Assembly (NCBI GenBank): GCA_013288545.1
Contig: JABDBR010000013.1
Location: forward strand, 1-37,694
Direction: 5' to 3'
Length of the DNA: 37,694 bases
DNA from: Nitrososphaerota archaeon
GTDB taxonomy: Archaea > Thermoproteota > Nitrososphaeria > Nitrososphaerales > Nitrosopumilaceae
Each line of letters begins with the position of its first letter. The stretch's first letter is position 1. Below, piece after piece: positions 1 to 37,694 of this stretch. The notes under the pieces were generated by a model that was given only the letters and a program-made list of their open reading frames with translations, was not told the origin of the DNA and did no database searches. The translations under genes were made by a program, and so were the position numbers.

Positions 1-1
1 T

Positions 2-1291
2 GCAACAACACTTGGTGCAAATACCCAGTTTGCAGGAATAATACTTGATGCGTCAGGCGTTACAATGAACAACAATGTAGATCTCACAGGAAGAGTCCTA
101 GCATTTGGCGGAACAGTTTCTACTAATGCTGATACCATCACAGTTCCATCATATGCAATGGCTGATGCAAGTTCAGGTAATCTACCATGTACTGTAACAT
201 TCCCAACTGGTGCAATTGATCTAGGATCAAATGTACAATATCCAGCCAAAGTATACCCACCAGGAGTCTACTGCATTGACGGCGCAGCAAACATCGGCTC
301 AGGTCCAATCATTTTAACAGATAATGCTGCACATATCTTCAAAATTAACGGCGCACTAAACCAAGCAGCAAATACTGATGTCATACTATCAAATGGTGCA
401 CTATCTTCTGGAGTAATATGGATGCCAACAGGTCCAACAACAATTGGTGCAAACAGCCATCTCATTGGAACTGTAAATGGCGCACCAATCACAATTGGCG
501 CAAATTCTGATATCAACGGTATTGGTCCTGCAAAGGTAATGGCAGATGCCGTATCTGGTAGTTTCGGAATACTTGCTAGCACATATACAAACACATCCCC
601 TGGAACTACTATTGTAGGAGACCTTGGATATACAACGGGATCTCAAGTAGTACCTTCAATTTCTGGCAATACTCATGTAGCAGACTCTGTATATTCCCAA
701 GCAGGTACAATGCAGAATGCCGCAATATCTTCTGAAAATTCCCAAGTCTGTACAACCAATCTCGGCACTTCAGTTGACTTGTCTCTAGTAAATGGCGGAG
801 TATACACACCAGGCGTTTACTGTACCACAGGAGCTGCATCCGTCGGTACAGGCGGAATCACACTTTCAGGCAATGGCATTTATATTTTCAAAATTGGTGG
901 CGCACTAACAACAGCGGCAAACTCTGCTGTTCGTCTTGATGGCGCACAAGCATCAGATGTATCCTGGGTACCAACTGGTGCTACAACACTTGGAGCAAGT
1001 ACCACATTTGCAGGAATCATACTTGATGCATCAGGTGTTACAATGAGCAGCAATGTAATGATGACAGGTCAAGTCTTGGCATTTGGAGGAACAGTATCCA
1101 CTAATGCTGACACCATCGCTGTACCATCATATGCAATGTCTGATGCAATGTCACCTCCATTATATGCAACAGGAGATACAACAGTTCCAGAGTTTGGCAC
1201 TATAGCTGCAATGATCTTGGCAATAGCAGTTGCATCAATAATTGCAGTCTCTGCAAGAACAAGACTTGGTATAATGCCAAAATACAATTAG
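2..1291 (+). CDS. DUF3494 (ice-binding-like) multi-module surface protein, 5' partial
   Basis: The reading frame is open to the left edge of the window, so the gene begins upstream; the first ATG at 65 is internal. Modules in order are the tail of one long DUF3494 module (ending in a FGGTVSTNADTI stretch), one short module (from LPCTVTFPTG, nt ~182) and one full long module (from FGILASTYT, nt ~563). The last 40 residues form a PEFG-CTERM signal: PEFG, a hydrophobic helix and a basic end. Each module has one Cys pair, before the PTG/NLG stretch and in GVYC, which could form a disulfide. In the family, DUF3494 folds as a beta-solenoid and is found in ice-binding proteins and adhesins. The PEFG tail is expected to be processed by an archaeosortase-like enzyme and to anchor the protein outside the cell. 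Ice binding cannot be shown from sequence. The protein is closely related to the protein encoded at 4957. Confidence 0.9.
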   Translation, partial: ATTLGANTQFAGIILDASGVTMNNNVDLTGRVLAFGGTVSTNADTITVPSYAMADASSGNLPCTVTFPTGAIDLGSNVQYPAKVYPPGVYCIDGAANIGSGPIILTDNAAHIFKINGALNQAANTDVILSNGALSSGVIWMPTGPTTIGANSHLIGTVNGAPITIGANSDINGIGPAKVMADAVSGSFGILASTYTNTSPGTTIVGDLGYTTGSQVVPSISGNTHVADSVYSQAGTMQNAAISSENSQVCTTNLGTSVDLSLVNGGVYTPGVYCTTGAASVGTGGITLSGNGIYIFKIGGALTTAANSAVRLDGAQASDVSWVPTGATTLGASTTFAGIILDASGVTMSSNVMMTGQVLAFGGTVSTNADTIAVPSYAMSDAMSPPLYATGDTTVPEFGTIAAMILAIAVASIIAVSARTRLGIMPKYN

Positions 1292-1393
1292 TTGTTGTAT
1301 TTGACATGGTAAATCCAAAAATATTTCAAAATACCACGTCTCTATCTTTAATGTCGTGCAAGTAAGCATGACTTGAAGTCTATTGCTGTAACG

Positions 1394-2695
1394 ATGATCA
1401 AGTTTTTCAGTGTTCTGGTAATTCTTGTACTGTCTATTGTCATATCTCTGATTCCTCAATCTGCTGCACAGGAATCAGCCAACTCTACTGCACAATATGC
1501 ATTACAGTTAAAAAAACTGGAAAGTAGTGGCTCTTACAAGATTTTACCTGTAACTTATGGGATATTTTATGTCACAAGTAAAGACCAATGCGACGACTCT
1601 GACAAGCAACGCTTGAAATTTTACCAGGTAATAACCGATGAATATCTTTCATTATATGGTCTTGCACACAATCAAGAGCAAGCTGCGTGTATCTCACAAA
1701 ACGAATTTACCAAGTATTTTTCTGCAATTTCTCCAACTGTCATACCGATTGTTATAGTGGACCATGATGCGGGCCAAAAACTCTTGATTCAGGAAGGAAA
1801 CAACGGCTTGTACACCATATCTGGCATTGGATCTGAATCCATCCTGGTCTGTGCATGTGACCCTGAAATAGAAAGCTGGACAGGGGCATGGATTTTATCC
1901 CACGAGTTGTCACACTTGTCACTTTACCGTTATGGATCTCCATATGCTGTTTATTTTACGTGGGTGCATTACAATGAAGCCATGACATATGCATGCAAGA
2001 TACTTGCCCAGTCTAACTTTTGTCTTGAATATTCTACAGTTGTAACATCGCCGTCAGGAAATCAAATTCCTGTGATGGAGATATTTGGACAGGGTGCGAC
2101 ATCTTACAACATGCCGCCTGCCCCACCACAAATCGATATTCCGTTATTCCAACAACTTGTTCCTGATAGTGAATTGAAAAAAGCAGTACAGGTTCAAACA
2201 CTGCCTCCTACACCTGCACTTGGAATCATATCCTCAGTTGAAGTGGTTGGGCTAAAACCTCTTAACATTGATGGCAAGCTCTATCCCGTTCCGTATAATA
2301 TAACTGGAGGAATAATTCAAAAGTTCTATGCAGACTCTTTTACAAAAAAATTGACCATTGAAGTGATTGGTGGAGTAAATGGCGGGCATTTGCAGTTGCA
2401 ACTATCGAGAAATATCATGGATTCAATTCAAGTTGGTACTGATACAAGATTTATGGTAAGCGGTGAGCCTGTTGGTGCTACAAGCAAAAAACCACTAGAC
2501 TATGTAGAAACCCAAACCAATGTGCAAACAAGAACATTAAAAATTAATTTCCCACAAGATCGGAGTGTTATAGAAATAACTGGCACTAGCATAGTTCCAG
2601 AATTTCCGTTGCCTGCTGTGGCACTAGCTATTTCTCTTGGTTTTCTACTTGGGTTTTATAAAATAAAATCAAGAAATCTTGTAATCTCACCATGA
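1394..2695 (+). CDS. Secreted HExxH metallopeptidase-like protein with PEF-type C-terminal tail
   Basis: The N-terminus is a signal peptide (a run of hydrophobic residues followed by SAAQES). Mid-protein there is HELSH (nt ~1903-1917), a zinc-metallopeptidase HExxH motif. About 20 residues later comes HYNEAM, whose Glu could be the third zinc ligand as in gluzincins. Six or more Cys flank this core. The C-terminus has VPEFP, a hydrophobic helix and a KIKSR basic end, a variant of the PEFG-CTERM anchor. I chose ATG 1394 because it starts a clean signal peptide; an in-frame TTG at 1373 would add seven residues. No known peptidase family was recognised beyond these motifs. It lies 102 bp after the upstream DUF3494 gene and, unlike its neighbours, has no 21-bp-spaced operator array. 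A role in surface-protein processing or degradation is inference. Confidence 0.8.
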   Translation: MIKFFSVLVILVLSIVISLIPQSAAQESANSTAQYALQLKKLESSGSYKILPVTYGIFYVTSKDQCDDSDKQRLKFYQVITDEYLSLYGLAHNQEQAACISQNEFTKYFSAISPTVIPIVIVDHDAGQKLLIQEGNNGLYTISGIGSESILVCACDPEIESWTGAWILSHELSHLSLYRYGSPYAVYFTWVHYNEAMTYACKILAQSNFCLEYSTVVTSPSGNQIPVMEIFGQGATSYNMPPAPPQIDIPLFQQLVPDSELKKAVQVQTLPPTPALGIISSVEVVGLKPLNIDGKLYPVPYNITGGIIQKFYADSFTKKLTIEVIGGVNGGHLQLQLSRNIMDSIQVGTDTRFMVSGEPVGATSKKPLDYVETQTNVQTRTLKINFPQDRSVIEITGTSIVPEFPLPAVALAISLGFLLGFYKIKSRNLVISP

Positions 2696-2699
2696 TTAG

Positions 2700-2768
2700 T
2701 GACAAATTTGTCAATGTTATTGACAAATTTGTACATGAACCGGACAAAAATGTACGCGTAGATTAACT
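2700..2768 (+). promoter_or_regulatory. Three 21-bp-spaced operators plus TATA-like box, promoter of the 2791 operon
   Basis: Twelve-bp sites TGACAAATTTGT (2700), TGACAAATTTGT (2721) and GGACAAAAATGT (2742) begin exactly 21 bp apart. The first extends to the perfect 14-bp palindrome TGACAAATTTGTCA. A TATA-like ATTAACT begins at 2762, 20 bp after the start of the last site, and the ATG at 2791 lies 29 nt after it, which fits a leaderless mRNA. Confidence 0.75.
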
Positions 2769-2790
2769 ATGTATAGGAAATAGCATAGAT

Positions 2791-3006
2791 ATGGAGTATA
2801 CGTTTGAAAACAGAAATCACTTTAACATGGGAAAACAACTAGTTGAAAAATTACTATTTCTGTCGCGTATTGATGGCTACATAGACGGTGCACATCAGCA
2901 AGGAAACAAACAGGCAGAACTGAGCCTGCAAATACTTCGAGCAGTAGAGAAAAAGAACACAAGTATGTTACAGGACTTTCTTGTAGCCGACAAAAATACT
3001 GCCTGA
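2791..3006 (+). CDS. Small helical protein, paralogue of the protein at 3385
   Basis: This is a 71-residue soluble protein, predicted mostly helical, of unknown function. It shares the pattern NHF...(Q)..KL.FLS..D..I..AH..GNKQAE..L.IL.AVE with the protein at 3385, so the two arose by duplication. It has no Cys, signal peptide or membrane segment. It is the first gene of a four-gene set (2791, 3033, 3385, 3602) read from the operator-array promoter just upstream. The start ATG is where a leaderless transcript from that promoter would begin. The GNKQAE core is the most conserved part between the copies and probably the functional centre. Confidence 0.7.
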   Translation: MEYTFENRNHFNMGKQLVEKLLFLSRIDGYIDGAHQQGNKQAELSLQILRAVEKKNTSMLQDFLVADKNTA

Positions 3007-3032
3007 CCATCAAGAAAAGGAGATACCAAATA

Positions 3033-3350
3033 ATGAGCCTGAGAATAATAACATCACTGAAGCGAAAAGATTCTGAGATTTTTGGAATAGGTATTAATGA
3101 ATATGGAAAAAATTCTTATCTTGATTTAAAAGATGTGTATGAAAACCAGGCTAGAATTTTTGATGACATCAAGCATGGAAAAAAAGATAAATCAGAAAAA
3201 CCCATTTACGTACTTTGGACTGATGAGGAATTTGGATATTTTATGGTACATGTAGATAGAAAAGATGACAGATATGAATTGCATTCTAGAACTGGAAACA
3301 TTGATCAGTTACTTGCCAGTCTTCCTGATTACAAGGAGCATGTCAGTTGA
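3033..3350 (+). CDS. Small hypothetical protein, second gene of small-protein operon
   Basis: This is a 105-residue protein I do not recognise. It is rich in Lys, Asp and Tyr, looks soluble and alpha/beta, and has no Cys, signal or membrane segment. A strong Shine-Dalgarno sequence AAAGGAGAT (3016-3024) sits 8 nt before the ATG, as expected for an internal operon gene, whereas the first gene appears leaderless. It lies 26 bp after the 2791 gene and is flanked by two paralogous small proteins, so it may work with them. The function is unknown. Confidence 0.7.
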   Translation: MSLRIITSLKRKDSEIFGIGINEYGKNSYLDLKDVYENQARIFDDIKHGKKDKSEKPIYVLWTDEEFGYFMVHVDRKDDRYELHSRTGNIDQLLASLPDYKEHVS

Positions 3351-3384
3351 TCTACCTTAAGTGTAATGGTAACATGAAATACAT

Positions 3385-3600
3385 ATGACAAATAATTCAC
3401 AAAATGAAAATCACTTCAAGGCTGCAAATCAAGTTATAAAAAAACTTGAGTTTCTATCGCATGTTGATAAAAATATTTCTGATGCACATGATAATGGAAA
3501 CAAACAGGCGGAGATGACATTGAATATACTCAAAGCCGTTGAACGGAGATATACTGATTCAATGAAATGCTTTCTTATTGCTGAAGCCGGTATGAGTTAA
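3385..3600 (+). CDS. Small helical protein, paralogue of the protein at 2791
   Basis: A 71-residue protein aligning end to end with the 2791 product: NHF near the N-terminus, KL.FLS, the AH..GNKQAE core, L.IL.AVER, and FL.AE near the end. The length is the same, which supports a true duplicated gene pair rather than chance open frames. The start ATG has no clear Shine-Dalgarno. The stop at 3600 is one base before the start of the next gene at 3602, so the two are probably co-translated. The function is unknown. Confidence 0.7.
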   Translation: MTNNSQNENHFKAANQVIKKLEFLSHVDKNISDAHDNGNKQAEMTLNILKAVERRYTDSMKCFLIAEAGMS

Positions 3601-3601
3601 A

Positions 3602-3760
3602 ATGATAAAAAAATTTTTGCGCGCATTTGCGGGTGATGGTAAAAGCGATGAGCATACAGTACAGGTCGACTCGGAGGAAATGAAAGAAGAAACTCATGAG
3701 TTGGAACAAGTAGAACAAGATGAACAAGAAGAGGCCAGGGAGATAGAAGATCAAGAATGA
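3602..3760 (+). CDS. Tiny acidic protein, last gene of small-protein operon
   Basis: A 52-residue frame with a short basic, hydrophobic start (MIKKFLRAF) followed by a strongly acidic Glu/Gln-rich tail predicted to be a charged helix. It starts one base after the stop of the preceding gene, which is tight coupling typical of an operon. No domain was recognised. Low complexity makes annotation by homology hard; the best support for its being real is the one-base spacing. Confidence 0.5.
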   Translation: MIKKFLRAFAGDGKSDEHTVQVDSEEMKEETHELEQVEQDEQEEAREIEDQE

Positions 3761-3824
3761 TGTTGTATCATTAAACACTGGTTATGGCGTTTAAGAAAAA
3801 TTCTATCTACTTGATTTCAAGTTA

Positions 3825-3872
3825 GTACAGATCAGTCCATGTAACTAACATGAATGTACGCGCGGCTTAATA
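3825..3872 (+). promoter_or_regulatory. Two 21-bp-spaced operators plus TATA box, promoter of winged-helix gene
   Basis: Sites GTACAGATCAGT (3825) and TAACATGAATGT (3846) are 21 bp apart. CTTAATA begins at 3866, 20 bp after the start of the last site. The stretch GCGCGGCTTAATAG is shared exactly with the promoter at 14852. Transcription would start near 3895, giving a leader of about 39 nt before ATG 3934. Confidence 0.65.
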
Positions 3873-3933
3873 GTAAAGATGACCGGTTAAATATGTGAAA
3901 ACTACCATGTCGCAAGCTGGAGACTTGTAAGGT

Positions 3934-4221
3934 ATGTCAAAACAACAATACCGATCAAAAATAGGCATAATTTCAGAGATTTTGGGTGCAGCAATGGATG
4001 GCGGTAAGGATGGAGCGATGATCTCTTCAATATCTAGAAGAACAAATCTATCACACTATGCATTAACTGAAAACTGTCAAAAGTTGATAGATGCAGGAAT
4101 GGTACAATCCACAAATAATGCTAGGAATCATATTTTTGTTGTTACCGAAAAAGGAATACGCTTTTTCCAAGAGTTACAAAAATTCATAGAAACTGCCCGG
4201 TTAGTACAATTGAGATTTTAA
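3934..4221 (+). CDS. Winged helix-turn-helix regulator (HTH_45-like)
   Basis: A 95-residue protein with the layout of archaeal PF14947-type winged helices. Helix 1 is RSKIGIISEILGAA. The helix-turn-helix covers residues ~25-50 (ISSISRRTNLSHYALTENC). Helix 3 is KLIDAGMVQ. The wing runs ARNHIFVVTEKGIRFF, and a C-terminal helix may dimerise. It is expected to bind DNA in the cytoplasm. Its promoter carries two of the same 21-bp-spaced sites found before the surface-protein genes, so it may be autoregulated and is a candidate regulator of the group; this is inference. It has its own promoter, separate from the small-protein operon. Confidence 0.85.
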   Translation: MSKQQYRSKIGIISEILGAAMDGGKDGAMISSISRRTNLSHYALTENCQKLIDAGMVQSTNNARNHIFVVTEKGIRFFQELQKFIETARLVQLRF

Positions 4222-4251
4222 ACTGCTGATAACGTTTTTCACAGATATTGT

Positions 4252-4611
4252 TTACAGTTTATCGCTAAAGTGTCCAGTATATTTATCCACATTATCTTGA
4301 ACAGATGATGATTTCTTCTCATGCTTGTCTCCGTATTTGTGGATGCGCCTGAACATTTTCTTCTCATGCTCTTTTCTTGAGTGGTGTAGTCTATCTGCTT
4401 CATATATGAATTCCTTCCCGCATTCTGTGCACTTGATTATTTCATGATGATGTTCATGGCGTGCATGGTTTATCAGATCTTCATATTTTGAAAACTTTGA
4501 CTTGCATTTGTCACATTTGAATTTTTTCCAAAAAAGATTCATGTTCGCTTTAAATGATGTTACAGAGATAAGAATGTTCCATCTTTTGTAAAAAAAGGTT
4601 TCATGTACCAT
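4252..4611 (-). CDS. Two-finger C2H2 zinc-finger protein
   Basis: Two C2H2 fingers are visible. The first is CDKC, 12 residues, then H and a second His (HARHEHH); the second is CTEC, 12 residues, HSRKEH. A Lys/His-rich tail follows. Short C2H2 proteins like this are common in Thaumarchaeota and are presumed to bind nucleic acid. The start is uncertain: TTG 4620, ATG 4611 or ATG 4542 (MNLFWKKFKC) are in frame, and the conserved part begins at 4542. The promoter on the minus strand (4691-4738) has the 21-bp-spaced operators of the neighbouring surface genes, so it may be co-regulated with them. Confidence 0.75.
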   Translation of the reverse strand: MVHETFFYKRWNILISVTSFKANMNLFWKKFKCDKCKSKFSKYEDLINHARHEHHHEIIKCTECGKEFIYEADRLHHSRKEHEKKMFRRIHKYGDKHEKKSSSVQDNVDKYTGHFSDKL

Positions 4612-4690
4612 ATGTGACAAGTAATACCCTATGTATTACACGTCACATAATGGTCTGGAGATGTGATGTAATACAATTCTTGAAACAAAT

Positions 4691-4738
4691 TAATAAACTG
4701 AGTTTACATTTGTGTCAATTTTATGTACATTTTTGTAC
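4691..4738 (-). promoter_or_regulatory. Two 21-bp-spaced operators plus TATA box for the C2H2 gene (minus strand)
   Basis: Read on the minus strand, GTACAAAAATGT (plus 4727-4738) and TGACACAAATGT (plus 4706-4717) start 21 bp apart. TTTATTA (plus 4691-4697) begins 20 bp after the start of the second site. The arrangement is the mirror image of the S-layer promoter at 8694, including ATTGACACAA before the TATA box. The rest of the 345-bp gap between 4611 and 4957 shows no gene. Confidence 0.65.
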
Positions 4739-4861
4739 GTCAAGATTATAAGAAATTATAAAATAATTTATCTCAGTCAAGGGTCGGCCGCTTGTGAATA
4801 TGTGCGTCAACTGGTCATCATCCCCCTTGACTATACAAATATTACAAAAATGATTCATATC

Positions 4862-4930
4862 TTACAGATCAGTTTATGATCTTGACAAATTTGTATGTGG
4901 ACCGTACACAAATGTAAGCGCGCCTTAATA
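4862..4930 (+). promoter_or_regulatory. Three 21-bp-spaced operators plus TATA box, promoter of the seven-module DUF3494 gene
   Basis: Sites TTACAGATCAGT (4862), TGACAAATTTGT (4883) and GTACACAAATGT (4904) start exactly 21 bp apart. CTTAATA begins at 4924, 20 bp after the start of the third. ATG 4957 lies 33 nt after the TATA box, consistent with a nearly leaderless transcript. Confidence 0.75.
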
Positions 4931-4956
4931 GCAAATCTCTCATCAATGAACTATCG

Positions 4957-7900
4957 ATGACTAAAATTAACATCAAGAATTATTTTGTTATTTCAATACT
5001 GATACTTTCAGCTTCAAGCCTGGTACAAAACAATGTCTTTGGAGACAGCACTGGCAATTTCGGAATACTTGCTAGCACATATACAAACACATCACCTGGA
5101 ACTTCAATTGCTGGAGACCTTGGATATACAACAGGACCGGTAGTAATGCCTTCAATTTCTGGCAGTACTCACGTAGCGAATTCTGTATATTCACAGGCAG
5201 GAATCTCACAAAACACTGCAACATCTTTTGCAAATTCCCAAGTCTGTACAACCAACCTTGGCACCACAGTTGACTTGTCACAAGTACATGGTGGAATTTA
5301 CACACCAGGCGTTTACTGTACCACAGGCGCTGCATCAATTGGAGCAGCAGGAATAACACTATCAGGTAACGGCATTTACATTTTCAAAATTGATGGCACA
5401 CTTACAACTGCAGCCAATTCTGTTGTTACACTAAACGGCGCACAAGCGTCTACAATATCATGGGTACCAACCAGTGCAACAACACTTGGTGCAAATACCA
5501 AGTTTGCAGGAATCATACTTGATGCATCAGGTGTCACAATGGGAAATAATGTAAACATGATTGGTAAAGTCCTAGCATTTGGAGGAACTGTTTCTACTAA
5601 TGCTGATACTATTACCGTCCCATCAAGTGCAATGGCAGATACAGTATCTGGAAATTTCCAATGCACTACCACATTTCCAACTGGAACAATTGACTTGGGA
5701 TCAAATGTACAATATCCAGACAAAGTATATCCACCAGGTGTATACTGCATTGACGGTACAGCAAACATTGGCTCAGGCCCAATAACACTAACAGGCAACG
5801 GAGCACACATCTTCAAAATTGGTGGCGCACTAAATCAAGCAGCAAATACTGATGTCATACTAGCTAATGGAGCTCAAGTTTCTGGAGTGATCTGGGTACC
5901 AACAGGTCCAATAACAATTGGTGCAAACAGCCATCTCATTGGAACTGTAAATGGCGCACCAATCACAATTGGCGCAAATTCTGATATCAACGGCATTGGT
6001 CCTGCAAAGACCATGGCAGATAAAATCCAAGGAAATTTCCAGTGCACTGTAACATTCCCAACTGGAACAATTGATCTAGGATCAAACGTACAATATCCAG
6101 ACAAAGTATACCCACCAGGTGTATACTGCATTGACGGTATAGCAAACATCGGTTCAGGTCCAATCACACTTTCAGGTAATGGGGCACACATATTCAACAT
6201 CAATGGTGCACTAAATCAAGCAGCAAATACTGATGTCATACTAACTAATGGCGCACAAGGCTCCAGCATAATATGGGTACCAACAGGTCCAACAACAATT
6301 GGTGCAAACAGTCATCTCATCGGAACTGTAAACGGAGCGCCAATTACAATTGGAGATAATTCTGATATCAACGGTATAGGTCCGACAAAAATAATGGCAG
6401 ACGCAATCTCTGGCAATTTTGGAATTCTTGCTAGCACATATACGAACACATCACCTGGAACTTCAATTGCAGGAGATCTTGGTTACATTAGAGGACCACA
6501 AGTAGCAGCTAGTGTTAATGGTATTGTCCATGTATCTGACTCGATATACTCACAAGCTGGAATTGCACAAAATGCAGCAACATCTTTTGCAAACTCTCAA
6601 GTGTGCACAAGCAACCTTCCTGGCATTGCAGTTGATTTGTCACAAGTGAATGGTGGAGTATACACACCTGGTGTTTACTGTACTACCGGCGCTGTATCAA
6701 TTGGAGCAGCAGGAATAACACTTTCAGGTGATGGCATTTACATTTTCAAAATTGATGGCGCACTTACAACAGTAGCCAATTCTAGTGTCATGCTAACTAA
6801 TGGTGCAAAGGCCTCCATAGTATTTTGGGTGCCAACTGCTGCCACAACACTTGGAGCAAATACACAATTTGCAGGAACTATACTTGACGCATCAGGTGTT
6901 ACAATCAGTAACAATGTAAGCGTATTAGGTAAAGTCTTGGCATTTGGCGGTACAGTCTCAACATCTGCTGATACCATTACAGTTCCATTGTTTGAACTAG
7001 CAGATGCAACATCTGGAACTCTCCCGTGCACTGTAACATTTCCAACTGGAACAATTGACTTGGGATCAAATGTACAATATCCAGCCAAAGTATACCCACC
7101 AGGTGTATACTGCATTGACGGCGCAGCAAACATCGGTTCAGGTCCAATAACACTATCAGGCAACGGAGCACACATCTTCAAGATTAACGGCGCACTAAAT
7201 CAAGCAGCAAACACTGATGTCATATTATCTAACGGTGCATTGTCTTCAAGTGTAATTTGGATACCAACCGGACCGATAACCATTGGTGCAAATAGTAATC
7301 TCATCGGAACTGTAAACGGCGCACCAATTACAATCGGCGCAAATTCTGATATCAACGGCGTCGGTCCAAAAATAATGGCAGATGCACTATCTGGCAACTT
7401 TGGAATTCTTGCTAGTACCTATACAAATACATCACCTGGAACTTCAATTGCAGGAGATGTTGGTTATACAACGGGACCTCTAGTAATAGCAACAGTTGAT
7501 GGTGTCGTTCACAAATCTGACTCTGTATATTCACAGGCAGGAATAGCACAAAACACTGCAACATCCTTTGCAAACTCTCAAGTGTGCACAACCAATCTTG
7601 GCACTTCAGTTAATCTATCGTTAGTTCATGGCGGAGTATACACACCAGGTGTTTATTGTATCACTGGTGCAGCTTCTATAGGTCCAAGCGGAATAACACT
7701 TTCAGGTGATGGCATTTACATTTTCAAAATTGGTGGCGCATTAACAACTGCTGCTAACTCTGTTGTTACTCTAAACGGTGCTCAGGCATCCAACATATCA
7801 TGGGTACCAACTGGTGCTACAACACTTGGTGCAAATACACAGTTTGCAGGAATAATACTTGACGCATCAGGTGTAACAATGAGCAGCAATGTTAGCATGA

Positions 7901-8508
7901 CCGGCAGGGTCTTGGCATTTGGAGGAACCGTTTCTACATCTGCTGATACTATCATCGTTCCATCATATGCCATGGCAGATACAACTTCAGGTAATCTACC
8001 ATGTACAGTTACATTTCCAACTGGAACAATTGATCTAGGATCAAACGTACAATATCCAGACAAAGTATACCCACCAGGAGTCTACTGCATTGATGGTGCA
8101 GCAAACATCGGCTCAGGCCCAATAACACTAACAGGCAGCGGAGCACACATCTTCAAGATTAACGGCGCACTAAATCAAGCAGCAAATACTGATGTCATAC
8201 TAGCTGACGGCGCTCAAGTTTCAAGCATAGTCTGGGTACCGACAGGCCCCATAACAATTGGTGCAAACAGTCATCTCATAGGAACTGTAAATGGTGCACC
8301 AATCACAATTGGCGCAAATTCTGATATCAACGGCATCGGTCCAGCAAAGACAATGGCAGATGCAACTGCCTCAGGCCCATTATACGCAACAGGTGACACA
8401 ACTGTTCCAGAGTTTGGTACTGTCGCTGCTATGATATTGGCAATAGCAATTGTATCTATAATTGCAGTTTCTGCAAGAACAAAACTAGGAATAATGTCAA
8501 AGTACTAG
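4957..8508 (+). CDS. Seven-module DUF3494 surface protein with PEFG-CTERM
   Basis: An 1183-residue secreted protein. Residues 1-30 are a signal peptide. Then come DUF3494 modules in the order long-short-short-long-short-long-short: long at 35-233, short 234-360, short 361-487, long 488-688, short 689-814, long 815-1013, short 1014 to about 1140. Long modules start FGILASTYTNTSPGT and end with FGGTVST.ADTI. Short modules start F/LPCT or FQCT, lack the N-terminal strands and end INGIGP.. MAD. Each module has a Cys pair. The last 36 residues are a PEFG-CTERM tail. The protein is expected to be anchored outside the cell as a long solenoid stalk or adhesin; ice binding is possible but unproven. 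Module DNA is nearly identical between copies and with the 2-1291 gene, so gene conversion or module gain and loss is likely. It is driven by the operator array at 4862. Confidence 0.92.
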   Translation: MTKINIKNYFVISILILSASSLVQNNVFGDSTGNFGILASTYTNTSPGTSIAGDLGYTTGPVVMPSISGSTHVANSVYSQAGISQNTATSFANSQVCTTNLGTTVDLSQVHGGIYTPGVYCTTGAASIGAAGITLSGNGIYIFKIDGTLTTAANSVVTLNGAQASTISWVPTSATTLGANTKFAGIILDASGVTMGNNVNMIGKVLAFGGTVSTNADTITVPSSAMADTVSGNFQCTTTFPTGTIDLGSNVQYPDKVYPPGVYCIDGTANIGSGPITLTGNGAHIFKIGGALNQAANTDVILANGAQVSGVIWVPTGPITIGANSHLIGTVNGAPITIGANSDINGIGPAKTMADKIQGNFQCTVTFPTGTIDLGSNVQYPDKVYPPGVYCIDGIANIGSGPITLSGNGAHIFNINGALNQAANTDVILTNGAQGSSIIWVPTGPTTIGANSHLIGTVNGAPITIGDNSDINGIGPTKIMADAISGNFGILASTYTNTSPGTSIAGDLGYIRGPQVAASVNGIVHVSDSIYSQAGIAQNAATSFANSQVCTSNLPGIAVDLSQVNGGVYTPGVYCTTGAVSIGAAGITLSGDGIYIFKIDGALTTVANSSVMLTNGAKASIVFWVPTAATTLGANTQFAGTILDASGVTISNNVSVLGKVLAFGGTVSTSADTITVPLFELADATSGTLPCTVTFPTGTIDLGSNVQYPAKVYPPGVYCIDGAANIGSGPITLSGNGAHIFKINGALNQAANTDVILSNGALSSSVIWIPTGPITIGANSNLIGTVNGAPITIGANSDINGVGPKIMADALSGNFGILASTYTNTSPGTSIAGDVGYTTGPLVIATVDGVVHKSDSVYSQAGIAQNTATSFANSQVCTTNLGTSVNLSLVHGGVYTPGVYCITGAASIGPSGITLSGDGIYIFKIGGALTTAANSVVTLNGAQASNISWVPTGATTLGANTQFAGIILDASGVTMSSNVSMTGRVLAFGGTVSTSADTIIVPSYAMADTTSGNLPCTVTFPTGTIDLGSNVQYPDKVYPPGVYCIDGAANIGSGPITLTGSGAHIFKINGALNQAANTDVILADGAQVSSIVWVPTGPITIGANSHLIGTVNGAPITIGANSDINGIGPAKTMADATASGPLYATGDTTVPEFGTVAAMILAIAIVSIIAVSARTKLGIMSKY

Positions 8509-8514
8509 ATAATA

Positions 8515-8521
8515 TTTTTTT
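8515..8521 (+). terminator. T-run terminator after the DUF3494 gene
   Basis: A run of seven T lies 7 bp after the stop codon, with no hairpin needed, as is usual for archaeal termination. Confidence 0.4.
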
Positions 8522-8693
8522 GAACAAAAAAACTAGAACCTACATTCAAAAACTATTTTCATTTGTACCTTGGATAAATTTTAATTCTTGTTATACTAGA
8601 TTGCCATTTTAATTTTATAATTTTCAAGTATCATTATTTCATTTTCTTAATTTCATTCTACGAAATACACTGGCAATTTTTGAAAATATCTAG

Positions 8694-8762
8694 TGACAGA
8701 TTAGTACATAATGATGACAAATCTGTAAATAAAATTGACACAAGTGTTCGCAGTACTTATTA
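8694..8762 (+). promoter_or_regulatory. Three 21-bp-spaced operators plus TATA box, promoter of the S-layer gene
   Basis: Sites TGACAGATTAGT (8694), TGACAAATCTGT (8715) and TGACACAAGTGT (8736) start exactly 21 bp apart. CTTATTA begins at 8756, 20 bp after the start of the last site. Transcription would start near 8785, leaving a leader of about 58 nt before ATG 8843, longer than for the other genes of the group. The remainder of the 8509-8842 gap is AT-rich with no gene seen. Confidence 0.75.
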
Positions 8763-8842
8763 ATTTTTCAATAATAGTTTGCATCAAGTGATAATTTGAA
8801 TACATACACTCGATTGACTAGGGGATTCTAATTTCGATAACC

Positions 8843-11800
8843 ATGAAAAACATATTACAAAAAATAACCAGTCTTACACTGTTGACAATACTTGTTGCCA
8901 GCAGCGCAGTAGTAGGTTTGCCAAATGCACTTCCACCTGTACAAGCAGCAACAAACTCAAATCTATTTGTCTCTGCAGAAAATTCTCAATTCAACAACTA
9001 TTTTGCAGGTCCCCAAGTAATCCAAGTTGTTATCGCTGATCCTGACATAAACAGATTAGACCAATCTTATGGAGAACCTGTTGTAACAGTCAACGGTAAG
9101 AGACTGAGAATGGCCCAAGGCACAGATGGAAATTGGTATGCATACTTTGCAGACCGAAATCAAGCAATTGCTGCTGGTAACACTGCCCAATTATCTGGTA
9201 AAGGTCTCAACTTTGGTGGTTTTTGTAGTCCAACTGGTGCATTTACACCAAAAGCTGGTGTAAGTTTCGCTGATACCAAGGGATTCACACTAGCAAGAGG
9301 AGGATATGGTTCAACCAGTCATCTTAACGGTACAATAACTTCAGGTGGCCTGCCAGCATGTACAGCTACAACAACTGGCCTAACTACAACCCAGATGGAA
9401 CACGTGGTAAGACAAAACAAGACTCTGAACACAAATTCATTAGGATTTGGAGCAGGTGCAAACTATGTCAATACATGGCCAATCATACAGCTATATGATT
9501 TCTCAGCAATTCCAACTGTAGTAACAGTTGACTATCAAAAGAACGGTGGCGACCAAATCGTCAACTTGACCTTTGATAGAATTCCACAAGGTCTTATCAC
9601 TACTACTCTAGACAGAAACGCTTATCCTCAAAATTCTCAAGTCTTTGTCCAAGTAAATGATCCACAACTTAACGTAGACCCAACAGAAGATGATTCGTGG
9701 ACATGGGGTACAAGTGCTAACAATAATACTTTGTACTATGAAGCATTTACAAGAAACGGCGCAGCTGATGCAGATGGTACTGCTGGTATGCAGAACCTAG
9801 TCGGTAACTTGACTACCTTGATGTTTAACCATAACGGAAAACTTACATTCAATCCATCAGCACAGGGCGTTCGAGTTGCTGACTTTCAAGCAAACGGTAA
9901 GATAATCTATACTGGTACTCAAAGAGGCGACCCAACCACAGTTAGAACAAGTTCAATTGGTCTTGGCTCGCAGCCTCTCACACTCATTGAATCTGGTGGT
10001 GTAAACACTGGTGTCTTTGTCAACTGGGACGGCGGTAAAAAATCAGAAATCATAACAGTGGATTCGCCAACAATTCGAGGCCAGTCTGCAGTTGTAAGAT
10101 ACAATGATATTTCTTCAAGTATCGTAGGTGGTTTTACATTTGCTTCATTGACACAGACTGCACAAAATAACACCTGGGCATCTGGCCAAAGAATTCCAGT
10201 TACTCTAACTGATAGTGATGACAACAAGAACGGAAAAATTAGTGAGCGAATGTTCCTCTGGGATCCATCTTACAAGAGAAGTACAGCAATGGTAATTGGA
10301 ACTCCATTTACCTTGTCTACTGGAACTAGCGGTGCAGGTACAGAAGTAGCAGCCCTTGAAGCAGCAAAAGTTTCCACCTCAAACGGTCATGGAACAGTTA
10401 CTTTTGGATCTGGTTTTAATGCAACAGCAACAAACCTACAAGAAGATGAAGCATTCAGTGCAAGACCAATCTTCAACTTTACTGGTTCAGCATCTAATGT
10501 AACATCTATTAGCACCAACTCAACTGGAACTGGTGGTACTTTTGCTATCCTAGCTAGTACCTATACAAATACAATAACACCAACTAATGTTACCGGAAAT
10601 GTTGGCTATACTACAGGACCTGCAGTAGCACCTCGTGTTACTTCTGGTAAAATTTACGTAAACGGTGGTAACGGTACTGTACAATTTGCAGCTGCATCTG
10701 CAAATCAGACTGCTACATTGGCTACCTTGAATGCGTTATCATGTACATTCACATTCCCAACTGGTGCAATTGATCTAGGATCCAATACATTCTACCCATC
10801 AAAGACATATCCACCTGGAGTCTATTGTGTTACAGGCGCTTTGAGCATAGGATCAGGTCCTATCACTCTTAGCGGCAATGGAAATCATGTATTCAGGCCT
10901 ACTGGTGCATTAACCCAAGCAGCATCTACGACTGTGCAACTATCCGGTGGAGCACTTGCTGCGGATGTATTTTGGACACCAGGTGCTGCAACAACACTTG
11001 GAGCTAACGATGTCTTCATTGGAACTGTCATTGACCCATCCGGCATCACAGTAGGCGCTAATACAGTATGGACAGGCAGAGCCCTAGATTTCCAAACTAC
11101 AGTTACAACTGGCACAAATGATGTTATCCAACTACCATCGCCTTTGACAAGCTCATCTCACTCATTTACTCCAACAGCAACAATCAACAGCCTCGGAACA
11201 GCACTATTTGTGGACTTGAAGACAACCATGAATACCCTGCTAAAGACGATTCACAATACAAATCGTACAAATAACGCAGAAGGATTCAAGGGCTTCAACT
11301 TTATCAATTATGACTTGAGATCATTTTCAAGTCTTAACGGTGCAACTGGCGGTTCAATTTCTAACATTAACATATATGTTGTATACAACAATGCTGGAAC
11401 TGCACTATCAACAGGTGGTTTGGCAAATGCTGGCTCATCTGTAATCTCTATTGCAAACTCTACTAATCTACAAGACTTCATCAACCTTAATGTCACAAGC
11501 AGCAAGGTAACAAATCCATCTTTGATAAATGAAAACTTGTTTAGCAATGTTGCAAAGACTGCATCAATCGGATTGCTATTTGTCTTTACTACCAGCAATG
11601 GTTCCATAGTATTATCATCAAGTGGTGAACCGATGGTAACTGACTTTTTCTCCGTAGGTCTAATCGGTGACGGTACACAAAGCGCACAAAGAATCAACAA
11701 CGGCATCTACAGATTTGAACTTGAAGAGACAGGTGACAACACTGGAGTCTTTACAGGTACAAACCAGTTTGTAATGCTCAACCAGCTCAATGTCTTTGAC

Positions 11801-14794
11801 ACAAATACCTACGCCAACTTGAGACCAATCCAGCATGATGTGTTCTTCCCAGCTATCCAAGACATGCTCCAGGCAGAAGCACGTGCTCCACAAGTAACAT
11901 ACTTTGACCTCGGACAAGACGGTGTAAACACACAGATATCTGCACAACAAGATATTCCAACTCACACTGGTGTCATTTCATTTGATAGCAAGACATACAA
12001 GATTGGTGACACTGTGACAATTACACTTAACGACGCAGACCTTAATGTTAACAACGATCTCATTGATATCTACACAGCAGTCAAGCCGACAGGTGCTTCA
12101 CTCAATGTTGTTCAAGACAATGCAACTGACACAGTAGGTAAAGCAGGTCTAGGACAGACAAGTGATGGTAGAGCATTTGGTAGACTCGTAGATGTACAAT
12201 TTGGTCAAGCAAACATTAGATGGTCTGATAGTAACTTTAACAGTAAATTTACACCAAGTAACACTGGTGCATGCTTTGGTGGTTCAACACTTGCAGATGA
12301 CAACAATACAGCAACCACTGGCGGATTTGCATCAAGCTTATCTGCTACTGGTTTCTCACTAGTTGAGACTGGTCCATCAACAGGTATCTTCACTGGCAAC
12401 TTTGAAATCCCAGACCAATTGTGTCAGAATGGAATCGCTATTTCATCAGTAGGTCAGAACATCAAGGTCAACTATGTTGACTTCCGTGATGACTCTGGCA
12501 AACTCGTTGAAGTTTCCGACAATTCAGGCATCAGAGGTAACACAGGTTCAGTAAAATTAGACAAGGCAGTATATCCGGTACCATTTGGACAAATAATCTC
12601 TGGTACTACTGGTGACTTCCCAGTTCCAGCAAAATCTGTAACCAGCCAAACTGGTGTATTTCCAATGCATAGAGATCTAACTGGTAGTGGATTAACAGCA
12701 ACCAACACTCTGTCTAACGGTGACGTTCTAGTCCACATCAGAGTAAATGATCAAGACTTTAACACATCACCAGTGGGTACTGATAAAATCGCATTAGGTG
12801 TCAATGACAAGAACCATGGCCCAGTAGCTGTACAAATAACAAGACAAGGACAATCATTACTATTGGCAACAGCTGGAGGTCCGGCAGCATTCTCCGGTAC
12901 AATTGTTAACCTAAACGGTACAGCCATTCCTGCTACTGCAACAGGTACAACTGATCCATCTTGGGGTCCTGTGAGAGATCTTGGCCCGATGGTCGAGATT
13001 GCTCCGGATGCAGGAATCTTCCAAGCAGACTTGCCAATTAGATTCACTGATGGTCCTCAAGGTACTGACTGTCCAAAAGCAGAAACTCAATGGACTGCTA
13101 CTGATGGTACAACTGGTACAAAAGAATTGGACCGATTTCATACTATTCATACTGCTGCATCCTCAACAGGATTCTACTGTGTAAGACAAGGTGATGTTCT
13201 CACCGTAACCTACACAGACTTGAACGATGCATCAGGTCATACACAAACTGTCACAGATTCTTCAACATTTGACTTGAGAAACGGTGTACTACAATCAGAC
13301 AAGTCCGTATACATCATTGGCTCAGATATGATTCTCACACTCGTCGAACCAGACTTGAATCTTGATTCACAGACTGCTGAAACTATCCCACTAGATGTAA
13401 TCGAATGGGACTCACATGCCTTCAAGGGTACAATGGGATTACTTGGTGCACAATCTGCAGCATTTGATGCCAAGCCAGCTACATTTGTGGAGACAGGTAA
13501 AGACACAGGTATCTTCCAATCAGTAATTAAAGTTCCAAAACAATTAAACAATAACTTACTTGAAAGGGGAGAACAGATTCATCTAGAATATACTGACTGG
13601 GGTCCAGCAGGCTCTAAAGTAGTAGGTGCAAACAACCAAGATGTACAGTTGACCATCTACACATCAAACTTTGGCGCAACAGTTGAACTTGACCAAAAAG
13701 TGTACACATGGACTGACCGTGTCTACATTACCGTAGTAGCACCAGATCACAACTTTGATCCAAATCTGATAGATATCATTGGTGACAACGACGAAAACAA
13801 AGTAAGCGTTTCAACCCGAGGTAACAGCATCTCCAACTACAAGTTGGTAGAGACTGGAGTCGATACAGGTATCTTCACAGGTTATGTTATCCTAACAGGT
13901 AACACCAACGTCAAAGGCACCTCCGGTGTCGATGGCGCAGGTTTGAACCCAACAGGTTCAGGCCCAAGCGGAGTCGGTCCAACAGACGGCTTCCTACCTT
14001 CTGAAGAACAGGACGGTGTATCAGTATCGTTTGAATTCACAAGAGATCAAACAGTTACTGGTTCAGCACTCATCCGATGGAACATTGGTGAAATCAAATG
14101 GTTAGAAGCATCCTATCCAGCAAATGGACAGGGAGTATTGCAGATAGTTGACCCAGACATGAACCTTAATCCAAAGGCAGTCGACAAGTTCGACACCAAC
14201 GTATGGTCTGACTCTGATTCTGGTGGAATCAAACTCACCATGACAGAAACTGGCGAAGCAACAGGTATCTTCCAAGGTACAGTGTACTTTACCACTAACT
14301 TCCAGTCATCTGGAAACAGACTCCACGTAGCAGAAGGCGATACAGTTACAGGCGAATACAAGGACAGAACCTTGCCACCGCCATACACACCATCTGATCA
14401 ATTGAGATTGACCTCGACAACATTCATTGGTACAGTTGTGCCACCGCTTGAAAGAGCACCGGCATCAAACCCAAGAATCGTTGATTCGTTTGGCAATGCA
14501 ATTACTGGCGCAGTAAAATCAGGACAGCAGATACAAGTTACTGCTGACTTGACAAACGGTCAGGACAGAGATCAGCCATTTGCATACCTTGTACAAATAC
14601 AAGATGCTAACGGTGTTACAGTATCACTCTCTTGGATCACAGGTACATTGACTGCAGGTCAATCGTTAAATCCGGCACAATCTTGGACTCCTCAATCTTC
14701 TGGAACATACACTGCACAGACCTTTGTATGGCAGAGCATTGACAATCCAAACGCATTGTCACCGCCTTTAACAACTACAATAAATGTAGCATAG
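8843..14794 (+). CDS. S-layer-type giant surface protein with an internal DUF3494 domain
   Basis: A 1983-residue secreted protein with a signal peptide at residues 1-35 (ending VQAA). The body consists of repeated beta-sandwich units carrying two recurring motifs: DPDxN-like (ADPDINR, NDPQLN, NDADLN, NDQDFN, EPDLN, APDHN, DPDMN) and ETGxxTGIFxG-like (EETGDNTGVF, VETGPSTGIF, VETGKDTGIF, VETGVDTGIF, TETGEATGIF). This pattern matches the main S-layer proteins of ammonia-oxidising archaea. Residues ~567-766 form a complete DUF3494 domain (FAILASTYT to DVIQLPS) closely resembling the long modules of the neighbouring genes. The Asp-rich motifs suggest Ca2+ binding. There is no PEFG tail; the protein ends in TTTINVA. 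It probably forms the crystalline cell envelope. Whether it is the main S-layer subunit or a second paralogue cannot be decided here. Confidence 0.88.
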   Translation: MKNILQKITSLTLLTILVASSAVVGLPNALPPVQAATNSNLFVSAENSQFNNYFAGPQVIQVVIADPDINRLDQSYGEPVVTVNGKRLRMAQGTDGNWYAYFADRNQAIAAGNTAQLSGKGLNFGGFCSPTGAFTPKAGVSFADTKGFTLARGGYGSTSHLNGTITSGGLPACTATTTGLTTTQMEHVVRQNKTLNTNSLGFGAGANYVNTWPIIQLYDFSAIPTVVTVDYQKNGGDQIVNLTFDRIPQGLITTTLDRNAYPQNSQVFVQVNDPQLNVDPTEDDSWTWGTSANNNTLYYEAFTRNGAADADGTAGMQNLVGNLTTLMFNHNGKLTFNPSAQGVRVADFQANGKIIYTGTQRGDPTTVRTSSIGLGSQPLTLIESGGVNTGVFVNWDGGKKSEIITVDSPTIRGQSAVVRYNDISSSIVGGFTFASLTQTAQNNTWASGQRIPVTLTDSDDNKNGKISERMFLWDPSYKRSTAMVIGTPFTLSTGTSGAGTEVAALEAAKVSTSNGHGTVTFGSGFNATATNLQEDEAFSARPIFNFTGSASNVTSISTNSTGTGGTFAILASTYTNTITPTNVTGNVGYTTGPAVAPRVTSGKIYVNGGNGTVQFAAASANQTATLATLNALSCTFTFPTGAIDLGSNTFYPSKTYPPGVYCVTGALSIGSGPITLSGNGNHVFRPTGALTQAASTTVQLSGGALAADVFWTPGAATTLGANDVFIGTVIDPSGITVGANTVWTGRALDFQTTVTTGTNDVIQLPSPLTSSSHSFTPTATINSLGTALFVDLKTTMNTLLKTIHNTNRTNNAEGFKGFNFINYDLRSFSSLNGATGGSISNINIYVVYNNAGTALSTGGLANAGSSVISIANSTNLQDFINLNVTSSKVTNPSLINENLFSNVAKTASIGLLFVFTTSNGSIVLSSSGEPMVTDFFSVGLIGDGTQSAQRINNGIYRFELEETGDNTGVFTGTNQFVMLNQLNVFDTNTYANLRPIQHDVFFPAIQDMLQAEARAPQVTYFDLGQDGVNTQISAQQDIPTHTGVISFDSKTYKIGDTVTITLNDADLNVNNDLIDIYTAVKPTGASLNVVQDNATDTVGKAGLGQTSDGRAFGRLVDVQFGQANIRWSDSNFNSKFTPSNTGACFGGSTLADDNNTATTGGFASSLSATGFSLVETGPSTGIFTGNFEIPDQLCQNGIAISSVGQNIKVNYVDFRDDSGKLVEVSDNSGIRGNTGSVKLDKAVYPVPFGQIISGTTGDFPVPAKSVTSQTGVFPMHRDLTGSGLTATNTLSNGDVLVHIRVNDQDFNTSPVGTDKIALGVNDKNHGPVAVQITRQGQSLLLATAGGPAAFSGTIVNLNGTAIPATATGTTDPSWGPVRDLGPMVEIAPDAGIFQADLPIRFTDGPQGTDCPKAETQWTATDGTTGTKELDRFHTIHTAASSTGFYCVRQGDVLTVTYTDLNDASGHTQTVTDSSTFDLRNGVLQSDKSVYIIGSDMILTLVEPDLNLDSQTAETIPLDVIEWDSHAFKGTMGLLGAQSAAFDAKPATFVETGKDTGIFQSVIKVPKQLNNNLLERGEQIHLEYTDWGPAGSKVVGANNQDVQLTIYTSNFGATVELDQKVYTWTDRVYITVVAPDHNFDPNLIDIIGDNDENKVSVSTRGNSISNYKLVETGVDTGIFTGYVILTGNTNVKGTSGVDGAGLNPTGSGPSGVGPTDGFLPSEEQDGVSVSFEFTRDQTVTGSALIRWNIGEIKWLEASYPANGQGVLQIVDPDMNLNPKAVDKFDTNVWSDSDSGGIKLTMTETGEATGIFQGTVYFTTNFQSSGNRLHVAEGDTVTGEYKDRTLPPPYTPSDQLRLTSTTFIGTVVPPLERAPASNPRIVDSFGNAITGAVKSGQQIQVTADLTNGQDRDQPFAYLVQIQDANGVTVSLSWITGTLTAGQSLNPAQSWTPQSSGTYTAQTFVWQSIDNPNALSPPLTTTINVA

Positions 14795-14809
14795 ACTAGC
14801 AAAAAGTAA

Positions 14810-14815
14810 TTTTTT
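14810..14815 (+). terminator. T-run terminator after the S-layer gene
   Basis: Six T starting 15 bp after the stop codon, inside AAAAAGTAATTTTTTCTTA. Confidence 0.35.
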
Positions 14816-14851
14816 CTTATTTGAATTTAGATTTACCTTTCAAATATTATT

Positions 14852-14920
14852 TTACAGATCTGTCCATAATCCTGATGGAATGGTACTTGAACCGGACAAA
14901 AATGTAAGCGCGGCTTAATA
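14852..14920 (+). promoter_or_regulatory. Three 21-bp-spaced operators plus TATA box, promoter of the solo DUF3494 gene
   Basis: Sites TTACAGATCTGT (14852), a weak TGATGGAATGGT (14873) and GGACAAAAATGT (14894) fit the 21-bp spacing. CTTAATA begins at 14914, 20 bp after the start of the last site. The stretch TGAACCGGACAAAAATGTA is shared exactly with the promoter at 2700, and GCGCGGCTTAATAG with that at 3825. ATG 14946 is 32 nt downstream of the TATA box. Confidence 0.75.
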
Positions 14921-14945
14921 GCTCTGTGTATGCAATAGCCAGACA

Positions 14946-15776
14946 ATGACAAGAAACAACATACAAAACTATTTTGTAATGCTTGTACTGATAATTTCAG
15001 CCACAAGCATAGTACAAAGTAACGCTTTTGCAGCAAGCACTCCAAACCTTGGAACAGCCGGCAATTTTGCAGTCTTGGCTGGCTCTACTATCACTTGCAC
15101 CGGAGCCGGTGCCATTATTGGTGATATTGGAGTAAGCCCTGGTACTGCAATAGTATTGGGTGCTACTCCATGTACCGTAACTGGAACAATAAATCCAGGT
15201 GGTCCAGTAGCAGCTCATGCTCATGCTGATGCAGCTACCGCATTTACTAGTCTAAATGCAGCAACATGCACCACCACTGAACCAGCAGTTGCAGACATAG
15301 GTGGACAAACACTCACACCAGGAGTCTATTGTTTTCCATCATCGGCAGCTATAACTGGAAACCTTACTCTTAGTGGCAACGGAGTCTACATCTTCAAAAT
15401 AGGAAGTACACTCGTCACAGCAGCAGGTCCAGGTGCAAGCAACGTAGTCCTAACTAATGGAGCCTCGGCTTCAAATGTCTTTTGGGCAGTAGGCAGTTCC
15501 GCAACTCTTGGAACTGGCTCAGTTCTTAAAGGAACCATAATTGCTTTCACATCAATCACAGCTACCACCAATGCAGCGGTAGACGGTAGATTGCTTGCAA
15601 TAAATGGCGCAGTTACATTAGACACCAACCAAATTTCAGTAGTATCTACTGGTGGTGGTAACGGCGGCAATGGTACAGGAGACCACGATAAAGGCGACAA
15701 TGGTAAAGGCGACCACGATAAAGGTGAACATGATGAAGGTCATCATGATAAAGACACCAAATCTGATCGAAACTAA
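14946..15776 (+). CDS. Single-domain DUF3494 (ice-binding-like) secreted protein with Asp/His/Lys-rich tail
   Basis: A 276-residue protein with a signal peptide at residues 1-29 that resembles that of the 4957 protein. One canonical DUF3494 domain follows (about 36-235), starting FAVLAGSTITCTGAG and IIGDIGVSPGTA and ending GRLLAINGAVTLDTNQIS. This N-terminal part is closer to bacterial ice-binding proteins and adhesins than the neighbouring modules are. After a Gly-rich linker the last ~30 residues are a hydrophilic repeat of D/E-H-D-K-G units with seven His, which could bind metal ions or interact with the S-layer. No PEFG tail is present, so the protein is released or held non-covalently. 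It shares the 21-bp operator promoter with the S-layer gene. Ice binding is not demonstrable from sequence. Confidence 0.9.
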   Translation: MTRNNIQNYFVMLVLIISATSIVQSNAFAASTPNLGTAGNFAVLAGSTITCTGAGAIIGDIGVSPGTAIVLGATPCTVTGTINPGGPVAAHAHADAATAFTSLNAATCTTTEPAVADIGGQTLTPGVYCFPSSAAITGNLTLSGNGVYIFKIGSTLVTAAGPGASNVVLTNGASASNVFWAVGSSATLGTGSVLKGTIIAFTSITATTNAAVDGRLLAINGAVTLDTNQISVVSTGGGNGGNGTGDHDKGDNGKGDHDKGEHDEGHHDKDTKSDRN

Positions 15777-15784
15777 CTCCCCTC

Positions 15785-15791
15785 TTTTTTT
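15785..15791 (+). terminator. T-run terminator after the solo DUF3494 gene
   Basis: Seven T starting 9 bp after the stop codon, preceded by a C-rich stretch. Confidence 0.4.
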
Positions 15792-15961
15792 ATGTATCTC
15801 TGACTGTATATCTGAAAAGAAAAAAGAGTGGCTGACACAAGAGGTAATCAAGAAATTCAAACTTTGATAAATTTACAATGGATTGTACTGGATTTCGTTT
15901 TGGTATCACGGGTCTACAAATGATATCATGTTGGCGTCCACAGATTTTAGGAATTAATCTC

Positions 15962-16246
15962 TTAGTCACTTGCAAGTGTCGATGCAAATATTCTGCCTTT
16001 TTCACTCAAGCCTACATTAATCTTAGAGTCATCAACTGTTGATTTGACAAAGCCTTTCTTCTCCAGCCATACGATATGCTTTGCAAGTCTTGCATAATTC
16101 AGATTTGCACCAAGTGACAAGCTAGTCTTTGCATCAGGGCCATTATCTACCATGATTTTTAATATTCGAGACAGAGTTTTCATGCTTGGCTCAAAGTTTT
16201 GTGATAGTTTTTTATCTCGAATAATATCACTAGTTCTAGAACGCAT
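15962..16246 (-). CDS. Winged-helix regulator, left copy of an inverted duplicate
   Basis: A small winged-helix DNA-binding protein of about 94 residues. Helices include MKTLSRILKIMVDNG, the recognition region SLSLGANLNYARLAKHIVWLEKKG, and a wing STVDDSKINVGLSEKG. From KKLSQNFEPS to the last few residues it is identical to the protein at 18322, and the DNA is 234/235 identical in inverted orientation. I chose ATG 16246 because AAGGGGTG sits just upstream and the TATA-like CATAAATAAT (16299-16308) would put the transcript start near 16277. Starts at 16285 or 16297 are also open. It is probably a regulator linked to the adjacent two-component genes. Confidence 0.75.
   Translation of the reverse strand: MRSRTSDIIRDKKLSQNFEPSMKTLSRILKIMVDNGPDAKTSLSLGANLNYARLAKHIVWLEKKGFVKSTVDDSKINVGLSEKGRIFASTLASD
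15979..16213. repeat. 235-bp inverted repeat, left arm
   Basis: This stretch is the reverse complement of 18409-18643 with one difference (16207 against 18415). It covers the C-terminal ~78 codons of the winged-helix gene. The 2195-bp interval between the arms holds a winged-helix gene, a histidine kinase and a response regulator. Confidence 0.95.
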
Positions 16247-16313
16247 TGTAATTACACCCCTTGCTTGTATTGTACATTGATACATGTGCGGTACCATATT
16301 ATTTATGATAGAC

Positions 16314-16380
16314 TGACAAAAAAGTCAGGTGGATTAATAATCTCGTAATGTATTCTTGCACTTGTAAATGCGGCTTAATT
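16314..16380 (+). promoter_or_regulatory. Promoter-like element related to the 21-bp operator promoters, without an obvious gene
   Basis: TGACAAAAAAGT at 16314 and CTTGTAAATGCGGCTTAAT at 16361-16379 resemble the operator site and the GCGGCTTAAT box of the arrays at 3825 and 14852. The box to TGT spacing is kept, but the upstream sites are out of 21-bp register. No convincing plus-strand gene follows (only an 11-codon frame at 16433), so it could give an RNA antisense to the gene at 16455, or be a relic. Confidence 0.35.
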
Positions 16381-16454
16381 GTGTGTGATACAATTAATTG
16401 ATAATGTGAAAAACTGCGCCTGTCTAATTGACTATGTCAAGGATCGGGATATGG

Positions 16455-16757
16455 TTAGATGTCATTTGAAAGCGTTGATGCAAATTCTTTACCTTTCTTG
16501 GTCAAACCAACTTTAATCCTAGATTTATCAATTGTTGATTCAACCAGACCTTTTTTCTCCATCCATACAATGCACTTTGCAAGTCTAGTATAATTTACAT
16601 GGGTATCAATTGATAAAGTGGTCTTTGCCTCTGCTCCCTTGTCTGTTATTGTTTTTAGTATGCGTAACAGAGTTTTTGTACTTGGTTTAAAATCAGGCTC
16701 TAATTCCTTATTCTTGATAATATCCATTGGTTTGGAACCCACCACCATATTGCCCAC
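16455..16757 (-). CDS. Winged-helix regulator, diverged third paralogue
   Basis: A 100-residue protein with the same winged-helix layout as the 15962 and 18322 products: KTLLRILKTITDKGAEAKTT, VNYTRLAKCIVWMEKKGLV, STIDKSRIKVGLTKKG. It is clearly diverged from the other two at the protein level, so it is an older duplicate. A TATA-like AACATATAA on the minus strand (about 16783-16791) fits a leaderless start at ATG 16757. It is divergent from the histidine kinase gene and separated from it by 206 bp of AT-rich sequence. It is probably a DNA-binding regulator; the targets are unknown. Confidence 0.75.
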   Translation of the reverse strand: MGNMVVGSKPMDIIKNKELEPDFKPSTKTLLRILKTITDKGAEAKTTLSIDTHVNYTRLAKCIVWMEKKGLVESTIDKSRIKVGLTKKGKEFASTLSNDI

Positions 16758-16963
16758 TATTTGTGAGGGAATATGGTTTTCATCAGTTATATGTTTTATT
16801 TTTAGTTTTTACTTGTATTTTGAAACAAACTTTATTCTCAAGAAAACCGTGATTGTTTACTTGTCAACAAATCAGGTACATGTTCAAAAGTAGGCAATAG
16901 ATTATTTCACTAGATGATACCGTTACATTGAATGATTAAGTACTGCTATGATGAGTATATCTC

Positions 16964-17857
16964 ATGCTAGTAGACAATAATGTGATATTCTACCTGTTAA
17001 TTGTATGGGCAGTTATAGTTACAATATTGTTGATTAGAATGAGACAGAAACACATCAAGCACATCAATGAATTAAGGGGAGATCAAAAACGACAGGCAGA
17101 ACAAACTGATGCAAAAGAAAAACGACAAGCAGAACAAACAGACGCAAAAGAAGTGTCAGAAAAATTAAAAGGAATTGCAAAAGATGAGTTTTCTGCCATG
17201 ATTACTCATGAATTAAACACACCGCTTGTACCAATACTAGGATACTGCAAGATGCTAAAAACATCAATGCTTGGTAGGATTGATCCAGAACAGTTGGAAG
17301 CAATTGAAATAATAGAAAAAAATGCCAAAAGACTTGAGGCTTTAATAGCTGACATTATGGATGTAAGAAAGCTTGATCTTAACAAGCTTAGATTCAAAAT
17401 AGATGATCTATCTATAGGTGCATTTTTCTCTAATATTGATTCAGATTATAAAAAGATCTTGGATGGTAAAAAATGTCAGTTTGTAATAGATCCATATAAC
17501 AAGGATCTAGTCATCAAAACAGACAAAGCAAGATTAAGACAAGTTTTTGATAACCTGATAAGCAATTCGATAAAGTTTGTTCCGGAAAGCAATGGGAAAA
17601 TTGAGATTGGCTGCATGAAAGAAAATGGCAACCTTGTTTTTTATGTAAAAGATAATGGGATTGGAATATCACAAGATAAACAAAAAGAACTTTTCCAAAA
17701 ATTCTATCAAATTGATACGTCGGAAAGAAGATCCATAGGTGGAACTGGGCTTGGCCTTGCAATTTCAAAAGGCATAGTAGAGAAACTTGGTGGAATTATC
17801 TCGGTTAAAAGTGATGGAAAAACAGAAACTACTTTTTATATGAAATTTCCGTTATGA
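16964..17857 (+). CDS. Membrane histidine kinase
   Basis: A 297-residue sensor kinase. One membrane helix spans residues ~8-25. A charged coiled coil follows, containing two exact 11-residue KRQAEQTDAKE repeats (nt 17087-17152). Then comes a HisKA domain with phospho-acceptor His in ITHELNTPLVPI, and a HATPase domain with an N box (DNLISNSIKF), a G1 box (DNGIGIS), an F region (FQKFYQ) and a G2 box (GGTGLGLAI). There is no extracellular sensor or PAS domain, so the input may be membrane state or a partner protein. It lies 79 bp before the response regulator and probably shares its transcript. It is the centre of the 2.2-kb segment enclosed by the inverted repeats. Confidence 0.92.
   Translation: MLVDNNVIFYLLIVWAVIVTILLIRMRQKHIKHINELRGDQKRQAEQTDAKEKRQAEQTDAKEVSEKLKGIAKDEFSAMITHELNTPLVPILGYCKMLKTSMLGRIDPEQLEAIEIIEKNAKRLEALIADIMDVRKLDLNKLRFKIDDLSIGAFFSNIDSDYKKILDGKKCQFVIDPYNKDLVIKTDKARLRQVFDNLISNSIKFVPESNGKIEIGCMKENGNLVFYVKDNGIGISQDKQKELFQKFYQIDTSERRSIGGTGLGLAISKGIVEKLGGIISVKSDGKTETTFYMKFPL
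17087..17152 (+). repeat. Two tandem 33-bp units in the kinase linker
   Basis: Two in-frame copies encode KRQAEQTDAKE twice and differ only at silent positions. The unit length of 11 residues (three helical turns) suits a coiled-coil linker whose length could vary between strains. Confidence 0.85.
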
Positions 17858-17936
17858 TTGCAAATAAAATTTCCAGAGTAATTGGCATGATGTACAATGC
17901 TCCTTATATGGCATCATCTACATATGATATCAGGTT

Positions 17937-18311
17937 ATGAAAATTCTTCTCATTGACGATAATAGTGATATTACAAAAATGCTTCAAAAGTATATGACAA
18001 TCAAGGGTCACTCATGTACTATAGCCAATACTGGCCAGAGCGGTCTTGATCTCATTAATAATCAGACATTTGATGTAGTAATACTTGACATTGCAATGCC
18101 TACATTTTCAGGCAATGATGTTATAGATGTGTTACATAAAAGTGGAAAAATAAAAAATCAAAATATAGTAACATTGACAGCATCCATACTGACTGGTGAT
18201 ATAGAATCCGTGCTCAAAAACAAAGGTGTTCATTCATGTTTGAAAAAACCAATCGATCCAGATGTTCTCTTAGATCATATACAACAGTTTGGAAATAAAA
18301 ATAAAGCATGA
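17937..18311 (+). CDS. Receiver-only response regulator (CheY-like)
   Basis: A 124-residue single receiver domain. Acidic residues IDDN near the N-terminus, the phospho-acceptor Asp in VVILDIAMP (residue ~52), Thr in TLTAS and the Lys in CLKKPID (residue ~105) are all present, so it should be phosphorylatable. There is no output domain, as is usual for archaeal regulators. The partner is probably the kinase just upstream. The next gene, a winged-helix protein, starts 10 bp after its stop with GAGG before the ATG, so kinase, receiver and winged helix look like a three-gene unit in which the winged helix could supply the DNA-binding output. Confidence 0.92.
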   Translation: MKILLIDDNSDITKMLQKYMTIKGHSCTIANTGQSGLDLINNQTFDVVILDIAMPTFSGNDVIDVLHKSGKIKNQNIVTLTASILTGDIESVLKNKGVHSCLKKPIDPDVLLDHIQQFGNKNKA

Positions 18312-18321
18312 GGAAGTTTTG

Positions 18322-18657
18322 ATGAAAGGCACACATGGAACTCGTGAAACACAACAGATCAAACTGTTGGCAGATAGATTAAAGAAAATAACCGAAATTA
18401 TAAAGCAAAAAAAATTATCACAAAACTTTGAGCCAAGCATGAAAACTCTGTCTCGAATATTAAAAATCATGGTAGATAATGGCCCTGATGCAAAGACTAG
18501 CTTGTCACTTGGTGCAAATCTGAATTATGCAAGACTTGCAAAGCATATCGTATGGCTGGAGAAGAAAGGCTTTGTCAAATCAACAGTTGATGACTCTAAG
18601 ATTAATGTAGGCTTGAGTGAAAAAGGCAGAATATTTGCATCGATGCTTTTAGAGTAA
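18322..18657 (+). CDS. Winged-helix regulator, right copy of inverted duplicate, in the two-component operon
   Basis: A winged-helix protein of about 111 residues with an N-terminal basic helix (residues ~10-30) absent from its near-identical twin at 15962. From KKLSQNFEPS to GRIFAS the two are the same. I chose ATG 18322 because it follows GAGG at a suitable distance and lies 10 bp after the response-regulator stop; the frame is open upstream to 18289 inside that gene. It may be the output partner of the receiver protein, which is inference from gene order. The tail MLLE differs from TLASD in the twin. Confidence 0.8.
   Translation: MKGTHGTRETQQIKLLADRLKKITEIIKQKKLSQNFEPSMKTLSRILKIMVDNGPDAKTSLSLGANLNYARLAKHIVWLEKKGFVKSTVDDSKINVGLSEKGRIFASMLLE
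18409..18643. repeat. 235-bp inverted repeat, right arm
   Basis: Reverse complement of 15979-16213 with one mismatch. The identity ends within the coding regions at both sides, as expected after gene conversion or a recent inverted duplication. Confidence 0.95.
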
Positions 18658-18677
18658 CAACCAATTGAACCGTTTGA

Positions 18678-18914
18678 TCATTTGTCAAATTCACTATTGT
18701 CGTGGTTGAGTTCTTCATACGTCATTCTTCCGGTTTTTTCTAATAAAATTCCGCCTAATGATGCAGCCATCATGCCATATATAGAAGCAAGTGTAATATC
18801 TTTATTTTTGTAATGTTTAAGGTGTTTTTGTAATCTGAGGCATTCATGATAAATTGCCATTTCGAGTTTATTGTTTTCATCCAATGAATCCCTGATGTTT
18901 TCAAAATTTCTCAT
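18678..18914 (-). CDS. Small hypothetical helical protein
   Basis: A 78-residue protein I do not recognise. The N-terminal half is a charged helix (LDENNKLEMAIYHECLRLQKHLKHYKNK). It is followed by a mildly hydrophobic segment IYGMMAASLGGILLEKTG and an acidic tail. It is not clearly membrane-bound and lacks a Cys motif. It is convergent with the winged-helix gene, 20 bp away. Confidence 0.6.
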   Translation of the reverse strand: MRNFENIRDSLDENNKLEMAIYHECLRLQKHLKHYKNKDITLASIYGMMAASLGGILLEKTGRMTYEELNHDNSEFDK

Positions 18915-18961
18915 TTTATTTGGTCGCCTTTACAGGTCAATGTTGATACTTATACCCTGTT

Positions 18962-19010
18962 ATGCTTTCATATCTGATGTCATGCTTTCATATCTGATGT
19001 CATGCTTTCA
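18962..19010. repeat. 20-bp tandem repeat, 2.5 copies
   Basis: The unit ATGCTTTCATATCTGATGTC occurs twice with a further half copy, upstream of the minus-strand gene at 18914. It is not in a gene. Confidence 0.9.
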
Positions 19011-19535
19011 AAGCTAACTTTCTCATGCCTGTGGAATCATGAACTCTATACTAGTGGATCAAAAGCTCGGCATGAATCATTTTATGTTCAATTGGGGATC
19101 TGCTTGTGAATAAAATTTTAAAGATTGGAACTTAAGGCCAAAAACGGGTAGTCTTTTGGTGACAGCTCCAACTGGTATGATTTTCTTGTAATAGTATTTA
19201 GATGATGCTGATAAATCACACGTTTAACTTTTAAATAATTTTAGTAATCTTTTGCCAGTTAAAATAAAAAATTGGGAATGCAAGAAATGTGTGAACTGGA
19301 ATCAATCGTTTGGCAAGCTTGTTGAATCTTTAAAAAAGATCTCTTAGATGGAACCAAAATGGGTTCCTAAACCGATACGAGTTTAAAACTATGTAAAAAA
19401 TATATAAAAAAATGGTTGATTTTGATATTTTTAGAACATTTTGTGGTTTTTTAATATCTGGTTCAAGGCGGTTCAAACCATAAAAGGCCCAACTCTGGAC
19501 CGATAACTTTCATATTCTGGTATTACGTATAGTAT
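19011..19535. other. Intergenic stretch without a recognised gene
   Basis: About 520 bp of AT-rich sequence between the 20-bp repeat and the Lrp-type regulator. I see no convincing coding frame, tRNA or hairpin. Near its right end GGTTCAA occurs twice within GGTTCAAGGCGGTTCAAACC (19461-19480), a possible operator for the following regulator gene. Confidence 0.4.
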
Positions 19536-20042
19536 GTGTCAAGAAATAACCGAGTGGCAAATATGGATAAAAAACCGATTTATTTATCATCCACGGACAA
19601 AAAAATACTAAAGGGACTTTTAACTCCAAATGGGAAGGTTTCATCAAAAGTGTTGGCAAGGAAGCTTGGAATGCCGGCAACTACTGTACAACGAAGACGC
19701 AAGCGACTTGAAAGAGATTTTCTTACAGTCGCATACTCGCTCAACCTTGAGAGATTTGGTTGGCACAGAGTAGATTTTCTTATTGCAACAGAGAATGGTA
19801 AGACTGAATCTGTTGGAAAGGCACTTTTAAAACGTGAGGAAGTTATCTATGTGGGCAAGAGCATAGGACAGCAGACAATAGACCTTCGGGTTGATACCAT
19901 ATTGAAGGACAATGGAGAGATATTGAGGATGATGGAACTTTTGAAGGCGATGCCTGGTATCAAGGACGTGGTTTGGACAGAGGTTGTCGAGATCATGGGA
20001 CGGAAAATATCCGTGCCTGAACAAATCTTAGACAGACTTTGA
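19536..20042 (+). CDS. Lrp/AsnC-type transcription regulator
   Basis: A 168-residue protein. The N-terminal winged helix (residues ~15-60) reads LSSTDKKILKGLL, VSSKVLARKLGMPATTVQRRRKRLE. The C-terminal ~90 residues have the alternating strands and helices of an effector-binding/oligomerisation domain (VDFLIATENG, VIYVGKSIGQQTIDLRV, GIKDVVWTEVVEIMG). This variant is common in Thaumarchaeota. The start is GTG 19536 or ATG 19563; the fold begins after the latter. Direct GGTTCAA repeats ~60 bp upstream may be its own operator. Targets and ligand are unknown. Confidence 0.85.
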   Translation: MSRNNRVANMDKKPIYLSSTDKKILKGLLTPNGKVSSKVLARKLGMPATTVQRRRKRLERDFLTVAYSLNLERFGWHRVDFLIATENGKTESVGKALLKREEVIYVGKSIGQQTIDLRVDTILKDNGEILRMMELLKAMPGIKDVVWTEVVEIMGRKISVPEQILDRL

Positions 20043-20246
20043 TTCTGACTAGATGATAAGTTCTGTTGCATTCAGACTTGTCTCATGCGTCTAGTGTATT
20101 TTGTTGATGACTAGTACATCCATCACTAATCCATTACAAAAACCATTATTTCAAAACTTTTGGTTTTTAACGGACTAGAGGTTCCATTGGGAACTATTTC
20201 TGCCATCTTTGCCTGATCTAATGGAACTCTCTCTTTTGTATCATGC

Positions 20247-20492
20247 TTGCGTAAAGGATGGTGTAGTCATCTAGAATTGAATAAATATTCGCCAATTGGG
20301 ATTAATGGTAACAAGATAGAAGAGATAGCAAGAAAATTTTTACAACAACATCATGAAGTTCGTAATATCGAAGTGGTACGATTTGAAAATGGAATTTGGT
20401 CTGTGCACGCAGAGGTTCATTCATCATCAGGTTATGGCGTTAGAAACCTAAAAGTCGATGATATCACTGGCAAGATAATCAGTGTAGAATAA
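20247..20492 (+). CDS. Small PepSY-like hypothetical protein
   Basis: An 81-residue frame whose only in-frame start is TTG 20247. The body (GNKIEEIARKFLQQHHEVRN.. then EVHSSSGYGVRNLKVDDITGKIISVE) has the helix followed by strands ending in D..TGKI..V that is seen in PepSY-type domains. No signal peptide is visible, so it may be cytoplasmic or its start may be misplaced. It is flanked by non-coding gaps with no operon partner. The function is unknown. Confidence 0.6.
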   Translation: MRKGWCSHLELNKYSPIGINGNKIEEIARKFLQQHHEVRNIEVVRFENGIWSVHAEVHSSSGYGVRNLKVDDITGKIISVE

Positions 20493-20568
20493 AAATTTGA
20501 ACTAGTTTTGTAACGAGTCTATATTCCTTAATCTAACAATATAAAGCACGTTGATCTGTTAAATTATC

Positions 20569-20655
20569 ATGAAGAAAACTAAGCATTCTAAAGAATTTAT
20601 CCAGAAAAAATTTGATGAATTAATGAAGAAACGTAAAAAAGAGGAAAACAGCTAA
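20569..20655 (+). CDS. Tiny lysine-rich protein (28 residues)
   Basis: MKKTKHSKEF then IQKKFDELMKKRKKEENS: a highly basic short helix. A TATA-like AATATAAAG at 20538-20546 lies ~25-30 nt before the ATG, as expected for a leaderless archaeal gene, which is the main support. It could bind nucleic acid. The length leaves real doubt. Confidence 0.35.
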   Translation: MKKTKHSKEFIQKKFDELMKKRKKEENS

Positions 20656-20773
20656 AACATGTAAGTGTGGTGATAGCAATTTCACCCAAATTTTATTTCA
20701 TACATGAAAAATGAGGATATCTGAATTTTATTTGCTGTGATACTGTATTATATTGGTAGTTTGCAGTAAATGC

Positions 20774-22180
20774 GTGAAAATTCTAATTGCGATAATTTTG
20801 AGTTTATCTGTATTTGCAGGAGTTGGATCTAGTTTTGCCCAGGTGCAACCACCGGGTTTTACAGATGCTGTAAATATTAGCCAAGTCTCTGCTGATTCTG
20901 AATTGCCACATGTTTTAGTATCAGGTGATGGAATTTTTGCAATATGGACTCAATCAAGTCATGGCAAGTCTGATGTCTTTTTCTCAAAAAGTATGGATGG
21001 TGGAAATACATTTGCCAGTCCAGTTAATTTATCCGGGGCAACAAACGGCCAGTCAAGTTATCCACAATTTGTAGAAAATAACAATCACATCTATGTGGTA
21101 TGGCAATCATCGCTTTCTGGCGCATCTAGCATATTGGTGACAAAAAGCCTAGACGGAGGCACTAGTTTTGAAAAACCAGTGCAGATAAGCGACGCATCGC
21201 AACTTTCAGCCTTTCCACAGATAGCACTATCTGGGAACCAAGTATACTCGTCATGGATTGAAAAGTCTGCCGACAATTCTACTAATGTAATATTTGCAAA
21301 AAGTGATGCCCAAGGTAATACATTTGGAGCACCATTACACGTAACTCATAACATTGGAAATTCTGGGATTCCAAAACTATCTGCAAATGCAGACCAGGTC
21401 TATCTCACATGGGAGGATAACAGCAGGGGCGACTATGAAGTGTTTCTAAGCAAGAGCAGCGATTCTGGCGCATCATTTCATGTTCCAGTTGACATCAGCA
21501 CCACCACTGGACAATCAGGAACACCAGAGGTTGTAGTATCTGGAAATAATGTGTATGCTGTATGGATGGATAACACATCTGGAAATTATGATATATTTTT
21601 CACAAAAAGCACTGATGGCGGAAACACATTTGCAAAACCTATTGACATTACAAGTCTCAAAGGTGATTCTGGATATCCACAGCTTGCAGTATGGAAAAAC
21701 AACATCTATGTCACATGGACCCAGACCATGACTGGCATAAACTATGATGTCTATTTTGTAAAAAGCACTAACAATGGAGACACTTTTGACACGCCAATAA
21801 ACTTGAGCAATAATTTTGGTCCATCCGGATGGCCAAAGATTGCATCTGATGGAAATATCTATGTAAGCTGGGTCGACAGCAGTCCTGGAAAATTTGATGT
21901 CATGATTACTAAAAGCACTGATGGTGGAAATACATTTGAAAACGCTACAAACCTGAGTCACTCCAAAACAGAGTCATATGAAAATGACATGGCTACACTA
22001 GGAAATGTTGTATACATGGTGTGGCAAGAGGGTCAGAGTGGAAATCATACGATTGTATTTTCAAAGAGCACAACATTTGTGCCAGAGTTTGGCCCGCTTG
22101 CATCAATTGCATTGGTATTATCACTAGTTTCCATAATTGCAATCTCGTACAGGTCTAGCTTGAAATTAAAAATTAATTAA
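20774..22180 (+). CDS. Secreted seven-repeat beta-propeller (sialidase/BNR-like) with PEFG-CTERM
   Basis: A secreted protein of about 468 residues. The signal peptide is VKILIAIILSLSVFAGVGSSFAQ; I chose GTG 20774, since the longer TTG 20753 start adds CSKC ahead of it. The body repeats a unit of ~50 residues: YPQ/IPKL....VYV.W....G..DVFF.KS.DGGNTF..P.N/DIS. Seven complete S.DGG.TF (Asp-box-like) units are present, fitting a seven-bladed propeller. The end is VPEFGP, a hydrophobic helix and YRSSLKLKIN, a PEFG-CTERM anchor. Catalytic residues of a sialidase were not identified, so it may be a binding or adhesion protein. It overlaps the convergent gene at 22173 by 8 bp. Confidence 0.88.
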   Translation: MKILIAIILSLSVFAGVGSSFAQVQPPGFTDAVNISQVSADSELPHVLVSGDGIFAIWTQSSHGKSDVFFSKSMDGGNTFASPVNLSGATNGQSSYPQFVENNNHIYVVWQSSLSGASSILVTKSLDGGTSFEKPVQISDASQLSAFPQIALSGNQVYSSWIEKSADNSTNVIFAKSDAQGNTFGAPLHVTHNIGNSGIPKLSANADQVYLTWEDNSRGDYEVFLSKSSDSGASFHVPVDISTTTGQSGTPEVVVSGNNVYAVWMDNTSGNYDIFFTKSTDGGNTFAKPIDITSLKGDSGYPQLAVWKNNIYVTWTQTMTGINYDVYFVKSTNNGDTFDTPINLSNNFGPSGWPKIASDGNIYVSWVDSSPGKFDVMITKSTDGGNTFENATNLSHSKTESYENDMATLGNVVYMVWQEGQSGNHTIVFSKSTTFVPEFGPLASIALVLSLVSIIAISYRSSLKLKIN

Positions 22181-22589
22181 TTATTTCCAAGAGTTCGACA
22201 AGACCACATTTGGTATTTTTTGTATTCAGATCCAAAAATGCAATACGGCGCTCATCAAAACCTTTGACAGGATTTACCAGAATGGTTGCACCTTTTCTTG
22301 CAAATTCTTCTAGTTCTGATTCGATATTTTTTACCTCAAAACACAGGTGGTGAATTCCTCCTCCGGACTTGGCAAACTCGCTTATTGCAGAATCTTGTGA
22401 TGATGGCTCGATCAACTCTAGAAATGGGTCTCCTATTTTTAGGAGACAGATGTTGACTTTTTGGCTGCCAACTGGCATTATGGCACTAGTTGTCTCAAAG
22501 TCAAGATAGTTCTTTAGCTCACCCAGTGATTCCTGGATGCTTTTTACTACAATGCCGATGTGGTGCAATTTCATCAAACTTGTGTTCAT
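22173..22589 (-). CDS. VOC-family protein, methylmalonyl-CoA epimerase-like
   Basis: A protein of about 138 residues with two beta-alpha-beta-beta-beta units of the vicinal-oxygen-chelate fold: MKLHHIGIVVKSIQESL...F, then GGGIHHLCFEVKNIESELEEFARKG. Putative metal ligands are the His in HHIG, the His in IHHLCFE and the Glu in GLVELLE. ELIEPSSQDSAISEFAKSGGGIHH matches the pattern of methylmalonyl-CoA epimerases, which would serve the 3-hydroxypropionate/4-hydroxybutyrate carbon-fixation cycle; another VOC activity is possible. I chose ATG 22589, ~25 nt after an AT-rich element; the longer frame overlaps the divergent mqnE-like gene. ATG 22574 is the alternative. Confidence 0.75.
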   Translation of the reverse strand: MNTSLMKLHHIGIVVKSIQESLGELKNYLDFETTSAIMPVGSQKVNICLLKIGDPFLELIEPSSQDSAISEFAKSGGGIHHLCFEVKNIESELEEFARKGATILVNPVKGFDERRIAFLDLNTKNTKCGLVELLEIIN

Positions 22590-22615
22590 GCTGAGATACA
22601 ATAATCTAGCGCTAC

Positions 22616-22632
22616 CTGTTAATTTTATATTG
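22616..22632. promoter_or_regulatory. AT-rich divergent promoter between VOC and mqnE-like genes
   Basis: The stretch GTTAATTTTATATTGAT sits ~30 nt from both start codons (22589 on minus, 22654 on plus) in a 64-bp gap. The same AT-rich element could act as the TATA box in both directions. Confidence 0.45.
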
Positions 22633-22653
22633 ATACCAAATTCAAGTGATATC

Positions 22654-23751
22654 ATGCTGGAAAAACTAGTCAAGGACTCTGAAGCACTTGAGAAAGCAAT
22701 TGCAGGCGAAGAGCTCACCTATGACGACGGAATAGAGTTGATGTCTTATGATAATCTCTACATGCTTGGTGCAGCAGCAGACCTGGTTAGGCAAAAAAGT
22801 GTTGGACAGCAAGTTACCTTTGCAGCTTCATACTACATGAATTACACAAATGTCTGTGCTGCAAGTTGTCAAATGTGCGCATTTTATAGAAAGGGAACCG
22901 AATCTGATGCTTATACGTTATCTGCAAAAGATATCGAGGGCCGTGTTGCAATTGCCAAAAGCCTGGGTGCAACAGAGGTACACATTGTTGGCGGTTTTCA
23001 TCCTGAACTTCCACTAGAATATTACGAAGAGATGTTCAAGACCATAAAAAAGAGTCATCCTGAGATGCACATCAAGGCATTAACTGCAGCAGAGGTCTTT
23101 TTCATTGCACGACTGACAAAAAATTCTGTAAAAGAGGTTTTGACTAGATTAAAGACTGCTGGACTTGATACCATGCCTGGTGGAGGTGCTGAGCTCTTTC
23201 ACCCTGATGTTAGAAATAAAATAGTTCGTGGTAAGTGCTCTGGACAAGAGTGGCTTGATACTATAGAGCAAGCACATAACCTTGGAATCAAAAGCAATGT
23301 GACGATGCTCTTTGGACACATTGAAAAACCTGAACATATCATTGATCACTTGGTCAAGATACGCGAAGTGCAAAAGAGGACCAAGGGATTTCTTACACTG
23401 ATACCGTTAAAGTTTAGTCTTGATAATACAGAGCTTGAAAAGAAGGGGTTGGTGACCTCTGAGAGCTCGTCTACATATGATCTTAGAGTGACTGCCGTCT
23501 CAAGACTGATGCTTGCAAACCAGCTTGACAACATTTCTGTATACTGGGTTGCACTTGGTAAGAAACTTGCACAAGTTGCACTCACATATGGTGGAAACGA
23601 TCTAGTGGGAACTGCATTCTCTGAAGAAATCTACAAGGCAGCAGGCAAGGGAACAAACTCTTCTATAATTGAGCTTGCAAACATGATAAAAGAAATTGGG
23701 CGCGAACCTGCTCAGAGAGATACGTTCTTCAAAGTTTTAAAAAAATTCTAG
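22654..23751 (+). CDS. mqnE: Radical SAM aminofutalosine synthase-like protein (MqnE)
   Basis: A 365-residue radical SAM enzyme. The [4Fe-4S] cluster motif is CAASCQMC (C68, C72, C75), CX3CX2C. HIVGGFHPELPLEYY, HIKALTAAEV, GLDTMPGGGAELF and NVTMLFGHIE match MqnE better than MqnC or CofH. In the family MqnE joins 3-[(1-carboxyvinyl)oxy]benzoate and SAM to form aminofutalosine, a step of menaquinone synthesis by the futalosine route. The start at ATG 22654 follows the AT-rich element at 22616; the frame is open to 22537 inside the divergent gene. An mqnD-like gene lies ~1 kb downstream on the other strand. MqnC or CofH activity is not excluded. Confidence 0.85.
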   Translation: MLEKLVKDSEALEKAIAGEELTYDDGIELMSYDNLYMLGAAADLVRQKSVGQQVTFAASYYMNYTNVCAASCQMCAFYRKGTESDAYTLSAKDIEGRVAIAKSLGATEVHIVGGFHPELPLEYYEEMFKTIKKSHPEMHIKALTAAEVFFIARLTKNSVKEVLTRLKTAGLDTMPGGGAELFHPDVRNKIVRGKCSGQEWLDTIEQAHNLGIKSNVTMLFGHIEKPEHIIDHLVKIREVQKRTKGFLTLIPLKFSLDNTELEKKGLVTSESSSTYDLRVTAVSRLMLANQLDNISVYWVALGKKLAQVALTYGGNDLVGTAFSEEIYKAAGKGTNSSIIELANMIKEIGREPAQRDTFFKVLKKF

Positions 23752-23796
23752 AATATCATCTACAATTTTTTTACGACTAGTTTTCAGATTGTAACT

Positions 23797-24258
23797 TTAT
23801 GCAGGTGTAAGTTGCATTATTTCCTGTTTTGATGTATCTGGCCATGTACCGTTTTGCAGAGAGTGGTTGTTTGCATGTTGTGTACTTTTGAATTTCTTGA
23901 TGGCTGTTGATATTTTTTTAGCAAGTGCTATTGGGCTCATTGCTGCTTTGCTTGTGACAAGAACAATGTGGTCAAATAGTGGAAATGAAAACATTGACAG
24001 GTTCTTTCTGTCGACGTGGACATAACCAATTTCGCCAAACTCTTCGTCAAAGTCTCTTCCCATTGATATTGTCAACACACATTGCATGAAAAACATTTCG
24101 ATTTTTTGGTCAGTTACTTGTGGGTCAACTTGATCACATGTCTTTCGCTCTATTGCTCTTCCGTGCTTGTTGATGATAGAAACAGATTGTATGTTATTGT
24201 TGATATCCAGTATGTTGTTGCACAATTCGTCAAATTGTATGACTTGAGTATTATTCAT
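23797..24258 (-). CDS. Thaumarchaeal small domain protein (DUF6659-like)
   Basis: A 153-residue cytoplasmic protein. Residues ~8-115 read FDELCNNILDINNNIQSVSIINKHGRAIE..., EMFFMQCVLTISMGRDFDEEFGEIGYVHVDRKNLSMFSFPLFDHIVLVTS, a fold resembling roadblock/profilin-like domains. As I recall, this matches DUF6659, a family abundant in Thaumarchaeota with no known function. The C-terminal 40 residues are a polar extension rich in Asn, His and Gln. It lies on the minus strand upstream of no obvious partner. The annotation rests on pattern memory. Confidence 0.7.
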   Translation of the reverse strand: MNNTQVIQFDELCNNILDINNNIQSVSIINKHGRAIERKTCDQVDPQVTDQKIEMFFMQCVLTISMGRDFDEEFGEIGYVHVDRKNLSMFSFPLFDHIVLVTSKAAMSPIALAKKISTAIKKFKSTQHANNHSLQNGTWPDTSKQEIMQLTPA

Positions 24259-24373
24259 CTTGATAAAAGGTTAGGATGAAGTCATTATAAAATTATTTGG
24301 AGAATTGTTCTATAAGATAGTTTGATCGCTAAAATTGGATATTTTAGTCGTTTTTGGCTATAACCTGCATGTT

Positions 24374-24655
24374 CTAGACTTCGGTAGCAGGCTTTTGCGT
24401 GACTGGCTTGCCTACGCCGCCCTTTTTTCTGCGCTTCAGGCCAATGCTTATGAGTGTAATAAAAAATCCAAGTCCGCCCACTAGTCCTGCAATATTGCTC
24501 AATCCTGCATTGACAACTTCGGCTTCATGCAAGGCATTAATTTCATCATCTGACATGTCTGCTTTTCCGGCTGGCACGTTTTCATTTAGATATCCATAAA
24601 CTGCAAAACCTCCAGCTAGCATTGCAATGCCAAGTGCAAAGACACGTTTGTCCAT
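24374..24655 (-). CDS. Small two-helix membrane protein
   Basis: A 93-residue protein with two membrane helices, residues ~4-22 (VFALGIAMLAGGFAVYGYL) and ~52-72 (NIAGLVGGLGFFITLISIGL). They are joined by an acidic loop and followed by a basic RRKKGG tail that should lie in the cytoplasm. No family name was recognised. It starts 30 bp after the stop of the mqnD-like gene on the same strand, so the two may be co-transcribed. Confidence 0.7.
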   Translation of the reverse strand: MDKRVFALGIAMLAGGFAVYGYLNENVPAGKADMSDDEINALHEAEVVNAGLSNIAGLVGGLGFFITLISIGLKRRKKGGVGKPVTQKPATEV

Positions 24656-24685
24656 TATACTAATTTCTGGAAAGCAGTAAATAAC

Positions 24686-25507
24686 TTAAGCTATGCGAAG
24701 CTCAAACTCTGGAACAAGGCCTTTTTCTATTCCAAACTGGAACAAGTTTCTAATTGCCTGCTCTCCCAATATGCCCATCTCTATTGTGACATCGTTTACA
24801 TACATTCTAACAAATCTGTCTATGGTTTCCTTTGACTGTCCTCTACCATACTGCATTGCATAGTCTAATGCTTCACCAGGTCTTGCCATGCCGTATACGA
24901 TTGATTCGCGAAAGAACTCGTCAAACTTTTTGATTGTCTCAATTCCAAAATGATTGCTCATGACATTTACTCCAAGTGGAACTGGAAGGCCTCCTGTACT
25001 GTCTCTCCACCACGAGCCAACATCAAGAAGTTTTACTAGATTTTTTTGATCATATGTAATCTGTCCTTCATGTATCACAAGGCCTGCATCAACTGCACCA
25101 CTTGCAACTGCATCTGGAATGTCACTGAATTTCATTTCGATGTAATCAAACTTGCCAATCATCAACTCTAAAAGAAGAAATGCTGAAGTAAGTTTTCCTG
25201 GAATTGCAATCTTTGATTTTTGTAATTTTTCTACGCTGGTGTCTTGCTTTGCAACTACGATTGGACCATAACCCTTGCCAAAACTTCCACCGCTTCGCAA
25301 TATGGTGTATTTATCCAGATATGCACAAGCATGAGCAGATACTGCGGTAACATCTAGCTCGTGTTTCAACGAACGCCTGTTCAAGGTTTCAATATCTTCT
25401 ACAACATGTTTTACGTTAAAGTGAGGTGAGGTGACTTTACCAGTCAGCATTCCATAGAACATGAAAGCGTCATCAGCATCAGGTGTGTGCCCTATTGTTA
25501 TGTCCAC
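24686..25507 (-). CDS. mqnD: MqnA/MqnD-family protein, 1,4-dihydroxy-6-naphthoate synthase-like
   Basis: A 273-residue protein of the periplasmic-binding-protein-like fold used by MqnA and MqnD. It starts with GHTPDADDAFMFYG, the phosphate/substrate loop characteristic of the MqnD side. VTAVSAHACAYL, GSFGKGYGPIVVAK, ELMIGK, and GLVIHEGQITY follow in the expected order. MqnD splits cyclic dehypoxanthine futalosine to 1,4-dihydroxy-6-naphthoate in menaquinone synthesis. There is no signal peptide, so it acts in the cytoplasm. It begins with GTG 25507; an AT-rich TTTTTATTATAG lies ~25 nt upstream. The mqnE-like gene is nearby, supporting the pathway. An uncharacterised SBP-like role cannot be ruled out. 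Confidence 0.82.
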   Translation of the reverse strand: MDITIGHTPDADDAFMFYGMLTGKVTSPHFNVKHVVEDIETLNRRSLKHELDVTAVSAHACAYLDKYTILRSGGSFGKGYGPIVVAKQDTSVEKLQKSKIAIPGKLTSAFLLLELMIGKFDYIEMKFSDIPDAVASGAVDAGLVIHEGQITYDQKNLVKLLDVGSWWRDSTGGLPVPLGVNVMSNHFGIETIKKFDEFFRESIVYGMARPGEALDYAMQYGRGQSKETIDRFVRMYVNDVTIEMGILGEQAIRNLFQFGIEKGLVPEFELRIA

Positions 25508-25716
25508 GAAAGGTGGTTTTTGTGCCTATAATAAAAATCAAGTTTATACATTTTAGTGGAAATTTCAGATATTGCTGTAAAATGATGTTCTGCAAAATTA
25601 TGGGCCATCACTTTACAATCTTGTTGCAAAAAAATCAAAACAAGATCTTGGATGAAAAAATGTAAGATCTAGATCTTCCATGATCCATTGATTTTTTTTA
25701 TAATTCTTCTAAACGT

Positions 25717-25724
25717 TTAATAGC
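25717..25724 (+). promoter_or_regulatory. TATA-like box of the elongation factor 2 gene
   Basis: GTTTAATAG lies ~30 nt before ATG 25750, fitting a leaderless transcript. The rest of the 25508-25749 gap holds no gene. Confidence 0.5.
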
Positions 25725-25749
25725 GGCTAGAAAAGGATTTAGCTAAACC

Positions 25750-27942
25750 ATGAAATTCAAGGCTACAGATCAAATTCTAAGTATTATTGGTAACAAAAAG
25801 AACATACGCAACTTTGGTGTCATTGCTCACGTAGATCACGGTAAGACAACAATGAGTGATAGTCTTTTAGCTTCAAGTGGTATCATCAGTCCATCTGTTG
25901 CAGGCCAAGCTCTTGCACTTGATTCCATGAAACTTGAACAAGACAGACAGATGACAATCGTTCAAGCAAACGTTACTTTGCTTTATGAACAAAATGGACA
26001 GGAATACGTAATCAACATGATAGACACTCCAGGACACATTGACTTTACTGGTAGAGTTACACGAAGTCTTAGAGCAATTGACGGCGCAGTTGTAGTATCA
26101 GATTCTGTTGAAGGTATCATGACACAAACAGAAACCGTAACTCGTCAGGCATTAGAAGAGCGAGTGAAACCTGTTTTGTATATCAACAAAATTGACCGTC
26201 TCATAAAGGAGCTAAGATTGCCTCCAGAAAAAATGCAAGAATGGTTACTTGAAATTATTACAAACTTTAACAGACTAATCGATATCTATGCAGAACCTGA
26301 ATACAAGGAAAAGTGGAAGGTAAGCATTCAGGACGGCAGTGTCTCATTTGGTTCTGCAAAGGACAAGTGGGGATTTAACGCAGATGTAATGAAGAAGAAA
26401 GGAATTTCGTTCAAGGATATTTACGAAGCATACTCTGAGGGCGGTGATGTCAAGAAATTGGCAGAAAAAGCCCCATTGTATGATGCAGTACTTGGAATGG
26501 TTGTAAAACATCACCCATCTCCTGATGTTGCACAAAAATACAGAATTCCAAAGATTTGGAAAGGAGATTTAGATTCTGATATTGGTAAAGCACTTCTAAA
26601 CTGTGATGACAACGGCCCGACTGTTATGATGATTGTAAACATGACAGTAGATCCTGCGGCAGGTCCTGTTGCAATTGGACGTTTATTCTCTGGAAAAATA
26701 AAAGACGGTGATAGAATACATTTGATTGATACAAAACGAGAAGGCAGGGTCCAATCTGTCAACTTTTTCATGGGCAACCAAAGAGAAATGGTCGGAGAAC
26801 TTGCAGCAGGAAACATTCCGGCTTTGCTTGGACTAGAACATGCAAGAGCAGGTCAGACTCTATCATCAGTTGCAGGCATCAATGCATTTGAGGGAATTCA
26901 TTATGTATCCGAACCTGTCGTGCAAATTGCAGTAGAGCCAAAACATCCTAAAGACTTGCCAAAACTAGTTGAAGCATTAAACCGTATTACAATAGAAGAC
27001 CCTAACTTGGTTGTAAAAATTAACGAAGAATCAGGTGAGACTGTAATTGCTGGTATGGGTGTGCTACACCTTGAAATTGCAACTGCATTAATTGCAGATG
27101 CCAAGGTGGAAATTGTTACATCGCAGCCATTGATCAACTATAGAGAAACAATTCGTGGTTCTGCAGGACCTATCATGTCAAAATCACCAAACAGACACAA
27201 CAAGATATTCATGAAGGTAGAACCATTAGATGAAAAAATTGCCGAGATGATACGAAATGGAACATTAAACGAATACAAGGACAAAAAGGAAGTTGCTACC
27301 ATACTCAAGGCTGCAGGTTGGGATGGAGATGAGGCAAAACGTGTAATGAGATTTGATATTAGAGGTAATGTCGTAGTAGATGGAACAAAAGGTGTCCAGT
27401 TTGTCGGAGAATCTACTGATTCTATACTATCTGGCTTTGAAGACTCTGTAAAAGAGGGTCCACTTGCAAGAGAACAGGTGAGGGGATGCAAGTTTACATT
27501 CCATCATTTCGTTCCTCACGAGGATCCAGCTCACCGAGGCTTGTCCCAATTGGGACCTGCTTCAAGAAGAGCCTGTACTGGTGTTATGTTGTTGTCTAAT
27601 CCTGTATTGCTAGAGCCAATGCTTGGAATCGAAGTTAGGGTTCCACAAGAAATGATTGGTAACGTTGCAGGTGTAATATCTGGAAAAAGAGGCAAAGTGC
27701 TAAACATGGAACAAAAAGGTGTCATACACATCATAACAGGTGAGCTTCCAGCATCTGAAACATTTGACTTGTCAGAAATAATGAGAGGACAGACTGCAGG
27801 ACGTGCCATGTGGAATACACATTTCAAGGCATGGACTCCAGTTCCAAACTCGATTTTGACCAAAGTGATTGCTGATATTAGAAAGAGAAAGGGATTGGCA
27901 CCAGAAGTACCAACACCAGACGAGTACGTCGACAGCGAGTAA
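25750..27942 (+). CDS. fusA: Translation elongation factor 2 (aEF-2)
   Basis: A 730-residue protein, the full archaeal EF-2 length. GTPase motifs are G1 AHVDHGKTT, G3 DTPGH, and G4 NKID. Domain II follows (GPVAIGRLFSGKIKDGDRI), then domains III-V. The domain IV tip carries HEDPAHRGLSQLGPASRRA, with the His of HRG in the position modified to diphthamide. It moves tRNAs and mRNA on the ribosome in a GTP-dependent step. The gene stands alone with its own promoter and a convergent-free downstream gap. Codon use looks adapted to high expression. Confidence in the identity is very high. Confidence 0.98.
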   Translation: MKFKATDQILSIIGNKKNIRNFGVIAHVDHGKTTMSDSLLASSGIISPSVAGQALALDSMKLEQDRQMTIVQANVTLLYEQNGQEYVINMIDTPGHIDFTGRVTRSLRAIDGAVVVSDSVEGIMTQTETVTRQALEERVKPVLYINKIDRLIKELRLPPEKMQEWLLEIITNFNRLIDIYAEPEYKEKWKVSIQDGSVSFGSAKDKWGFNADVMKKKGISFKDIYEAYSEGGDVKKLAEKAPLYDAVLGMVVKHHPSPDVAQKYRIPKIWKGDLDSDIGKALLNCDDNGPTVMMIVNMTVDPAAGPVAIGRLFSGKIKDGDRIHLIDTKREGRVQSVNFFMGNQREMVGELAAGNIPALLGLEHARAGQTLSSVAGINAFEGIHYVSEPVVQIAVEPKHPKDLPKLVEALNRITIEDPNLVVKINEESGETVIAGMGVLHLEIATALIADAKVEIVTSQPLINYRETIRGSAGPIMSKSPNRHNKIFMKVEPLDEKIAEMIRNGTLNEYKDKKEVATILKAAGWDGDEAKRVMRFDIRGNVVVDGTKGVQFVGESTDSILSGFEDSVKEGPLAREQVRGCKFTFHHFVPHEDPAHRGLSQLGPASRRACTGVMLLSNPVLLEPMLGIEVRVPQEMIGNVAGVISGKRGKVLNMEQKGVIHIITGELPASETFDLSEIMRGQTAGRAMWNTHFKAWTPVPNSILTKVIADIRKRKGLAPEVPTPDEYVDSE

Positions 27943-28060
27943 AAAAGGAAAACCCCCTTTTCATTCCTAAATTTGTGTTTGTTTTTTGGTATCATCAGAT
28001 AATGACGAAGGTTATGATTTGTTGGAAATTCCTTTTGTATGAATAAGATCTATCCATTTT

Positions 28061-28693
28061 ATGGATGACCTATTTGATAACATCAAAAGGATCAAAGCAT
28101 TTGAGAAGATCTTTCTTGGGTTTAGCAATAACAAATTCATCATTAAGGATTTAGATAAACCAGAAGAACATCAAACCATGGTCTTTCGAGAAAATGGAAT
28201 TTTAGACATACATAAAACCACAGAAGGATCTGAGAAAAAATATGAGTCTCTTGGTAAGTTTGATCTAGCTAAAACAATGCAGAAAATACTTGAAGATCCT
28301 ACAATTTTTGTGAGAGTAGCTGAAGAAATGGTAAAGAGTATGAAAGAGATAAATTTCAATGAGCCAGAATATGCTGATTATAAAATATGCAATATCAAAA
28401 CAAAAGAAGAATTATCTCACATAGCACAACGAAAAAAAGACGATGTGATCATACCTCTTGAATCCCTTGCTGAATTTAATTTTTCTGAAGGAGCAATTTC
28501 ATGGGGTGATGCAAAAAATAAGATTAATGAAAATGCAATAGTTCTTGATAAAAATAATTCTCCTATTGCTTATCTGTTTAAAAAAGAAAACAGCGTATTC
28601 ATGATGTCTATAAACATCATAGAAAATCAATTTGTATCAAATTTCATTTCACTAATGACTAATCCTGAAAAATTGGATGAAAAAACTTCATGA
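28061..28693 (+). CDS. Hypothetical soluble protein
   Basis: A 210-residue acidic/basic mixed protein I do not recognise. The N-terminal ~70 residues look like beta strands (NKFIIKDLDKPEEHQTMVFRE..ILDIHKTTEG). A helical part follows (LAKTMQKILEDPTIFVRVAEEMVKSMKEI), then a strand-rich C-terminal half. No signal, membrane helix or Cys pair is present; there is one Cys. It is a lone gene between EF-2 and a minus-strand coiled-coil gene. Its high A/T and Lys/Asn content is similar to its neighbours. Confidence 0.65.
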   Translation: MDDLFDNIKRIKAFEKIFLGFSNNKFIIKDLDKPEEHQTMVFRENGILDIHKTTEGSEKKYESLGKFDLAKTMQKILEDPTIFVRVAEEMVKSMKEINFNEPEYADYKICNIKTKEELSHIAQRKKDDVIIPLESLAEFNFSEGAISWGDAKNKINENAIVLDKNNSPIAYLFKKENSVFMMSINIIENQFVSNFISLMTNPEKLDEKTS

Positions 28694-28792
28694 CGCAAAT
28701 AGGTCAACAAAACCACTACATAAAATTCCTCAAAGGCTACTGCTTTTCAATTAAAGTAAAAGATTCTAAAATTATTCTTAATTAAGATACAA

Positions 28793-29134
28793 TCACTGGC
28801 CAAGATCTTTCATTTTGGCCTCTAGTGTGACCAGTCTTCTTTGTGCAACGTCAATCGTGCGTTTTAGAATATCAATCTCATCTCTATTTTGCTTTTCCAT
28901 CTCACTTATGCTATCAAACAAGACTTTGGATTCTGTTGTCATTCCATCGTCAGTCCTGTCCATCTTGATTGTAAAATGTTTGTACTCTTCTTCTAACTTT
29001 GTCATCCTCTTGTCAGATTCATCCATTCTTGTCTTTACCGTATTAATCTCAGCATGAATTGACCTTAATTCATCCTCTATCTTGTTTAGTGAAGGTGCAA
29101 GAAACCTCTCTATTCCAAATGCTTTCTCGCCCAT
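28793..29134 (-). CDS. Coiled-coil protein
   Basis: A 113-residue protein, nearly all heptad-repeat coiled coil from residue ~15 to the end (LNKIEDELRSIHAEINTVK.., MEKQNRDEIDILKRTIDVAQRRLVTLEAKMKDLG). A break near GMTTESKV may allow an antiparallel hairpin. It looks soluble, and its function is unknown. The N-terminal MGEKAFGIERFLAPS is not helical and may be the conserved part. Confidence 0.7.
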   Translation of the reverse strand: MGEKAFGIERFLAPSLNKIEDELRSIHAEINTVKTRMDESDKRMTKLEEEYKHFTIKMDRTDDGMTTESKVLFDSISEMEKQNRDEIDILKRTIDVAQRRLVTLEAKMKDLGQ

Positions 29135-29266
29135 GATCTCTGCTATGTCTAATTCCTAGTTAAATCATGCCATGTATAATAAAATTTTAGAGCATACGAA
29201 ATTAAGATCAGAATGTAATTGTATTCTAGTTATTTTGTTTGAAATTCAACATCTCTAGTAAAATCA

Positions 29267-29542
29267 TCATTTCATACTGCTAACAAGTATTATTGCTAGT
29301 GCACTTGTCACTACTGCGACTGACCATGGTACAGGACCATAGTATTTTTTTCCAAACATTCCTCTCTTTGAGTTAAAGACCATCCATATCAGAAATGGTA
29401 TTATCCAAAAGATGGCTGAAGAATGGTTCTTGAATATTACACTATTTGCAACAAATATGCTGATAACAGATGCAACTGTGACAAGTGTAACAATAGCAAA
29501 ATGTTTCTTGTTCCATGGCACTAGATTACTGTTTGACTTCAT
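29267..29542 (-). CDS. Small three-helix membrane protein
   Basis: A 91-residue protein with three membrane helices: ~12-30 (HFAIVTLVTVASVISIFVA), ~40-52 (AIFWIIPFLIWMV), and ~72-88 (WSVAVVTSALAIILVSS). They are separated by short loops with basic residues (NSKRGMFGKKYYG). No family name was recognised, and there is no operon partner. Confidence 0.65.
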   Translation of the reverse strand: MKSNSNLVPWNKKHFAIVTLVTVASVISIFVANSVIFKNHSSAIFWIIPFLIWMVFNSKRGMFGKKYYGPVPWSVAVVTSALAIILVSSMK

Positions 29543-29651
29543 ACATCTATCAAATGTTGTCTACACTATAACACATTCGATTGGTCTTGTATTGTTACTA
29601 TATCCGTCTAACGTGAAAATGATTTTAATGTCCTTTGCCTAAAAACTAGCA

Positions 29652-29810
29652 ATGCTTGAGAGAACAAAATGTCCTATTTGTAGGCAGAAATTTATAGAAC
29701 ATTCAGAATTACAGTGGAAAATCTGCAAAGTTATTATAATTAAAGAATTTTCCGGGAATTGTATAGGATTTGATTTAGAGTATAGACCGTCATTTGAAAA
29801 TGATATTTAA
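29652..29810 (+). CDS. Tiny CPxC-type zinc-ribbon-like protein (52 residues)
   Basis: MLERTKCPICRQKFIEHSEL at the start gives one CPIC knuckle. Further Cys at WKIC and GNC could complete a zinc site, though spacing is atypical. The C-terminus is FDLEYRPSFENDI. A degraded relative of its middle part appears ~400 bp downstream (30090-30180), which suggests a duplicated gene and supports this one being real. The function is unknown. Confidence 0.5.
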   Translation: MLERTKCPICRQKFIEHSELQWKICKVIIIKEFSGNCIGFDLEYRPSFENDI

Positions 29811-29854
29811 CCAATAACTAGACCTATATTGTAAAAACGTCATTGACTGTATAG

Positions 29855-30070
29855 TTGTCAAACTTTTCTGGAAATAACAACACAAGAAAAAGACTCAGGC
29901 GTCCTACAAAGATCCAAGTTGCACGGGGTCAGAATTTCATGTGTTATAGATGTAAACGACTCATAACTGATGATGATGAGTATAACATTCATCATGTGGA
30001 TGGAAATGCATCAAACTACAACATTACAAATCTAAAGGTGATGCACGTTAAATGCCATGGATGGTTTTGA
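29855..30070 (+). CDS. Small HNH-type nuclease domain protein
   Basis: A 71-residue protein with the core of an HNH fold: CYRCKRLI as a zinc knuckle, NIHHVDGNASNY with the HH pair, NITNLKVMHVKCH with the Asn and final His. HNH domains cut or bind DNA using a divalent metal. The start is a TTG at 29855 preceded in frame by a stop, so no longer start exists; a basic N-terminal stretch RKRLRRPTK precedes the knuckle. It lies between the CPxC gene and its degraded copy. It could be a free-standing nuclease, a homing-type remnant, or a DNA-binding protein. Confidence 0.75.
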   Translation: MSNFSGNNNTRKRLRRPTKIQVARGQNFMCYRCKRLITDDDEYNIHHVDGNASNYNITNLKVMHVKCHGWF

Positions 30071-30084
30071 AATCTCACCCAAGC

Positions 30085-30180
30085 GAATAAAGAAAACAAA
30101 ATGTGATAATAATCCAGGAAAATTTGTAAAGTTATAACAATTAAAGAATTGTCTAGATTTGAAAGTATACGATACAATGA
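30085..30180 (+). pseudogene. Degraded copy of the 29652 CPxC gene
   Basis: After KKTKCDN..GKF (frame 1) the match resumes in another frame as KICKVITIKELS, parallel to ERTKCPICRQKF and KICKVIIIKEFS of the 29652 product. The DNA identity of the second block (~30 bp) is visible by eye. A stop and a frame change make it non-functional. Confidence 0.45.
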
Positions 30181-30220
30181 TACCAGAAATGCTAAAATAT
30201 GTTGATATTATAAAACAGCC

Positions 30221-30718
30221 ATGAATTTGGTACCTAAAGTTATTTTGGCCACACTTTTCGTTTTAATGATATCATCAGGATTGGTTCTTGCACCCTCATA
30301 TGCTGCGGCCTTGACTTTCAAGTATACCGCAAAGAGTACATTTACTGTACCGACTGCAATGAAATGTCCTAACGGTTCACTTGCACCAGATAATAGCGTG
30401 TCAAAATGTCCAGCACTAGTACCATCCAAATTTGATAACCAATCGCCACAGAATTCTAACTACAAGGCCCAGGCAACTTATGTACAAAATGGTGGAACCA
30501 GCTATGCTGGTGTTATAGCACAACAAGCAACACAAGCTCATAACACACAAAATTCTCAGCAGGCCTCTAATGCACACCAGGCCACCCAAGCCACACAGGC
30601 GCATGAACCTCAATCTTCCAAGTCTAGTACACCTATGCCTCTTCAAATGCCAAACACTGCCAAAAATACAATTCCAACATTGAAGATTCAACCAAAATAT
30701 ACGCCAAAATTACCGTGA
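30221..30718 (+). CDS. Secreted Gln/Ala/Thr-rich low-complexity protein
   Basis: A 165-residue protein. The signal peptide is at residues 1-28 (VILATLFVLMISSGLVLAPSYAAA). A short domain with two Cys (MKCPNGSL, VSKCPAL) follows, which could pair. The rest is a disordered stretch with many QA, HNT and QATQAH units and Pro-rich ends. No anchor is visible, so it may be released or loosely attached. A TATA-like ATATTATAAAA precedes the ATG by ~16 nt. No known family was recognised. Confidence 0.65.
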   Translation: MNLVPKVILATLFVLMISSGLVLAPSYAAALTFKYTAKSTFTVPTAMKCPNGSLAPDNSVSKCPALVPSKFDNQSPQNSNYKAQATYVQNGGTSYAGVIAQQATQAHNTQNSQQASNAHQATQATQAHEPQSSKSSTPMPLQMPNTAKNTIPTLKIQPKYTPKLP

Positions 30719-30783
30719 TAGCTAGTTTTACGATTGGAAAATAATCCGTAATTCTTTATAGTCAATTCAAAATGATAATTTTA

Positions 30784-30996
30784 ATGAAGATTCGTGCAGG
30801 ATTATTTGGCATACTGACACTGTTCTTTCTAACTGTACACCACGTTCAAGCACAAGTCAATCCTGGTAGTGATCCTGTCATGTGGGACTATGTGGACCAG
30901 ACACAATTTGCAATTATACTAATTGTTCTAGTAATAGTTGGTGGGGGGTTTACTGTATATTTTCGCAGGAAAAAACCTACTCCAAAAGATACCTAG
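30784..30996 (+). CDS. Small secreted/membrane protein
   Basis: A protein of 70 residues from ATG 30784 (an earlier ATG at 30772 is possible). The N-terminal signal peptide is KIRAGLFGILTLFFLTVHHVQAQ. A short outside loop NPGSDPVMWDYVDQTQ follows, then a membrane helix FAIILIVLVIVGGGFTVYF and a basic RRKKPTPKDT tail. The TATA-like CTTTATAG (30753-30760) fits the 30784 start. It overlaps the convergent gene at 30993 by 4 bp. Confidence 0.6.
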   Translation: MKIRAGLFGILTLFFLTVHHVQAQVNPGSDPVMWDYVDQTQFAIILIVLVIVGGGFTVYFRRKKPTPKDT

Positions 30997-31190
30997 ACTT
31001 TGGGTTTTGCAATTTTTCCACTGCGTAGTTTTTGCACTCCAGGAACCATCATGGTTATGATTGCAACAAAGCCAAAACCTGCTGCGCACCATCCGGCAAT
31101 GTGGGACTGGTATTCCCTCATTACAAGAAATGATGATGCCGAAAGACCAAATGTAATCAATGATGCCACAAACAATGAATTGAGTTTCAA
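30993..31190 (-). CDS. Small two-helix membrane protein
   Basis: A 65-residue protein starting at TTG 31190. Two membrane segments, LFVASLITFGLSASSFLVM and IAGWCAAGFGFVAIITMMVPG, are followed by a basic KLRSGKIAKPKV tail. It is convergent with and overlaps the 30784 gene by 4 bp. No family was recognised. Confidence 0.55.
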   Translation of the reverse strand: MKLNSLFVASLITFGLSASSFLVMREYQSHIAGWCAAGFGFVAIITMMVPGVQKLRSGKIAKPKV

Positions 31191-31393
31191 TTTACAGTTT
31201 CTTTGATTGGACTGCCAGATTTAGCAATTTCTATAGGAAAAAGATCTAGCGGTATGGTAAACAATTTATCTTGTGTCCAAGTCATGCTACTGACCATCAG
31301 AACTCCAACGGGATGATGTTAGTATGGCAATCCTTTGACTGATTGGATTCTCGTGGTCAAATCCTTTTCTAATATGACTTTTGTATGTATGTA

Positions 31394-31807
31394 ATGGGAT
31401 TATTTGGCAGCAAAAAAGAGGAATACTGCTCTGTATGCAACAAGCGAACTCCTAACACCAGTAAACCGAAAAAAGAATGGAACATCAAAGGTCAACTGTG
31501 CGCAAAATGCTTTGTAGATTTTATGAAAAAACCCCTTCCCAAAAAAAAGAGCGATGATGTATGTGTCGCATGCGGTGCAGAGCCTGGGGGACTCAACCTC
31601 TGGAAACCAAAAAAAGAATGGGACCTAAAGGGGTGGCTTTGTGAGCCTTGTTTTAACGAATGGCAAAACTCAGACAATGAACTAAAAAAAAACTGTATCG
31701 TATGCAATGCTAAACTTGGGTTTTTTCCACGTCATGCAAAAAAAGAGTGGAACCTCAAAGGATATCTGTGCAAAAATTGCTGGAATTTACAAGAATCAAA
31801 AGTCTGA
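31394..31807 (+). CDS. Triple zinc-ribbon protein
   Basis: A 137-residue protein made of three tandem copies of one zinc-binding unit: CxxC, ~17-22 residues containing KKEWNLKG-like sequence, then LCxxC. The copies read CSVC...KKEWNIKGQLCAKC, CVAC...KKEWDLKGWLCEPC and CIVC...KKEWNLKGYLCKNC. All twelve Cys are present, so each should bind one Zn2+. The unit resembles short ribbons such as DUF4428. The start at 31394 (MGLFGSKK) fits the TATA-like CTAATATG near 31368; ATG 31385 is also in frame. It may bind nucleic acid or protein; the function is unknown. Confidence 0.8.
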   Translation: MGLFGSKKEEYCSVCNKRTPNTSKPKKEWNIKGQLCAKCFVDFMKKPLPKKKSDDVCVACGAEPGGLNLWKPKKEWDLKGWLCEPCFNEWQNSDNELKKNCIVCNAKLGFFPRHAKKEWNLKGYLCKNCWNLQESKV

Positions 31808-31840
31808 AAAAGAAAATCAAAATAATGTCAACACAAATGT

Positions 31841-32125
31841 CTACTCTGGAGGGTTTTGAACAAACACGTTGCAAATCAACCAGTCAGTTTTGGAATCACG
31901 ATATTGTACGTTACATGTGACAAACTTGCCCTTTAGTGCACGCTCTAAATCCGCAATTGTCTTTTCCTCATACTGAGGATCTTCTGGGTTGTCCACTTTT
32001 GCAATCATGATTCTTTCAACATTTCCATATTCTTCTTTATTGTCTTTGCGAAAATGCGTAACTGACATGTCAAAGGTATTTCCTGATAGACAGGCAATTA
32101 CTGGTCCGCCTATTCCGTCACCCAT
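31841..32125 (-). CDS. Hypothetical small soluble protein
   Basis: A 94-residue protein from ATG 32125 (MGDGIGG). An upstream in-frame ATG at 32170 lies too close to the AT-rich ATGATATAAT for a promoter. The body is beta-rich (IACLSGNTFDMSVTHFRK, ERIMIAKVDNP, KFVTCNVQYRDSKTDWLICNVFV) with a central helix (EEKTIADLERALKG). No family was recognised. It is convergent with the triple zinc-ribbon gene. Confidence 0.6.
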   Translation of the reverse strand: MGDGIGGPVIACLSGNTFDMSVTHFRKDNKEEYGNVERIMIAKVDNPEDPQYEEKTIADLERALKGKFVTCNVQYRDSKTDWLICNVFVQNPPE

Positions 32126-32263
32126 GTTCTGTGGTTTTTTGTGCGTTTTAATTAACCATACCAAAACCATGCCTGGATTATATCATACCACTAGGCACAA
32201 TCCAACATTTTTGTTGCAAAATTGTATTGAACTGATAAATAATTTTTCTGACACTATACCATC

Positions 32264-32442
32264 ATGACAAACATACAGACAGTCAAAAAACTCGAGGGAG
32301 CAAAACTCTCATGACCGACTCGGCAACACTCACAAAATGTCTAGACTGTGCAGTCCAGATAATGCAATGGGTAGATGGAAAAGAACATCTGCTTGCAATG
32401 GGCAAAGTCTTTCTCTGCACGCTATTTCTGGGAGGTCCATAG
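32264..32442 (+). pseudogene. Displaced N-terminal coding fragments of the 32445 gene
   Basis: Two short frames read MTNIQTVKKLEGAKLS (32264-32314) and, starting at its ATGA stop, MTDSATLTKCLDCAVQIMQW and onward to a TAG at 32442. Together with the frame from 32445 they look like the N-terminus of one helical protein broken by two frame changes. A TATA-like GATAAATAATTTT lies ~25 nt before 32264. They could be sequencing errors or real decay; translational coupling of tiny genes is the alternative. Confidence 0.5.
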
Positions 32443-32444
32443 AA

Positions 32445-32876
32445 ATGGCAGTAGAAAAACCAGGCAAAATTCAAGAGATAAGAGAAACAGTATCTTGTGC
32501 AGTGGAAATAATGCGCCAGATTAGAGCACCTGGAGTACAGGAATCGCTTGGAAAAATAATGGATATGGGCGAAGTGGTAAAGGATGTAATTGAGGCACTC
32601 AAAACGCCAGAGATGGTAAAAAACATAGAAAACTTTCGCTTGATTACACAAAACATTAACGATGCCTCTGAAAAGATGCATAGTACCATCAAACTGATGG
32701 AAGAGACAGGTGTAATACATGAAGCAAAGGAATTTGCAAAATCTGCCAAAAACATGATGGACTTGATTGGCAATACCGGCCAGGACTTGCGAGAGGTAAA
32801 CTTTGCAGTAAAATCCATGTTCAAGTCAGTCCAAGTGCTAGTAGAGGACCTAAAACCTACTCAAAGCAGATATTAA
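32445..32876 (+). CDS. Helical protein (DUF1641-like), probably lacking its native N-terminus
   Basis: A 143-residue protein, almost wholly helical, starting MAVEKPGKIQEIRETVSCAV. It contains VKDVIEALKTPEMVKNIENF, TIKLMEETGVIHEAKEFAKSA and REVNFAVKSMFKSVQVLVEDL, a layout like DUF1641-type coiled-coil proteins. A GGAGGT (32431-32436) is 8 nt before ATG 32445, so translation from here is possible even if the upstream part is displaced. The frame is open to 32337, but the extra residues look non-native. See the displaced 5' fragments at 32264. Confidence 0.6.
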   Translation: MAVEKPGKIQEIRETVSCAVEIMRQIRAPGVQESLGKIMDMGEVVKDVIEALKTPEMVKNIENFRLITQNINDASEKMHSTIKLMEETGVIHEAKEFAKSAKNMMDLIGNTGQDLREVNFAVKSMFKSVQVLVEDLKPTQSRY

Positions 32877-32902
32877 TATTGATTATATTGTTTGGTATAA
32901 TC

Positions 32903-33055
32903 ATGACAGAATACGATAGGGTGTTATGCTCTTGTACAAGTTGTAGGTGTGGTCATTATGGAAAAGGATCCCTTGATAAATTTCTCTGTGACAATTGCAA
33001 GAACGATATCCACAGTGGCATGAGACCTGTCACAAAATCCATAAAATCACACTAA
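32903..33055 (+). CDS. Tiny Cys-rich zinc protein (50 residues)
   Basis: MTEYDRVLCSCTSCRCGHYG followed by KGSLDKFLCDNCKNDIH: six Cys and several His within 30 residues in CxC, CxC and CxxC arrangements suit one or two zinc sites. It begins with ATG 32903, 26 bp after the preceding gene. It is one of several Cys-rich miniproteins in this region. The function is unknown. Confidence 0.55.
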   Translation: MTEYDRVLCSCTSCRCGHYGKGSLDKFLCDNCKNDIHSGMRPVTKSIKSH

Positions 33056-33065
33056 ATCTATTTTC

Positions 33066-33263
33066 TTATTTCTTGTGTCTTGTAGTAAACAGGTTATTTT
33101 TTCGCATCTTCCACTTGTTTCTCTCAAGTGTCGCGCTCTTGATCTCTGACTCTAATCTATTTTTTGCCTCTTGGGTCAAGTTTGGATCTTTTAGCAGTTC
33201 ATTTTTTTCATTAATTTTCTTTGTGTATTTCTCAATCTGAATATCTATTCCTTCAAAACTCAT
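33066..33263 (-). CDS. Small coiled-coil protein
   Basis: A 65-residue protein forming two charged helices (IDIQIEKYTKKINEKNELLK, LTQEAKNRLESEIKSATLERN) separated by DPN, with a basic tail (KWKMRKNNLFTTRHKK). This suggests an antiparallel coiled-coil hairpin. It starts with ATG 33263 and its function is unknown. It is convergent with the 32903 gene, 10 bp away. Confidence 0.6.
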   Translation of the reverse strand: MSFEGIDIQIEKYTKKINEKNELLKDPNLTQEAKNRLESEIKSATLERNKWKMRKNNLFTTRHKK

Positions 33264-33326
33264 TGTTATCTCAATTCAGACCATGTAATTTAGCAATTTC
33301 TGTCACTTGTGGGATGTATCCAGAAC

Positions 33327-33464
33327 TTACTTTCGTATGACTTCCCACTCGTATTTGCAATCTTCACACAGATAATAGTAATGCATTCCATCACTTTTCT
33401 CGACTGGATCCATGTATTCGCCAGTGTTCTTTGACATGCATTCTAGGCACTCTTGCTCAGCCAT
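33327..33464 (-). CDS. Single zinc-ribbon miniprotein
   Basis: A 45-residue protein from ATG 33464: MAEQECLECMSKNTGEY, then LCEDCKYEWEVIRK. Two CxxC pairs ~27 residues apart form a classic zinc ribbon. An AT-rich CATTAATTTTG ~25 nt upstream fits this leaderless start; in-frame ATGs at 33479 and 33512 exist. It is likely to bind nucleic acid or protein. The function is unknown. Confidence 0.6.
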   Translation of the reverse strand: MAEQECLECMSKNTGEYMDPVEKSDGMHYYYLCEDCKYEWEVIRK

Positions 33465-33579
33465 TTTCTTTTTTGTCATTTCATGCAAAATTAATGCTTT
33501 GATGTATACCATTAATTTTCATAATTGTACCTAGGACAAGTTCGGGCTGTTTTTATAGATCATACACTGATTTTATTTC

Positions 33580-33846
33580 ATGATGCACTGTATCAGCTCT
33601 TCATGCAGGGGCAAAATTGTACGGGGAACCATGTGCAGCAAGTGTGGGATGGACAATTCAAAAGAAGCCGGAAGAATTGCACTAGAGATACTTGATGAAC
33701 GGGGAATCGAAGAGCTTGATGAATTTATGCTAATTCACTTTCCTGACGAGAACAAGCGAAAAAAACTCAGACATATGATGCTACAGATTAACTATAATGA
33801 AACAAGGGCAAAACAATATGATGCATCAAACCGTCATAAAAGATGA
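33580..33846 (+). CDS. Small protein with N-terminal Cys cluster
   Basis: An 88-residue protein. The N-terminus is MMHCISSSCRGKIVRGTMCSKCGM: four Cys (C4, C9, C19, C22) likely to bind zinc. A helical C-terminal part follows (KEAGRIALEILDERGIEELDEFMLIHFPDENKRKKLRHMML). A TATA-like TTTTTATAG ~25-30 nt before ATG 33580 supports the start. No family was recognised. Confidence 0.6.
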   Translation: MMHCISSSCRGKIVRGTMCSKCGMDNSKEAGRIALEILDERGIEELDEFMLIHFPDENKRKKLRHMMLQINYNETRAKQYDASNRHKR

Positions 33847-33941
33847 TAAAATAAATTAAATAAAAATCACGCACGAGTTTTTGTTATGTTACATGAAACT
33901 AAAAACAATGTTTATACTAGATTCTGTGTTATGATATAACA

Positions 33942-34124
33942 ATGGACCCGGGACAAATCATTGGGCTAAAAAAGAAACTAAAAAAGAATAACGACGATGC
34001 ACTGGATTTTGTACAAAAATTAGAATCCACATTGACAGACTTTGAAAAGACTGGAAACTTGACAGGAAGCTACACCGAGATTAAAAAAGCCATACTAGAA
34101 TACAAGGACAAGCTACTAAACTAA
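33942..34124 (+). CDS. Small helical protein
   Basis: A 60-residue, highly charged, all-helical protein (QIIGLKKKLKKNNDDALDFV, KLESTLTDFEKTG, YTEIKKAILEYKDKLLN). It is probably a three-helix bundle or coiled coil. The function is unknown. A short gap on both sides holds nothing else. Confidence 0.5.
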   Translation: MDPGQIIGLKKKLKKNNDDALDFVQKLESTLTDFEKTGNLTGSYTEIKKAILEYKDKLLN

Positions 34125-34211
34125 TTTCTCCCAGACTGGATTTTACCATATTATCTTATGATGTAATCATGATGAACATCAGTTAAATTCTAAACTGGTA
34201 TAGAAAATACC

Positions 34212-34694
34212 ATGAAGACTGGAATAATTGCATTGATTGCAGTTGGTATCATATTATCTGGACTTGTGATATTTCTAGAGATCTACAAACCTGCTTCAAA
34301 TGCCGTAATACGATTGAGCGCAACTGCCGAAACAAGCCCAGGAAATGAAAAAATCCACACGCAACAGCAACTGCAAGACATTGATATCAATACAAAAATT
34401 CTTGACAATTCAACACTGGATAAAATTCCCGTGCTCAAAAATGCAATAGACCAGGCATTTAGCAAGTTTGTGCCACCACCTTTTCATGGTGTTCATACAT
34501 TTACAACTGATATCAGTCAAAGTGATTTTGATTCTATACTGCAGCTGGCAGGAGACAAGGCAGAACAGTTGCCTGATGTGCAAACAAATGACACAAACTT
34601 TGGGGTAAATTTTACAACCTATACAACTACAATGGAGTTTAAGCTAGATAATTTCTATTATCATGTTATCATAGAGCAACTGGTTCCATCATGA
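34212..34694 (+). CDS. Membrane-anchored hypothetical protein
   Basis: A 160-residue protein. One membrane helix at residues 4-24 (GIIALIAVGIILSGLVIFLEI) anchors an outside domain of ~135 residues rich in Thr, Asn and Asp, with no Cys. Patterns such as DISQSDFDSILQLAGDK and FTTYTTTMEFKLDNFYYHVIIEQLVPS suggest an alpha/beta domain. I do not recognise it. It is a lone gene. Confidence 0.65.
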   Translation: MKTGIIALIAVGIILSGLVIFLEIYKPASNAVIRLSATAETSPGNEKIHTQQQLQDIDINTKILDNSTLDKIPVLKNAIDQAFSKFVPPPFHGVHTFTTDISQSDFDSILQLAGDKAEQLPDVQTNDTNFGVNFTTYTTTMEFKLDNFYYHVIIEQLVPS

Positions 34695-34792
34695 TTCACA
34701 CAAGAAAAAAATCATGCCACTCGTAATTAGCTCATTATACAATGACATTAACTTAAATAGAAAATCTTCGGCTGATAAGTAGGACTAGGAAT

Positions 34793-35332
34793 ATGGACGA
34801 ATTTGATAATGTATCCGGTACACAGCGTATGACGCTAAGAATACCTAATTCAATATCAAATGTACTAAAAAAAGAAGCAGATAAGAGAGATCTTCCATTA
34901 AATGCATTGATTACAAAGATTCTTTTCAAAAATGTGTCATATGACATGCAAATAAACACACTGCCTGCAGTAACAGTGTCTGATGTTTTATTTTCACGTA
35001 TAATTGACAAATTAGATGTAAATGATCTGGAAGAAATTGCAAAGGAAGGTCCAGATATAATCAAGAAAATTTTTGCAATCCAAGGTATAGAGTATACGCT
35101 CAAAGAAGTAATGGACAAACATTTTGTTATAATGGGAAAATATTGTGGCTGGTATAGTTTCAACAATACTGGGAGTGGCAAGGCCCATAGGCTAGTTTTT
35201 GAGACACAATTAGGCACAAAATGGATTGATTTTCTCATGTTATATGTAACAAATATCCTAGAATCCCTGAAAATTACGATCAATGCCAAGCTAGTGCACG
35301 AGAATGTTGCAATCTTCAAGTTTACAACATAG
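34793..35332 (+). CDS. RHH-like regulator with unrecognised C-terminal domain, paralogue 1
   Basis: A 179-residue protein. Residues ~12-45 (MTLRIPNSISNVLKKEADKRDLPLNALITKIL) look like a ribbon-helix-helix DNA-binding motif: a short strand, two helices and the RDLPLN turn. The C-terminal ~125 residues include GPDIIKKIF, GKYCGWYSF, HRLVFETQLGTKWIDFL and ILESLKITI, shared with the protein at 35777. This second domain is unknown to me and may bind a ligand or partner. A TATA-like TTAAATAG at 34752 precedes the ATG by ~40 nt. It may regulate its own neighbours. Confidence 0.7.
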   Translation: MDEFDNVSGTQRMTLRIPNSISNVLKKEADKRDLPLNALITKILFKNVSYDMQINTLPAVTVSDVLFSRIIDKLDVNDLEEIAKEGPDIIKKIFAIQGIEYTLKEVMDKHFVIMGKYCGWYSFNNTGSGKAHRLVFETQLGTKWIDFLMLYVTNILESLKITINAKLVHENVAIFKFTT

Positions 35333-35562
35333 ATAACACCTGACAAGTGCATCTGTAAATGTTTTACAATGTATGCCAAAAGCTGTTTGACGTATAGATT
35401 CCATAAATATTTTATTTCTTATGTACTGTATTATTACAAATATCCGGTACATTTGTGTATTTTGACATAAAAATTTAATTTATGTAAAATATTTACCTGT
35501 GATGATTCGTACATCGGATTCCTGCGCAATTGTTAATACTGTTAAAAAATTAAAATTCACAG

Positions 35563-35775
35563 ATGACGCAATATGACACACTCTTGTTGATCTCACGAAG
35601 GGAAACAATATCATTTGACGCAGATAGACGCAGGTTGACACAGAGACTCTTTAAAAATGGTCCATCTAGAGATGGTGGGAATGATGGGCATTTGCAATCC
35701 GGGGATATAGATCCTATTTGTAGTTCTGGCGTATCTTTTGATTTAGCACCAACCTCTCTTTGGAGTTGCACGTGA
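35563..35775 (+). CDS. Possible small protein upstream of the second RHH paralogue
   Basis: A 70-residue frame with no recognised domain and biased, low-conservation-looking sequence (RRLTQRLFKNGPSRDGGNDG). It ends one base before the start of the 35777 gene, and an AT-rich stretch ~20 nt before ATG 35563 could be a promoter. Those are the only points in favour; it may be chance. Confidence 0.25.
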   Translation: MTQYDTLLLISRRETISFDADRRRLTQRLFKNGPSRDGGNDGHLQSGDIDPICSSGVSFDLAPTSLWSCT

Positions 35776-35776
35776 T

Positions 35777-36325
35777 ATGGAAGTCTTGAAACGCGTATCA
35801 ACTAACAGGCTCACCTTGAGGCTGCAAAGTGACCTTCTTGAAACTCTCAAACAAAATGCAGACAAGAAGGATCTGACGCTAAACGCCATGATTACTAATA
35901 TTTTGAATAAAAACGCCACGTATGATGAAACAGTAAATGTAGTTCCAAACATGATAATTCCACATGATCTGTTTTTGAACATTGTATCAAAAATACGAGA
36001 GCCCGATATGCACGAAATTGTAAAAAATGGGCCAAACGTCGTCAAAAAGCTTTTTGATATAATGGGATTGCCATATGACATTGATCACGTGATTTACAAT
36101 TATCTTACAATGCTGTCAAAATATTGTAATTGGTTTGAACTCACGCACAAGATAACAGGTACTCATTACCGACTCGTCTTTTGCACTGGAAATGATTCCA
36201 AATGGTCAACATTTGTACAACAATACATCCGAACAATATTGGAATCACTTAAGATCATAATAACAAACGAATCACATCATGCAGGCATAATTGTCTTTGA
36301 GTTTTCTCATAGAGATTATCTCTAA
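35777..36325 (+). CDS. RHH-like regulator with unrecognised C-terminal domain, paralogue 2
   Basis: A 182-residue protein aligning along its length with the 34793 product: LTLRLQSDLLETLKQNADKKDLTLNAMITNIL (RHH-like N-terminus), NGPNVVKKLFDIMGLPYDIDH, LSKYCNWFELTHK, HYRLVFCTGNDSKWSTFVQQYIRTILESLKIIIT, and GIIVFEF near the end. The two are separated by 444 bp. They look like an older tandem duplication. The function is unknown; a DNA-binding regulator with a sensor domain is the most likely reading. Confidence 0.75.
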   Translation: MEVLKRVSTNRLTLRLQSDLLETLKQNADKKDLTLNAMITNILNKNATYDETVNVVPNMIIPHDLFLNIVSKIREPDMHEIVKNGPNVVKKLFDIMGLPYDIDHVIYNYLTMLSKYCNWFELTHKITGTHYRLVFCTGNDSKWSTFVQQYIRTILESLKIIITNESHHAGIIVFEFSHRDYL

Positions 36326-36394
36326 ACTCTCAAGACAAAATTATATTTGAATTTTCCAAAAAATCATGTCTATATATCTTTCTCACAAAAGTTA

Positions 36395-36784
36395 TCACTG
36401 ACACAGTCTGACACAGATAGAACCCAAATTCCTATAAGCTATTTTTACTTCTTCAAGCTGTGCTGAATAATCTGCAAGGGACGGGATTGATACATAGTCA
36501 TATGATTCGCTTCCAATGTCGACACCTTGTGGGAAACCAGTAACACAATCAGGATGACGTTCTGCAACTTTACCGATAAGAAATACCGCAGCCTTGACAT
36601 TATTTTTTGCTAAAACAGAGGAGAGATCATGACACCAATTAGGGAGATTTCGTTCGTTAATTATGTTAAAAGAAAGAAGTATCGGTTGAGTAGGACTAGG
36701 GCGTAGGAATTCCGGTAAGATCAGTAGAACTCCCATTGTTATTACTATGCCAGTGATTATTGCCCCCACATGTACGATCTTCAT
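36395..36784 (-). CDS. Polysaccharide-deacetylase-like protein, truncated at the C-terminus
   Basis: A 129-residue protein with a membrane helix at residues 6-26, then the beginning of a NodB-like barrel: ILLSFNIIN, LSSVLAKNNVKAAVFLIGKVAERHPDCV, DIGSESYDYVSIPSLADYSAQLEEV. The usual TFDDG is degenerate (SFNII) and the frame stops after GSICVRLCQ, before the later catalytic strands. A small direct repeat TGTGTCAG at the stop may mark the break. It starts 6 bp after the stop of the upstream dehydrogenase gene, so both are in one operon. It is probably a decayed or remodelled enzyme. Confidence 0.65.
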   Translation of the reverse strand: MKIVHVGAIITGIVITMGVLLILPEFLRPSPTQPILLSFNIINERNLPNWCHDLSSVLAKNNVKAAVFLIGKVAERHPDCVTGFPQGVDIGSESYDYVSIPSLADYSAQLEEVKIAYRNLGSICVRLCQ

Positions 36785-36790
36785 ATGATA

Positions 36791-37666
36791 TCAACCTCTT
36801 GCGAGAGGTACTTCCTGTGCTGCTCGTTGAGTTAGGTGGAACCTATATTGTGCATCAACCATCTTTGCAGCTCTTATCATACTTGTGACCACAGAGTTTC
36901 TTGAGAAATCAAGAAACATTTGACTGTCTTTTGGAAGACAGTGACCTCCGATACCATCTCGTGCATCAAGGACTTCGATATTCCATTTTGTGTTTATAGC
37001 ATCGCGGAGTTCGTCAAAATTAAGAGATGAGTTATCACAGACCATCTTGATCTCCTCTGCAAATGCGATCTCAAGATATCTGTAAGAGTTCTCTACAACT
37101 TTGGTGAGCTCTGCTATATCTGGCGAGCTTACCTGGTGGAGTGGGATTTGAAGCAAATTTCCGTAAAAGTTCTTTCCTTCCTTTATACAGCATGGTTCGC
37201 ATCCTCCAATAACACGTACTTGTCTTACACCGTGCTCTTCTTTTTCATGCACAAAGAATCTATGCGGTACATGTACCACATGTAACCTATGACCTAGGAT
37301 TTTTTTCACTTCTTGGGTGGTGCCTCTAGTTACAGTTGAATCTATTCCAACTAGAGCGCCAGTCTTGCCTTCATATGTCAGTCGTTTTGCTATATCCACC
37401 AATCCATCAAGATATGGGACAAACATGTCCTCAGGTTTATGTGTCGATATGCATACGACATAATAGTCATACCCCTGGAAATCTGTAGCGGCCTTTTGTA
37501 TGACCTTATCTTTGAGTGCTCGTGTGATTGCATCTTTGTTGATGTCAAATCCATCTACATGCAATCCAAGAGATGTCATGTACTCTGCATTGCTATGACC
37601 TATCTGGCCAAGGCCGATTATGAGAATTTTTTTCTCAGATTCTTTAGGAATAAGTTTTTCAAACAT
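36791..37666 (-). CDS. Nucleotide-sugar dehydrogenase (UDP-glucose/GDP-mannose family), short form
   Basis: A 291-residue protein. The N-terminal Rossmann motif ILIIGLGQIGHSNAEYM binds NAD. VVCISTHKP, IDSTVTRGTTQEV, HVPHRFFVHEKEEHGVRQVRVIGG and ELTKVVENSYRYLEIAFAEEI follow in the family order. The catalytic Cys is in GIGGHCLPKDSQMF. The usual C-terminal NDP-binding domain is absent (the family is typically ~400-450 residues), so it may act on a different sugar donor. An AGGAGG ~12 nt before ATG 37666 suggests an operon that continues beyond the right edge. It probably makes sugar acids for surface glycans. Confidence 0.85.
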   Translation of the reverse strand: MFEKLIPKESEKKILIIGLGQIGHSNAEYMTSLGLHVDGFDINKDAITRALKDKVIQKAATDFQGYDYYVVCISTHKPEDMFVPYLDGLVDIAKRLTYEGKTGALVGIDSTVTRGTTQEVKKILGHRLHVVHVPHRFFVHEKEEHGVRQVRVIGGCEPCCIKEGKNFYGNLLQIPLHQVSSPDIAELTKVVENSYRYLEIAFAEEIKMVCDNSSLNFDELRDAINTKWNIEVLDARDGIGGHCLPKDSQMFLDFSRNSVVTSMIRAAKMVDAQYRFHLTQRAAQEVPLARG

Positions 37667-37694
37667 TATGTTTGTCCTCCTGTGTCTCTTGCCA

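Follow-up and report, generated by a model that had tools for sequence, protein, structure and literature searches.

The window, i.e., the whole analyzed stretch of 37,694 nt, comes from a genome of the genus Nitrosotalea (family Nitrosopumilaceae) and contains six arrays of a short site (core ACA-N4-TGT), repeated every 21 bp in front of TATA-like boxes. First, a three-copy array (2700-2753, plus strand), followed by a conserved element (2754-2761) and a TATA box (2762-2768), serves small-protein genes starting at 2791; the protein encoded at 2791-3006 (plus strand) has 71 aa and no Pfam match, and similar-looking 71-aa proteins without Pfam matches are encoded at 3385-3600 and in another locus (L036:12898). 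Second, a two-copy array (3825-3857, plus strand; element 3858-3865, TATA 3866-3872) serves a winged-helix (wHTH) gene of HTH_45 family B (3934-4221, plus strand), a group that does not track the arrays. Third, a two-copy array on the minus strand (4706-4738, TATA 4691-4697) serves the gene of a C2H2-like protein (4252-4620, minus strand), whose score of 24.9 bits is just under the Pfam cut-off of 25.2; a second conserved TATA (ATTATAAG) lies on its plus side. Fourth, a three-copy array (4862-4915, plus strand; element 4916-4923, TATA 4924-4930) precedes an ATG at 4957, 33 nt after the TATA start and thus of the leaderless type, which opens the gene of an ice-binding-like protein with seven PF11999 stretches (4957-8508, plus strand). 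Fifth, a three-copy array (8694-8747, plus strand; TATA 8756-8762) serves the gene of a 1983-aa protein with one PF11999 domain (8843-14794, plus strand). Finally, an array with a degenerate middle copy at 14873 (14852-14905, plus strand; element 14906-14913, TATA 14914-14920) precedes an ice-binding-like PF11999 gene with its ATG at 14946 (14946-15776, plus strand). The large proteins encoded behind the arrays had been taken for S-layer proteins; this assignment found no support, as Pfam places them in the ice-binding-like family PF11999, and S-layer proteins were rejected as array targets, none of the targets being shown to be one.

The second TATA across the 4706-4738 array (GATTATAAGAAAT, region 4733-4860) is conserved in two other loci (L036 and L028), with no clear ORF. 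In the window it is followed by a GTCAAGGG/CCCTTGAC stem, perhaps a small RNA; folding of the possible RNA (4762-4860) was only slightly better than that of shuffled sequences (z -1.39), and neither Rfam matches nor tRNAs were found in the window.

Beyond the last array lie three genes of another winged-helix group, subfamily A, identified by profile search, which we propose as the regulator subfamily. Two of them are on the minus strand (15965-16240 and 16461-16736). The third (18322-18657, plus strand; 111 aa, structure modelled) directly follows genes for a histidine kinase with HisKA and HATPase_c domains (16964-17857, plus strand) and a receiver-only response regulator (17937-18311, plus strand), both assigned by Pfam. 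A stretch at 16310-16390 resembles a decayed array, of which the TGTAAATGCGGCTTAATTG end survives. Farther on, a BNR-repeat protein (20753-22180) and a radical SAM protein with a CofH-type C-terminus (22537-23751) are encoded, and no array was found at either.

All six arrays lie where they had been predicted, with all coordinates in agreement. Among the 16 sites claimed, 15 fit ACA-N4-TGT at five or six of the six core bases; the exception is 14873 (TGATGGAATGGT), which matches at three. A YTTAWTA-like box starts 20 bp past the start of the last copy in all six promoters (ATTAACT at 2762). The window holds 35 exact ACA-N4-TGT sites, which form five pairs at 21 bp and two at 42 bp, whereas 200 dinucleotide shuffles gave 0.005 pairs at 21 bp (maximum one); with up to two mismatches allowed, there were 15 pairs at 21 bp versus 4.8 expected. 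In the source genome (an assembly of 1.386 Mb, 85% complete) nine exact 21-bp pairs were found, five in the window and four on contig C48, versus one for the reversed pattern. In a set of 62 loci (669,905 bp, mostly picked for bearing arrays) 62 pairs were found at 21 bp, 13 at 42 bp and three at 63 bp, with at most two at any other distance from 11 to 90 bp, and three control patterns over the same loci gave at most four pairs at any distance. Together, the shuffles, the reversed pattern and the control patterns rule out a chance origin; the array is confirmed as real, and it is larger than first described.

The distribution of arrays was analyzed in 37 genomes of the genus and 250 Nitrosopumilaceae genomes from 22 genera, and that of subfamily A also in 400 genomes sampled from the order. 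The array model (R1) has 49 positions and 36 rows; alignment A1 leaves out, by judgement, eight of 43 candidate arrays and takes in one more from the window (14873-14921, entered two bases out of register). Sixteen of the 37 genus genomes contain the exact pattern, many of them at control level, with G000 (9) and CRAIB_MAG107 (G019; 10) standing out; R1 matches below 1e-4 were found in 11 of the 37. At 1e-3, R1 revealed arrays in 29 of the 250 family genomes and seven of the 22 genera, and, among the matches listed (150 of 154, under stricter filters), in up to 22 places per genome. As the training rows came from seven genus genomes, the recovery of those seven is partly by construction, and 22 of the 29 array genomes are independent of training. 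The window array at 8694 scores 0.0018, above the threshold, and was still counted. A genome scan for spaced pairs had been suggested as a way to refute the original prediction; the pairs proved to be more frequent than in shuffles and controls and conserved in relatives. The idea of a shared regulon with helically phased operators survived this check and is strongly supported.

The clearest group of genes behind arrays encodes PF11999 proteins. Arrays precede 31 of the 33 testable PF11999 genes, a set that leaves out three frames running off a contig end, and 22 of the 24 outside the training genomes. By genome, the counts are 8/9 in Ca. Nitrosotenuis chungbukensis MY2 (G215; including the array C21:6937, which is beyond the family-scan list), 7/8 in G222, 4/4 in G235 and in G000, 3/3 in G019, 2/2 in G075 and in G018, and 1/1 in G237. 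Each of the two arrayless genes (G215 C21:3060 and G222 1258549) comes immediately after a gene with an array, whose transcript it may share. PF11999 exceeds the cut-off in eight of the 250 family genomes, all of them array genomes; the match in a ninth genome (G013) falls below the cut-off, and R1 found no array there at 1e-3. Judged from their promoters, ice-binding-like surface proteins are the main predicted targets of the arrays. They are not the sole use of the arrays, because in 21 of the 29 array genomes no PF11999 gene exceeds the cut-off. Other genes behind arrays encode ferritin-like, Dps-like, Usp and SPFH/Band 7 proteins, a 4Fe-4S protein, HTH_45 proteins of families B and C, a DUF922-like protein (a weak match, E 0.0014) and many proteins without Pfam matches. 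In MY2 an array also precedes a collagen-like GXY-repeat protein (C21:1509, minus strand), which starts 207 nt after the TATA and is cut by the contig end. The regulon would thus serve the envelope and stress response, with ice-binding-like, collagen-like, ferritin/Dps-like, Usp and SPFH proteins.

The consensus of 112 arrays is ACAAATTTGTCCATAAAACTG for the distal 21-mer and ACACAAATGT-AAGCGCGG-CTTAATA for the proximal end. Two copies are most common (67 arrays), followed by three (32), four (7), one (5) and seven (1). The last copy ends 8 bp ahead of the TATA (site-N8-TATA in 75 elements). In 67 of these 75 elements, whose selection relied on neither the distal site nor the GC-rich element, a second site is found at -21, against a background of 4.7%. 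The sites are therefore placed immediately upstream of BRE/TATA, as in archaeal upstream activators of the EarA, TFB-RF1 and Ptr2 type, and a conserved AAGCGYGG element sits at the position recognized by TFB. The first ATG opening at least 60 codons falls 26-34 nt past the TATA start in 54 of 98 arrays versus 16 of 345 shifted anchors, the remaining arrays with such an ATG showing other distances; as this spacing is that of leaderless genes, the array promoters appear to be mostly leaderless.

The register in which the sites would be read is less clear-cut. The consensus includes GTCCAT-AAA-ACTGAC, an imperfect dyad with its centre in the spacer. At copies -21 (p 0.002) and -42 (p 0.049) the outer half-sites are retained as this centre would predict, in favour of TGT-N11-ACA; the bias is reversed at -63 (p 0.039) and absent at -84 (p 0.51), and a search for dyad covariation was negative for both possible centres (50 arrays, 119 sites, 71 site pairs). 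On this mixed evidence TGT-N11-ACA seems a somewhat better-supported dimer site than ACA-N4-TGT, which may be the junction between sites. Dimers would then occupy successive 17-bp TGT-N11-ACA pseudo-palindromes spaced 21 bp apart. Since 21 bp is two helical turns, they would lie on one face of the DNA and be able to touch, and cooperative binding to the phased sites is plausible.

Taken as a whole, the data are best explained, and in our judgement probably, by arrays that are operators of the small HTH_45 wHTH proteins of subfamily A (about 85-120 aa), in a system that activates genes under envelope stress. Given a last copy 8 bp from the TATA and AAGCGYGG at the TFB position, the bound protein would most likely aid TFB/TBP loading. 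The same protein might instead repress, induction being derepression: the regulatory sign is not readable from sequence, and MarR-like proteins, which subfamily A resembles in part, often repress. However, the sites are placed upstream of the promoter, at a constant distance from the TATA, and run outward from there, an arrangement described for archaeal activators, while archaeal repressors sit over the promoter or downstream of it (PMC5512572); we consider repression unlikely. Another reading gives promoter specificity to an alternative TFB that recognizes AAGCGYGG, the arrays being auxiliary. GCG is present at positions 3-5 of this element in 82 of the 112 array promoters versus four of 64 other leaderless-type promoters, a count biased by a scan model that includes the element, and in G075 the best-scoring array is followed, 282 nt downstream, by the start of a TFB gene (region L144:14132-15367), with a short zinc-ribbon-like frame between them. 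As the -21 site persists in the 67 of 75 elements picked without AAGCGYGG, an auxiliary role of the arrays is in our view unlikely.

Several lines of evidence connect the arrays with subfamily A. The three proteins from the window pass the Pfam HTH_45 (PF14947) cut-off of 25.5 bits with 30.2, 33.4 and 32.9 bits. Relatives (E<=1e-8) of a wHTH protein encoded next to the C48 arrays (L010:3169-3450) were found in 10 of the 37 genus genomes, with an array-adjacent member in eight of the 10. A profile (A2) of 18 subfamily A proteins, one of which (L092, G032) had been picked for adjoining an array, gave 58 matches in 30 of the 250 family genomes. Subfamily A and the arrays share 25 genomes (Fisher 1.9e-25, a value overstated since the genomes share ancestry) and occupy the same seven of 22 genera. 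For 30 of the 58 matches, in 19 genomes, an array starts on the same strand 12-87 bp past the end of the protein match (from which, rather than from the gene end, distances were measured), as compared with the 150 of 154 array matches listed. For the other 28, the three window genes among them, the next 150 bp downstream on that strand contain no listed array; the arrays nearest to the window genes are 1052, 1545 and 3478 bp away. Two more wHTH-array neighbours were found by eye (G023:C13 and G028:C173), the latter with a period of 20 bp; this array (L091:2749-2850, ACA-N3-TGT) lies next to a paralogue of subfamily A whose recognition helix has changed, and the last site at L074 (G023:C95) is likewise 9 bp long. 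Sequence comparison gives good support to both the regulon and its wHTH subfamily.

The overlap is incomplete on both sides. Arrays without subfamily A were found in G014 (70% complete), G018 (85%), G144 (85%) and G070 (99%), and subfamily A without model-detected arrays in G012, G020, G193, G223 and G230. In G012 the gene is present and no array was seen. In G020 a truncated subfamily A gene (L090:4099-4272) lies between apparent decayed arrays, and these remnants suggest loss of the system in one species. At the order level, subfamily A was found in 30 of the 400 sampled genomes, 27 of them from this family and three, with lower scores (58-77 bits), from another; outside the family it is rare. 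A GTACCG/CGGTAC/CCGTAC motif was observed about 50-70 nt before the aligned start of nine of 12 subfamily A genes examined; motifs of this type occur in the window (16190-16320) and at L010, L026, L027, L034, L091, L033 and L071.

The original prediction had pointed to the 3934 protein, and a family B regulator (3934-4221) controlled from its own array has some evidence in its favour. Family B genes are array targets in the window, G018 and G235; in G018 such a gene is divergent from an ice-binding gene, and the closest relative of the 3934 protein (81% identity, the next at about 66% or less) comes from this same genome, which has arrays and no detected subfamily A. However, relatives of the protein (E<=1e-8) were found in 35 of the 37 genus genomes, including all 19 near-complete ones, with or without arrays, versus arrays in 11 of the 37. 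Subfamily A matches the array distribution and position far better, so that family B is disfavoured as the main regulator and this reading is distinctly improbable. Family C wHTH proteins, found in 19 of the 37 genus genomes, do not track the arrays and were also rejected.

The model of the 18322-18657 protein (mean pLDDT 77.8, pTM 0.68, 17-row alignment) shows a winged helix with a long N-terminal helix. Foldseek returned MarR proteins with the best E-value (4.7e-4) but at rmsd of at least 10, along with AspA (4rs8, TMt 0.69, rmsd 2.0; 5k5q, E 0.0012) and Sso10a-2 (TMt 0.65, rmsd about 2.5). The subfamily A sequence profile likewise reaches MarR proteins, AspA (E 0.0024-0.0032) and Sso10a-2 (0.53), and in both searches MarR proteins equal or beat AspA by E-value. 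Centromere-like or chromatin nucleation sites, suggested by this resemblance in profile and fold to AspA, which spreads from a 23-bp palindrome (PMC5120986), are a highly improbable role for arrays whose distance from the TATA box is constant and which, among the matches listed, occur at as many as 22 places in a genome.

By analogy, the proposed operators of subfamily A appear to resemble those of BarR in their phased sites and those of EarA in having activator sites at the BRE, and the protein to resemble AspA and Sso10a in fold. We know of no operator arrays for Sso10a. Lrp-type proteins combine an HTH with a RAM domain, an architecture absent from the 111-aa protein, which has only Pfam HTH_45 and is modelled as one winged helix plus an N-terminal helix. 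BarR of the Sulfolobales, an Lrp-type regulator, has several semipalindromic sites next to the regulator gene, at regular intervals that in two species amount to about two helical turns, and can activate its neighbour; it differs in acting as an octamer with wrapped DNA, in a divergent layout and in a single intergenic region, with no envelope regulon in the account of PMC10201364 as far as covered here. EarA of Methanococcus maripaludis, which controls a surface structure and as an activator presumably recruits TFB, acts from several short sites directly upstream of the BRE; these are four 6-bp sites at one operon, and neither 21-bp phasing nor a regulator-array-target module is described in the sections of PMC5512572 covered. 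AspA of pNOB8 is a small archaeal wHTH dimer that nucleates on a palindrome and spreads along DNA, but it is a plasmid partition protein acting with ParB/ParA from one nucleation site, not promoter arrays, according to PMC5120986. Sso10a, also a small archaeal wHTH protein and a suspected sequence-specific factor, differs in its chromatin-type DNA-binding modes, as presented in PMC4941522. No description of this regulon was found in the open-licence literature (subscription journals being mostly outside it), including the covered part of a paper on HTH_45 (PMC9239043).

The kinase-receiver-wHTH order is found in three genomes, that of the window, Ca. N. bavarica SBT1 (G001) and G075 (kinases 77-86% and receivers 74% identical), and in the latter two the cassette is followed by an array and its target. 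Related kinase and receiver genes in G235 are each preceded by an array. The wHTH gene thus shows conserved linkage to a kinase and a receiver, as do two-component output proteins; such neighbours are absent from most subfamily A genes at the loci searched. Among thaumarchaeal response regulators 77% are reported to be receiver-only proteins, and in archaea receiver genes are often found next to HTH genes, with no interaction shown in the sections of PMC5847659 covered; the cassette in the window is one concrete case of this neighbourhood. The linked histidine kinase and receiver protein would feed a signal into the regulon.

Expression data are available for MY2, in which 139 genes are up at 1x MWM. 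Most genes with higher expression at 1x than at 10x MWM are surface-associated, ice-binding proteins are highly expressed at 1x (five of eight among the top 100 transcripts), as are LPXTG-anchored collagen-like adhesins, and S-layer genes are unchanged, as reported in PMC13037477; its main text contains no word beginning with "regulator". Both low-salinity classes carry arrays in MY2 (eight of nine ice-binding genes and one collagen-like gene), the match being by gene class only. The regulon is probably induced by low salinity. A fuller scenario, offered tentatively, is that the kinase and the receiver-only protein pass a low-salinity signal to the wHTH protein, which could form a phased filament on the 21-bp arrays and load TFB at leaderless surface-gene promoters; the wHTH gene, array and target might constitute a self-contained duplicating module, whose paralogues alter the operator length (as in the 20-bp period, ACA-N3-TGT, of G028:C173) and the recognition helix.

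In some ammonia-oxidizing archaea, many surface and stress genes thus share one promoter signal that recurs every 21 letters, and a single family of small DNA-binding proteins probably reads it. As strong expression in very dilute water is reported for genes of these kinds, the array system may be how these cells defend their envelope. The finding points to an envelope role for ice-binding-like proteins in these archaea, which PMC13037477 also proposes. A precise promoter code, tied to a candidate regulator and to published low-salinity expression in a cultured strain, MY2, makes the system testable now.
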